This document shows, piece by piece, positions 1 through 64,000 of a stretch of DNA of 64,000 nt. How positions within the stretch are numbered: the stretch's first letter is position 1; every line of letters begins with the position of its first letter. Position numbers and translations under genes: made by a program. The notes beneath the pieces were generated by a model. The model was given only the letters and a program-made list of their open reading frames with translations, had not been told where the DNA came from and did not search any database. Origin of the DNA: Carex sylvatica (lineage: Eukaryota > Streptophyta > Magnoliopsida > Poales > Cyperaceae); NCBI GenBank assembly GCA_964058845.1, contig CAXKVR010000274.1:29834-93833 (forward strand), written 5' to 3'.

Positions 1-3000
1 TAATATTAAAATGAACATGCTAATTTCAATTTATGTTTGTTTATGCAGACTAATGCTTTATTATAGAACAGATCTTTAAGGCAGCTTACTGTTTAATCGG
101 TTCTTGATCAATGGAGCAACAGATCTAAAGCAAATCTGATCTTCTTTTATGCTCTGAAAATAAGATAAAGTGATGTGTTCAAATGTATAATATTATATGT
201 TCTCTCCAGATCCAAGCGTCACTGACTACAACTGAATCGCAACTAACTGAGGAGTATGACATGATGCGGTTAAACAACTGTAGCTCTCGAAACATCTGAA
301 GGAAGGAGCTTGCTCTGTCAGAAAAATGCTCAGGTTATGATCAAACCTTTCTTTAACTATGCTCATACTGGTATGCCGACCTTACTATTACGTCCTCTCA
401 CAGGTGTATAACTGGTATGATTTTTTCACTACTTGTACTGGAGTATGGAATAACGCAATTTGGTGGTTCAAATGCTATCTATGGAAACCCAAAGTTAATA
501 AAAAAAAGATAAAAGGAGCACAGAAGAAAGAAGCTTAAACTAAGGTGCATGCATGCCAGTTTTGGCCAGTGTTGCAGTAATAGCAAGACAGTGCTTCTCC
601 TTTATGGAACTTTTATAGTAAGATGAATTGGTCAGGAAGGTAGAGATTTGGGCGCTAAGCTTTTTTCTTTTATTAAAATTAGATCGTGGTCCCCTCTGAG
701 CTAAATGTTTTATTGGTTGGTGAACAACTCTAGGCGACGAAACTCTTAAAGGAGTTGGAGAAAAAATATGAGGAGAAACTAGCACAAAGCAAGGCAGATG
801 GGAGAACTTAATTCCTGTCTGTCAAGGAAGAGAACATTGCAACAGTATGCATAGATCATTTTAATGTTTATCTTTTTGGATATCTTTTTGCTATTTTACT
901 TTGAAACATGACATTATTTAGCATGAGAGTAGCTGTACTGATTCTCAAGTTTTGCCTTTGGAGTCGAATCGAAATATTGCACGCACGCTACGATGATTTT
1001 CTGTCTTTTTTCGTATTTAGATAAAGGATACGTGAGACTTGCGTATCAAGTCGTATGCATCCACCGTTGAAGTGGGAGAGAAAGTGACGAACAACCGTCT
1101 CTACTCCACAAGCTCTGGTTGATCTACCACCTTCACTTGCTTTTCTGGCGACAATAAGCTACTAAAGCTGTAAGAACAATAAGAAAAAGACTTAAGGAGA
1201 CTGAACAACATAACATAAAAATAGGGAGTAAGGAATGACTGATCGCATAATCTTCCTTATCTGAGACCAGAATATAAGTTTTTATTTAAAAGTCTCCGTG
1301 CGGTTCCTTTGTTTGCTTCCAAAAGAGTAGAGAGCAAAGTGGCCACTATCCCGGGAAAGAAACCTCTTTATATCCACTCTTAGGCATCCTATTCTTAGTC
1401 TCTGTGCTCCTCTTTTCCATGCTTTGAAGCCCGCCCCTTGCCATCAACTATGCTACTTCTAATAGGCCAGAGATTAACTAGATGATAATCATTCTAAACG
1501 AATCCATCATCTAAGCAACTCTTACTTGATTCTCTCTCTTTGGCTGGCAGGCTTCTTTGTTCATACGAAAAAATAAAAACAACCGAATCAAAGTTCCCAC
1601 TTACGATTCCTCGTAATACTAGCCCTTCTATAGACTCCTCACATTTTGTAACAAAAGAAGAATTAAGCTTGACCTCAAAGTCTATTACTGAATTAAAAAC
1701 ATCCCCTTTGACTTTGGGAAATCATATGAGAAGGAAGAACATTCTGAAGAGAAGACAGACTTGGTAAACAAACTCTGTAAGAATATTTTGGCGTTGTTTA
1801 GAGAATGAGCTACGTTCTAGATAAGCGTTAGGGAGTTTTTACTTAAGTTACGGATTGCTCAAAGTGATCCCAAAGCTAGTCTACTTCGTAGGGTGCACTT
1901 GCTATGGGTGGAATTTCCCACATACCTGAGAAGAAGCTCTTTCTCTTATACCTAGCCTATGGTCTTTCTCCTATCAATCTGACTAAGATATGAGTCTTTT
2001 CCGGTGTCAGGTAAGGAAAAGTGGGCAAATAGTTGAAAGCTAACGGAAAGCTTACCTAATTTCAGAAATTTCATGGACCAGAGACATGGCAAGCACGAGT
2101 ATGGCGATCGTTCAAGTGTTGGCTCCATCGATACACCACCACCGCTACCTATTTGTTCCATCCTGAGTGGGAAACACCTGACTGAATTTATTTTCTTTAT
2201 ATACAAAATTCTAGAATAACGCTATCGCGCACTGCCAAGAAATTGTGGGTCGATGTTGTCGCATCAGGGCAGTGGGCGGGCGGCTATGTTAGGGGGTAAT
2301 TACCTTGTACATCACGAAAGGATTAGGAAAAAACAATGAAGTTTTGTTTGTGCGGCCTTCGGGTTATGTCTCGAGTCGTACGTGGCGTGCATGAAGTCCG
2401 GTACCTTCTGTTAGGTTTTCACCTTACTTGGACCAAAAGATCCCTTTCTGCCAGGATGGTTCTAACTAATAAACCATAGAGTAAGGAAATTCTCTGATGC
2501 TTTACAACTTGGCTTTGAAATCAATGGTTTTGCTTGGTTTTTTTCTTTTAAAAATCCAATCTGTACTGAGCTGATCCCTTTCTTCATTAAAGGATTTGCA
2601 CTCCTGATTGGTCATAGGCATGCGAACTCATTGGCCACTGAATTCAGTCTACGTTATTTATGCTGGTTCTCAACGTTCACTTTTCCACCTCAATAAAGAT
2701 AGTTTTTTGCTGCTCGCAAATAGACATTGCATTTCTTGGACCTCCAACCGCCTCAGTGATTGCTCAAGTATTTATAGATCAAATTGACAAATTGCATGGG
2801 CTGAGTTTTGGTCAAATCTGTTAGAGGGGGTTGAATTGTTCCACTTCTTACCACCCAGCTTTAGTAAGGATGGAGCGAGCTGACCTAAACCTACCTAAAC
2901 TTAGGCTCGTTCAATCACGGCTCACTCTTGTAGTTCGCAGGGCTCCAGGACGTTCTTGCTTTTGTTAAACATATTGAAAATATAACGTTCAGTCATAGTG

Positions 3001-3155
3001 GAAAGGAAGGATAATTACTGAAGAAAGGCTTTTTTCCATATTTATATATATGATTCGAAAGAAAAAAAACGTTTTTCAATGATAAACGGTGTTCGAGATC
3101 ATGATCCCAAGACAGGGAAAAGGCAAATTTCTTACGAGAGGGAAGAAAATAATCA
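1..3155. other. No intact gene; decayed and organelle-like DNA
   Basis: I see no complete gene here. Around 209-345 and 729-812 short open stretches on the + strand read as charged coiled-coil peptide (Lys/Glu/Leu-rich) preceded by intron-acceptor-like sequence, so they may be eroded exons of an unknown nuclear gene. From about 950 onward the composition and phrasing resemble plant mitochondrial spacer. The stretch near 2230-2460 has GC-rich structured segments reminiscent of a group II intron core, but I cannot assign it to a named intron. Confidence 0.35.
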
Positions 3156-3650
3156 TTGAATGAAGAAGTTTCAATTCTTTTCACTAAAGACGACAGCAAA
3201 GGCATCCAGAGGCCACATGATGATGCTTTGTTTGATAGTTGCCGCATGGATTGGGTTGAACCCGCCAGGATCTTAGTCGATACGGGTAGTTCAGTAGATG
3301 TGTTGTATCTCAGACTTACAATAGAATGGGTTACGATAGAATGCGCATTCGCCCTTCTCACAGTCCATTAACCGGATTAACTGGTAATTATCTCAGACCT
3401 TTGGGATACGCTACATTGCCCATGTAATTTGGAAAGGAGAACTCACTCTTAAATAATTTTTTATGTTAACCAGGTGGTGTATCTGCCGTCAGCCTACAAT
3501 GCGATACTTGCCAAACCCCCTATAAACAAGCTTGGTGCAGTTGTTTCTACTGCTCTTTTGGCCACGAAAATACCAACACCTCATGGGAATGTTTTGACTT
3601 TCCATTTGGTGGGGGGATCCACAAGGGGAAAGACATTGCTATATGACTAG
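3156..3650 (+). pseudogene. Ty3/gypsy (Tat-type) aspartic protease remnant
   Basis: The first 71 codons encode a recognisable protease region: a HPHDDAL-like segment (here RPHDDAL) followed by LVDTGSSVDVLY, which contains the D-T-G catalytic triad of retroviral-type aspartic proteases. The order matches the gag-pro boundary of Tat-lineage gypsy polyproteins. After a stop at 3369 the homology continues through frameshifts: a LPSAYNAIL motif near 3490 and a LGAVVST segment near 3530 are the usual downstream landmarks. No reverse transcriptase follows, and copia sequence and a solo LTR lie just to the right. It is a dead fragment; the lineage assignment is from motif memory only. Confidence 0.7.
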
Positions 3651-3877
3651 CCTAAGGCAGGGAAATAAAGAGAAGGGACATGAGATGGGTTTTTTTCTTG
3701 ATGTCCCAATCGAATCGCCCAGCGAATATACACCTGTGGGGAGGTATTTTCCCCTATAGAAGAAGTCAAAACGCTACAGTTGAAGGAGCTAGCTAGTTCC
3801 TCAGCCTTATTAGCTTTTATGTGTGTGATTTCTAGGAGGTTGTCACAATTCCAAAGAGTCCTTTGAGAATTTCTTTT
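3651..3877. other. Spacer between two retroelement fragments
   Basis: No ORF or repeat is recognisable in these ~230 bases between the gypsy protease remnant and the copia RNase H remnant. Confidence 0.3.
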
Positions 3878-3985
3878 GATAGTATGGCTGCTTTAGCATA
3901 CTCAAAAGACCCCGAGTATCATGGAAAAACCAAACACATTCAGATGCGATATCATTTTTTTATAGACATGATAGCACAGAGCTTA
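3878..3985 (+). pseudogene. Ty1/copia RNase H C-terminal fragment
   Basis: About 36 codons read D-S-M-A-A-L-A-Y-S-K-D-P followed by a HGKTKHI..RYHF motif. This is the signature near the end of Ty1/copia RNase H domains, where the family has a D-N-x-[AS]-A-[LI] segment, then K-x-P-x-[YF]-H and T-K-H-I-[DE]-[IV]-R-[YF]-H. The conserved Asn is replaced by Met, and the usual Asp/Glu after TKHI is Gln. The frame runs on without known homology. It belongs to a different superfamily from the gypsy fragment just upstream, so the region is a mosaic of transposon scraps. Confidence 0.7.
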
Positions 3986-4193
3986 TACAAGGAGAACCAA
4001 CCTCTTCAAGAGGTAATTGATAGTTGATATCTCCATATTATATATGAATTATGGCCCTAATTTACAATGAAACATGTGCTTTAAAGCCTATTAATGTGGA
4101 CTTTTTACTTATATTTCGATGAAATGTGGTACTGCTATGTTTTGTTTGGTATTTTGCAGAAAAAGGGCGAAAAACTGGTTCTGACAACTTTTC

Positions 4194-4331
4194 ATACGGC
4201 CCGTATGATATTCTGTGCGGGCCGTACAAGAACTGCCCAACCACACAGAAGGATCCACAACAGAGGCACAAAGTCTCCAAGTCAAAGCCCAGGCATACGG
4301 GCCGTACGGGATCTCGTACGGGCCGTACAAC
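4194..4331. repeat. Palindromic TACGGGCCGTA array in LTR C (left cluster)
   Basis: At least four copies of the palindrome TACGG(G/C)CCGTA or close variants occur at about 4196-4206, 4220-4230, 4294-4304 and 4316-4327, in an otherwise AT-rich LTR. Confidence 0.85.
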
Positions 4332-5138
4332 GCTGATTCGGAAAATCCAGCTGAAATCTGAATTGAGCACGATTTGAGGAGCCGAAAAGGAAACCCCTCC
4401 AGGCGTGATCTGGGGCATTAAAGGAGATATTCCACAGCAGGAAAGGGGATTAATAGGCAATCAATCAAGAATTTTGGGGGATTCATTCTATCATTTATTC
4501 TTGCTAGGTTTTGGGGACAAAGGGGAAAGAAGAGGAGAAGGGAAGAACGCGAGTTTTCCACGGATCTTCGGATTTTTCACTGTTTTGTCATGAACTCTTT
4601 TATTTCTTGTTATTTGTGTTATCTTATAAACATGAGTAGCTAATTTACTTTGTTTCTAGGGGTAAGATGTAGTTTCTAGTTTAGTTTTGCTTGTATGCTA
4701 CTATGATTTTGTGTTGAACGCTTGGTTTTTACTTTGTTATGTAGTATTTTTATTGCTCTATTTGTGCTTGCTTGAATCTGATTAGTCATCCCGTTAGATG
4801 AATGCGCACATCTAAGTGTGGAGCCAAGTCTATGAAATTCATTCCAACCGAATAAAGTATATGAAGTAGGGTGAAACCAAGGAGTACCCGAAAGGCGAAA
4901 CTTTCCTTGAGGCGAAAGTCCTTGGATACTTTTAGTAAACTAACAAATAACTTAGATAAATTAGGCCAAAATGCGAAAGTTGAGATTTAACGCATCTAAG
5001 AGGGAAGTACTTGAGTCCGGTAATCGGGTATCAGGCCAAAATGCGAAAGTTGAGGTTAGGTATCTAGATCTGGTCAAAAGAAACCCTAAACACAGTATCA
5101 ACACAGGAAACAGTAGCTGCAGCATTAACTTGAGGTGC

Positions 5139-5175
5139 CATACGGACCGTACGGGAATCTGTACGGGCCGTACGC
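5139..5175. repeat. Palindromic TACGG(G/A)CCGTA pair in LTR C (right cluster)
   Basis: Two adjacent copies, TACGGACCGTA and TACGGGCCGTA, separated by about ten bases. They repeat the motif of the 4.2-4.3 kb cluster about 0.85 kb downstream in the same LTR. Confidence 0.8.
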
Positions 5176-5636
5176 CTTGAGACTGAACAGAAATGAAATC
5201 TGAACCCTGGAAATGCCCTTTTATCAATTGAAAACAACTTTAATTATCTCTTATTGTCTTTTAATCAGTAGAATTGTTAGAACTAAAACCAAACCAAATT
5301 CTTCTCACTTCTAGAATCTCAAGTGATTTTAGGATAAGTCCAGTGTTTTTATTCCGTCCCTGTGGATCGATACCTGAGCATACTCAACGACAGGATAGTT
5401 CACTTGCTATCTGAATTGACAGAGTATAACAAAGGTTTAAGAAGTATAGCTTGCTATACTGAAACTTTTTGGCATATATTCTCGTGCGATCAATAGTTAC
5501 CATGCTAAGCTGACCATGTTAACAGAATGGTTCGAGCTAACTAAATAAGCACAATAATGAGTCCAGGTCGCTCACTTATGCTCTAATTCCATCCCTTTTT
5601 TTTTTTGCACTCAACTTAGAGGTGTCAGGCTAAGTA

Positions 5637-5884
5637 AGAAAGAGGAAACGTGGCAAGCGAATAGGTAGGATTATGTATGTCCATCCCTCGGCTGGTGAAC
5701 GGTACTATCTAAGTATGCTTCTTAATGTTGTGAAAGGAGCAACAAGTTAAGAAGATATAAGAAAAGTAAACGGCTACACCAAACTTGAAGATCTGCTTGC
5801 ACTGCCTTAGGCTTATTGGGAGATGACAAAGAATGGGAATAACTAGAGCATATAAGGAAAGAGCTGTATGTAAAAGAATGTAGG
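5637..5884 (+). pseudogene. Helitron RepHel fragment
   Basis: The first 37 codons encode a basic stretch, then IGRIMYVHPSAGERYYLSML and a VVKG motif. This closely resembles the conserved block of plant Helitron Rep/helicase proteins (YYVHPSSGERYYLRMLL...). After a stop the same protein continues with DIR.VNG and, in a shifted frame, LGLLGDDKEW, the next landmarks in Helitron proteins, and then decays. At least two stops and one frameshift are present, so it is dead. No Helitron ends (TC...CTRR with hairpin) were identified around it. Confidence 0.75.
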
Positions 5885-6317
5885 ATATGATCTAATTGCA
5901 AAAAGCCAAAATACCAAGGCATGGGAAAAGAAATCCAGGGTAACTTCTTCCGTCTCAATATGCCTTTTTCTTTTGTATAGTTCACCATTAACATAGTATA
6001 GTGCATTTTCTTTATACTTATCCATTACGGCTACTCATTGTATTCCATAGTCAGTATGGGGTTGTAATGCTGGAGACATTACACCTTATTTTTACTTAGA
6101 ATCCATTTTCTCACTTTTTTAGAGTAAGAAGAAAGAATATCTAGTAGTGGAGCTCTTTTCTGCAGGTACCTAATCTGATAGCTCATCCCTGATGGGATGG
6201 TCCGCTCACTAGCGAAAGGAATAGGAAAGCAGAGGGAGGGGTGCTATAGTGGACCTCGTCTCTGTCTTCCTCAAGACTCCCATTGTTTACAAATGAGGAA
6301 ATAGCTACACCAACACC
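5885..6317. other. Gene-free stretch, organelle-like
   Basis: No recognised gene. Short open frames on the minus strand (5722-6025) have no family signature. The bases just before the reverse-transcriptase fragment (about 6185-6230) contain a 'gggatggtccgctcactagcgaaagg' type phrase of the kind seen in mitochondrial group II intron flanks. Confidence 0.3.
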
Positions 6318-6655
6318 GTGAGGGGGATACCACAAAGCAGTCCGCTGTCGCCAATCTTAATGAACTGTTTCCTCCACCACTTGGATTTGGAGCTCGAGAG
6401 GATAATGGTGAGGAACGGAACCAAGGCATTCTATTACGAGCGATATGCTGACGATATGCTCTTTGGAATACCAGGTGGCAAGGAGGCCGCTACAATCACC
6501 AACCTAGTCTTGGATACGCTGAACCATACCTTGGGACGCCTAAAACTCGCCTGTACCCATCAGCAAATTCTACGTGAAATGAGCTCTAATAACTCGACCT
6601 CGGGGAAGATCTAGGTGCTTGGCTTACTCCTTACCCTTAGGAAGACGGGCGGCTG
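6318..6655 (+). pseudogene. Group-II-intron-like reverse transcriptase fragment
   Basis: About 98 codons read through the central part of a reverse transcriptase: GIPQSSPLSPIL (family consensus GxPQGxxxSPxL; the usual Gly is Ser), a helix with L-H-H-L-D, then the catalytic RYADDMLFGI box containing Y-A-D-D. This spacing of the PQG and YADD motifs is that of organellar and bacterial group II intron RTs, and it differs from matR. A stop follows at 6612 and weak homology continues to about 6655. Neither the N-terminal RT motifs nor a maturase/endonuclease domain is seen. The surroundings look mitochondrial, so this is probably a nuclear copy of mitochondrial DNA. Confidence 0.65.
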
Positions 6656-8529
6656 AACAACTAAAAGAATAGAAAAACTCTTACCGAACGAAATGATCCG
6701 TCAAGTCGGAGCCCTCCTCTAGCTCTTTTTCAGCCACTATAAATTCCACCACATCTGGGTATTCAGTTGACAGCGAAGCTTTTTTTTCGTATATAGTTGG
6801 GGGTCTTTGAAAGGAAGATAGGCCAAAGATCTCCTTCTTTCTTTCCAGAAATATGGAATCTCGGCTTTGAAGGATGAGTTTACGGTCGGCTTCGCCCTCT
6901 CGCCCATGGCTAGCCCCAGAGTCTACCTTTCTCTTCTCCTTTTGATTTGCTTGGAACGTTTTCGGCTTGGTACTGGCTTAGCCTAAGAGGGAGTGCTGCC
7001 ACAAAAGGCCCATTCATTCTAGCGAAACCCAATTCTTCTTCGCCCACGAACTCACTCCTCGAAGTACCTAGCAGATCAAATGGATATGGTTCGAAAAGCA
7101 AAACATGTGTACATATCCCACCCATGTAGAGAGCTTTCTTTTTCATATTCCAGACTACGATCTTACCTCCGTCGCGGTATGGCAAGGGGTTACCTTCAAA
7201 CAGATCTTATATATACTTCTATAAATCCTCTGGAGCAAACCTTATAAACTTATCTCTCTGTCTCCCTTACCTCCCTATCATTTTCTCCTTCACCTATCAC
7301 CTCAGGGATACTAGGTAGTTTTTGCATTGGTGCTGGCTCTTCTGCTCTGCACTCCAAGCCATCTGAAACACTTCCTCTCCCCACACACCACATCCATCCA
7401 ACTCATTTCTTGAAAGAGCCAATCCCTGACTCTTCTTAGGCATTGTTCTTACGAATGGATGTGAATTGATAAAAACTAAGGGCAAGTCCTCTATCTATTG
7501 GTATGTGCTCCAGAATCCAGTTGTTTGGAAATGGACGAACATCATCGCGTGCATCTCTTTCGTAGGCTGATCTCTTTCTCATTTCATAGCTGGAGTTCCA
7601 ACAAGCAGCTGCTTCCTTCTTACGACGAAGCTCCCGTGGATCCTTCCTTTTGCAGGGCATGAGGTGACCTCGAGCTGGGTTGCCCACCGCTGGTAGGGTA
7701 TCTGGCAAAGCACAATGGATTTACACCTTCACTAATGAAGAAGTAATTTGGAAAGCGACGTGGATACCACAAGTTCCAGTATCATATAGTTGTGGTGACT
7801 ACCCGTATTACTAGGATTGCGGGGCGCTATCAGCTATGCTTAGGCCATGGTTCGAAGTGAGGATCTTTAAAGTGCATCCCTATGGGGTATGGGCTAAAGG
7901 AGTGGGAATTTTAAAACAGGGCACTTAATACCGACGGGGTAATCCGGAAACTGGCGGATATGTAGAAAGAAACTCCACGAGTCAAAACAGGAAGATACAC
8001 AAACCAAGTAACCCCCCAATACCCGCTCGCTGTGGTAAGCTACCCGCGGAAAAGGCTTCAAGGCCCCAAAGAGTATTAGGACCGAAACGACCAGTACCTG
8101 GGCTGGAGCCCTAAGATTATGCAGCCAAAGCAGAGGCTAAGTACGAAATGTCATACCGCATAAAAAAATGCATCTTTAGCAGCTAGGTTTCAGATGGTAA
8201 AAAAAAATACGTGGGCCACCCGCCTTGCCGCTTCTAATTTCGTAAGTGAACAAGTAACTTTCTGGTCTCTTTCTTCTAGTGATTGGAGTAGCAAATCGGA
8301 AAGGTTTTTCTAATTGAATGTATTCCCTATGAAAGAACAGACAGGGGAGGAGATTGGGTTTGTGTTCCGTGACTGGCTTTTCTCTTTCTTTTTTTTAGTT
8401 CCTCTCATCGTCCGATGCAGCTCTTTCGTCTGCACAAATCCACTTACTATCGCTTGGTTGGAGATCCCACATAGGAGTCAACTTTGAAGAAAGTGGAACG
8501 AAAGGCCCCGGGCCACTGACGACAAGATT
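6656..8529. other. Gene-free stretch, organelle-like spacer
   Basis: Several short open frames exist on both strands, but none has a recognisable domain. The base composition (roughly balanced, with runs such as 'gaaggaagata' and 'cccgctcgctgtgg') resembles plant mitochondrial intergenic DNA. The 18-mer at 8021-8038 recurs with one mismatch at 14503-14520. Confidence 0.3.
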
Positions 8530-8848
8530 GGGTCAAGGCTTCCGTCAGCAACTACATTTCCCTTCCCTGGCTGATACAAAATCTCCATATCGTCATCCTT
8601 CATTAACTCGAGCCACCGGCATTGCCGAAGGTTTCACTCTTTTTTAGATCAATTTTCAAGCTTTGGTGGTCGGTGTAGATTTTACACTTCTCTCCAGACG
8701 CCCAATTTGGAGTGCCAAAATTACAGCCGCTAACTCTAGATCATGTATGTGTCGGGTAGTTTTGCTCATGTGGTCGTAGTTGTCTGGATGCGTACGCGAT
8801 CACATGGCCCTCTTGCCTAGTCCGAGAAGCATCCGAGTGAATGGTATA
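8530..8848 (-). pseudogene. Ty3/gypsy RNase H remnant
   Basis: Read on the minus strand from 8848, the sequence gives [20 protein letters not shown], then [13 protein letters not shown]. After a frameshift come LELAAVI-type sequence and KCKIYTDHQSLK. These are the successive landmarks of Ty3/gypsy RNase H (SDAS with the catalytic Asp, the AYASRQL block, and YTDHKSL with a second catalytic Asp). A further downstream piece near 8560 resembles the block ending in a G-x-x-N-x-V-A-D motif that follows RNase H. Stops and frameshifts make it a pseudogene. No LTR could be attached to it. Confidence 0.75.
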
Positions 8849-10697
8849 CTCAACTCAATAAAGAAAAAAGAGAACTTATTACTATTTCAAAATATGGCAG
8901 CTGGATCCAACTGGAGTTTTTGACCGGAGACAGAGGAAAGGGACCGCAGAAGCATCGCTGTGTTCTTTACAACGTGGGGTGGGACTGACACTGACACCTA
9001 AAAAACCCATTCTACTTCATCATCTCCGTTTCTCAGTGACTGGACGTATCCAATTTGCAAAAACCAAAAAAGTGCATAATAAAAATAAGTCAAGCACATT
9101 CCCCATTGGCCCAAGACCGAAAGAGTGGTCTCCAGAGAAAGAGCGTGACCATGTTTTGGTCATTTTTGGAGCCCGGCTCATCTCCAGTTGGGCTGATCAA
9201 ATCCGTCTATTTAAGATTATGTGGCATGGACCCCGTCCGTACTGACGGGAAAGATTAAATAAAGAATTTGCGGTCCGTTGCAGCAGTTGCATATTATAGC
9301 ATAGAGCTTTTCAGTAAATTGATTGGTATATGCATGTCTAGAACTGGAACTAGAAGTTTCAATTTCATTCTTATAGCTAGTTCCACAATATTTACAAATA
9401 GAACGAACTAGCATGTAATATGTCCAATACACGGAAGCTTGTAATTAATTTTTTAGTTATTTCAATTGAAGAGCATAATCTTTCTCTCATATGATCATTA
9501 AAACCAATTCTCTTATATAAATAAAAACATTAGAATTGGAGCTTATTCACTGCGGGCTATTGTTGAATTGATCCAATATTTGCGGATAATCGCTGCTAAA
9601 ATCAACACATCAATGACCGGAGCAAGCTCTTGAGATCGTACAAACACACTTTCAAAATTTTGCATATGTATGTATGCTAACAAAGTATAAACATATAGTT
9701 TACAACATAACAAAGACATTGATGGGATGGTTGATCCATAAGAATTAAACTCCCCATTCGTATCAAATATTGCAAAACACCTCTCAATTGTATGTATGAC
9801 TTTATTGAAATTGGTTCTAATAACGTTCCCTTTCCTCACTCAAGTGCAGTATCTCTCAATGCAAAAGCTATGCAATTGATGGTCTGATGCATACCTGCCA
9901 TAAGCAAACTTTAGGTGGGCAATTGATCCATGTAAAAAAATTGAGAAAAGAAGCCAAAATTAAGAACTAATTTCCTACGATTTATTTTAATAATCTGATA
10001 CAATGGCCAAATTATCTCTTGAACTTCTTCATCATGCATGTATCCTCTCCTTCCAACTAATGACACTAGTCTTCTCAAATTAATGTACTCGGGTGATCTG
10101 GATGGCTGGATTTGGCCAATGTGTAGATACATTAACGGTTAATAATTTGATAAATAATAAATATATATATGTTGGATCTTTCATGTAGTGATGAACATGA
10201 AATTGTTTAAAGGTTTCACTTTATCGAGAACAAAGCACGGCAATGCATTTAATTTCTTTTTTATGTAATTTCATTTTGGAATATTTTCAGTTGTAATCTT
10301 AATCTCCCTGTCATGTGTTTTACACCTTTTTTATGCTGATCTGAATCATCATGATAGTTGAGGCAGCACCTGTTATTCTATAAAAAAGTCACATTGAGAT
10401 ATTGACAATTAGCAAAGAGCCCATTTTAAAAAAGTCCAAAATAGCTCTAAAAAATACATCTAAAGTATACCCCACACAAACTTACACTTATAGAAAAGGA
10501 TAATAAACAATTTTCATGCACACTAAAATCTCCCCGACGGATCTCGTGGCCCAAAATCCTGCCCCGCCTGAACGTAGCATACGAACGTGGTTTTGGATAT
10601 TAACCACAAATCGAATTGCTACGATGAGCTTTGTGCTCTCATCTCAGGTAAGGCAGGGATGCACGGACGCAACTAACTATCAATGGTTAGTTGTTCA
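8849..10697. other. Gene-poor stretch with unassigned minus-strand frames
   Basis: Two minus-strand frames (9543-9839, 98 codons, and 9911-10132, 73 codons) lie head-to-tail with intron-like sequence between them and could be eroded exons of one gene. I recognise no domain in either. The + strand frame at 10516-10697 just before the transporter fragment is also unassigned. 10140-10500 is AT-rich and featureless. Confidence 0.3.
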
Positions 10698-11375
10698 GGT
10701 AGAAGCAAGAAGGCGCAATATGAGGCTGATAAAAGGATGGATCGAAAGGAGTTTGATCAGTTGGTCGCACATAGCATGCGCATGCCCGGCGTGGGCTTCT
10801 TCTGCACTGACCTCATCGACGGTAATCTTATTAAGTTTCCTTAAAAAATTGACATGTTTGAGCTCGATCCAAATTTTGTATTAAATCCATTGTATATATA
10901 TGTAGGTAGGTGTCCCTCCAATCGTACGACACTACACACAACTGATCGGCAGTCTTCGAAATTTGACTGTGTTTGTGACCATGAGAACACTGCCAGTCCG
11001 AACTGTCCTACCAAGTGAGCGCTTCCTTGTCGGCAAAATAGGACCCAGAGGTGTGTATCGGTGCTTGGTGCAATTCGGGTACATGGATAGCCATACCATG
11101 GTAGGAGACGAGTATGCCAGATCTGTCTTTGCTGCGCTCAGAGAGACAGCAGATGATCCAGAGGAGATTGAGGTTCTTGAGTCGGCGTTGAATGACGGTG
11201 TCTCATAACCGGTCGGACTATACTTAGAATGAGCGATCAGCATGGCTGGTTCAAGCACTTTGTGATTGACAACCTTTACCGCTTTTTGCATAAAAATTTC
11301 AGATCGAATGTCGCTCGCTACTCTCAGATCCCAACCGAAAAGCAATTACAAGTTGAGATGCTGTACCAGCTATAA
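10698..11375 (+). pseudogene. HAK/KUP potassium transporter C-terminal fragment
   Basis: The first block (10698-10821) reads as the cytosolic segment after the last membrane helices of HAK/KUP/KT K+ transporters: an RKK-like basic run, then MPGVGFFCTDL, matching the family's RVPGIGLxYTDLV. An 88-bp intron (10822-10909, GT...AG) restores the Gly codon, and the next exon reads [30 protein letters not shown] (family: S-V-P-V-P...V-P-x-x-E-R-[YF]-L-[VI]-G-R-[VI]-G-P) and [11 protein letters not shown] (YRC[IV]VRYGY.D). The first frame stops at 11206. The C-terminal tail resumes in a shifted frame from about 11202 with LITGRTI, FVIDNLYRFLHKNFR and QVEMLY, ending at a stop at 11373-11375, the family's normal C-terminus. 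The membrane domain is missing upstream. A frameshift and truncation make a working transporter very unlikely. Confidence 0.8.
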
Positions 11376-14300
11376 ATAAAGTAAGAGCCCATTTTGAGAT
11401 ATTCACATGTACATTATCATCAGATTAACAAGAATTCCCACATTACGTCTAATAAAGAACAAGAAAATCGTATCTAACGAAATATGCTTGCTTACTGACA
11501 GCTTGTGCTGATGTAAGGTAACTAACTAGTATTTATTTATAATTGACCGTCTTCTGAAAAATTGGTATGAATTTGAGCATAGCTGGCGGATGTTTTGTTT
11601 GTGTAAATTAAGTTAATTAAGAAACGATGGATCTGAGGGTTTTCATTTCATATTTCATGGTTGGTGGGGCTGATCCTTTTCTTTTGAAAAAAAATGTTCT
11701 CATTAAACTGATATAATTAGATCAATAATAAACATGAGGAGAGTTTGAATGCCTTTATTTTTTAAGCCTTCATTATGCCTTCACCTCTTTGAAATCTTTA
11801 ATAATAACAAAAATTGAAAACTCAAATAAGAAAATAGATTCATTAGACTAGACGTGATTTACCTTTCTTAATCTACACGTACACACAAATTACGAAATTT
11901 CCACAAAAATTACGAGATTAATAAATTGAATTTCAACCATCGGAGAACATTATTTCATTTTATTTCAAAGAATTTGAATTACGGCCAGACCCGATCGAGA
12001 ATGCAACAGGCCGGGCCTCAATTTTAAGGCCTACGGCAAGGCCGGGCCTAACATTTGGGACGAAGGGCCGGACCGCACAAACTTGGCCCATTGACATCCC
12101 TACCTCTAGCAGCGACCCTTGTTTTGGCTGGCCTGCTAATTAACAACTGTCCTGGATATTTTCTCTCTAACATTACTAGCAGTTGGTTCACTTTTTTAAC
12201 AAAAAGTACTTGAAATTGTAAAAGGTTCGCTATTTTCTTTTTTTATACATGACATGGTTTACTTTTTTTGAAAACACATGGTTTATACTTTTGAAAATAC
12301 CGAATCGGTAACAATGCTAGTGGTTCGTGCTGGAATTTGGCGAGTGAGAAAAATCATTTTTCTCTGTTTTTTTTTTTTTTACACGGTAGAGAAAACTTTT
12401 CAAATAAAATCCCTGTCATCCAACAGCTTCATCCGATCGAAGGTTTCTATTGAAAGGTGACTCGCAACTTTTATTTAAGCTTTATACTTTATATATAATA
12501 AAAGATGTGCATGCTTACGATAAATATAAGTAGGCCTTATTAATTTGGGTTTCCAACTGGAGCCAGCTGGGGTAGTTAACATGGCAGGCACGTGGCATTT
12601 CATTTGGGTTTAGACTGAGACGCGCGTCTTATAGTTAGGCTAGGCTTGCTCTCTCATTTGACGTACCAAACAAGTAAGCTAGAGCTAGGCTTCATTAGTT
12701 ACACTCACATTTCTTCTTCTAAGAAGAATTATCTCGTCTTCTAAGTTCTATCTATCAATCGATATCCATCTAGTCGGTTTGGTTGTGTATATCCTATCCA
12801 CTGAGGACTGATTGAGTGAGGATATATATAAGTTGAGTGTGGCGGAAGAGAAACTAATACATAGCTAGGTACCGTGCATCGGAACGATAAATGAGGGAAT
12901 TAGGTGCATTAGGTAGGAGATCGAAGAAGAGATCAGTCAAGTATTAGTACTTTTTATTGACAAGCAGCAGAGGTGCCTAATTAATTAGGTGCATTATATA
13001 GGGAATCAGAAGAAGCAGCGCTGGCGTTGGCAGTTTTTTCCCCACCCAATATTTCACAGCATCCGACGCGTCTCTCTGCTCCTTCACCAGAACTTAATGA
13101 ATTCTCTCCTCAGAGTAAGAAGAGTCAAGCTCAAGCTTTCGGCCAACTAATTAAGAACAAGGTGCGTGCTTCATTACTATTTCTTATGTATATCAAATTC
13201 ATTTATTCTTTAATTACTTAATTTATCACCCCCCTTTTGCCTTCTTTTGCGGAAAAGAAAACAAAAATGAATTATATATAATTCATTATTGGATTAATTT
13301 TTGAAATATTACGGAGTTCGATTTAATTACCTAGGCCGCATTACTTAACTAATTCGTGCATTTATTTTATATATATATATATTAATGTCATGTAATTACT
13401 TGTCACCACGACCTATATATATATACTAGCAGCTAGTTTAATTTAGGTAGGGAGTTTTACCACCCTTTGGTACCCGTAAGCGCCTATGCTTCATATTATT
13501 ATTATGCGTATCTATTATAATTGAAATTACTTAAGAATGCAGAACATTCTGCGGTTTCTGCTACCCGAAATCGCGAAAAATTATATTAGTGCGGTGGCTA
13601 ATATATATATTCTAATCGAAGGCCAATATGAAAATTGACTCGAAAAGACGTTTCAACATACATGTTGGTAATTAAGATGACGTTACTTACATGGACTTGT
13701 AGTTCCAGAAAGGTAGCTATAACATTATGTATATGCTCCTAATTATGCTAATTAACCCTTACAATCTCTACTTTTAAAAATACTTTAGTTGAAATTTACT
13801 GCTGGAATTTTTGTGATTTACAATTACATGAAATGTTCGCAAAGGATTGTTATATTTGTGAAAGATGTTTGCAATAAAAAAAGGACTTGTAAACCAATTA
13901 TGTGGTGCTTTTTGTGTTTAACCTTCCTCTAATGCTTTTGTCCATGATCCTGTATATTTTATGGAATTAATGATTTAAACATTTACGATAGCCATTATAT
14001 GAATAACATATTTCTGAGTGAGTAAACATTTCTTAAATTTGGTTAAACTTTTCCCCTGCTGTAACCGTACCTCTTAAGCAAAGAGGGGCAACTAAAAAAC
14101 AAAAAATTGATCTGTTTTTTAGTTGTGTTTTGGGATGAAATTTTTTTGATGGTGTGGTTTTTTCACGTCGTCTGGTATAAACTATGATCTTCTAATCAGG
14201 TATAGACTTACTTATCAGATAATTTATTTTGATTGGAAGCAGTATCATGAGTTGTTAAGGGAATTTGTTCATTGTTTCCGAAGAAGATTTTAGGAAATCT

Positions 14301-14594
14301 TGAGCAAACTTTGATATTGACTCGATGGACTGAGGAATCTCTCCTAGAATAGGAGGATTAGATAAGAACTATTGGAACTTATTCACATCTAACTAAAGAC
14401 TCCTTATTGTTTGAAAGTTTGGACAGATAGATATTATCTTGAAATTGTGTCTCACTAAAAACAACATGTAGACTTTACCAGAAGGAGGAGAAAGACACCG
14501 GTACCCGCTCGCTGTGATAAACCAAGAAAAAGGGAAGAGATCTTTGAGAGAGCTTATGTGGTACAATATCCTGTAGATTTGGATAACACAAACA
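11376..14594. other. Gene-poor stretch; possible hAT end and orphan exon
   Basis: Mostly AT-rich DNA. At 12094-12111 the + strand reads '...cccattgacatcccta'; its complement TAGGGATGTCAATGGG resembles hAT transposon ends, preceded by GGCCGGGCC repeats, but no second end was found. Near 13030-13158 an open stretch of Ser/Pro/Gln-rich peptide ends at a good donor (AAG|gtgcgtg) and could be a first exon, but no continuation was recognised. A (TA)n run lies at about 13367-13382. The rest shows nothing I can name. Confidence 0.3.
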
Positions 14595-14790
14595 TCAAAA
14601 AGTTCTTACATACTTCAGGTCAGAGGGTTTTTCCTTATAGAGTAATTCATGTGGTGATTTTCCTTTCAAGACATTTAGGGGAGGAGTTCTATTAATCAAT
14701 AAAACTGCTACATGAAGAGCTTCAACCAAAAATTTGACTGGCATGCAAGATTGGAACAAGAGAGTTCTTCTCATATTAACTATGTGCCTG
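14595..14790 (-). pseudogene. Ty1/copia integrase fragment
   Basis: The minus strand encodes RHIVNMRRTLLFQSCMPVKF, then LINRTPPLNVLKGKSPHELLY and a KPSDLKYVRTF tail. This is the C-terminal part of the copia integrase core: a first-helix RHI[VL]..[GA]..LL, the M-P..[FY]W region, the invariant [LI]-I-N-R-x-P and the P-[FYH]-E-x-L-[FY] block. The Trp after K-F is lost. Upstream sequence to 14855 is shifted out of frame. It is an isolated fragment with no LTR or RT. Confidence 0.8.
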
Positions 14791-16749
14791 CCTAGGTCTG
14801 CAAGATCCTTTTTTTCGTCCATAGTTTCTATTCTATGTGTTCGGCTTCCTGGCACTATTGATCAGAAGCATCAAGCCAGCAGCGCCGGCTTTGAATTCTA
14901 TTGAAGGACTAGAGGGCTCTACCCCTCCCTTTTCTTTATCAAAATAAAGCTAGCCATGAGAACTACAAACCAAATACTCGACTTGTTTTAATTAAGCATT
15001 TGGGGTGAGAAATTCCAATCTAAAATGAATCGGAAGTGATTTGGGTGATGAAACAATCGATCTACACGGCTATATGAGTTTATCATAGATAGAGCAGAAT
15101 CGGAAGACAAAAAGACAAGGTTCTATCGAGAGGAAGCAGCATCCTGCCAAAAACTTTGGCTTTACACTTCTTTGATGAATGGAAGGCTGAGCGTCAGCGA
15201 TCCAAGCCTTCAACTTCTCGTCAATAGAATTTCCAGCGAGTGATTGAATTGAATGAGCGAGGTGAAAAATGAAGCGACCCTCTGCTACCTACCAAATGCA
15301 GTTCTTGAGATGACATCCCCGGTGAAGGCTTTGAACTCCGGCAAAACATCCAACTCAGTCAGAGAATTCTTGAGAATCAATAAGCGTTACGCCCTTTTGA
15401 GATGACAGCACAAACAAAGACACCAGTTTGGGAAGATGCTCATGGTTTTCGGAGATCGGCTGTTATCCAGCAAATCTTGGCACAACAGATAACGGGGCAG
15501 CACCGTGTAAGTATCAGGCGGTTGTTGCGGAGTATACTTGAAAAGGGACCTCAGCATATCCTTCCATGGTATGTAAATTCTTTATTTTTCCCATAAATGA
15601 GAAATCCTTTATTGAATTCATGTTAGGCCCACCAGTTTAATTAGGCCCACTCATGGACAAGGCAAAGCATATTTACATCTAGAAATTCAATTCAATGTTT
15701 CATCACGACTCATATATATATATATATATGAACCATCGATCCATCAATTAATGACCTCGGTCGGTGGTCGTACCAATTAATTAAAGCCTACCTAAATGAG
15801 GTTAGTGGGTGATTGATAAATATTAATATAAATAAAATAAACCAAACAATTTGGGAGGGAGTTCAGATCAAATTCAAATCAGTAATAATAAGAAAAAACC
15901 AAAAAGAACCAGTACTGAAACCATGCGCACATAGCAGTACCAAGTTTCTCTTTTAGTAGGTTTTGGTTATGTACGTAAAAGTAACTAATTGCTTGTTTGT
16001 TGTTGCTTGCGAATATTAGGCGACAATTGCCAATACGACTTCAGTTCGAACGAAGGATATTCACCATGGGCCTCCCATATACATACAACTCACCATGCGG
16101 GTGAAATAAAAGGTGACCTCCAATAGAAACGATTTTGGCATTTTAATTAAGAAAATCAAAGAAAAAAGAATTGAATTTATAGTAAGTAATCAATTCACTA
16201 AAACTACATTTTACTGACTAGACTCTCTTTGCCCGAGTATTAAGAAAAACTCTAAAGGAAAGGATGATACACATCTTGGAGTGAAGGACGGAGCACAAAA
16301 AGCTTTTTTTTCTGGAAATGGGGAGAACAAAGTCAGCGGGCGGGGTGCTTTATCTCTTCCCTTCCGGTGTCCCTATTAATTGATATACGGAATTGATTTG
16401 AAAGGAATTCCAGATCATTCTTATTTCACGCGGGATATGGATGGAATCGAGAGGCAAGAAAGAGTATGCTTTCAGAGGCTTGATCCACTTTGGTTTCATG
16501 GATAAGCCACAAAATCCCTAAATGCTTCTTTATACTGTCACCACTGACTGAGAGATAGGCTGGCTCCTTCATTCACTGGTTGCTTCAGGTATGGAGGGAT
16601 AAATCGTCGGATTCTCGACCTTTGAGATAGTCTTTATGAAAATCCATCTCCACTTATGTTGTGCCCCCGCATTCCAGCATCTTTGATTCCAGGTCTCACC
16701 CAGTGAAGCAAAGTAAGACAAGGAAGGGGGAAAGACATGGTTTTGATAG
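14791..16749. other. Organelle-like DNA with no recognised gene
   Basis: No protein gene recognised. A 64-codon frame at 15402-15596 has no family signature. (TA)n occurs at about 15715-15730. The parts from about 14870 to 15400 and 16200 to 16749 have the look of plant mitochondrial spacer and lead directly into the tRNA gene. Confidence 0.35.
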
Positions 16750-16822
16750 GGAACCGTAGCCAAGTGGCTAAGGCAGAAGTCTGCAAAACTTCTATTCGTC
16801 GGTTCGAATCCGACCGGTTCCT
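16750..16822 (+). tRNA. trnC2-GCA: tRNA-Cys(GCA), bacterial/mitochondrial trnC2 type
   Basis: A complete 73-nt cloverleaf. The acceptor stem is seven Watson-Crick pairs (16750-16756 with 16815-16821), followed by U73 (16822), the discriminator base expected of tRNA-Cys. The anticodon stem is five pairs (16776-16780 with 16788-16792) around a 7-base loop with anticodon GCA at 16783-16785. The T arm is five pairs (16798-16802 with 16810-16814) enclosing TTCGAAT. No intron, and no CCA is encoded. The sequence differs from the usual plant mitochondrial native trnC as I remember it. It resembles the second, bacterial-derived tRNA-Cys gene (trnC2) described in sugar beet and other angiosperm mitochondria; that identity is from memory. 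The flanks look mitochondrial, so this is best read as part of a nuclear mitochondrial insertion whose expression is unknown. Confidence 0.9.
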
Positions 16823-18375
16823 AAAGGGCCACCCTATTCATTCCCTCACATGACCAGCATCAGTCACCCGGCACGAAGAAAGAAGCATCTAGGCAAAGCC
16901 TATGATAGTAGTACTGAACCCCACTGGTACTTTTGACTTGATTGATGACCCATCGAACTAACTACTAGTGGGTAGGCTCGCTCGCACCTGTTAGATGATT
17001 TGAAGAGAAAGGGAGTAGGAAGAAAAGGGGCCTAAAGTAAAGTGAAGAAGATTCGGATAACGATCCAGATGAGGTCGCCCGGTACTAGTGATGTGGAAGG
17101 TGGGTCCCACGTTCCAGCTGGTTTGGTTTTATGGATAAAGTTCAATTGACTTGAAATACTAAAGAGTGAAAATAGGTTGAGTAAAAAGAGAAAAAAAAAG
17201 TAAAATATAATTCATTATCAACCAAAAGATAGAAAACGTTGATATAAAACTGGAATCATTACCAAACGGAAACTACCTGGTCAAACTTCCCTTAAACCAT
17301 GAATGAAACAAGCATTGGACCCATTGGTCAAGATATTTAACATATGCTTAGCTACTGATTTTCTACAAAGCACGTTAGTTAACAGTTAAGTCCGACATTA
17401 CAGAGTGTATTGATAAGTGTCTTGTGTTGGTAAGTACCACGTTTCAATTAAATTCTTGCGGACCTTGAGATGTTTGTAGCTCAGATGGTATGTTGATTAA
17501 TATCATAGGGGAGGATAGCACACTTTTGATTTGTTGATATATTTTTCTGCTGATTGATTTATTGAAATCTATGAAAAATATATATCATTTGATATGTAGT
17601 TGACCTGCCTGCCAGAGCAAGAACCTCCTTAATGACATGATATATCATTTTAGTATATTCTAGTTCTATTTAGATAGTATAAAACAACACAAATCCTCCT
17701 TAATGACATGAAATAAAGCAAGAACCCAAAATATGACCCGGCACCAAGAGAGACAGATATACGATCAACAATAAGCAAAGAAGGAAGATACTTTAGGAAG
17801 GAGGGTACTTACTTGAGTAAGATACTTTGTGAAGATACCTTGGGTTTCTAGCTAGAAGAGAAGGGGCGGGAGATTTGACCAAAAAAAAGTATAGCTTATC
17901 TTTTCTCCTGCAATGTAACTCTAAAATATGCATGCTAGAAAGCTTATATGTTGCTGAGAGAGAGGTTAGGAAGATTGATTTATTTTTTTCCATTCCAGAA
18001 TTGCTTTTTTTCCCTGTTCTTCTCTTTCGCCAAACCATCTGCAATTAGTAGATTTCTCCTCTTTTTATGAGGTTATTTCCATTGCTAATCGATCAGACGA
18101 CGACGAATTTAAGGGACTAGGGATTCTGATTCTAGTCTGACTTTTCATATCTCCACAATAACAATAACGTTCAAAAATCTGTGGTTTCTGGGATGCAGTA
18201 ATTGCTAACACTCGTGCCATTAAGCTAATTTCTTTATTTCGCAAGGTGCTCTTTTTTTTTAGAACTCATACATAATCAACTCAACATGTCGGAATTGATC
18301 TGCGAACTATGGCTAGGACAAGCACTTTTCCAGCTTCTTTCTTTCCTGGTGGGTGGGACGTAGACCTGGGTTGGG
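16823..18375. other. Gene-free stretch following the tRNA
   Basis: 16823-17100 continues the mitochondrial-like texture. 17130-18300 is AT-rich with no domain in any short frame. A 20-bp phrase 'aatcctccttaatgacatga' occurs at about 17692 and, nearly identical, at 17621. Confidence 0.3.
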
Positions 18376-18535
18376 TGGATTCTCGATTATGGTGCCTCTA
18401 ATCATATGAACTATAACCCCCACCCAGCCCTTATTTAGGTGTGAAACACCGGCCTATTTACCAGTTATTTATACGATACGGCAGATGGATCTCCTGTTAC
18501 ACCGACTCGCATCGGTAATATCGAACTCGGACAGT
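18376..18535 (+). pseudogene. Ty1/copia protease fragment
   Basis: The frame reads WILDYGASNHMNYNP and then YLYDTADGSPVTP. This is the copia protease signature W-[IL]-[LI]-D-[ST]-G-A-[ST]-x-H-M followed by the ADG block; the catalytic-triad Ser is Tyr here. A stop falls at 18533. It is inactive and isolated: the gag and integrase that should flank it are absent. Confidence 0.7.
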
Positions 18536-21235
18536 AGAGTTTTTTTTATTTCAATTGTTTTTCCCCTACCTCAACTGACAATGAATCTCATTTCCATTGC
18601 ATCTTTTTCCTTCCACAACCGCCTTCACGCCACCACCAGCAACTATCTTTCTCCTCCCCCATTCCTAGGATAGCATATAGATCTTTCAACCCGGATAGCT
18701 ACCTCAGCCGTGCTTGGCCCTTTCTGAAAGAATATCTTTTCGCTCGCTCTTGAAACTTTGGTGGACTATTCTTTAAAAAAAGAAAAAAAAAACTCATTAA
18801 ATTGGGTGATACCCTTTTTTGGAGTGTAAGCTTCACTTCAAATATGTATGGTTTTGAAAAGGAAAGCAGCAGCAAGATCTAGAGCACCTTCCCCAACCAA
18901 GGCATCACTATTAACTAACCGAAGCATCATCCCATTCATTCAATGGTGGAGGCGAAAATTCGCATTCTCCATTACCCACTCAATGCTCTAAAAATAAAAA
19001 CTATACCACGTAATCTGCAACTTTTCTGAACACATCTGTAGCTTGGTGTGTATAGTCAACGGCTTAAGTATAAATAAGTAACTTACGGTACATAAAGGTG
19101 GGTTCTCAATCTGAGAAACCTGGTAGAAAAGGTCAAATTTCACTTTAGCTACACGAGTGTTGAAACATTGAGGCGGGCTGAAATGAAAAAATGGAGGTTT
19201 TACTAATGTAAAGCTTAGCTAATTTCCTGCTTTCTTATACTAATTAATAGCTTATTTTTACTACTTAAATGCTACTACCAATGCTACTTTACTGTTGTGC
19301 ACGGATGTGCTCTCTTTAGTTTGATTAGCTTCTTCTATGGCTTGCTACGTGCTCGCTCACTCACTCTATTCGTCCTGGCGCACTCTGTGCGTGCCTGCCT
19401 AATTCAGAAACAGAAGTAGAGCCAGCTAAAGAAGCATATTAAGTTCCAAAACAGTAGAGATTTCAAGATAAGTTCATTCGCTTGAAAGCTAGCTTAATAT
19501 GGAGCATTTTGAAAAATCGTCAGAACGAATCTAGATCTCGTCATATCACTTTCTTCCCCATTGGCTCAGCCTAGTTCTTTACCACCGGGTAATGTTTTCC
19601 CCCTTTTCTTTTATAAGGAATTCATATTTAACAGGATCATATGTGATGCAATAACTGAGATAGCTTTTTGGAGGCCAGGTGATGATATTAATTGGAAACG
19701 GATAAAGTCCCCGTTTGGTCCGATTCGAGGTACTCTTTTTTGAAAAGGCAAATTCTTGGTGTCAGTTCGAATTTTTTTCTTTATCCCGGGCCAAACCCAA
19801 CAATGAAGCTGGTGGAACTTCAAGTTCCAATAGGTTTCGGAACCAAGTATCTTGTTGATTTTATGGGGGAGTTACTTCTTTTGAAAAGAGATAAAAAGAG
19901 GATAGGAGAAAGGTACTATGTCACTTAAAAGTTTGTTTTTTAGTTAGTTGAAGGAAATCAATTTTTCTCGGTGCATCGATATTGATTGGTGATTATGCTA
20001 GATTTATGGGGTTTTTTAGTTCAGCAGTGGTTGTTGATTCTCGTCAGTTTCAGGGAGAAAAAGAGTATATATTTTGTAGACTTGAGTGAGAGATTAGCAT
20101 CAAAAGTAAATGTGTTCCGTCTACAACATACATGAAAAAAGATATCATCGAACGATACTATACACCTGAGTTCTTCCATCCATTTGCTGAACCACCAATG
20201 TGTCTTACACCTAACTGTTGTAAACTCAGAGTTTGATTTGCTAGTATGATGTTGTTTTTTTTTCATTCCGTTTTGTCCTCTTGAATCTCTTGAGCTACGC
20301 CCTTGTAGTGAAAAATTAGGATTTTCTCGCATGTCCATAAACTAAAGCAATCCTATTACCATGGGATCAAGGATTGACGCCGGATTTCAAAAGTTTTATA
20401 TAAAAAAAAACACGGTAATGGACATCTATATCTGCCCACTTCATTTTGGGGAATCAAATATATCGCATATCAAACGCGGAAAGGCCTCCGCTGAGTATTC
20501 CAACTAGATGTTCTAAATTTCACTTGAATGAATCCAAACAAGTATCCCACCCCTCATTGAGGAGACATTCCTCCGCATTATACTTAACTAATGACGAGCA
20601 AGATAACTAAAAAAGATTAGTGTTGCGGAAATATTATTTCTTTTTTGAATCAGAATATGCTTAACATCAAAACTAGCATGTTATGAATCATCATACTCTG
20701 CTGTGTCTAGTCTGTACCCTATTCATCAACTTTTTACCATACAAACAAGCATTGAAGCATACATTTTTATTTTTTAACATTCCATTCGCTAAATTTTGAA
20801 TTTGGCCCTTCTTTCATTTTGAACAGAGATGAAGTCGGGGTCTGAGTAAGCTGTCGCGCGGTAATGCCCGAAGCTGGTGGTCGATATCTCCTCTAAACCT
20901 TCGTGCCACCTATACTATAGTGCGTGTTAGTTATGTGTGTGACTGTTTTTGTTGAAGTTATTATTTTATTTTGCAACGGAGTTTCTATTTTCAGGTCAAT
21001 AGGAATATAGGATGGTTTGGAACATGTCATATGCACAATTGCATAATGAGACTGAAAAGATATTTTTTCTTTGGAATTTGGATTTTGATTGAGACGGAAT
21101 CTGGACTTAATTAATTGGGACTTAAGCATTAAATCCTGTGTTCACAAACAAACAAATAAAGCACCTTCGAAGGAGTAGTATACCGGCTTGCTTGGTAAAG
21201 CACAGTCAGCGTTAGAGGTAAAATAGAATAATAAA
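18536..21235. other. Gene-poor stretch
   Basis: No recognised gene. A pair of overlapping + strand frames near 19561-19928 (60 and 78 codons) may be one frameshifted coding remnant, but I recognise no family. The rest is AT-rich, with short homopurine/homopyrimidine runs. Confidence 0.3.
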
Positions 21236-21838
21236 AAGGTTTTGTCTCGAGGAGGTCGGACAGATGAGGTAACAATGCTTGGTCTCATTTCGGCTTGTGC
21301 AAATCGCGGTGCACTTGACCCAGCCAAACGGGTCCATTTCTATGTAAAAAACCACGGGCTTTACAAAGTTTTTTCAGTAGGCAATGCTTTAATAGACATG
21401 TTTGCAAAGTGTGGGGGCCTAGCTGATGCATGTAAGGTGTTTGAAGAAATGCCTAGGAAGAATATTCGAAAATGGACAAGCATGATCATGGGTTTTTCCA
21501 TGCATGGCGATGGAAAGTCAGCTCTAGCTTTATTTGATCGTATGAAAGCCCAAAAAGGGATCAAGCCAAAGCAAGTAACTTTTGTTAGCCTACTTTATGC
21601 TTGTAGTCATGCGGGATTGGTAAAATAAGGTCAGTCTCTATTCGAAAGCATGGTTAGGGATTATAATATTGAACCAAGACATGAGCATTATGGATGCATG
21701 GTCGACTTGTATGGCCGGTCCAAACTTATGAAAGAAGCGGTCAAACGAGACCATACCGTACCGTTTCTAATGTAGTTTTTTGGGTGGGGGTCCTTCTTGG
21801 GGGGAGGGTACACGGTGAAGTCGAGCTTGCTTGGGGAT
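21236..21838 (+). pseudogene. PLS-class PPR protein fragment
   Basis: The open stretch to 21626 encodes about three pentatricopeptide-type repeats: a TDEVTMLGLISACANRGAL segment, VGNALIDMFAKCGGLADA followed by VFEEMPRKNIRKWTSMI, and KPKQVTFVSLLYACSHAGLV. These are the S/P/L motifs of the plant PLS PPR family, RNA-binding proteins of mitochondria and chloroplasts. A TAA at 21626 interrupts the next L motif. The frame then continues with SLFESMVRDYNIEP..EHYGCMVDLYGR and, after another shift, a GVLLGG-RVHGEVELA segment that normally precedes the E domain. The N-terminus and E/DYW tail are missing. It lies in unrelated DNA and looks like a truncated duplicate. Confidence 0.85.
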
Positions 21839-24632
21839 AATAGGAAGGGGAGTGTTAATGCCCGAACATAAATACATGTTCTCATCTGGGAAAAGGACAC
21901 ACTAAAATAAAATAAAAAATTGAACTAACATTGAAAATTTGGGCGCCCATTAAAAGTAAGCATTCAATCTCTTTGTCCCATGCATGCCTAGTGCTATTCC
22001 AGCTATGCTTCCTTAATTCAGTGATGGGAGGAATGCTTCTTTTAAATATTTCCTTTGTCCCGGCTCTCTTTGACTTGCTACATTGTGAAAAAGTTGGAAT
22101 TCGACTCAAGAAAGAAATGACTTAATCCACAGACAGAGTGAAAAGATCGTTAAAGACCCGAGAGAGATATCTTTTTATGAAAGCCTCCCTCGACTCACGA
22201 ACGAAGTTCGAGATCAAAACCTTACACAATCTCAAGCTGGAGTTGTGCCATTCAATTCTGACTTGAGTCAGTCAGCACGAGCCATTACGGCAGTTTGAAG
22301 TCTACCATAATCTTCATTATCCGGCACCGATACCTATACGATTGGAATTGATGTTCCACTCTCATCGCCAACAAACCCATTCTATGTCCAGTCCAAGCAA
22401 CTTCGATCTTGAGTAAGCAAGCTGCTTTGCAATGGTGAAGGTTACTTATGAGGAGGACCGATGGCAAATATGGGAATAGAGAGTAGCTATTGACGGAACT
22501 TCTCAATCTCATCGCTCTCGATGGCAAGCGGTGAATGTGTTTATTTTGATCCCACAAGAGTTTCTTTTAGCTTCTCAATCTCGTAAACCATAGCGAGATC
22601 ATCTATGTTGCTCTTATCCATGCGAATCAAGTCCTTGATCCCGGTATGGTGGAAGCTCAATAAAAAGAGCTTCGTTCGTGGAAGCAATTCTCTTTCATTT
22701 ATTCCTACTACGTCCTCCAAAAAGAAAGATGCAAATGCTCCGCCGTCACCTCTCTTCCCGGGCAGTGAGGCTTTCGATTGTTTCGAGTTCAACCTACATT
22801 GGGCTTTAGTTAAGCCTACATTCATTTTCGAATAGGATCCTTTTTTGTAGCCCAACTCATAGAGAGTTCTATCACTTGGTCTGAACCCATTCATTCTATT
22901 CCTATGATTTTGCAGTGATGGGCTTTCTCCTTTTAGGTAGGATTAGGTTGATCTCCATCCCCGTGTTGTGCTAGGCTCATTTTTCTTATTAGGTCTTACC
23001 TTTTGTACTCTGTGGACATTCAGATTGCATACCATGCAAGTCATTCATTATTCACACATGTCATACATCTTTCTTTCATATAGGATGATCTTTGCATGCA
23101 CCTAAATGTTGGACATTTTCATGCATGATACAGGTCAACCATAGCCTAGAAAGAAGCAGGAAAATTGTGCTCTCTTGCTTCATATATTACTTTTTTCCTT
23201 GCAATTATTCCTCACTCAATAGTTACCCAGCTGTTTATCTAGCAATTCAAGTAGAAAAATAAATAGAAATAAACAGTCCAAAAAGGATTTCAGTTCACAT
23301 ATGACACAAGAAAACCACTAAAACACAAATGATTAGAAACGACAATGAATGGGTATATACCATGCAAGAAGCTGCTTTCACAGCCGGTGAAGCCCACTGC
23401 TCTCTCTTATCCAGGATCACGTACTTCTAATCAATTATAGCCATCTCATCTCTTATTTTATTACCGTAACGGTCAGGTCTGGTACCGGTACAATACTGAA
23501 TCGCATGACCCCCCCAATCAAACCATAATTCAGCTTTCATGGTCAGCTTTTAAGATCAAGGATCATCTTCGTTGCCTGGTATAGGTAAAATCCTGGCAGG
23601 TACGGCACCTGTACTCATCGTACTGCTCTGTGTTTTCTAGCCATAACTAAACTAATACTAGTAAAAAACCCGCCTTACGTGCAGCTTCCTTTAGCCGTTA
23701 GCAATCCCTTTAAATTGAGATCGGATTTGGCCCACCCAGCCCAACAATAGGCATGGATTATATCTCGGAAATGCAAATTTACCTGGCCCAAGCCGACACG
23801 TAGCTTCTGGTTAAATTGTATATGGAGTAGTAGTAATGTAAAGAAAGAAAGGAGCTTTACTTGAATTTGTGCTTAAAACCACTACTCTTTTGAAGACTTC
23901 TCAATCAATGGAATGGCACTAAGTGCAAGCGGTATGAGACAGGAGCGGAGAGGTCTATCTAAGTCTAACTCTTAGGCAGAGTAGGCAAGGGATTGCTACA
24001 ATCTTTCCTGAGGATGGAAGCATAAAGCCCTGGCAACAATGGGATGGCCTGAAGCAACAGATTTAAACCCTAGAAGCAAGCATAGAATTCTTCTCTTCAT
24101 ACTCAGCGAGAACATCCAGTTGCTCAATATATATATATTTGAAAAAGTTTGACACGGATGCTGGCTCGCTCAAAGCAGCGATATACCCATCCTGCGGGAT
24201 GCACTTTATAAACGGGGCGAATCAAAACTATATCAAGAGTTTCGCACCAGTCTACCAGGTTCTCCTTTGGATTAGTTGCATTGGCAGTAGACTTGCTTGC
24301 CTCTGCCATTGGTATATTCTGAATTTTTTGGGGAGATATTTTCATTGGTGAGGTTGTTGAAGTGGGAGCACTTATACCAAATGCTTGCTCAATAAGCGCA
24401 ACTTGTTCATCCGTGAGTGGCTTTCACATGGCTTGGATTTCCGGCTAGCGAATGAACCTGCCTGGATTGACCTCTCTTTGAAAATCACTTTGGTAACATT
24501 GATTCTTGAAGCAGTAAGGATATATACCCCACTTCGTACCCAACTAGTCAAGGAGAGTAGGAATGGCAGCAATGAATCCATCATCCAGTAGCTATCATAT
24601 AGAGTAACTTTGACTACTCTATTGTTTATATT
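21839..24632. other. Gene-free stretch, partly organelle-like
   Basis: A 117-codon minus-strand frame (22541-22894) ends in a Lys/Glu-rich segment but has no family signature. Texture from 22140 to 22900 and 23880 to 24630 is mitochondrial-like. The last bases are the target site of the family A insertion. Confidence 0.3.
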
Positions 24633-24637
24633 CTTTC
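24633..24637. repeat. Target site duplication CTTTC (left) of family A
   Basis: CTTTC directly precedes the outer TG of the left LTR. The same five bases follow the right LTR at 32618-32622 in the same orientation. Confidence 0.9.
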
Positions 24638-24804
24638 TGATAAGCATAAATTATATACACATTTAATCTAGATTTTATTATGAAATAACACCAATTGTCT
24701 TGTATTTATTATATAAAGTGATCAAAATACACCTAGAATCAAGTTATTGCAGTTATTTGGCTTTTCGATGCAGGAAATAGTGCAAAATACCAAAAATACC
24801 CCCC

Positions 24805-25097
24805 CAGTGCGGATCAACCACCCGCACTGCGGATCAATCCAGCCGCACTCGAGACGCAGAGGAAAAGTCCGAGCCTAGTGCGGACGCACTGATGCCAGTG
24901 CGGATGAGCCCATCCGCATTCAGAACTTGGCCAACTTTCGGCAACTTCAGAAGAGCAGATTCCACCCGCAGTGCGGGTCATCCATCCGCAGAGCCATCCG
25001 CACTCAGAGAAAATTACAGAAGTTAAATAAGGAAACTTGTCCCAGTGCGGGTGAAGCCACCCGCAGTGCGGGTCATCCATCCGCACTGGACCCGCAG
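24805..25097. repeat. GTGCGG/CCGCAC palindrome array, left LTR A
   Basis: About a dozen half-sites of GTGCGG or CCGCAC, many paired into imperfect palindromes such as GTGCGGACGCAC (24880s) or GTGCGG-N9-CCGCAC (24807-24827). They stand out as GC-rich in an AT-rich LTR. The mirror copy is at 32158-32450. Confidence 0.85.
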
Positions 25098-25255
25098 AAA
25101 GCCAATAACTGCCCGGTTTGACAGTTTTTCTATTTTTGGCGCTTTATGGACGCGTTTTTACTGCCAGAAATACACTTACTTGCCAGGGAAGTAATGCTAA
25201 ACAGAGCACCCACTAACCCCACCTTCTAGCCTCTAAATCGGGCATAATCCTTGGC

Positions 25256-25263
25256 TATAAAAG
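25256..25263 (+). promoter_or_regulatory. TATA box of left LTR A
   Basis: TATAAAAG, preceded by GC-poor sequence and located about 0.6 kb into the LTR. The inferred transcript would run into the internal region antisense to gag. Confidence 0.6.
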
Positions 25264-26453
25264 GGAGAGTCCTTTCCCAAACCATCGATCATTCAATCTC
25301 ACATCAACCAACACACCATCATTCTCTCTTTACACACACTTAGCGATAAATTCTGGAGGAAGGAAAGCTTTCAAGCAAGGAGAAGAAGGATTTCTGGAGC
25401 AAGATTCGGCAAGATAGAGGGCTTTGATTTGTCAAAGGGTGTAATTGCTTCTTTTATTTCATTTCTTCTTACTTTGCCAATTTTTGTAATGGATCTCTCC
25501 AAGAGGGAGTAGTTCTCTCTCTAGGGGTTTAGGTCATCATGCATGAACTTGTTTAATTCTATTTTATTTGGTCATTTGCTTTTATTATGATTGTTATATG
25601 GGATTTGATTGTTAATTTCTGTGATTTTATAATTTGTGTTAATTACATAGTTAGTACTTGAATTGTAGTATCCCGTTTTAGTTTCAAAAGAACTAAAATT
25701 GACTAGGATCATATAGGATAGTACCAATTATGAATGCAAATATCCTAGGTTTAGATTAAGATTCTAACCAATTTAATCTAAGCCGGAACTATAGAAATTA
25801 AGATTAGGGACTTGGTGAAGGACCTAACCGTGAAGTCAAACCCTAATTAGGACATCTCAAATCAAGTCGGATATTGGTATCATGGACTTTATTGAGAAGT
25901 ACCAATACTCGAGGAGAGGAGAGACTAACAAGAGCTTATGGTCTAGGTAGCTAGGGTGAAGGACCTAATCGTGAAGTCCGAATTACCTAGACACGTTATT
26001 AATTCACGAAAGTGACCCTTAATAACATATTAGGTTAGAAACCTCGTCAAATCATACATGAATTCAAGCAAATACCGAATAGATAGAATTAGCAAGGGAT
26101 TGTAGACCAAAGGCCCCTAGATCTTTAAATCTTGAAAGCAAACCGATTACTTTTCTTTTACTTTTATTTACTTTAATTGTTTAAAATTCCTCTTTCGGGT
26201 ATTGAACCCAAACTTTAGGATTACTTAAACAACCCCCATTTACTTTACTTTATTGCACTTTACTTTATTATTATTTACTGAAATTAATTATTTAGGGTTT
26301 AAAACTAAGTATTTTCCATACTCTCTGTGGATCGATACCTCAAATACTACTTTGATATAATTGTGCACTTGCAATTAGACTCAAAAGCATTTAAGGTTTA
26401 AAAGGTACATCTCATTGTACTGAAACTTTTTAGCGTACACTTTACGCGCATCA

Positions 26454-27782
26454 AGTTTTTGACAAAATCCCCCAAGCTTGAACCTTGCTTGTCCTCAAGC
26501 AACATCTAAACTCGGACTACAATTCAATCCTTAATTTAACCCCAATATCAAGTATACATTTCTTCCAAAAATTTTACGAAAAATTTGTATGATCTTGCCA
26601 AAAATTTAGAAACTTCAACGTAAATTTTTACAAATTTAAAGTTCAACCCTTGGTTAATCATAATTCACCCCACAATTTGCTTACTCTAACTTTTATTTCC
26701 TTAAAGACTTAAAACTTGTAAACTTTGGAAATCTAAACTTATTACAAAAACTTCATACTTATTTTGCAGAAATTCTTTCAAAATCCCCCAAGCTTGGAAC
26801 AAGCTTAGGTTAGAAATTCGCGGACTTCGTGTGTTGATATTTACAAAATTCTTTTCTTCTTTTGTTACTTTTTATTTTATGACACTATAATTCTTTATCC
26901 TTAGAACAAAACCGGTTAGTTATAAGTAGTTAACCATGCCCAACCGTTTTAATTCAAAAGTGCATTTTACATTGCTCTTGGTTCAACCCTTCCATGACAC
27001 GAACCTACATGGTTAGTGCAAACCCGGTCACTTTATCGGGCAAACTAGCGGAGCAAAGTGTCGATAACTCATTGCTACAAGTACGTCATGTCGCCGTAAC
27101 ATAAGCAAGCGAAATCTAAAAATTATTTTTTTTACTATTTTTCAACATTTTTGCAAAAATATCATGAATACACACATCCTTAGGCATTAATTCATACCTA
27201 TGGATATCCCGATCTTTCTAAATTCTTTTTCCTCATTTAAGTCGTGTTTTCAGAAATAAATTTAAATTCTAAGTTTTCATTTTCGTAAATCTTTATTTCC
27301 ACAAAGTTTTTCGCCAAATTATGTGGTTATTTCTAATTATTCCAAGGGTATTACTAAGAATTCGTTCGCATCCAAGTTTCTAATTTCCGTCAATCACGCA
27401 AATTTATCAAAAATTGTTATTTTTGCCAACTTTTAACACAGAAATTAAACATGATTTTATACTTTATGCATAATTAGACAATTAAGTCCAATTATGCAAG
27501 ACTCTATTTTTATAACCTCGTAAAACATCTTGACGAATTTGCAATTTCAAGCAATTAAGTTCAAAATCACAAATCCTATTCATGGTCAAGTAAAAGTCAA
27601 GGTTATAAATCCTAAATTTTAAAAAAAAAAAATCTAAAATTAATGCAATGCAAGATACAATTTCTTCCTATCCCCCAAGCTTAAATTAAGCATTGTCCCC
27701 AATGCGTAAAAATAAACAAAAGTAAATAGGGAGAAACATGAACTACTCTATTGGCGGAAGGTGGTGGTGGTGCTGTGCGGTC
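26454..27782 (-). other. Non-coding 3' internal region of family A
   Basis: No ORF. In element sense it carries two modules of the same design: a perfect hairpin followed by AAGCTTGGGGG. The hairpins are 27690-27705 (6-bp stem, 4-base loop) and 26485-26502 (7-bp stem, 4-base loop); the polypurine-like tracts are at 27672-27682, 26785-26795 and 26469-26479. The tract next to the LTR is in the position of the plus-strand primer (polypurine tract). Homologous DNA makes up the internal regions of the family B elements at 45.3-46.5 kb and 52.5-53.5 kb. Confidence 0.75.
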
Positions 27783-30686
27783 TCAATGCTTGGATGGAGG
27801 ATCGGGAGGGCGGCCTCCCCATTGCCCCATTTTGTGTTGATTTTCTCGAGGTTTGTCGATTTCAGATGTTGCCACCGACTTCTCTCGCACATATTCTCTA
27901 TTAACCGGATATGTCTTGTCTTCTCCCAAGTATTCATAGCGAAGGGTAGGTGGTAGAGGCTTTAGTTCGACATTTGGTGTGTTCGAATTTGATGAAACGG
28001 TGAAAATCTGTGCAGAATTTGACGAGTGCGGGTGCTCCATCCGCACTGCGGGCTCGGTGCGGACGCACTGGGCGTGGACAATCATTTCTGCAGCTCCAGG
28101 AGGCTCAGTGCGGCTGGATTCATCCGCACTGCGTGTGGTCCACCCGCACTGAGGAGAATTTTCACCGATTTGCTCGTTTTCGAAGTCGGTTTCTTTAAGG
28201 ATTTGGTCCAGTTGCTCATTCACCATCTCTTCCTCCATTTTGGTAGCTATAATAGAATCTAAAATATCCAATCTACAAATAGAATCATTATCATTTGAAG
28301 GATATTTGATGGCATTAAACATATGAAAATTTACCTTTTCGCCTCCGATGTCAAAGGATATCTTTCCTTCTTTGACATCAATGTTTGCTCTTACAGTGGT
28401 GAGAAAATCACGCCCCAATAGGAGAGGGGTATGAGTATCCTCTTCCATCTCAACAATCACAAAATCTACCGGGACAAAGAACTTACCAATCATGACAATT
28501 ATATCTTCCGCTATACCCTCGGGATATCGTACCGTCTTATCGGCTAATTGAAGTGACATTCTTGTGGGTTTCAAGTCACTAAGATTTAGCCTTTGATAGA
28601 CGGATTTTGGCATAAGGCTCACACTTGCGCCTAAATCACATAGACACCTCTCAAATTTGGTATCACCAATTACACAAGGGATTGCAAAGCTCCCCGGGTC
28701 CTTTAACTTCGGAGGTAGCTTGTTTAAGAAGAGAGCGCTACACTCCTCATTAAGGGATACCGTGCCAACTTCCTCAATTGCTCTCTTGTTAGATAATATG
28801 TCTTTCAAGAATTTTGCATAAGAGGGCATTTGAGTAATTGCTTCGGTAAAAGGGATGGTGATACTCAATTTCTTGAGGTGTTCCACAAATTTGGCATATC
28901 GTTGGTCAAGTTTGTGTTTTACTAACCTTTGAGGGAATGGTATAAACCTTTGTGGTATAACATACTTGGGTATTTCAATTGGTTTTACCTTAGCCGGGAT
29001 AGAATTACCCGGTTCTTGAGATTCTTTTGATGCCGGTGTATCCGCATTGAGAGGAGTTGGAGGTTGTTGTGCATCCTTTGGCGGTTGTTGTTGCTCTTCA
29101 ATGGTCGGCATCTTGGGTCCTTCGTATCCCGTGCCACTCCTCAAGGTTATCGCCTTCGCTTGCTCCCTAGGGTTGATGTCCGGCTTGCCCGGTAGCGTGC
29201 CTTGTTGTCGGAAGGATGAAGACGCTTGTTGTGCAACTTGTATTTCTAGCATTGAGGTCTTGGTGTCTAAGAACTCAACCTTCTTCTTCAAATCTCTCAA
29301 AGAATCCAAAACATCCGTGTTGGTGTTCCTTTGGTAGGTAATGAAGTCTTGTTGTTCGGTTCTCATCTCTTGCAACATCTTTTGTATATCGTTGATCTGA
29401 GAGAGATTTTGGTAGGAGTTTTGATTTGCTTGGTTTTGGTATTGGTTCGAATTACCTTGGTATTGGTTGGAGTTGTCGTTTTCGGTCCGCCAATTGAAGT
29501 TCGGATGGTTCCACCTATTGTTAGAGTTATAAGAGTTTGAATTGAAATTATCATTTTGCCTAACCTTATTATAGATCGGGTCATTCCTCTTATCTCCTTG
29601 ATTGTAGAACATGGCGTTCGCTTGTTCTACCTTGTCGCCTTCAAGAAGGGTTGGGCAATCGGCGGTAAGATGAGTCGCCTCTCCACATATGCCGCATGGA
29701 GCCATCTTGGTCATGGATTTTGCGTTGTGCATTTGTGCCATTTGATGTTGTAAGGCCTCCATTTGGGCTCTCAAAGCGGTAACCTCGTCGACTTGCATAA
29801 CTCCCGGTGTGTTGTAGGCTCGTCCTCCTCGCTCGGCCGTCCACTCCCTTTGGTTGATCGCCATATCTTCGATCATTGCCATGGCTTGTGTCGGATTCAT
29901 ACGTGACATGTTGCCCCCGGCGGCCGAATTTAAATGAGTTTTGGTAGCTATAGAGCAACCCCCATAAAAGAATTGAAAAAGCAACCACATGTCAAGGCCA
30001 TGGTTGGGGCACAAGCGTTGGAGCTCCGCCCATCGGTCCCATGCCTCAGTCAAAGACTCCCCCTCTGCTTGCTTGAACGTTGTGATTTTCGACCGGAAAT
30101 GTTGGGTCTTCGATGGAGGGAAGTATTTCCCTAGAAATAGCTTCTCCATGTCGTCCCATGTATCTATGTTGTCTCGGTTGACGGTCTTCAACCATGTTCT
30201 CGCACTGTCTCGGAGGGATAGGTGGAAGCACTTGAGTTTGAGGTTGTCTAACTCATCTCCTTCTCTTGCAAAGGTGCCGCAGTGCTCTTCGAATACCGCC
30301 AAATGGGCATGTGGGTCTTCGTTTTGAGCTCCTCCAAATTGGTTTTGGCCAAGTAGGTGGATCAGAGATGGCTTAATTTCACGTGGATCTTGGCCATGAG
30401 GGATGAAGCCAAAGCGATGTCCATTGTTGTGTTGACGGTTATTTCCATTGTGGTGTCCATTGTTAGGACCGTTGTTGTTGTGGTTATTGTTGCGCTCGTT
30501 ACGAGGTGGAGATAATCCTCGTACACGGGTGTTATTGCTTCCATGTTGTGATTGTTCGTCATGGACGGATTGTTGTCCGTGGTTGGATTGGTTTTCCTCG
30601 AATATTGGGTTAACAATGGGAGGAGTTGCCATGCTTAATATATCTTCTAACCAAAGCGTTCCTAGAGGGATTCTCCCAAAGCTCAT
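27783..30686 (-). CDS. Athila-like gag-protease polyprotein, open, no pol
   Basis: 967 codons, uninterrupted. Order: low-complexity Asn/His-rich N-terminus (about 60-95), retrotransposon gag capsid domain (about 125-245), zinc knuckle C-GIC-GEATH-LTADC (331-344, CX2CX4HX4C), Asn/Gln-rich linker and coiled coil (430-490), aspartic protease with CDLGAS (683-688; D-L-G in place of D-T-G, as is usual in the Athila lineage) and TPLLLGRDFL (753-762). Residues ~847-890 are encoded by a copy of the GTGCGG/CCGCAC palindromes also found in the LTR. The VELKPLPPTLRYEYLG segment (906-921) that normally leads into reverse transcriptase is present, but the frame ends 46 residues later: RT, RNase H and integrase are deleted. 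It would form capsids and process gag at most. The start is the first Met after the primer site; a second Met at codon 19 is equally plausible. Confidence 0.88.
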   Translation of the reverse strand: MSFGRIPLGTLWLEDILSMATPPIVNPIFEENQSNHGQQSVHDEQSQHGSNNTRVRGLSPPRNERNNNHNNNGPNNGHHNGNNRQHNNGHRFGFIPHGQDPREIKPSLIHLLGQNQFGGAQNEDPHAHLAVFEEHCGTFAREGDELDNLKLKCFHLSLRDSARTWLKTVNRDNIDTWDDMEKLFLGKYFPPSKTQHFRSKITTFKQAEGESLTEAWDRWAELQRLCPNHGLDMWLLFQFFYGGCSIATKTHLNSAAGGNMSRMNPTQAMAMIEDMAINQREWTAERGGRAYNTPGVMQVDEVTALRAQMEALQHQMAQMHNAKSMTKMAPCGICGEATHLTADCPTLLEGDKVEQANAMFYNQGDKRNDPIYNKVRQNDNFNSNSYNSNNRWNHPNFNWRTENDNSNQYQGNSNQYQNQANQNSYQNLSQINDIQKMLQEMRTEQQDFITYQRNTNTDVLDSLRDLKKKVEFLDTKTSMLEIQVAQQASSSFRQQGTLPGKPDINPREQAKAITLRSGTGYEGPKMPTIEEQQQPPKDAQQPPTPLNADTPASKESQEPGNSIPAKVKPIEIPKYVIPQRFIPFPQRLVKHKLDQRYAKFVEHLKKLSITIPFTEAITQMPSYAKFLKDILSNKRAIEEVGTVSLNEECSALFLNKLPPKLKDPGSFAIPCVIGDTKFERCLCDLGASVSLMPKSVYQRLNLSDLKPTRMSLQLADKTVRYPEGIAEDIIVMIGKFFVPVDFVIVEMEEDTHTPLLLGRDFLTTVRANIDVKEGKISFDIGGEKVNFHMFNAIKYPSNDNDSICRLDILDSIIATKMEEEMVNEQLDQILKETDFENEQIGENSPQCGWTTRSADESSRTEPPGAAEMIVHAQCVRTEPAVRMEHPHSSNSAQIFTVSSNSNTPNVELKPLPPTLRYEYLGEDKTYPVNREYVREKSVATSEIDKPRENQHKMGQWGGRPPDPPSKH
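28024..28152. repeat. GTGCGG/CCGCAC palindromes inside gag-pro
   Basis: Eight or more half-sites identical to those of the LTR array, including GTGCGG-GTGCTCCAT-CCGCAC and GTGCGGACGCAC, lie within the coding frame near its 3' end and are translated in frame. The two arrays are otherwise unrelated in position. Confidence 0.85.
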
Positions 30687-30777
30687 AAAACACTGGAGAA
30701 GAAATCAAGGTTAGAATAAGATAAAATAAAATCTGAAATAAAATCTTAAAGTAAAAGCTAAGTATTTAACCTAATAC

Positions 30778-30795
30778 TCCCCGGCAACGGCGCCA
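30778..30795 (-). other. tRNA-Asp primer binding site, family A
   Basis: On the minus strand, TGGCGCCGTTGCCGGGGA, 18 bases complementary to the 3' end of plant tRNA-Asp as remembered for Athila/Tat elements. It starts 6 bases after the end of the right LTR, which fixes that copy as the true 5' LTR. Confidence 0.88.
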
Positions 30796-30801
30796 AAAAC
30801 T

Positions 30802-32617
30802 TGATGCGCGTAAAGTGTACGCTAAAAAGTTTCAGTACAATGAGATGTATCTTTTAAACCTTAAATGCTTTTGAGTCTAATTGCAAGTGCACAATTATAT
30901 CAAAGTAGTATTTGAGGTATCGATCCACAGAGAGTATGGAAAATACTTAGTTTTAAACCCTAAATAATTAATTTCAGTAAATAATAATAAAGTAAAGTGC
31001 AATAAAGTAAAGTAAATGGGGGTTGTTTAAGTAATCCTAAAGTTTGGGTTCAATACCCAAAAGAGGAATTTTAAACAATTAAAGTAAATAAAAGTAAAAG
31101 AAAAGTAATCGGTTTGCTTTCAAGATTTAAAGATCTAGGGGCCTTTGGTCTACAATCCCTTGCTAATTCTATCTATTCGGTATTTGCTTGAATTCATGTA
31201 TGATTTGACGAGGTTTCTAACCTAATATGTTATTAAGGGTCACTTTCGTGAATTAATAACGTGTCTAGGTAATTCGGACTTCACGATTAGGTCCTTCACC
31301 CTAGCTACCTAGACCATAAGCTCTTGTTAGTCTCTCCTCTCCTCGAGTATTGGTACTTCTCAATAAAGTCCATGATACCAATATCCGACTTGATTTGAGA
31401 TGTCCTAATTAGGGTTTGACTTCACGGTTAGGTCCTTCACCAAGTCCCTAATCTTAATTTCTATAGTTCCGGCTTAGATTAAATTGGTTAGAATCTTAAT
31501 CTAAACCTAGGATATTTGCATTCATAATTGGTACTATCCTATATGATCCTAGTCAATTTTAGTTCTTTTGAAACTAAAACGGGATACTACAATTCAAGTA
31601 CTAACTATGTAATTAACACAAATTATAAAATCACAGAAATTAACAATCAAATCCCATATAACAATCATAATAAAAGCAAATGACCAAATAAAATAGAATT
31701 AAATAAGTTCATGCATGATGACCTAAACCCCTAGAGAGAGAACTACTCCCTCTTGGAGAGATCCATTACAAAAATTGGCAAAGTAAGAAGAAATGAAATA
31801 AAAGAAGCAATTACACCCTTTGACAAATCAAAGCCCTCTATCTTGCCGAATCTTGCTCCGGAAATCCTTCTTCTCCTTGCTTGAAAGCTTTCCTTCCTCC
31901 AGAATTTATCGCTAAGTGTGTGTAAAGAGAGAATGATGGTGTGTTGGTTGATGTGAGATTGAATGATCGATGGTTTGGGAAAGGACTCTCCCTTTTATAG
32001 CCAAGGATTATGCCCGATTTAGAGGCTAGAAGGTGGGGTTAGTGGGTGCTCTGTTTAGCATTACTTCCCTGGCAAGTAAGTGTATTTCTGGCAGTAAAAA
32101 CGCGTCCATAAAGCGCCAAAAATAGAAAAACTGTCAAACCGGGCAGTTATTGGCTTTCTGCGGGTCCAGTGCGGATGGATGACCCGCACTGCGGGTGGCT
32201 TCACCCGCACTGGGACAAGTTTCCTTATTTAACTTCTGTAATTTTCTCTGAGTGCGGATGGCTCTGCGGATGGATGACCCGCACTGCGGGTGGAATCTGC
32301 TCTTCTGAAGTTGCCGAAAGTTGGCCAAGTTCTGAATGCGGATGGGCTCATCCGCACTGGCATCAGTGCGTCCGCACTAGGCTCGGACTTTTCCTCTGCG
32401 TCTCGAGTGCGGCTGGATTGATCCGCAGTGCGGGTGGTTGATCCGCACTGGGGGGGTATTTTTGGTATTTTGCACTATTTCCTGCATCGAAAAGCCAAAT
32501 AACTGCAATAACTTGATTCTAGGTGTATTTTGATCACTTTATATAATAAATACAAGACAATTGGTGTTATTTCATAATAAAATCTAGATTAAATGTGTAT
32601 ATAATTTATGCTTATCA
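30802..32617 (-). repeat. Right LTR of family A (true 5' LTR)
   Basis: 1816 bp, reading TGATAAGC...GCGCATCA on the minus strand, followed by the leader AGTTTT and the primer site. Its palindrome array is at 32158-32450. Length is equal to the left copy with no indel noticed. Confidence 0.92.
31992..31999 (-). promoter_or_regulatory. TATA box of right LTR A
   Basis: TATAAAAG on the minus strand, the mirror of 25256-25263. It would drive the sense gag transcript. Confidence 0.6.
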
Positions 32618-32622
32618 CTTTC
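32618..32622. repeat. Target site duplication CTTTC (right) of family A
   Basis: CTTTC immediately outside the right LTR, identical and in direct orientation to 24633-24637. Confidence 0.9.
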
Positions 32623-35600
32623 CTGTGTTGGATATCTTAGGAATAGTGAGACTCCATCCATGGCAACTGAACTCGCCCTGGAATGATAATATTTCGAGCT
32701 AAAGAATGATTTATTTCTCGTAAATAAGGAGAAAGCAAGCTCCAAAATAATAAGTATGGCATAGTTAGTCACACAATTAAGTACAATAACCTATACACTC
32801 ACTACCTCTATACCGGCAAATTCGAGTTCGTAATTATGTTCTTTAAGTCACTATATAAGGCCTAAAGTTCACTACCATGATCAAGCCAGTCTGATGAATT
32901 GGAAGCTTCGTATCAGAGTTTAGGTGAATTAATTAAGCTAACATTCCATTTCAGTTTGAATCTGATCAGCAGAACATAGGTAGCTACTTTCGAAAATGCT
33001 TGTAAGTTGAAAATAAAAATGGTTTAGTCAACCTACCTGAATAACATTTTGAAAGGGCAGATTTTCCTGAAAGCAAGTCTACAAAAAATGAAGAAAGGGA
33101 AGGGCATGAAGCGAGTAGCTCTTTCGTGATATAATTTATCTTCTTGCTTACCATAATGGTGTGACCTTGGTTTCATCCCTTAGGCCATAACCATCTCTTT
33201 GTCACGAACTGTCAGCGCCCACTAATCGTACTTTCGTCTTCTTTGTAAGCTCCTCAAGGTATTGTATACCCAGCAGTAGTTGAAGTAGTGGAAGCCCGTA
33301 GATGAGCACTCGATTCTCCTTGACCGCGCACTTCTCACTAAACACCTGCCTAATCATAATCAAAGGCAATTATGACAGTCATTCATGTATTGACCAAAAA
33401 TAACTACGAAATGGGAATGCAAAGCCTAGAAGCAGCTAGGGAACTCATGGAAAGTAGGCGTGTGAAGTCAGTAGGAATGAATAAGGAATGATTTTTTTCA
33501 TATTTTAAGGAAATTGAACAAGGGAAAGCGGACAAAGACGCTGTCTCCGCATTGAAGTCAGAGCTTTGATCAACTACACTTATTCCCCGATCTATCTATC
33601 CGATTCCCACCCAGTGCTCTTCATCCTAACTGGTCATATCATTCAGTTCTGTACAAGACCAGGTAATGCCCTATAACAATCAAAGATATACTTTCCCTAG
33701 CTGAAACTACTACTCTGACTGAAACTCTTTACTTCTCCTTTGCTTAGTCCTAACCCTATGTTTACTCTAGTCACAATCAACTCCTTGCCATATGATATCT
33801 AGTTTCCTGAGACTTGACCTAATCCGCCAGCTACTCCCAATGCCTACTACTTCACTATAGAAAGAAGCAAAGCCAATACCAGGTAGTTTATCTGCTTTAC
33901 CCGATGACCCAGGTGACTTGTTTTACTAACTGTGCTATCCCAAGCTCTACTCTCCGGCGCTAGTTTCGGTCTACTTTGCCTACTGTTCTAACTGTCCTAT
34001 GTTGCCTATGTTGAGTAGTCCTATGTTTACTAACCGACCTAGCCCATTCCCTATGTCGCCTATTCAAATCCATGAAAAGACCCCCTTCTGTACAAGAAAG
34101 AAGCCCCAGGTAAAGCCTTTAGATTAATACTAAACCCTACTCTTATTTGACTAACTCTACTAACTGTCCTACTGTACACCTATAAGAAGAAAAGCATTGA
34201 CATTAGTCATATATTGAATTCAAATAAATAAACATCCATTTCCTCACTCTTGACTAGTTTTCTTATCCCCATGCAACTACATTCCACCCTATGAAAGTCA
34301 TTACATCTACTTTCACTCTGACCTCAGAAACTTATATGATACGAGTTATCCTTGAACCACGTTTGAATATTCATATCATCCATTCTAATAAGAATGACAT
34401 AGCAGAAGATCAAACACATATCCTGCTCGAACAAATCAATAAACTCACTGTTTTTTACTAAATAAACACTTTTGACAAGGGACCTTTTTTCTTCCTCGTA
34501 TTCTAGTGGGTTACCTGCTTGACATATCCATTTCCTCATCTTATAGGAACGTTAGACCCGAAGAGAAGACATAAAGTCATGACACCTGCTTTCCCAAATC
34601 CATGTGCTAATTCCTAGGCATTTCTTAATAGCTACTCTCCCGGACATGAAAAGACAAGATCAATATGTCAGCTAGCTTACTAATACGGCAGCTGCTTAAA
34701 CTCATGCTGTACCTACATATCTCATTTGGATATCCTTACCTATTGGCTATCCCAGGTGACCTTACACCTAATGTACTAATGCCAAGCTTGAAACTCCTAT
34801 GTAGAGGGAGCTATCTCGCCTATGTTTACGTTGCAATGCTAGTCCTCTGTTCTGTACCCTACTTATTTCCTATGGTGACTAATGCCAATTCAAAGTCAGA
34901 AAAGGAATTCCACTCCATTAACGAATAGTCAGTATAGAACTCTTTTATCCAAGACATACGTAATTCGTTGACATCCACTCATACATCCAAGCAAAGACCT
35001 ATCCCTACTCTTTCCCTAGCCCCTGCTTGCCTACCTGACGTCGCCTACCCTATGTTCCCTTGGTTGGGTAAGCATCAATATAGGTTGCAAGGGGAAAGAA
35101 AGCATCAAGGAAGATCACGAGCGCCTATTGGCTTTCTTGCATATTCTACTCTCTAATGCATATTTGACTTCGCCTAGCAATAATAGAGAGGCGGGCAGAG
35201 AGCCAGCTAATCCATATTTATGTAGAATGAATGTATGTGGATTGGACGGTAGATCAGGGCAAGTTCAAGAGCATGTGAAAGCATAACTAGTACAAAGACC
35301 CAGGCGAGATAGAACGGCAATTTCATTGAGAAGGTTTTGGGCTAGCAGAAGAGGGAAAGGCTATGAGTAATAGTTGCTTGTGGGTGCTGATGACGAGGTT
35401 CCTCAAGAGTTCCTTCTGCGAGCTGGCTTGACCTTGCAACAAAGAGTTTTCTTTTTTCGTCCATGAAATTTGATTGCTCCCAACAAATACACAACAGTTG
35501 TGGACTTTCTTGTAGTCGGATCTCCAGCCCCCCATACGACTTTTAGTGAATTTAAAATCTACTAGCTCAGTAGGGAGAGTAAGAAGCTGCTATCATATGT

Positions 35601-38600
35601 CTAGAATAGTAGTTTCTTTATTACTTTATGTAAGCTGAACTCCCCTATCTATCATATAGCAGTGTCTTTGCTTGATAATACTATTCCTTTCTTACTCTGA
35701 ATAGGAGTTGTCTTCTCTTCTAATGTCACTAAGAAAAAGACGCACATAGTGCATAAATAACTCTCTAATAGGTATTCTTTTATGTAAAAAGGGAACTCTA
35801 CGGTGATATGGAGTAGTAGTTTCAGCTTTTCTTTTAACGTTGTAAAATAAAGATAGTAGTCAAGAATCAAAATATGTAGTAGTTGTGGGCAAGCAACATC
35901 ACAAGTAATAAGCAAATGTAGGTAAAGTTAAGTAATAAGCATAACGGAAACTAGTAAAATGAATAGTCTAAAGTGAATTCAGTTTCAGAAGAAAGTGACC
36001 TTAGAATTCTCTACTTCTTTACTGGGTGGTCACTTCGGTCTTCTTCTTATGGGTAGGTAAGCTGCTACCGGTGGGGCTTCTTCTACGCAAGATAGGTAGT
36101 ATATTAGTCTCACTCTACTAGATACTATATAAGAAACTCAAGAAAGAGTAGTAGGAAATGCAGGTCACCCACTTTGCGTAGATAGGGATGTATGTAAACC
36201 AATCTCTGCGTTTGTAAACCAGTATATGGGTTTAGGTCAAGCAGGTTGGCACTAGGCTAGGGAGGAAAAGAGAACTATGAGGAAATGCAGAAAATAGTAA
36301 AGAGGAGGGATATTGAAGTACACTTACTGGATATGAATAGGACTTTCTCCTTAATGAAATACAGAAGCTTAGTGACTAAGGTAACAGGACACTATAAGAA
36401 AGTAGATATGTGTTTTGTCTTCTCCTCTGGCTTATTACTGGGCATGTGCATGTAGTACCATTGGATGTACGGGCAGGCATTACGGCATTGGAAGTAGATC
36501 AAGTAGATCATGGATTGGGACTAGAATATGAAATGCTTTTCTTGTCTTCTTTTCTCGTCAGGTAAGACTTGATTTCTGGTCTTTGGGTCAAATCCCTCTA
36601 AATTCTTACTATACCTTAACTCATTGGCAACACGTATTACTTTCTATTTATATAAGCAAACTTGCCTTTCTCCTTGTTGCTTCTTCAGTTGATGTACCAA
36701 AAGTCGGAACAGGAAAGGCTGAAATAGCATAACCAGATGCACCGGAAGCTACCAGCTACTACTCACCAATCCAAACAAAGCCAAAGCCAGCCAGAAAGCT
36801 ACTACTACTACCTTTCCCACCGGACAAAGCCAAAACTAGGCCAAGCCAGCAGCCGAGCTACTACTAGCATAGCCAGGCATTAAGTTATACATGCATCTCC
36901 AGTTGCCACACTAAAATCTGACCTTTTTGATCGTGATCCAGCCGTTGAGCCAGATGTTCCAGATCCATATTATGGCTTTCGTGGTCGAGGTTAAGAGTCC
37001 GAGTGTTGGAAAGTAGATGAAGAATCTGATCAGAGGAAGAGTTTCTAGAGCTAGAAGCACCACCAAGAGCAGCAGTTTTTTAAGTTCCATCCCTACTAGC
37101 ATCTCTTCGCCCAGTTCCAGGCCAGGTGAAACTATTCTAAACTGCTTATGCAATAGGTGCTACTTGAAGAATAAGATCCTGGGACTTGATATGAATCTGA
37201 TCGATCTGGATCCACATCTGCACTTGAACATGGCCACCTGATCTTTTTATGCTGAAGCCGCTGTGGGTCAAAGAAAAACCACTCTGAAACTGACGGGGTC
37301 TGTATCTCCAACGAAAGGTTCTGCTCCTGTATTTACCACTGCTACCCCAGCTATTTGTGCTTGGACTCGGTAAAGTCTATCGCCCGGGTGGTATCTTGTC
37401 ACTCTCATTTGCTATTACAGCCCAGCAGAGCGCCTCCGATGGATTGCCCGGTACACGTCGCACCTTATGAAAGTCCGCTTGGGGAGCATAGGCATGATAG
37501 CGGAACCAAATGTTGGGGAAGGCCAGTTCGAGATTTCTAGCCAGTTCCAGCTAACCCGTCGATCCAGTTGGTTTCAGAAGTAAGGGTAGCATCCCAGCCT
37601 CCTTCCAGCAGCACATTCTTGGATTAGCTAGTCCAGTGTGCAGTCGGTGCAGCAACCATTTCACCAGCAGAACTAGTTTCTCCCTTCCAAAACTCTTAAG
37701 ATATGAGATATAGGGTCAAATATTGCTAGGAGCGGGATGAAAGGGCTATTGATGACGATCGAGACCGACCGAGGGGCTGGTAGGCATATCAAGCAATTAA
37801 TGAGGGGGGTGCGGGCACCGAACAGAAGACTAGGCGGGGGATGGTGTAGAATTCTCACTACACCTGTTGACGTCTTTGTCTTGATTTTCAAGATAGTGCA
37901 GCCTCATCCGCGCGCCCCGTCGTGCTTGGTACTACTAAAAGGTACCATTAGGTCAAATTGACTACCGATATACTACTAAACGTCAAGCTAGCTCTCTAAG
38001 AAATAGATATAAGGGAGTTCGGTCTTGGTGGGAGATTTCTGCGTATGGCATCTTTTTTAATTTTGAGAATTCCCGACAAGAGTTCTTCTCGTTGGGTCTT
38101 CCTTTGCTTTGAGCGTGTGCGGTATGCATTGGATAACCCCATAAATCAATGCGAGAACTACTGAGAGATCTCACACGTGGTTTGGGCTGTGGGTCCCATG
38201 CTACCAACCGCGCAACAATAAATGGAGGACGATCGGGCGATATGCCTCTGGGTAAGGGTTTTGATATCCTATCCTCGGACGAATCTTGTCTTTCGTCTTT
38301 CGTTCAACGTTATTTCTTGGTTTGAAAAGTGAGCCTGAACGGGAAGTCCGATGAGTTTGCGCGACGGGTGACCCTGCCTCGAGAGCTGGGGAACGTGGTT
38401 GGTGCCCCGTCCTGGTCCGTTTGTTCAGCAGAGCAATCAAAGGCGCGCGCGTCCGTGCCGTGGAAAAGGTTGAAAGTCTATTAAAAGATTAATACATTTC
38501 TCTTCTGTCGAATTCTAGATACCACAAAGAAGAATGCCTGGCCATAGTATAGGTGCTCTTGCTCCCCTCAGTAGCTCCGATTGAGTCCGTTCGACTTTCA

Positions 38601-38780
38601 GCTTGGCTAGGGGAAAAGAAGTCATTAAAGCGAGCTACCATGTCCTTATCCGAACCACTACGTACTCCGGAAGCCTTCCCTACTAAAGAAAGATGGAATT
38701 GGTTTCCTTTCAGTCTCAATTTACTACTTAGGAAGAGCCCTTCTCAAAGACAGGCGAGCCGTGTTTCATTCTGTGATTGA
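32623..38780. other. Long gene-free organelle-like block
   Basis: No intact protein or RNA gene recognised over ~6 kb. The texture is that of plant mitochondrial intergenic DNA. 33.7-35.1 kb is built from short dispersed phrases such as 'ctaactgtcctat' and 'cctatgtt' that recur many times. 36.7-36.9 kb repeats 'gctactactac' and 'aaagccaaa' phrases. 37.9-38.8 kb is GC-richer, with open frames on both strands (for example 38201-38440 minus, 38553-38780 plus), but I could not tie them to any known mitochondrial gene. Confidence 0.35.
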
Positions 38781-41233
38781 ACTCGGGTTTGGAATCAACG
38801 AAGAAATCTGACTAGGTTGTCACAGTTTGTTGTCACAAATTTGACCTTGGGTCACGAAAATGTAGAATAAATGTGAATAACATAGTACTTGTTCCGAAAG
38901 GTACGATGCATGATAGCTTTTAATTAGATTGTAAACAAGTTTCCATTAACTTGGGTTGTATAGTAGTAGAAACAGTCCCTTCTTTTTTGCTCAAAATAGG
39001 AGAACAATGTGTATTGTTGTATTGTAAATTTTAGAACAAACCTTTTAGCTGACTTTACTATCTATTTTTCTCATTTTTTTTTTGCAAAGATATATAGATA
39101 TGCCGAGCTTTTTCTCCAAGGAACGCAGTGTTTAATTGATCGTAATTAAAGACTATCAGAAAGGAGAAGCTAAAATGCAATATAAATTGGAGCTGCTTAG
39201 TATTTCATCACTTATTATTATTTTTATTTTTGTAAAAAGGCGGAAAGCCCGTTTCACTGTGAAACTGTTAAAATTACACTCAAGCATAAAAGCAAGTTCA
39301 AGTTGACATAGTCACGAATGATTTCACGATGCGGTAAGGTGATAAATTTAAAATTTTTGATCCTCTTACAACACAAGATAGATACTTTTCGTGAGAAAAA
39401 AACACATTTATGACGGTACTCCGTTGCGAAAAGTAACATCACTAATAGAAAAAATACGTTTATGACGGTATTCCATCGTGGAAAGTCACTTTTTATTCTC
39501 GCAAAAAGTGGCTACCTTTTTGTTGTACTACAGCAAAACTAAGTTTCTGCCATAGTTCTGAAAACCAGAATCGGAATCGGATTTTTGACAACCGAGTCAG
39601 AATCGGATGAATCGGCCGGAATCGGAAGAATCAGATCGGTAACTCGGGTATTTTTGGCAAAAGTCTTGTTTTGTAGCCAAAAAATAGAAAAAAATTTATA
39701 AAAATAATTTATAAAAAAACTATGTAGAATCAAAAAATCTGTAGAGTCACATGCACAAGAAAAAACAATCTGTATATTCACACGCACTACTAATTGTCTT
39801 AGAATTAATCAACAAAACCAATTCTTATTTATTCTAGGGTAAATTGAAAAAAAGAGTAAAAAAATAAAATGTAGAGGGGCCATCTGTAAATTTTCATTTC
39901 TCTCTGCCCTTCCCTTCCGACATCTCATTTCTGTAATTATGTCTTCACTTTCGACTCAAAAAACCAGTTACCCATCGCGACTCTCTTCTCTTCCGACTCA
40001 GCTCAGCACTACCCCTGCGCGCGACAATGGAGATTTCTCTTCTCCTCGGCACTGACCCCTGCGCGATACAGCTGACCGATCTCTTCTCTTCTCTTCTCCT
40101 CAGCCGGTCGACCTCTTCTCTTCTCCTCAGAGTCGCCAAGCAAATTTTGGGTACAGTTTTTGGTACTGTTCTGTTGGTCTAGTGGCAGTTCTATCAGTGG
40201 CATTTCTATATTTTGCTCCTCTATTTGTCTTTGCTTTCCATGTATGAATTCTTCAAATCTCTTCTTGTCTGCCTCGAATGAAGCATCTAGGTCTGTGGCT
40301 GTCATCTCAAAATTAGCTGACAGAAATATATATCAGAAATTATTTCTGCTATAGTTTATCCCAGAAATTTATTTTTCTGTCAGTTGTGATCATGTATCTT
40401 CTGAAAGAAGAAAAGGATTGCAAATGGAGTACCAGTAGATCATGGTATCTAACTTGACTATTTTGGTACCAGTAAGTTTTTTTAAAAGTACTAGAAATGA
40501 AAGATATTGTGTAAAAATCGACTGTTATCCTTATATCTTTCGTTGCAATTAATAAAAGAACATCTTATGTTGGATTTTAGAGAGAAGAGCACAAACCATC
40601 GGCTCGGTCATGAGGCCATTGAAAGAGCATCCAATCCCACTTCTCAAAATCGTACCTTGGTCTCTTGTATGTCACAAAGGGCTCACCAATTGTTGGTACA
40701 AAGAAATTCGGATGGCACCTGATTAAGAAATTAACACACTTCATCAATTAATTGCAAATGGGAAGGAAGCAGGAGGACTAAGGATTACTTATGGAGGATA
40801 AACCCACAAAAATAACAAAGAATTCAGTTTTATTAAGTTTGGCCGCCAATTAGAAATATTAGTTAGTAAACCCAAAAATGGTGATATGTTAAAAAAGGAC
40901 TCTGGCTCTGTTTCAAGTTCAGTAAGGGTGGAAATTTATATTGAAAATTGAAAACAAACTTAGACGTATAACCAAGAACACTTTAATGTGTATATATTTT
41001 ATAGCCTAACAGACGAGAAAGAATCTAACTTTGGTGAAATTAATAAATATAACCAGCAAATTTCATCACGAAGGAGAAGGAGAAGAGCTCTACTCATACT
41101 CATACTCATACTCACTTGTCCGAGTGGGAGTCGGCCACCACCAGAGCAGTCTTCGATCTCTTCCCAGTAATGGGCTCCTCCATTTCTGACCCCAGTCTGA
41201 ACCTCGCTCTGCTCTCTCTCTTCCTCTCCATGT

Positions 41234-41269
<36 letters not shown>

Positions 41270-42246
41270 GGTCTCTGATTTTTCAATTTGTTAAGCTACA
41301 GCCGTTGGAAGAGGGAGAGTATTTTAGATGCAGGGTCCGGTCTGAACTCTGATTTTTCAGTTAGAGACGGTTAGCGAGGTGGTTTATTTGTTAGGCTACT
41401 GTCCTGGGGAAGGAATGCAATACCTGACTGACTGAGTAGAATGAGATCTGAGTCGTCTTTTCGTTTTAACCTGGCACGAATCTCAAAACGGACCCTCTGT
41501 AGTCTGTATCTGTATAGGCACGCACCGAATTTCAATCGCTCGGTGGGAGGCGAGCTCATTGAACTCAGTCAGTCAGGTACTTGGACAGATACGGTTCCCA
41601 TAGTCTCAAATCAATCTATGATTAAAGAAAGGTACAACAACACACAAAGCCCAAGGATCACATTGATGGGACCCACACAAATCCTTGCCAATCAGACTTT
41701 CTAAATCTTTTTGTGCCTTATTGCAAGTCAAAGGACCAGAAACTCTCACATATATACTTGAAATATTATCACTTAATTATATGCACAGACAAATAATTTC
41801 TACGAGTTCAAAATATTTTATATCAAATTCAACACAATGGATGTTTTGAATTATCTTTTGTGTCAAGAGTCAGGAAAGTAAAAAAATAAAAATAAAATAC
41901 AGACAAGCTCGTATTAAATGCCGTTAACTATAAATATAGATAATTTTTCCTTGTAGTCACACTACCAAATTTCTAAAAAAAAAGCTACAAATTTAGATTT
42001 TTTTTTTTTTTTGGTGATCGATTTTATATATATGCCAGTTTATAGATGTCACATAATGATGGAAAAGGCCGCAGGTGGAGCTCTTGAGCTGATGCCTCTC
42101 GGATTTTCAAGAATTGCGTCGAATAATCTGGAAGCTTGACTCCCTTATTTCTCTTTCAAAAAAAAAAACATTATCCATCTCCATCCTACCATCCAACAGC
42201 TCATCTCCCTCTTCTAGCTCTCAACCTCCTGTCTTATCACACCTGA
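38781..42246. other. Gene-poor stretch with transposon-end-like motifs and microsatellites
   Basis: Two ~35-bp repeats around 'tttatgacggtaytcc' (about 39408 and 39450) flank a CACTA at 39440 and look like the subterminal repeats of a CACTA transposon, but no matching end was found. 39900-40140 is CT-rich with an imperfect duplicated ~35-bp phrase. 40144-40305 on the minus strand encodes a charged coiled-coil peptide, and 40570-40720 minus an unassigned peptide; both may be exon remnants. Microsatellites: (ACTCAT)4 at 41092-41115 and (CTTT)n at 41235-41269. Confidence 0.35.
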
Positions 42247-42688
42247 CAGCGTCGCTCTATATTCCACCTGACATCTGTGGCAATCGAAAATGTCACACTA
42301 CCATCATTTACCGATATTGTTCAATCTTCTATTCTTTCTCAACCCGTTACCAAAAAAACCCCTTTACGACGGCCTATTCCATTTGGTCTGCCCCCTTCCA
42401 AATCAACTCAAGTACGGCTTGACTCGAGGCCCCCTATCAATCCATCGATTCAACAATTGGCAAAGATGCGCGATCTTACCAAGAAAGGAGATCTTGTATG
42501 CTACAAATTTGGAGATCAAGGCCACTCTACTTCTTCTTGCCATAATGCTTTAATATGTTTTCGTTGCAAAAAAGCTGGCCATAAATCACCTGCTTGTCCC
42601 TCTTATAAACCTCCTTTCATTTCTTACTCTTTACCTTCTCCTCCAACCTCATCACCACCTCCAATCTCTTCTCCACCTCCATCATTAC
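42247..42688 (+). pseudogene. LINE ORF1/gag-like zinc-knuckle fragment
   Basis: An open stretch of ~147 codons contains two tandem CCHC knuckles: CYKFGDQGHSTSSC, in which the second Cys is Phe, and an intact CFRCKKAGHKSPAC (CX2CX4HX4C). A Ser/Pro-rich tail follows. Paired knuckles with this spacing after a K-G-D-L-V segment are typical of plant LINE ORF1 / DUF4283-type proteins. The frame is cut at 42689 by the terminus of a family B LTR, whose first bases supply the last two codons and the stop. No ATG start was found; upstream stops exist at 42244. The parent element is probably a LINE, but no RT is visible. Confidence 0.65.
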
Positions 42689-43808
42689 TGTTACACTAAA
42701 ATGTATAGTACAATGTTTCAGTATAGCAAGCTATACTTTTTAACTTTGATTACACTTTCAACTCAGATTGCAAGTATACAATCATGTCGCATAGTATTAT
42801 CAGGTATCAATCCAAGAGACGGTTCGAACTTTACCAGACTTTACTTAAGTTAACTATAATCTAGAAGTGAGAAATGGTAATTTGGTTGTATTAAAATAAT
42901 AAAGATTTTGGTTTTTGTTTTAGAAAGAATTAAAAAAAGGGTTTTTAGGATTTCTGATTCATCTTTAACTCTGCCTCTTGGTACCTGATGCGGGCCGTGT
43001 ACTTTCATACACGATCTGTGTGACCCTCGAGTTAATATAGCAGCTATTCATTTCTGTGTCGGTAGCTTTGTGTAGAAATTTATTGACCGTACTTGATGTT
43101 CCTAAACCTTACCTCTCGTTTGTTAGCTTAATAAACTCGGTACTGGAATTGCAATTTCTGTCCTCTTAGGTTTCTAAACTTAAACTCTCGTTTGTTGGTA
43201 TTCTACCTAAGTTACTTGTCTAATTTACTAAAGGTATCCACCATCTCTCGACGCATGGAAAGTTCATCTCTCGGCTCACAAACCTACCTCATATACTTAG
43301 TCTGATTGAGAGAAAAATCAAGGACAAAGTACAAGACAGATGTTGCAGTTCATCTAACAGTAAACCAAGAATAATCTAAACAATTTCAACTAAGCAATTA
43401 AAATACTACTCAAACAACTAAACACAAATATCAACACAGATTCAAATAACTTGCATATAAAACAAAGTATTCGACTACATCATAACCCTAGAAACTAAAG
43501 AGTCTAAATTAACATAGTTAAAGAGAAAACAAAGTAAATAGAAAGAAGAAAGAAATAATAAAACTCTAAGAAATCAAGCTCCAAGTCAAGCCTCCTATTT
43601 TCAAGCCCTCGAAACAAAGTGGAGAAGAATGGTGGTATCTCAGAGATGGCCTCCGCAAAAGGGAGATATCATTCCTCCTGCTGCCTCCCTCTCATTTATA
43701 GCTATTTTGTGACTTGGGGAGCAAGCAACCAAGGATGGAAGCTGAATCAATCAAGATCTCATGCGATATGGCAATAAATTTCAGCTGATGTCTTTCTAAA
43801 AAGGTTCA
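42689..43808 (-). mobile_element. Family B LTR fragment (B1)
   Basis: The 3' ~1.1 kb of a family B LTR on the minus strand, ending ...GTGTAACA at 42689. It aligns with the copies at 43809 and 53598 (shared phrases 'gtttcagtatagcaagctatac', 'ggtatcgatccaag'). It includes a TATA element (ctataaatg on the minus strand, near 43700). Its upstream U3 part is missing because the next B copy begins at 43809. It interrupts the zinc-knuckle ORF; ATTAC at 42684-42688 would be the target duplication, but the partner was not found. Confidence 0.75.
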
Positions 43809-45269
43809 TGTTACACCAAAAGGTAATGCACAAAGTTTCAGTATAGCAAGTTATTCTTTTTAACATTGATAACACTTTTGACTCAGATTGCAAATATACA
43901 ATCCTGTCGCATAGTATTATCAGGTATCGATCCAAGGAATAGTTCAAACTTTACCGGACTTTACTTAAGTTAACCAAAATCTAGAAGTGAGAAATGGTAA
44001 TTTGATTGTACTTCAAACAATAAAGATTTTTTATTTTGGTTTTAGAAAGAATAAAAAAAGGTTTCTAGGATTTCTGACTTCATCTCAGCTTTCCCTCTCA
44101 GTGTCCGGTCCGTGCCCTCTCATGCACGGGCCGTGTCTAATGTACACGGGACCTCAACTGTCGTTTGTTAGTCCGTGTGGCCCTCGAGTTAATATAGCAG
44201 CTATTTGTTTCTGTGTTGGTAGCTTTGTATAAGATTCTATTGACCGTACCTGATGTTCCTAAACCTTACCTTTCATCTGTTGGCTTAATAAACTCAGTAC
44301 CGGAATTGTAATTTCTGCCCTCTCAGGGTTCAAAACCTCAACTGTCGTTACAACGTTTTTAAAACGTTACAATGTTTTATTTTGAATTCTGATACAACTG
44401 TGCTTAAAGCTCTGACACTCTTGAAACGTTACAACTGTTGTAAAACATTGTAACGTTTCATATTGATTTGCACAGTTATATTACAGCTGTTCTGACAACT
44501 TAAAACGTTACAACGTTTTATTTTATTTTCTGAGTTTGATCAATTATTTCTTCAGCGTTTCAGACATGCCTAAAAAGTTACAACGTTTTACAAACGTTAC
44601 CAATGTTTTATTCCTGTTTAAACAGCCTCAAACTTACTTTACCAAGCTTCTGATTTTACAATTCAAATTCTTGATAAGTATCTTCATGATTTCTTCGGTC
44701 CAAGTATTTCATTATGCAATTTCATTTGACTTGAACCTACATATTTTTCAAAACTAAAAGAAATCGTAAAATTCAATAATTGTATGTTTTTGCAAATTAG
44801 TCAAATAGACGAAAAAGATTATTGTATGTTTTTGCAAATTAGTCAAATAGACAAAAAAAATTATTGCTACAATCAACAGCTTTTATTTGCCTAAAACGGA
44901 GTTCGTATGGCCAAAATACGGAAAAATATCGAAAGCTGGAATTTATGCGAATATATGTGCGGTCCGTAAGTAGTGTGCGGCCCGTAAGTAGTGTGCGGTC
45001 CGTGTACTCTGTTTTAGCTGTGAATCAAACTCAAATGGGCATAACTCCTTATCCGTAACTCTGTTTTCAGTGTTCTACCACTTTTTAAAAAGCTTGCGAG
45101 AAAATATATAATTTGTTCAATTTTCTGAAATTTAAATAAACTTGGACAGTAACTTGATTTTTGATATAATTATGAACTAAATTAAACTAAATTAACCTAA
45201 ATGCATAGAAATTGGTCAAGTTATTGATATAAAACCCTAGGCAAAAGTATACATAAGTTATACTCATCA
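43809..45269 (-). mobile_element. Family B 3' LTR (B2)
   Basis: 1461 bp, reading TGATGAGTATAAC...GGTGTAACA on the minus strand. It follows a polypurine-like AAGCTTGG tract and a TTGCTTG-GGGA-CAAGCAA hairpin (45288-45305), so it is a 3' LTR in normal orientation. It contains GC-rich palindromes near 44100-44155 and 44955-45006 and an ACGTT palindrome cluster (separate entry). Its 5' partner is the fragment at 52194-52493, with a family D insertion between them. Confidence 0.78.
44341..44613. repeat. AACGTTACAACGTT palindrome cluster in LTR B2
   Basis: About six copies of (A)AACGTTACAACGTTT or half-copies, spaced 30-70 bp apart. Each is close to a perfect inverted repeat of ACGTT. The B1 and right-hand B copies lack this cluster and instead carry different sequence after the common 'aatttctgccctct' phrase, so it is a copy-specific block within the LTR. 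Confidence 0.8.
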
Positions 45270-46595
45270 AATTTTTCCAAGCTTAAACCTTGCTTGTCCC
45301 CAAGCAACATCGAAACCTAAGTATCAGGCCAGTATCTAAACTTATCAAAATTCCATTTAAATTCCTAACTGCGAAAAACTTACATGATCTTGCCATTATT
45401 AAAAACCTCGATAATTCTTTTGGATAACAATTTGGACTTCCCTTGATCAATTATAATTCACCCCACAATTCGATCAATTAAATTTCATATTCAAAGATGC
45501 CTTAACAATATTTAATTCTTCTACCAAAATTATGCCCTCATTTTGTGGTGATTTTTCTTCCCCCCCCCCCCCCCCCCTCAAACTTGAAACAAACTTAGGT
45601 TAGAAAGTCGCGAATTTCGTTGATATATGCAAAAAAAATTGAAAGTTTTCAAGCTCAAAAGCATCCCGTCGGATTGTGTCAGGACTCTTTTTTTTGGGAG
45701 ACGAACTCAAAGGCATCCCGTAAGATTTATTGTCAGTACTCTTATTTTCTCCATCTTTTTCTTTGTTTCATTTTTTATTTTATTCATTTGCATATATCAT
45801 GAATACACACATTCAAAGATATTATTTCATACTAATGGATATTCCAATCTTTCTATTGTTTAAAATCCTCAATTTCCTAATTTAAAATACAATAAATAAA
45901 TCGGTTTCAAAATATTTTTTCGATAAAATTTAATTTTTTATTTTTTTCAAAATCTCAAAACATCTCATCCTATGCAATTCTTTGATCAAACATGGGGTTA
46001 TTTCTAATTTTTTAAAGTCATCCAAATCACAAACAATTCCTTAATCCTAGCAATCACACAAATTTATCACCTAAAAATGCAAATTTAAAAAAATAAAATA
46101 AACATGAGTTTTATACTTTATGCATTTTCAGACAATGAAGTCTAATTATGCAAGTTTCTATTTTTCATAACCTCGTAAAACATCTTGACAAATTTGTAAT
46201 CTCAAGCAATTAAGTTAAAAATCACAAATTTTATTCAAGGTCAAGTAAAATTCAAGGTTATAAATCCTAAAAAAATTGAAAAACATACAAAAAAAATCCA
46301 AATAAACATGACTTAAATACAAATACAATTTTCTTCTATTCCACCCTACAAGCTTGAATGAAGCATTGTCCTCAATGCTTCAATTTAGACAAGAAAAAAT
46401 AAATAGAAGAAAATATAGAAACTTACAAAATATGGAGCAAGGTGATTGGCGGAGGATGATTGGCGAGGGCAATTGCCTCCTTTTCGCCAATGTGTTTCCT
46501 GTGAAAATAAGAAAAAGAATAAGAAAAAGTAAGATACAAATTAAAATCTAAAATTTAGCAAAAATAAGCGAAATCCAAATTTTTTTGTTGCCGTC
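45270..46595 (-). other. Coding-free internal region of family B element
   Basis: Homologous to the 3' non-coding region of family A: the same hairpin-plus-AAGCTTGG modules, with hairpins at 45288-45305 and about 46361-46380, and the same 'cttaggttagaaagtcgc' phrase. A remnant of the gag 3' end may lie near 46435-46495. There is no ORF for gag or pol, so the B element is a very short non-autonomous unit (about 1.3 kb internal). An 18-base C homopolymer sits at 45560-45577. The region is broken by the D insertion immediately after CCGTC (46591-46595). Confidence 0.7.
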
Positions 46596-47630
46596 TGTAG
46601 GGCGCAGAAAGTCGCACGGGTCAGGTTAGCTAACGGTGCGGATTATATTTAAATGGAATTGCTCCCGCATGGGTCTAGTGCTCTAGTTCTCTAAACAGAC
46701 ATGAGCTGTGAGCACCGGACTCGGGGCATTCATTGTTTGACATCTCCCTGCTTTTCTCCTGGTTCACCCTTGTGGCGGGCCTACGTTCATGATCAGTCTA
46801 TTGGAGTTTTATTATTTCGATTGTGGGGACGTTTAACTCCCGACGGGCGCAAGCCCCCGCTGTTAATTACATCAGAAAGACCTTTGAAGTCAAGCTGAAT
46901 ACCTCATTCATTCTGGAATTTGTGCCTATTGGTTGTGAACTGAGTAATGAGATTTTAAATAGGTCTCATGTAAGGTTCATATGGTCATTTGGTAGGTTCT
47001 CGATTGACTTAGACATGATTTGAACATTTTATCTTGGTCCTATGTGCATATGCATATGCTTAAAATATTTTTAAGACATGCGAATATGCATAGAAGCATC
47101 GTTTGTATGATTTAAACTTAAGAAGACATGTTCAAATATTATTTTTTATATTTTTATTTATAAAGATATGTCAAGAGAGGGGCATTTTCATCACTTCATG
47201 TTATGACTGAAACTTGAACATATTTGAATTTGGTTTAGAATGATAGGAAATTTAATTTGAAGTCATTTGGAACTGGTTTGAGTCGATTTGGACTTGAAAC
47301 GAAGAAGTTATGGCTAAAAAGGACTGAAAAGGACTTGTCTGTGAAGTTTTCATTCTTCCAGAGACATATTTGTAAATGTTTCATGCTAATGGGGACATTG
47401 TTGTCCATGTTCTGTGCAGTTTTGATATTTAATTTTGATTTAACTTCAAATTTCAATTCAGAGATGAATATAAGCCCAAATGGTACAAATTTGGTGTCTA
47501 TCTTGACTGACTTGAAGTCTAGTTTCTGAATACATGATTTATTTGATGTTTTAACCCTTTTAGGGGTTTCAAATTGGCAATGCAACAGTCAGATGTCCAT
47601 TTTTCTGACAATAGCATTTTTCTGAGTAGC

Positions 47631-48410
47631 TGAACTTTGGAGATTAATTCCCGTCAACTGGCTATACCAAATTCCATGTTCTTTACATGAAAACCCTCCT
47701 TGAGTCATGACCTGTATGCACATAAAACAATTTCATCAAACTCAATTCAGAAGTATATGAAACATGTGTTTTTTGTATAGGAGAGTTTGCTGGTAAACAG
47801 CTGCTGTCATCATGCTGACAGCCAACTTCAAAAATTCATTCTAGGAGTTCTGCTGAACCGATTTTCATGTTATTTATATGAAAACTCTCAGAGCAGAGAG
47901 CTCTACGTTCTGGTAAAATTTCATAAAGTTTGGAGCTACCTAGCTGTACCAGACAGAGGATTAAATACAGGGACAGATGCCCATTTTCTGGTAAATGGTA
48001 CAGCAGCGCAATTGAACTTTGGAGATCAATTCCCGTCAACTGGCTGCACCAAATTCCATGTTCTTCACATGAAAACCTTCCTTCAGTCATGACCTATATG
48101 CACATAAAACAGTTTTATCAAACTCAGTTCAGAGGTATATGAAACATGCGTTTTTGCACAGGGGAGCTTGCTGATTAACAGCTGCTGTTACCATGCTGAT
48201 AGCCAACTTCAAAAATTCATTCCAAGAGTTCTGCTAAACCAAATTTTATGTCCTTTATATGGAAATTCTCAGGACATAGTGCTCTATATTATGATGAAAT
48301 TTAATGAATTTTGAAGCTACCTAGCTATACCAAACGGAGGGTTAAACACAGGGGGTAGATATGAACTGTGCTGGTATTTACTCTCTTTTTTTTTTATCAT
48401 TTCAAGGGCT
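47631..48410. repeat. ~382-bp tandem subrepeats in LTR D
   Basis: The phrase 'tgaactttggagat(t/c)aattcccgtcaactggct' starts at 47631 and again at 48013, and the following ~380 bases align unit to unit. A third, much degraded start is near 48410. Confidence 0.8.
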
Positions 48411-49730
48411 GAACTTCAGAAAATCATAATTAATTGTAGAAAAATCCAAATAAATGAAAATTTAACTTTAAACTGTGTGGAATGAAGTTCTCTACACACT
48501 GGTATAATTTATTTTACATTTCAGTCCATGCATCAGTCTGTATTGACCGATTTACCAGAATATATCATTTTCATTGGTTTTAGACATGATCATTAGGATA
48601 TCATGGTTTTGAGAATATGAGTGACCCAAATCAGTACATACTGATGCCTACTCACATGTTTGGACTCCATCCTTCAATATATGCACATTAAATCACTTTT
48701 ACCCTCTTGCTTCATGCAATCTAGTGCATATGACTTGTTCTTAGCCTTGCATTGGGATTTAAGCTTATCAATGCACATTATAGGTCCATTTGATCAAAGA
48801 AATAGTAAAGAAACCAGCCGACTTAACTTTACTATTCCTATTTTATTATTTTTCATTCTGTATTTTATTCTTTGATCTTCTAATCAAATAACTTTGATCA
48901 TTCAAATATAAAGGGAAATCAGCCGACTTAACCCCTGTATTCTTATGACCTCTATTATTTAATTGAAGATTAAAGAACTTAGTTTAAAAGAAAATCAAAG
49001 AAAATAAAGGAAAATTCATAAAATCAAGAAAGAAGAGGAAGAAAGAAAGAATAATTAAAAAAGAAGGATGAAAGGTGCATTCATAGCTATTTTTTGTATT
49101 TTTTCATAAAAAGGGAGAAAGAAATGCACATTTTTATATCTTTTAATTAAATTTCAGCAACAAAGAAAATGAAAGAACCATGTATATAAACATTGGAGAG
49201 TCCTTGGATTTTATCAACCATCATAGTTGTATTTCCTCCTCTCAATCAAACATATATTTTTATTAAACCTCATTGTTTCATCAATTGTAACAAGAGGAAG
49301 ATTAACATTTTTTATAGAGAGCTTAAATCCATGACTATGATTGGAGCAATGATTTTAAGCCTCTTCTTGACAAACAAAGAGATGAATCAAGCAAAAAAAG
49401 AAAGAAAAAAAAGGAAGAACAAACAAGAACAAAGATGAACATAATAAGAGAACAAGATAGATCTCAAGCTTCAAGTAAGAAGCATTTTTAATTTTTTATT
49501 AATCCATGGTTTTATACATATACATCATGGCCATTAAAGCACTATATTACATCATTTCTAGCTAATTATCTATAGCATAGATTGGGATTTGGGAGATTTC
49601 TAACTTCATTTGAGCTATATGGAGGCTTGCCATGGGAGGCCGAATATAGGTGTACATGTGTGTGTGTGTGTGTTTCGGCCATGGGAGTCCTTAGCCATGA
49701 GATGCTTGTTTTTTTTCTTTTAGGGTGCTC

Positions 49731-49738
49731 CTTATATA
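49731..49738 (-). promoter_or_regulatory. TATA box of LTR D (left copy)
   Basis: TATATAAG on the minus strand. The D copy at 54284 has a TATA element in the equivalent position, both next to an 'aaaccctag' phrase. Confidence 0.5.
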
Positions 49739-50194
49739 GCCTTAAGGCTAGGGCAACACTAGGGTTTCAATCTTGCATCTTCATCTTAGCCATTCATTTC
49801 ATCAAATGATTATCATGCAAGAAGGATAAGAATGGCTAGCATATTCTATAGCATATTCTTTAAGGGAGCATAGCATATTCTTCATGAGCTTATCCATAGC
49901 ATATGACATATTCTCCATGAGCTTATCCAATTGATTGAAGCACATGTGGGACCCATATGGCGGGTTTAATTGGAGATAAGGTAGTCGAATCATTTGAATT
50001 TGATTTCACTCGGCTCAGACACCATGTTTGGTTGTGGCCTTGGAATAAGGAGTTTAGACCTAGTTATTCCACCAAACGTGCCTTAATTGAGCCGGACTAA
50101 GATGGCATAAGCCAATCTTTAGGCCGGCCTAAATTAAACCACTTCACATGGTGGTTTAATTTTTATTCCACCTCATGGCCTAACTTGAATGATT

Positions 50195-51097
50195 ATAATA
50201 ATAATTTATTTGTATATAATTAGTATATTATTATTAGTATATAATTATATAATTAATATCTTTTTATTAATAATTATTATTAATAAATAATTATATAATT
50301 ATTGTGTTATATTGTTAATATATTAAATAATTATTATCTAATATTGTAATATATTATAGTTATTATTAATATATTAATATTGTGTAATTAGTATCTTATT
50401 AACGATATATAACTATATAATTAATATGTTATATTGTTAATATATTAAATAATTATTATAATAATATTATAATATTTTATAGTTATTATTAATATATTAA
50501 TATTATATAATTAGTATCTTATTATTAATAATTATTATTAATATATAATTATATAATTATATCCTATATTGTTAATATATTAAATAAATATTATAATAAT
50601 ATTATAATATATTGATATTATATAATTAATATTTTCTTATTAATAATTATTATTAATATGTAATTATATAATTAATATGTTATATTGTTAATATATTAAA
50701 TAATTATTATAATATATTATAGTTGTTATTAATATATTAATATTATATAATTAGTATCTTATTATTAATAATTATTATTAATTTATAATTAATATTGTTA
50801 ATATAGTAAATCATTATTATAATAATAATATAATATATTATAGTGGTTATTGATATATTAATATTATATAATTAGTATTTTATTTTTAATATATAATTAT
50901 ATAATTAATATTTTATGTTGTTAATATATTAGATAATTATTTTAATAAAATTATATAATTAGTATCTTTTTATTAATAATTATTAATAATTTATAATTAA
51001 TATTTTATATTATTAATATATTAAATAAGTTTTATATTAATATATAATATATTACAGTTATTAATAATATATTAATATTATATAATTAGTATCTTAT
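50195..51097. repeat. ~120-bp AT-rich minisatellite
   Basis: About eight degenerate units made only of A and T apart from a recurring 'tagtatctt' phrase, which appears near 50391, 50514, 50754, 50964 and 51089 with degenerate versions near 50255, 50634 and 50875. Spacings are mostly 120-125 bp. Confidence 0.8.
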
Positions 51098-51106
51098 TAT
51101 AAATAA

Positions 51107-51484
51107 GATGAGGGATCGGATGACACCGTTTTTTGGTGACATCGGATGACACCGTCCATTTTCAAAGTCCAAACGGTCGATCCAAACCGTTCAACTTGAT
51201 GGATATGTTAAAATGTGCTTGCAGATCAAATTTTACATTTTTCAGAATTTTTTTACTATTTATTCAGATGGGTTCAAAAATTCAACGGTCTGAATATAGC
51301 GATTTTGTTAAATACTTAATAAATAGTAAAAAAATTCCGAAAAATATAAAATTTGATCTGCAAACACATTTTAACATATCCATCAAGTTGAACGGTTTGG
51401 ATCGACCGTTTGGACTTTGAAAACTTTGAAAATGGACGATGTTATTCGATGTCACCAAAAAAGGGTGTAATCCGATCCCTCCTC
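51107..51484. mobile_element. MULE-type foldback MITE
   Basis: 378 bp. The left end GATGAGGGATCGGAT and the inverted right end GAGGAGGGATCGGAT match 14/15, and the inverted homology extends for roughly 150 bp into each arm. It is flanked by a perfect 9-bp duplication TATAAATAA (51098-51106 and 51485-51493), the length produced by Mutator-like transposases. No coding capacity. It is inserted at the right edge of the AT minisatellite. Confidence 0.88.
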
Positions 51485-52169
51485 TATAAATAATTAACCA
51501 ATTTAGGCTTTTAAAACTTTAGTCCTCCACCAACTCTAACCAAACAAGAAATAGTTTAAGTTATGATTTAACTTTAGGCCTTAACTAAACATGAATAATT
51601 TAGACCAATCTAAGTTAGAATAATCAATTTAGGCCTCCTTAGCTTTAGGCCACAACCAAACATGGGATGGCTTAGAAAGCTTAGAGCTGCGCTTTAATTC
51701 CATTAGCTCATTTAGCTTCGTGCCATTAACTTCGGCCCATTAGCTGCGCCTTTAATTTCATTCGGCTTAGAGAGCTGCTGAATTCTTTGAAACCATGGCA
51801 ATTAATTTCCATGCACATGCAATTCGGCATATAGCTAAGCCCATTTTGTCTCTTCTTTTAATTTTTGTTTCAATTCAAATAGAAGCCGTGAGCCTCATTT
51901 TAATGATTAAAGAGATATATCCATTTTCTCCATTTCAACTTAGAATGGACATCTCCATTTCTCATTTTGATTTTCAAAAATCCATAACTCTTCAATCACT
52001 TTGAGTTAGGAAGTGTATAATATATCAAAATTCATGGTGTAGAATATTATCATGTATTCTAACACGCCATTATACATTCATCTTGGAGAGCCTTCATGTA
52101 TTTTTGGCATTTTCCAAGTGTTTTAACATTGCCATTTTTATTTGAGCAACTTTTTAGGGTACAACACCG

Positions 52170-52187
52170 TCCTCGGCAACGGCGCCA
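52170..52187 (-). other. tRNA-Asp primer binding site, family B
   Basis: The same 18-base primer site as family A with one mismatch, 6 bases from the end of a B LTR. It is separated from its own internal region by the D insertion. Confidence 0.8.
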
Positions 52188-52193
52188 AAAACT

Positions 52194-52493
52194 TATTCGC
52201 TCAAAAGTATAGAACAAAGTTTCAGTATAGTAAGCTATACTTTTTAACCTTGATTACACTTTCGACTCAAATTGCAAGTATACAATCCTGTCGCATAGTA
52301 TTATCAGGTATCGATCCAAGAGACGGTTCGAACTTTACCGAACTTTACTTAAGTTAACTAAAATCTAGAAGTGAGAAATGGTAATTTGATTGTACTTAAA
52401 ACAATAAAGATTTTTTTTTTTTGTTTTAGAAAGAATAAAAAAACAGTTTCTAGGATTTCTGACCTCATCTCAGCTTTGCCTCTCGGTTATCTA
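52194..52493 (-). mobile_element. Family B 5' LTR fragment (B3)
   Basis: 300 bp of the 3' end of a B LTR (minus strand) adjoining the primer site. It stops abruptly at about 52493, where the internal region of another B copy begins, probably a deletion joint. It is the 5' partner of the LTR at 43809-45269. Confidence 0.7.
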
Positions 52494-53573
52494 AATTTGT
52501 TACAAAAAATATACTCTTATTTGTGGAAATTCTTTTAAAAATCCCCCAAGTTTGGATCCAGCTTAGGTTAGAAAGTCGCAGACTTCGTGTGTTGATACAT
52601 GCAAAAATATACTTCTTTGAAAATTTTGCGAGGCATTCCATGGGATTATGCCAGTACTCTTTTTTATTACTTTGGTAAATGAGTTCAAAGGCATCCCGTA
52701 GGATTTATTATGCCATTACTCTTATTTATCTCCATCTTTTCCTTTGTTTTATTTTTTTCTTTTATTTATTTGCATATATCATGAATACACACATCTCTAG
52801 ACATTAAATCATACCCATGGATATCCCGATCTTTCTAAATTCATTTTCTACATACAAGTTGCATTTTAAAAAAAAAAAATTAATTCCTAAATTTTTAATT
52901 TCTTAAACCTTTATTTCCACAAAGTTTTTCGCCAAATTATGTGGTTATTTTCAATTATTTCAAGGGTATTCCTAAAAACTCGTTAAAATTTGCATCAAAA
53001 ATTTCTAACTTTTTGACAATCACTCAAATTTATTAAAAAAAATTGTTTTTGCCCACTTTGAATACAAAAATTTTAACATGAGTTTTATACTTTAAGCATT
53101 TTCAGACAATGAAGTCCAATTATGCAAGACTCTATTTTTCATAATCTCGTAAAACATCTTGACAAATTTACAATCTCAAGCAATTAAGTTCAAAATCACA
53201 AATTCTATTCAAGGTCAAGTAAAAATCAAGGTAATAAATCTAAAAAATTTGAAAAACATACGAAAAAAAATAAACATGACCTAAATGCAGATACAATTTT
53301 TTTCTATTCCACCCTTCCAAACTTGAATGAAGCATTGTCCTCAATGCTTAAATTCACACAAGAAAAAGTAAATAGAAGAAAACATAGAAACTTACAAGAC
53401 ATAGAGCGAAGGGTGAAGCAGGGGATGATCGGCGAGGGAAATTGCCTCATATTTGCCTCGTGTGTCATCTCAATCTCCAGCTCCTGCAGTGATAGAAAAA
53501 AAATAAAAGAAAACGATACAAGTTAAAATCTAGAATTTATCAAAATAAGTAAAATCCAAAATTTTCGCAATCG
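52494..53573 (-). other. Internal region of a second family B element
   Basis: Homologous to 45.3-46.6 kb and to the family A non-coding region, including a 'cccccaag' tract near 52543 and the AAGCATTG-TCCT-CAATGCTT hairpin (about 53330-53349). No ORF of note; runs directly into the primer site. Confidence 0.7.
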
Positions 53574-53591
53574 TCCCCGGCAACGGCACCA
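53574..53591 (-). other. tRNA-Asp primer binding site, second family B copy
   Basis: The 18-base site with one mismatch (TGGTGCC for TGGCGCC), 6 bases from the LTR end at 53598. Confidence 0.8.
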
Positions 53592-53597
53592 AAAACT

Positions 53598-54283
53598 TGT
53601 TACACCAAAAGGTATAGTACAAAGTTTCAGTATAGCAAGCTATACTTTTTAACCTTGATTACACTTTCGACTTAGATTGTAAGTATACAATCCTGTCACG
53701 TAGTATTATCAGGTATCGATCCAAGGGACGGTTTGAACTTTATCGGACTTTACTTAAGTTAACTAAAATCTAGAAGTGAGAAATGGTAATTTAGTTGTAT
53801 TTAAAACAATAAAGAATTTTGGTTTTGGTTTTAGAAAGAATTAAAAAAAAAAAGGTTTCTAGGATTTCTGATTTCATCTTCAACTCTGCCTCTCGGTGCC
53901 TGACGCAGGCCGTGTACTCTCATACACAGTCCGTGTGGCCCTCGAGTTAATATAGCAGCTATTTGTTTCTGTGTCGGTAGCTTTGTGTATAGTTCTATTG
54001 ACCGTATCTGATGTTCCTAAATCTCAACTCTCGTTTGTTGGCTTAATAAACTTGGTACTAGAATTACAATTTCTGCCCTCTTAGGTTTCTAAACCTCAAC
54101 TCTCATTTGTTGGTATTCTACCTAAGTTACTTGTCTGGTTTAGTAAAGGTATCCACCATCTCCCGACGCATGGAAAGTTCACCTCTTGGCTACTAATTGG
54201 TTTCACCTCTCGGCTCACAAACCTACCTCTTATACTTAGTCTGGTTGAGAGAAAGATCAATACCAAAGTACAAAAAAGATGCT
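53598..54283 (-). mobile_element. Family B 5' LTR, truncated by family D (B4)
   Basis: Aligns with B1 from its terminus (TGTTACACC on +) for 686 bp, then is cut at 54284 by the start of a family D LTR. Contains the variant palindrome 'ggccgtgtactctcatacac' near 53908. Confidence 0.75.
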
Positions 54284-56640
54284 TGTTGTACCCTAAAATG
54301 GTACTAAATTAAAATTGGTAATATGTAAACACTTGGAAATATGCCAAATATGCATGAAGGCTCTCCAAGATGAATGAAAATAACATGATAGGATTTATGA
54401 TGATATTCTACATACAAAATCATGAAATTTGATATATTATGCAAATTCTAACTCAAAATAGTTGAAGAGTTATGAATTTTTAAAGATCTGGATAACATGG
54501 TAGCCTTTGACTGGTGCCACGTGTCCCTGGGTACCCATAGCATTTACCCTAACCCCTCTGTGTGCAAATTGGAGCACCAGAGTAATATCCTGAATTCTAG
54601 GCTCACTAATCAGTGAATAAATGGAAATTTCGCTGAATTACAGACTTGGATAAACCTAGAGCATTGGAAATGAACATGTGAACCGAGCTGACAGCTGAGC
54701 GGTTCACCATGTGCCAAGCTTAAGCCACCTTGAGGCGAATTAAAATCTCAGCACTGCAGCGCCCCTGACCCCTCTACAAGGGTATAGACTTGGTGTTCTA
54801 TACACCGCGTTGCAATCCATGCATGGCTTATGATGAGCCGTGCTCAAGCGAAAGAGACGAAGAACCGTAGAGGAGAACTAGCATGCGGGCCCTGCCTGAT
54901 AGCCTCTCTTCTCTTATTCTTCCCTCTTTCCTTCATCTCCGACGATGGAGAATCCCGTTTAAGGCAAAATTAAAGCCTAAAATGGAAAATTGAGAACACA
55001 AATGGGTTTCTCACCTCTATGCGACAACCTTTGAACAGTCAATTTGAAGGAAAACAGTCTCGAATGACCCGAACTCAAAGTACCCAAATTATAGGGTTCC
55101 TAGAATTGAGAGTAATGAAAGCTAATCAGAGCTCTCTGGATGTTTGAATGTGATCGTTGGGGGTTAAATGAGACCCTTTAATGCATTAATTAAATGGTAG
55201 ATACCTGAATTGCCTACTGGCATACTTGTGCACATGAAAGTAAAGGGCACAGTATATCCAAATGGAATTAGCATGTCATGACTCATGACATGCTTCATAT
55301 CAGCCTTTAAGTGATCTAAATCAAAGGCTATGATTGTGTTATGCTATGGATTGCCAACATGGCTTAAATTGATTGGATAATGCACTTGTAAGTGATGCCT
55401 GGAAGGTTGGAGCTCCAATCTGAACCATTAGAATGAAATGGATGAAATTAAGGGTGCTGATGATGCCAGCATAGGCTACACTCAAACCCTAAACCCTAGA
55501 GCCCTGATGGCTATATATACATGTGAAATTAAGCTCAAATGGCACCCAATTTTGATAAGCCTAGTAGCTAGATACATTATACATACACATACTGATATAC
55601 TGGTACATTAGCATACCAGTAGCCCCTAGAAGCAAGTTTCTTTTGTTCTTCCCCTGTAACAGACCTAATTCATAGGTAATTAGACTTTCGAAATGATGTA
55701 AGACCCTTAGGGGTCAAGTTATGTGCCTTTCATGGTTGAGTAAAATTTCTTCCTTTAAATTTTTTGTATTTTATTTGCTGTTTTCTTCTTCCTTTTCTAT
55801 TCTGTTTGATGTCTTCTTCTAAAATCATTTAAATACCTATAAAATTGTATATAATTATTTAAAATACAAAACATTACTGCTTAGATACAAAACTCTCATA
55901 AAAATCACTTTTTAAATATGTTTTATTGTACTTTTCTGAATTTTCTTCTTCTCTGCCTTTCATTAATCATTTTTGTAACTTAATTATAGGCAAGAATGAG
56001 TGTAGTGATCCAGCTGGCATCCTTGCTCATTTAAACCTATGGTTTTTTTTTTTATAAAAATGATTAAAAATAGGAAATAAAGTGATTTAAACAAAAGATA
56101 AACACACAAGATATGTTTAAAGTGAGCCAGCTGGCATCATTTGCAGTTTTCAACCTAATGTTCACTTGAGAGGGGTTATTTGCAAGTAAACTCAGAGAAA
56201 TGATGAAGTTGTGTTGATTTAAAGGCTAATTTCATGATTTTTCAGGGGTTTATTTATAAATAATGAGAAACTGAGGTCTAAAGTGCAAAAAGACAACAGT
56301 CATGGCTGTCTAATGTCAATTGTACCTTTAACCTATGAAGATTCAATGATATCCCTTTATTTAATCAAGTGAACATGCCTAAAAATATAATTTTCAGAAA
56401 ACCAAGGATCTCCCTGCATATTTGTAAGTTCTGACATGTTAAAAATGTTTTAAAAATGTCAATTGTGCCTTTAACCTATGAAGATTCAATGATATCCCTT
56501 TATTTAATCAAGTGAACATGCCTAAAAATATGATTTTCAGAAAACCAAGGATCTCCCTGAATATTTATAAATTCTAAAAACATTTATAATCACCTAAAAG
56601 TTCTCAAAAAGTTTTGAACTAAGAAGTCATTTCAGATAAA
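54284..56640 (+). mobile_element. Second family D LTR copy (partial)
   Basis: Starts TGTTGTACCCTAAAA. The first ~200 bp match the reverse complement of the left D terminus (51961-52166), with many substitutions, so it is an older, separate copy in the opposite orientation. A TATA element lies at 55512-55519 next to 'aaaccctaaaccctag'. A 143-bp tandem duplication lies at 56314-56599. The right end could not be found; the limit given is approximate. Confidence 0.55.
56314..56599. repeat. 143-bp tandem duplication in LTR D (right copy)
   Basis: 'tgtcaattgt(a/g)cctttaacc' starts at 56314 and again at 56457. About 100 bases after each start are nearly identical. Confidence 0.85.
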
Positions 56641-59439
56641 AGAAACAAACAAACAATGCATTGGTGATTGGTACACACCTGGCTGGCACTGGATCCAATT
56701 GCAAGGATTTCAATTTTACAATTATTCTGGCGCACTTTCTTTGCACATAACATGAGGACCACACTAATATGAAGCCACCTTTTCGCAAATTAATCACTAA
56801 AAATGTGTATTGGTAAAGTACCATCTCTACTGCTACTTAACACCATCAGTAATTTGACCGTCAGTATTGAAATAAGCAATCATTTATATAGAGTAAAAAC
56901 TGACTTTGTTATAATACATAAACAAAATAAATTAACGAAAAATATCATAATTACTATGGTACCTTGTATGTCACTTCATACATTAGCAGGTAGCACAACT
57001 CGAGGCATCAAAATTCCCTAGTTCTGAGCTCCCAAGGATTCCAATCTTTGTGCGTTGTTCTAATTACAATATATGCTCATCCTTGTACGCTATTGTAATT
57101 ATTGTCAAGTGAGAAATTATGAATTCAGTTATATTGGTCAAATATGGAGTAAGCTTCAGAAAATAATAGTAGAAAGGGAAAAACATTATATTTATATTTT
57201 CTTCTCTCTTCTTCGACTTGGAAAAAATTAAATCTTATGCATAATAATTGGTCTTTCGCTTGTGCAAACTATATCTCAAATAAGATGGAAAATTATCCCG
57301 GTATATAACTGCAATCCTGAAACATATACCATAGATAGGGTTCCAAAATTCTAAATGCATAAATTTTAAGGATGTTTTGGATGTTTCGCTCAAGAATTTA
57401 ATGAAAAGTAAAGTCAAGATAAATATGGAGGAACATGTATGGATTTAAACATGTTTATTGACTAAGTGCCTTATTAGGTAGAGCTTGACCTTGATTTGAT
57501 ATGTTATCATCTTGGCCTCTTATAAAAGGGAATACTTCCCAGTCCCACAAAAAATTGTTAGCCCATAATCAGGGGTATTGTTGTTGTATAAATTACATCA
57601 TATTGTCACTTGGTATAAATTACATTATATTTCTTTATGATATAACATTTGTCAGATATAGTTGATTTCTAAATTCTTTTATATGCCAAGAGCCAAGGTT
57701 AGAACCTCTACCAGAATACACATAATTTGACCGATATATGATGATACTACATTGTACCATAAATGACCGGCACATTCTTTGAGAATGTTAAAATATGTAA
57801 AATATGTTAATAATTAAATTGCTTTGAGAATATTTTAACAAAACACTATTTTTTTATATCAAGATCCTCGTCATGAAACTCGTGCCAAACAACCAAACAA
57901 CTCATATCTATATTCATCATAATCTAATTTATTAAATTGAACTATAATTAAGTTATATTCTTGAGTTAATTACAATTCACCCTTAAAGTACCATATGCTA
58001 GTCTGTCTTGGTTACTGAAGTAAAGAAGTTTCTATTTTGGAACTAAACATTTGAATGATTTCAAACCAAAAGAATTTTGTACCAGAAATCAGATTACTGA
58101 TCTGAAAATTAGAAGCATGCATTCCTTTACGACAGTCATAGCTTTGTCTATTCAGAATGAGATTTGATTTGTAATATCGACGATGTTTCTATTGGAAACA
58201 CAAATCAAACCTTTTCTTCAATTTCTGAGACATTGAGAACTTCCAAATTGACCTCCCTCTTTTTGTACCCTTGGAAAACCGTATCAACCAAGAAAGATGT
58301 GTCTTAGACATGTGTTAGGTGTATGTCAAATGCAATTTGGTATGTATTCATTAATTGATGGCACTTGCATCTTATGTAAGTGGCTTCCGGTATTCATTAA
58401 TTGATGGCATGATGACGCACTCATGGTTTGTCAGAGCATTATACAACATAAATAAACTTGTTAGAATTAGATATATGCAACTGAATTTGCATGTGATATA
58501 TATACTAAAGAAATTACACCTAGAGCTTGCTTTCACATCACAATATTAGCTACCAAAGCAAATTCCAGCATCAAGTTCAAAATCATGTTGATAACTTGTG
58601 TAAAATAAAACAAAGGGCAGGAATTGCTTATAGGATTCTGATCAGAACATTTCCAGAGCTGGCTTAGCTCCTTGTTTCCCAATCTCCATGTACGCTTGCT
58701 ACAAAAGCAATAGTTCGCAAGATAATTGACAAATTTATGACCTAACAAAAAGTAGCTAAATTGAATTCTGAACTAAATGAAACACATAAATCCAAAATCG
58801 CAAGAATACTAAATCCAATCGGATGGCCTAGCACGGAGCAAAAAAAAAAAAAAAAAAAATCTTCTATAAGAAGAAAACCCATTAAATTTTCAGATAGAAA
58901 ATGGAAGTCAAGAGGTGAAGCTGGGGTGCAAGGGAGGTGAGGGGAGGTTTAGGGGAGGAGAGGGTCTGCCGGTGGAAGGGGGTTAGTGGAGGGAGAGGTG
59001 ATAACGCCAAATAGTACCTAATAATTAAATTCAACTAAAGAGATCAATTGTCAGCATGAGTTTGTTTGTCACCGTCTGGCTTAGAGGAGCAATTACGAAA
59101 CCTACAAAATAATTTCAAAGTTTTCTCACAAACCTAGAAATTAATTTCAATGTATACCTACCTGATTACTTTGAGAGTCTCTTCTCCATTCTACCTGGAA
59201 GAAGAACAAAGAGAAAAACAGAAAAGCTGAGAAAGGGACCAAAGATGAGAGGTCAGACAAAGAATTAGAGGTTAGGCGAAGGGAGAAGACAGGAAGAGGC
59301 GGAGGAGAGAAAGAAGGCTGAAGAGTGAACAAAGAAACTAAGAAGAATTTGTCTTGTTGAAGATTAGGCGAAGAGAAAGGTCAGGAAGCGGCGGAGGAGA
59401 GAAGAGGGAGTTTTTAGACAACGCAAAGCGGAGGGTTTA
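56641..59439. other. Intergenic DNA upstream of GRV2
   Basis: No gene recognised. Notable items are a duplicated 'tattcattaattgatggca' at 58342-58360 and 58392-58410, a 20-base A run at 58840-58859, and purine-rich DNA from 58900 to 59420 containing a direct repeat of ~42 bp ('ttaggcgaag...aggcggaggagagaa' near 59271 and 59364). The purine-rich strand suggests a pyrimidine-rich leader on the minus strand, but no minus-strand gene was identified. Confidence 0.4.
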
Positions 59440-60104
59440 GACACACGTCAATGTAAGAAAACGAAATTTACTAAGATTTCTTCGATACAAATCCAACGGC
59501 TGGAAATCAGACAGCACTGAATGAACAGTGCAAATCTCTTCCAACATTATATATATAAAATAGATATGAATTTTAGAAGGAAAAAATACGTAATTTTGAG
59601 ATTTTGAAGGGGCATTCATAAAATCCCCCCTTATTTATAGTTTTATACAGCTAACGGAAGATGTTGAAAACTTGTAAAATCTTTCCATTGTCTAAATGCA
59701 AAAATTGTTATTTAGAAGGAATCGGAGAGACAAAATTGTCAAACAAACACACGGACGATTGATGCCAGTTAAACATCGAAATAAAAAACGAAAATAATAA
59801 TCCAAGGAAAATAAAGAAGAAGAAGAAAAAAAAGTCTCTTCTGGAACTGGAACTGGAACCCAACCCACGGCAACAACTAATTATCCCCGGGAAATTTCCG
59901 CAATCTCTCTCTGATCTATCTGATCGATCCCACTCCCAGCAGCCCTGCCCTGGATACCGATACCGATCGGGCGCACTGGGTGCCACTCAGTCCCGTGGGC
60001 CCCATCTCTCTCCCTCTCCCTCTCCCTCTCCCTCTCCCTCTCCCTTCCCTTGGCTCCTCCATCGCCATCGCCGCCGCGCTCTTCTAGAGACTCTCGACTC
60101 TCCC
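59440..60104 (+). promoter_or_regulatory. Probable promoter and 5' UTR of GRV2
   Basis: Lies directly upstream of the GRV2 start codon. Features: an AT-rich 'tatatatataaaat' at about 59548-59561, a GA-rich stretch near 59810, 'ggaact' triplication near 59838, and a pyrimidine tract of about seven CTCTCC units at 60007-60046, which is a common setting for plant leaders and core promoters. The transcription start was not determined. Confidence 0.4.
60007..60046. repeat. (CTCTCC)n microsatellite in GRV2 leader
   Basis: Almost seven perfect hexamer units, 59 bases before the ATG. Confidence 0.9.
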
Positions 60105-63100
60105 ATGGATTTCGTTAGCCGCCACGCGTCTTTTGCTCCGCCACCCGATCCTTCTCCTGCCTCCCCCCGAGCATCCTCAGCTACCTCTACCTTGTCTGAA
60201 GAACCCGAGTACCTCGCTCGCTACATGGTGCTCAAACATTCTTGGCGCGGCCGCTATAAACGCATTCTCTGCCTTGCAGCAACCACCATCATAACCCTGG
60301 ATCCGTCTACCCTGGGCGTCACCAACTCCTACGATGTACTAGCTGGAGACTTCGAGGCTGCAGCCCCTGTGCGTGGGGACGACGTCGCAGCATCAGGGCC
60401 GTTGGAATTCTCATTGAGTGTCAGAACAGACGGGAAAGGCAAGTTTAGAGCTGTCAGATTTTCGTCCCCCTTGAGGGTCGGGATTCTAACTGATTTGCAC
60501 AGGATTAAGTGGGGCCGACTGAGAATTGCCGGCCCTGCCACAGAGTTCTCAGTACTGCATTTGCGGCGTAGAACAGCCGAGTGGGCTCCATATGTAAGTG
60601 TGTATATATTTAACCCTTGTGTTGTTCTAAAGATGGGTTCTTTTTTGTTGTCTGGCGTCTCAAGCAATGTACAGCATTGCTTTCTTATTATATATCTTTG
60701 GTTTTGTTTGTATCTGCAGAAATTGAGAATTACATCAGTTGGTGTTGAACTACTGGACGGGCTATCTGGCGACGTGAGGTGGTGTTTGGACTTTAGAGAC
60801 ATGGATTCACCGGCTGTCATATTATTGGCTGATAGCTTTGGTAAGAGAAGCCAGGAAGGAGGTGGCTTTGTTCTCTGCCCCATTTATGGCCAAAAATGGA
60901 AATCTTTTATGGCAGCATCAGGTGCCACAAATACCGGGATTATTTCTCATCTGGTATGTTCTTACCATTCCCATATGCCTCATCTATCTGTTATCACTGA
61001 CTTTAAAGCTATGTTTGGGTATTGCACTTGCAACTGAAAAATTCAAAGATGGGATAATTTATAGATGCTGGTCATTTTATCAGTACAGTTCCTTTTACTG
61101 GACCTAATCTTTCACTTGGCCCACCCCCCAATGCACACACCAACTCAAACACTCCCCATTTATTTTCTCTTTCTGTTGCTTATGTTGGGGGGAAGTAGCA
61201 GTTCTAGTGGTGCTATATTGCTATTAATTAATTAATTAGTAATATGTGCTTCTATTTATTTTTTTATATTTTTTTTTGCAGACAAACACAGCAAAATCCA
61301 TGGTAGGATTAACTCTTCACATCGACAGATCACAATCAATGACATCATCTGATTTTATTGCCAGGAGGGGTATGTGTATTTCTTAATTACAAGTCAATAA
61401 CATCAGAAAATTACAATAGCAATCTTTTGTTCCTGATTTCCAGTTCAACACCTGCCCTTTCCTGAATTTCACAAATTTGATGCCATTTCAGCAAAAGAGG
61501 CTGTTGGAGCCAATGAGACACCATATGGAGAATGGTCAGTTATAAGACTGCGAACCGCTGCTCATGGTACTGCTCACACTGAAAGCTTGAGCCTGGCTGT
61601 GGGGCCCAAGGGAGGTCTGGGAGAGCATGGTGATTCAGTTTCACGCCAACTTGTTTTAACAAAATTCTCTATTGTCGAAAGACGTCCTGATAACTACGAG
61701 GTTACTAATACTCATCCTACTTAACTTGGATTTTGTTTGGCAATTCTAAACCAAATATGCTACTTTAGTTGGATCTAATGTTTAAAATGTTGTATTTGCA
61801 TCTAGCACCTCCTTTTTATTGTTTTTTGTTCCCAGTTTTTCAACCATGTTACAAAGTTACCTGTCGGGCATAACTCCATTTAAGGTTTGCTTAAGGATAA
61901 AAAGATGCCAAATCCATGAAATACATTGCTCAGATTGAAATATGAGAACAGTTTTTGCTTATTTTTTTAATACCTACGTCATTTTGCAGGCTGTTATTGT
62001 TCGGCCTCTTTCTTCTGTAAATGCTCTTGTTCGATTTGCTGAAGAGCCCCAGATGTTTGCCATTGAGTTCAATGATGGTTCTCCAGTATATGTAAGTTTA
62101 CCTCAAATCAATTACATTGCCTACATAAAAGTCTGTTTCTTCAAATCTCTCAAATCTTGAGATTATGAAAAGAATCTCTCATTTCCACACTTTCTAAAAA
62201 AAAACAATATCCAGGTGTATGCTAGCACATCACGGGACAGTCTGCTCGCTACAGTACGTGATGTGTTGCAAACTGAGCTCCAATGCCCTATCCCAGTCCT
62301 TCCAAGGCTGACCATGCCAGGTCACCGCATAGACCCTCCATGTGGCCGAGCTCACATCCAGATGCCAACCCGTGGAGTAACTGACAGTGAGACTGCCGCA
62401 ATGCATCTCAAACACCTGGGTGCTACTGCAAAAGACACAGTTGCAGAGGGGGGTTCTGTACCTGGCTCACGCGCCAGACTCTGGCGTAGAATCCGAGAAT
62501 TTAATGCATGTATCTCCTACAGTGGTGTTCCTCCCACAATTGAGGTACCAGAAGCAGTACTTATGGCTATAATAACAATGCTTCCTGCAAATGCAGCTAA
62601 CCTCCCTCCGGAGGCCCCACCACTGCCGCCTCCATCCCCCAAGGCAGCAGCTACAATTATAGGTTTCATCTCATGCCTGAGACGGCTGCTCGCCTCAAAA
62701 AATGCAGCTTCTCATGTGATGTCATTCCCTGCGGCAGTCACCCGCATAATGAGCCTACTTAGAAATGGGTCTGAAGGGGTTGCTGCTGAAGCTGCTGGGC
62801 TTGTTGCGATGCTTATTGGAGGCGGTCCTGGTGAGAACACGATGCTGACTGATTCCAAAGGAGAGTGGCATGCTACATTCATGCATACAAAGTCAATGCT
62901 TTTTTCAGAATTAAGCTATGCAACTATTCTAGTTAACAGATTAAGACCGTCTTCTGTTTCTCCTTTACTATCCATGGCGGTTGTTGATGTGCTTGAGGCC
63001 ATGTTATGTGAACCATATGGTGAGACAACTCAGCATACAACTTTTGTGGAATTGTTGCGACAAGTGGCTGGCCTTCGTCGCCAGCTATTTGCACTTTTTG

Positions 63101-64000
63101 GGCACCCAGCTGAGAGTATCCGAGAAACTGTGGCAGTCATTATGCGAACTATTGCAGAGGAGGACGCGATTGCAGCCGAGTCTATGAGAGATGCTGCTTT
63201 AAGAGATGGTGCTTTGTTGAGGCATCTATTGCATGCATTTTTTCTACCAGCTGGTGAGAGACAGAATGTCAGCCGCCAGCTCGTGGCACTGTGGGCTGAC
63301 TCGTACCAGCCAGCCCTTGAGTTGCTGTCACGGATTCTCCCTCCTGGACTTGTTGCATATTTGCACACACGGTCAGATGCCACAGACGATCCAGAGAGTC
63401 AATATGACGAGGCACCTTTGAGTAGAAGGCAGAGGAGGATACTTCAACAGAAGAAACGGGTCCGAGTCAGTAGAGGGGTAACTGCAGCCAATGCACATGA
63501 GCACGGGTTTTCTTCCCAGGTTAATAATAATAATAATTACATTAGCCCAGACAATATCACAAATGTCGAAGAAACTACAATTCCTGGTGATTACATGGGC
63601 CCTCCTGTTCAGGACCCTAATTTTGCAGGTTCCGGGCAGTATGGGTTCTACCCTAATGCTTATCCTGGTACAATTCCAATTACTGACCCACAGTATGCAG
63701 AACCATATGGTATTTATTCTGCAGATAACACAATGCAGTTGGTCGGTACAGAAATTGACAATAATTCAAACCTTGCTGGGTCGATGAGCTCTGATGTTCC
63801 AACCCCGGCTCAAGTTGTGGTTGAGAACACCCCAGTGGGGTCTGGCCGGCTACTTTGCAATTGGCATGAATTTTGGAAGGCATCTGGTTTGGACCACAAC
63901 CGAGCTGATCTGATATGGAACGAACGTACCAGGCAGGAGCTGAGAGAAGCACTGCAAGCCGAGGTACACAATCTAGATGTGGAGAAGGAAAGAACAGAGG
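60105..64000 (+). CDS. GRV2: GRV2/KAM2, plant RME-8-type DnaJ protein (5' part, runs off window)
   Basis: Exons: 60105-60593, 60720-60953, 61282-61369, 61492-61700, 61990-62091 and 62215-64000 (open at the edge). All introns are GT-AG, and phases fit without a break: 374 codons before the last exon and about 595 in it, roughly 970 of an expected ~2500. The start matches the family N-terminus MDFVSRH. Conserved landmarks are EEPEYLARYMVLKHSWRGRY (about residues 33-52), NSYDVLAGDF, VRTDGKGKF, the RFAEEPQMFAIEF block, LPRLTMPGHRIDPPCG near the start of exon 6, and a WHEFWKASGLDHNRADLIWN segment near the window end. The DnaJ domain and armadillo-like repeats lie beyond the window. Arabidopsis GRV2/KAM2 is an endosomal protein needed for vacuolar/endocytic trafficking and shoot gravitropism, and RME-8 is its animal counterpart. 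Intron 1 (126 bp) has no in-frame stop, so its retention would insert 42 residues. Confidence 0.95.

What the first reader, a model, noticed from the sequence alone, without database searches (positions are those of the whole stretch)
24638..32617. LTR retrotransposon integrated with inverted LTRs, both ends U3
The two 1816-bp LTRs are reverse complements of each other, yet the insertion has a perfect direct 5-bp target duplication (CTTTC). The DNA molecule that integrated therefore already carried a U3 end at each terminus. The inverted copy extends exactly through AGTTTTTG, i.e. the leader and the first two bases of the tRNA-Asp primer site, then joins the complement of the polypurine-tract side. 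That breakpoint points to an aberrant reverse-transcription product (LTR plus leader, like plus-strand strong-stop DNA, joined to minus-strand internal sequence) rather than a later chromosomal inversion. The LTRs differ at about four transitions by eye, so it is recent.
Basis: partly seen in the sequence, partly recalled or inferred. Interest (0 to 1): 0.88.

Follow-up and report, generated by a model that had tools for sequence, protein, structure and literature searches.

The report
Retrotransposon inserted with one LTR flipped
A plant-type jumping element was inserted with its two end repeats pointing at each other instead of the same way, and two more copies in the same genome carry related fold-back ends, which points to a recurring copying mistake made before insertion.

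Summary
Confirmed. At 24638-32617 a 7,980-bp gag-protease LTR element has inverted LTRs (1,824 bp, 4 transitions, no gaps) flanked by CTTTC on both sides, so both outer ends are U3. In 29 of 29 other fetched copies and close relatives the polypurine tract runs straight into a normal 3' LTR (...TTT or ...ATT|TGATAAGC). Here it keeps the first TG of that LTR, then one extra base, then the complement of PBS "TG", leader and LTR. New: it is not alone. A second copy (C178) has perfect AAATT target duplications and a 3' end folding back inside U3. A third (C38) folds back at a 7-base inverted match and returns to the U3 start; its target duplication and 5' LTR could not be checked. So 3 of 30 copies examined carry an inverted 3' end. 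Best reading: a U3-initiated plus strand (strong-stop DNA) switched onto plus-sense element sequence, giving cDNA with unusual right ends that integrase still joined. Reads, an empty allele and relatives were not available.

The parts
24633..24637 (.). Left target duplication CTTTC
   Evidence: Sequence; family makes 5-bp duplications
24638..26453 (+). Inverted LTR (TGATAAGC...GCGCATCA), outer end U3; stands where the 3' LTR should be
26454..26459 (+). Leader AGTTTT, copied together with the inverted LTR
   Evidence: the same leader precedes the PBS in other copies
26460..26461 (+). TG, first two bases of the PBS, i.e. complement of the tRNA 3' CA
   Evidence: tRNA-Asp genes
26462..26462 (.). 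One extra base (A on +, T in element sense) matching neither side
   Evidence: Read
26463..26464 (-). TG in element sense: first two bases of the missing normal 3' LTR
   Evidence: 29 of 29 others have the tract followed by TGATAAGC
26465..26480 (-). Polypurine tract region CAAGCTTGGGGGATTT (extent approximate)
26780..26793 (-). Second PPT-like copy GCTTGGGGGATTTT 316 bp upstream; found in 29 of 30 copies (up to 3 mismatches) but not specially conserved
27783..30686 (-). 967-aa open frame: Retrotrans_gag and aspartic protease; no RT or integrase matched in it
30778..30795 (-). Primer binding site TGGCGCCGTTGCCGGGGA for tRNA-Asp(GTC)
   Evidence: Sequence; tRNA genes
30796..30801 (-). Leader AGTTTT after the 5' LTR
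30802..32617 (-). 5' LTR, normal arrangement
32618..32622 (.). Right target duplication CTTTC

Best explanation
A non-autonomous, Ty3/gypsy-like gag-protease element was copied into an aberrant linear cDNA with a U3 end at both termini, and a trans-supplied integrase inserted it in one normal concerted event. Shown by sequence: two U3 outer ends, matching 5-bp target duplication, leader plus two PBS bases on the inverted copy, a 1-base insertion without microhomology at the internal join, LTRs that fit identity at insertion. Inferred: plus-strand strong-stop DNA (start at U3, end two bases into the tRNA copy) gained one untemplated A and its 3' end switched onto the 3' end of an upstream plus-strand segment that stopped 2 bases inside U3 (or the reverse, with that segment as primer). 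Copying to the far 5' end gave a duplex with U3 at both ends. The same error class, with the switch at short inverted matches inside the LTR, made the fold-back 3' ends at C178 and C38. The confidence given is for a pre-integration cDNA with two U3 ends; for the strand switch by reverse transcriptase in particular it is about 0.55.
For: Inverted LTRs and CTTTC duplication. Tract directly followed by TGATAAGC in 29 of 29 other fetched copies and relatives; of 100 listed of 103 PPT-like sites, 83 run into an LTR start, 8 are the upstream PPT copy, 1 is the window junction, 8 are other sequence. Of 28 exact leader ends, 27 continue with G as in the PBS and only the window's left LTR continues with A. 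The two LTRs are 99.8% alike; the next full-length LTR among those scored is 98.0%. C178 copy: AAATT on both sides, outer end TG; its inverted arm, its 3' U3 and its 5' LTR agree over the first 160 or so bases; switch within inverted repeats of U3, GGAT shared, read by eye. C38 copy: LTR 1-1407 joined to the complement of 970-1; the inverted piece is 99% identical to the adjoining LTR, other long matches at most 96%; GATTTGA shared at the switch, read by eye. In total 3 of 30 PPT-bearing copies examined have an inverted 3' end. Reverse transcriptases add untemplated bases, for some enzymes mostly A, and switch templates (passages of PMC6885630). RT-level template switching with intact target duplications is proposed for plant LTR elements (PMC1950507, whole text).
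Against: Plus-strand strong-stop DNA is expected to carry about 18 PBS bases (recalled); only 2 are present, so early stop or prior primer removal must be assumed. The 2 bases of U3 kept on the internal side need a second assumption (limited strand displacement); the second PPT that could start such a segment is hardly better conserved than its surroundings (rank 47 of 425 windows). Partial LTR copies elsewhere come close to the window LTRs (C689 and C483, 99% over about 1.17 kb), so near-identical sources exist; only 40 of 845 candidates were scored. For C38 the target duplication could not be read and one search listed no closely similar 5' LTR there, so its two-U3 state is unproven; the 95 bases next to its switch also match C273 at 100% and C237, C943 and C8 at 99%. 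C178 ends in internal sequence, not in U3, so the three cases are not identical; its 3' U3 and 5' LTR differ at 9 of 456 positions overall, more than one recent cycle would leave, though not in the first 160 bases. No reads, no empty allele (each flank occurs once).
Confidence: 0.82

Rival explanations
1. End-joining before integration: a broken-off double-stranded LTR end piece of the cDNA was re-joined backwards to the internal piece by host end-joining, and the resulting two-U3 molecule was integrated. Same two-U3 cDNA, different enzyme; this shares the confidence of the best explanation.
For: The window join has no microhomology and one inserted base (read), as end-joining often leaves. 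The inverted piece ends about where the right end of linear cDNA should lie.
Against: The internal piece and the LTR piece both contain the U3 TG, so they are not simply two halves of one molecule. The C38 and C178 ends are fold-backs at 7- and 4-base inverted matches, which fit polymerase switching better.
Confidence: 0.27
2. Post-integration change: a normal element whose 3' LTR was replaced on the chromosome by an inverted copy of its 5' LTR through replication template switching.
For: Both LTR ends carry TGAT/ATCA, a 4-base match that could guide the second switch. The 1-versus-3 split of mutations does not exclude a somewhat later copy (p 0.63).
Against: Needs two independent switches, one of them exactly at the LTR end beside the target duplication. 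C178 and the window both have perfect 5-bp duplications right at a TG outer end. In C178 the inverted arm, the 3' U3 and the 5' LTR agree over the first 160 or so bases.
Confidence: 0.08
3. Two separate insertions in opposite orientation followed by a deletion between them.
For: Opposite-facing neighbours do occur where elements nest (general knowledge); partial LTR copies up to 99% alike exist elsewhere.
Against: Target duplications would differ (chance match about 1 in 777); the two LTRs are 99.8% alike against 98.0% for the next full-length copy scored; the deletion would have to end within 2 bases of both the PBS start and the LTR start.
Confidence: 0.02
4. Assembly or library artefact (inverted chimera).
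For: Inverted chimeras with short matches are a known artefact of amplified or single-molecule libraries (recalled); no reads were available.
Against: An artefact would need two false joins and a matching target duplication; the LTR arms differ at four transitions, so they are unlikely to be one sequence used twice; C178 also has a perfect duplication. For C38 the artefact is not excluded.
Confidence: 0.08

Closest known systems
Template-switching complex LTR insertions of Triticeae, rice and maize (Sabot and Schulman 2007, PMC1950507, whole text read)
   Same: Abnormal element judged to be made during reverse transcription because it has 5-bp target duplications and matching outer LTRs
   Different: Those have three LTRs in direct orientation and two internal regions; here two LTRs face each other and the switch changes strand sense
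LTR pairs in opposite directions: set aside in a cucumber survey (PMC4600303, passage read) and mentioned for a grape TRIM (PMC7166211, passage read)
   Same: Two inverted LTR pairs within 20 kb were met in cucumber; opposite LTRs next to each other are mentioned in grape
   Different: Not analysed in the passages seen; no target duplication or junction reported there
DIRS-1 type elements (PMC5633606, passages read)
   Same: Inverted terminal repeats around gag-like and RT genes
   Different: DIRS uses a tyrosine recombinase; this element has a tRNA primer site, PPT, TG..CA LTRs and a 5-bp target duplication, and its relatives have a normal PPT/3' LTR junction
Retroviral autointegration inverted circles (recalled)
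   Same: Inverted LTR arrangement made before integration
   Different: Those are circles made by integrase acting on internal DNA; the window join is not an integrase join (no LTR CA end is joined there)

Membership tests
LTR retrotransposon, Ty3/gypsy-like | gag and aspartic protease | tested here: met
   PF03732 E 1.5e-16, PF13975 E 2.7e-6
LTR retrotransposon, Ty3/gypsy-like | tRNA primer binding site next to the 5' LTR | tested here: met
   PBS matches the 3' end of four tRNA-Asp(GTC) genes found in the same assembly
LTR retrotransposon, Ty3/gypsy-like | Direct LTRs, PPT directly before the 3' LTR | tested here: not met
   Window copy inverted; PPT/3' LTR junction normal in 29 of 29 other fetched copies and relatives. 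This copy is a malformed member
LTR retrotransposon, Ty3/gypsy-like | Intact RT and integrase genes, lineage by pol | tested here: not met
   The only frame of 150 aa or more in the element matched gag and protease only; decayed pieces were not scanned; lineage within Ty3/gypsy (Athila, Tat) not assigned
LTR retrotransposon, Ty3/gypsy-like | 5-bp target duplication | tested here: met
   CTTTC at both sides; 13 of 16 readable solo LTRs exact, 3 with one mismatch
DIRS-like element | Tyrosine recombinase, no target duplication | tested here: not met
   No such domain in the only long frame; 5-bp duplication present
Template-switching complex insertion (Sabot and Schulman) | Single integration event: target duplication and near-identical outer LTRs | tested here: met
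Template-switching complex insertion (Sabot and Schulman) | Third internal LTR and two internal regions | tested here: not met
   Only two LTRs and one internal region

The most novel reading that the evidence does not exclude
Fold-back right ends are a recurrent product of this family's reverse transcription (3 of 30 copies examined), and its integrase accepts them, including a molecule with two U3 ends and one whose second end is internal sequence beginning with TG. A proper U5 end would then not be required for concerted integration in vivo.
Probability: 0.5. Interest if true: 0.78.

Novelty: new variant of a known kind. Interest (0 to 1): 0.68.

Why it matters
Integrated copies with a strand-sense switch are a fossil record of where reverse transcription failed and of what ends an integrase will accept in a living cell. 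Common LTR finders look for direct repeats and would pass over them (general knowledge); one survey discarded two inverted pairs (PMC4600303, passage). Such copies probably cannot replicate again, because they lack a normal 3' R and polyadenylation region (inference), so each one would record a fresh error. Their LTR promoters face each other, which could make double-stranded RNA against the family (inference, untested).

Tried and rejected
Two-insertion and late-inversion models were weighed and set aside (see rivals). The three 2-mismatch and six 3-mismatch junction sites fetched carry no LTR or internal sequence of this element. An empty site was sought with both flanks: each occurs once. 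A host gene across the site was sought with Pfam: no family on the two left-hand frames next to the insertion nor on the two right-hand frames tested, which lie 2 kb or more away. The idea that the upstream PPT copy is a functional second primer was tested by conservation and not supported. Paper searches for inverted LTRs, aberrant reverse transcription or two-U3 integration found no described integrated two-U3 LTR element in the held open-access library; subscription papers are not held. Passages of PMC6189423, PMC10069891, PMC2151762 and PMC8786324 were not about such elements. One search (integrase and U3 ends) gave general integrase papers, seen as listings with the start of their abstracts.

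Full report
What is there. At 24638-32617 stand two inverted LTRs, 1,824 matching bases with four transitions and no gap, enclosing 4,332 bp on the minus strand: PBS for tRNA-Asp, a 967-aa gag-protease frame, and a polypurine tract. No RT or integrase was matched in that frame, so the element probably needs helpers in trans (inference). CTTTC flanks both ends.

The junction. In 29 of 29 other fetched copies and close relatives (84-99% alike in this region) the tract is followed directly by TGATAAGC; 18 of them read exactly GGGGGATTT|TGATAAGC, the other 11 differ inside the tract. In the window it reads GGGGGATTT, TG, T, CA, AAAACT, reverse LTR. TG is the start of the lost 3' LTR; T fits neither side; CA is the complement of the first two PBS bases, equal to the last two bases of the tRNA; AAAACT is the leader. 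Four tRNA-Asp genes in the assembly match the PBS up to the added CCA (my first pattern, one base too long, found none). Of 39 places within 3 mismatches of the join, only the window is exact; the reversed control pattern gave 7. Of 28 exact leader ends, 27 go on with G as in a PBS and one, this one, with A (of the other 35 places, with one mismatch, letters were shown for one). Of the 100 listed of 103 PPT-like sites, 83 run into an LTR start, 8 are an upstream PPT copy, 1 is the window join and 8 are other sequence.

Timing. At each of the four LTR differences 25 to 28 of 27 or 28 other copies have C or G and one window LTR has T or A: one change in the left LTR, three in the right. This fits LTRs identical at insertion. 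Divergence 0.22% gives about 84,000 years (23,000-216,000) at 1.3e-8 or 157,000 at 7e-9 per site and year; both rates are recalled. The next most similar full-length LTR among those scored is 98.0%; partial copies (C689, C483) reach 99% over about 1.17 kb, and only 40 of 845 candidates were scored.

Why before integration. The family makes 5-bp duplications (13 of 16 readable solo LTRs exact, 3 with one mismatch). The duplication, the TG outer ends and the leader and PBS bases on the inverted copy cannot come from flipping an integrated 3' LTR, which has no leader. Two insertions plus a deletion would need a chance 5-mer match (about 1 in 777) and two deletion ends within 2 bases of functional boundaries.

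It is not alone. In 30 PPT-bearing copies I looked for LTR sequence in reverse within about 1.5 kb after the tract. Three have it: the window, C178 and C38. Three of the 30 (L052, L053, L059) had no match to this LTR and were not self-tested, and several others match it only in part. The 30 are those fetched of 40 scored of 141 candidates, so the fraction is not a genome-wide rate. C178 (L071): 5' LTR and PBS in normal arrangement, short internal part, PPT, U3 to about base 450, then an inverted copy of U3 and of the 37 bases before it (PPT included), ending in TG. AAATT stands immediately outside both ends. The inverted arm, the 3' U3 and the 5' LTR agree over the first 160 or so bases; the PPT of the two arms differs at one base, and over 456 positions the 3' U3 and 5' LTR differ at 9, which a single recent cycle would not leave unless repair or conversion near the switch is assumed. 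The switch lies in inverted repeats of U3 with GGAT shared (read by eye). C38 (L039): LTR 1-1407, then the complement of 970-1 ending at the U3 start at 373914. The inverted piece is 99% identical to the adjoining LTR and other long matches reach at most 96%; the 95 bases next to the switch also match C273 at 100% and C237, C943 and C8 at 99%. GATTTGA is shared at the switch, judged with the window LTR for the bases this copy has lost. So its far end and target duplication are open.

Mechanism. All three can be drawn as one strand that begins at or just before U3, runs in plus sense, and then switches to copying plus-sense element sequence back through the PPT. In C38 and C178 the switch used short inverted matches, as in snap-back priming. 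In the window it joined strand ends with one extra base. The extra base is A if strong-stop DNA was the primer; some reverse transcriptases prefer to add A (PMC6885630, passages). A second PPT-like site 316 bp upstream, found in 29 of 30 copies (the query covered it), could start a plus-strand segment that halts near U3, but its conservation is ordinary, so this step is speculation. Host end-joining before integration is the main rival and makes the same two-U3 product.

Known or new. Template-switch complex insertions with target duplications are known (PMC1950507) but have direct LTRs. Inverted pairs were met and discarded in cucumber (PMC4600303, passage) and mentioned in grape (PMC7166211, passage). 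In the searches named under Tried and rejected I found no described integrated two-U3 LTR element. I rate it a new variant of a known kind. Limits: no reads, no empty allele, no relatives, one assembly.

Noticed in passing
L071 4259-8152 (C178:18258-22151): Fold-back 3' end with perfect AAATT target duplication, second aberrant insertion of the family; used in the finding.
   Followed up: yes
C38:373914-376290 (L039 in part): 3' LTR folds back at GATTTGA and returns to the U3 start; far end and target duplication not readable.
   Followed up: partly
C26:53296-56683: Two U3 starts facing inward 3.4 kb apart; possible further case. Only 100 of 266 U3 starts were listed.
   Followed up: no
C138:409202-411918: Two U3 starts facing outward 2.7 kb apart.
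   Followed up: no
C415:74495-85371 and C292:118801-126160: PPT regions repeated every 3,517 bp: tandem arrays of an LTR element relative.
   Followed up: no
window 42689-54281: Diverged relatives of the element in nested or repeated arrangement, segments about 75-90% alike.
   Followed up: no
window 50192-51106: AT-rich tandem and palindromic array, several overlapping periods.
   Followed up: no
window 60105-61037: 310-aa frame with a short RME-8 N-terminal match (PF19432).
   Followed up: no
window 21227-21625: Frame with pentatricopeptide repeats, part of a PPR gene.
   Followed up: no
window 26780-26793: Second PPT-like copy upstream of the true one, in 29 of 30 copies; not specially conserved.
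   Followed up: partly
L054, about 1.2-1.5 kb after the PPT: A 285-bp stretch that matches its own reverse complement at 95%, possibly a small inverted-repeat element.
   Followed up: no
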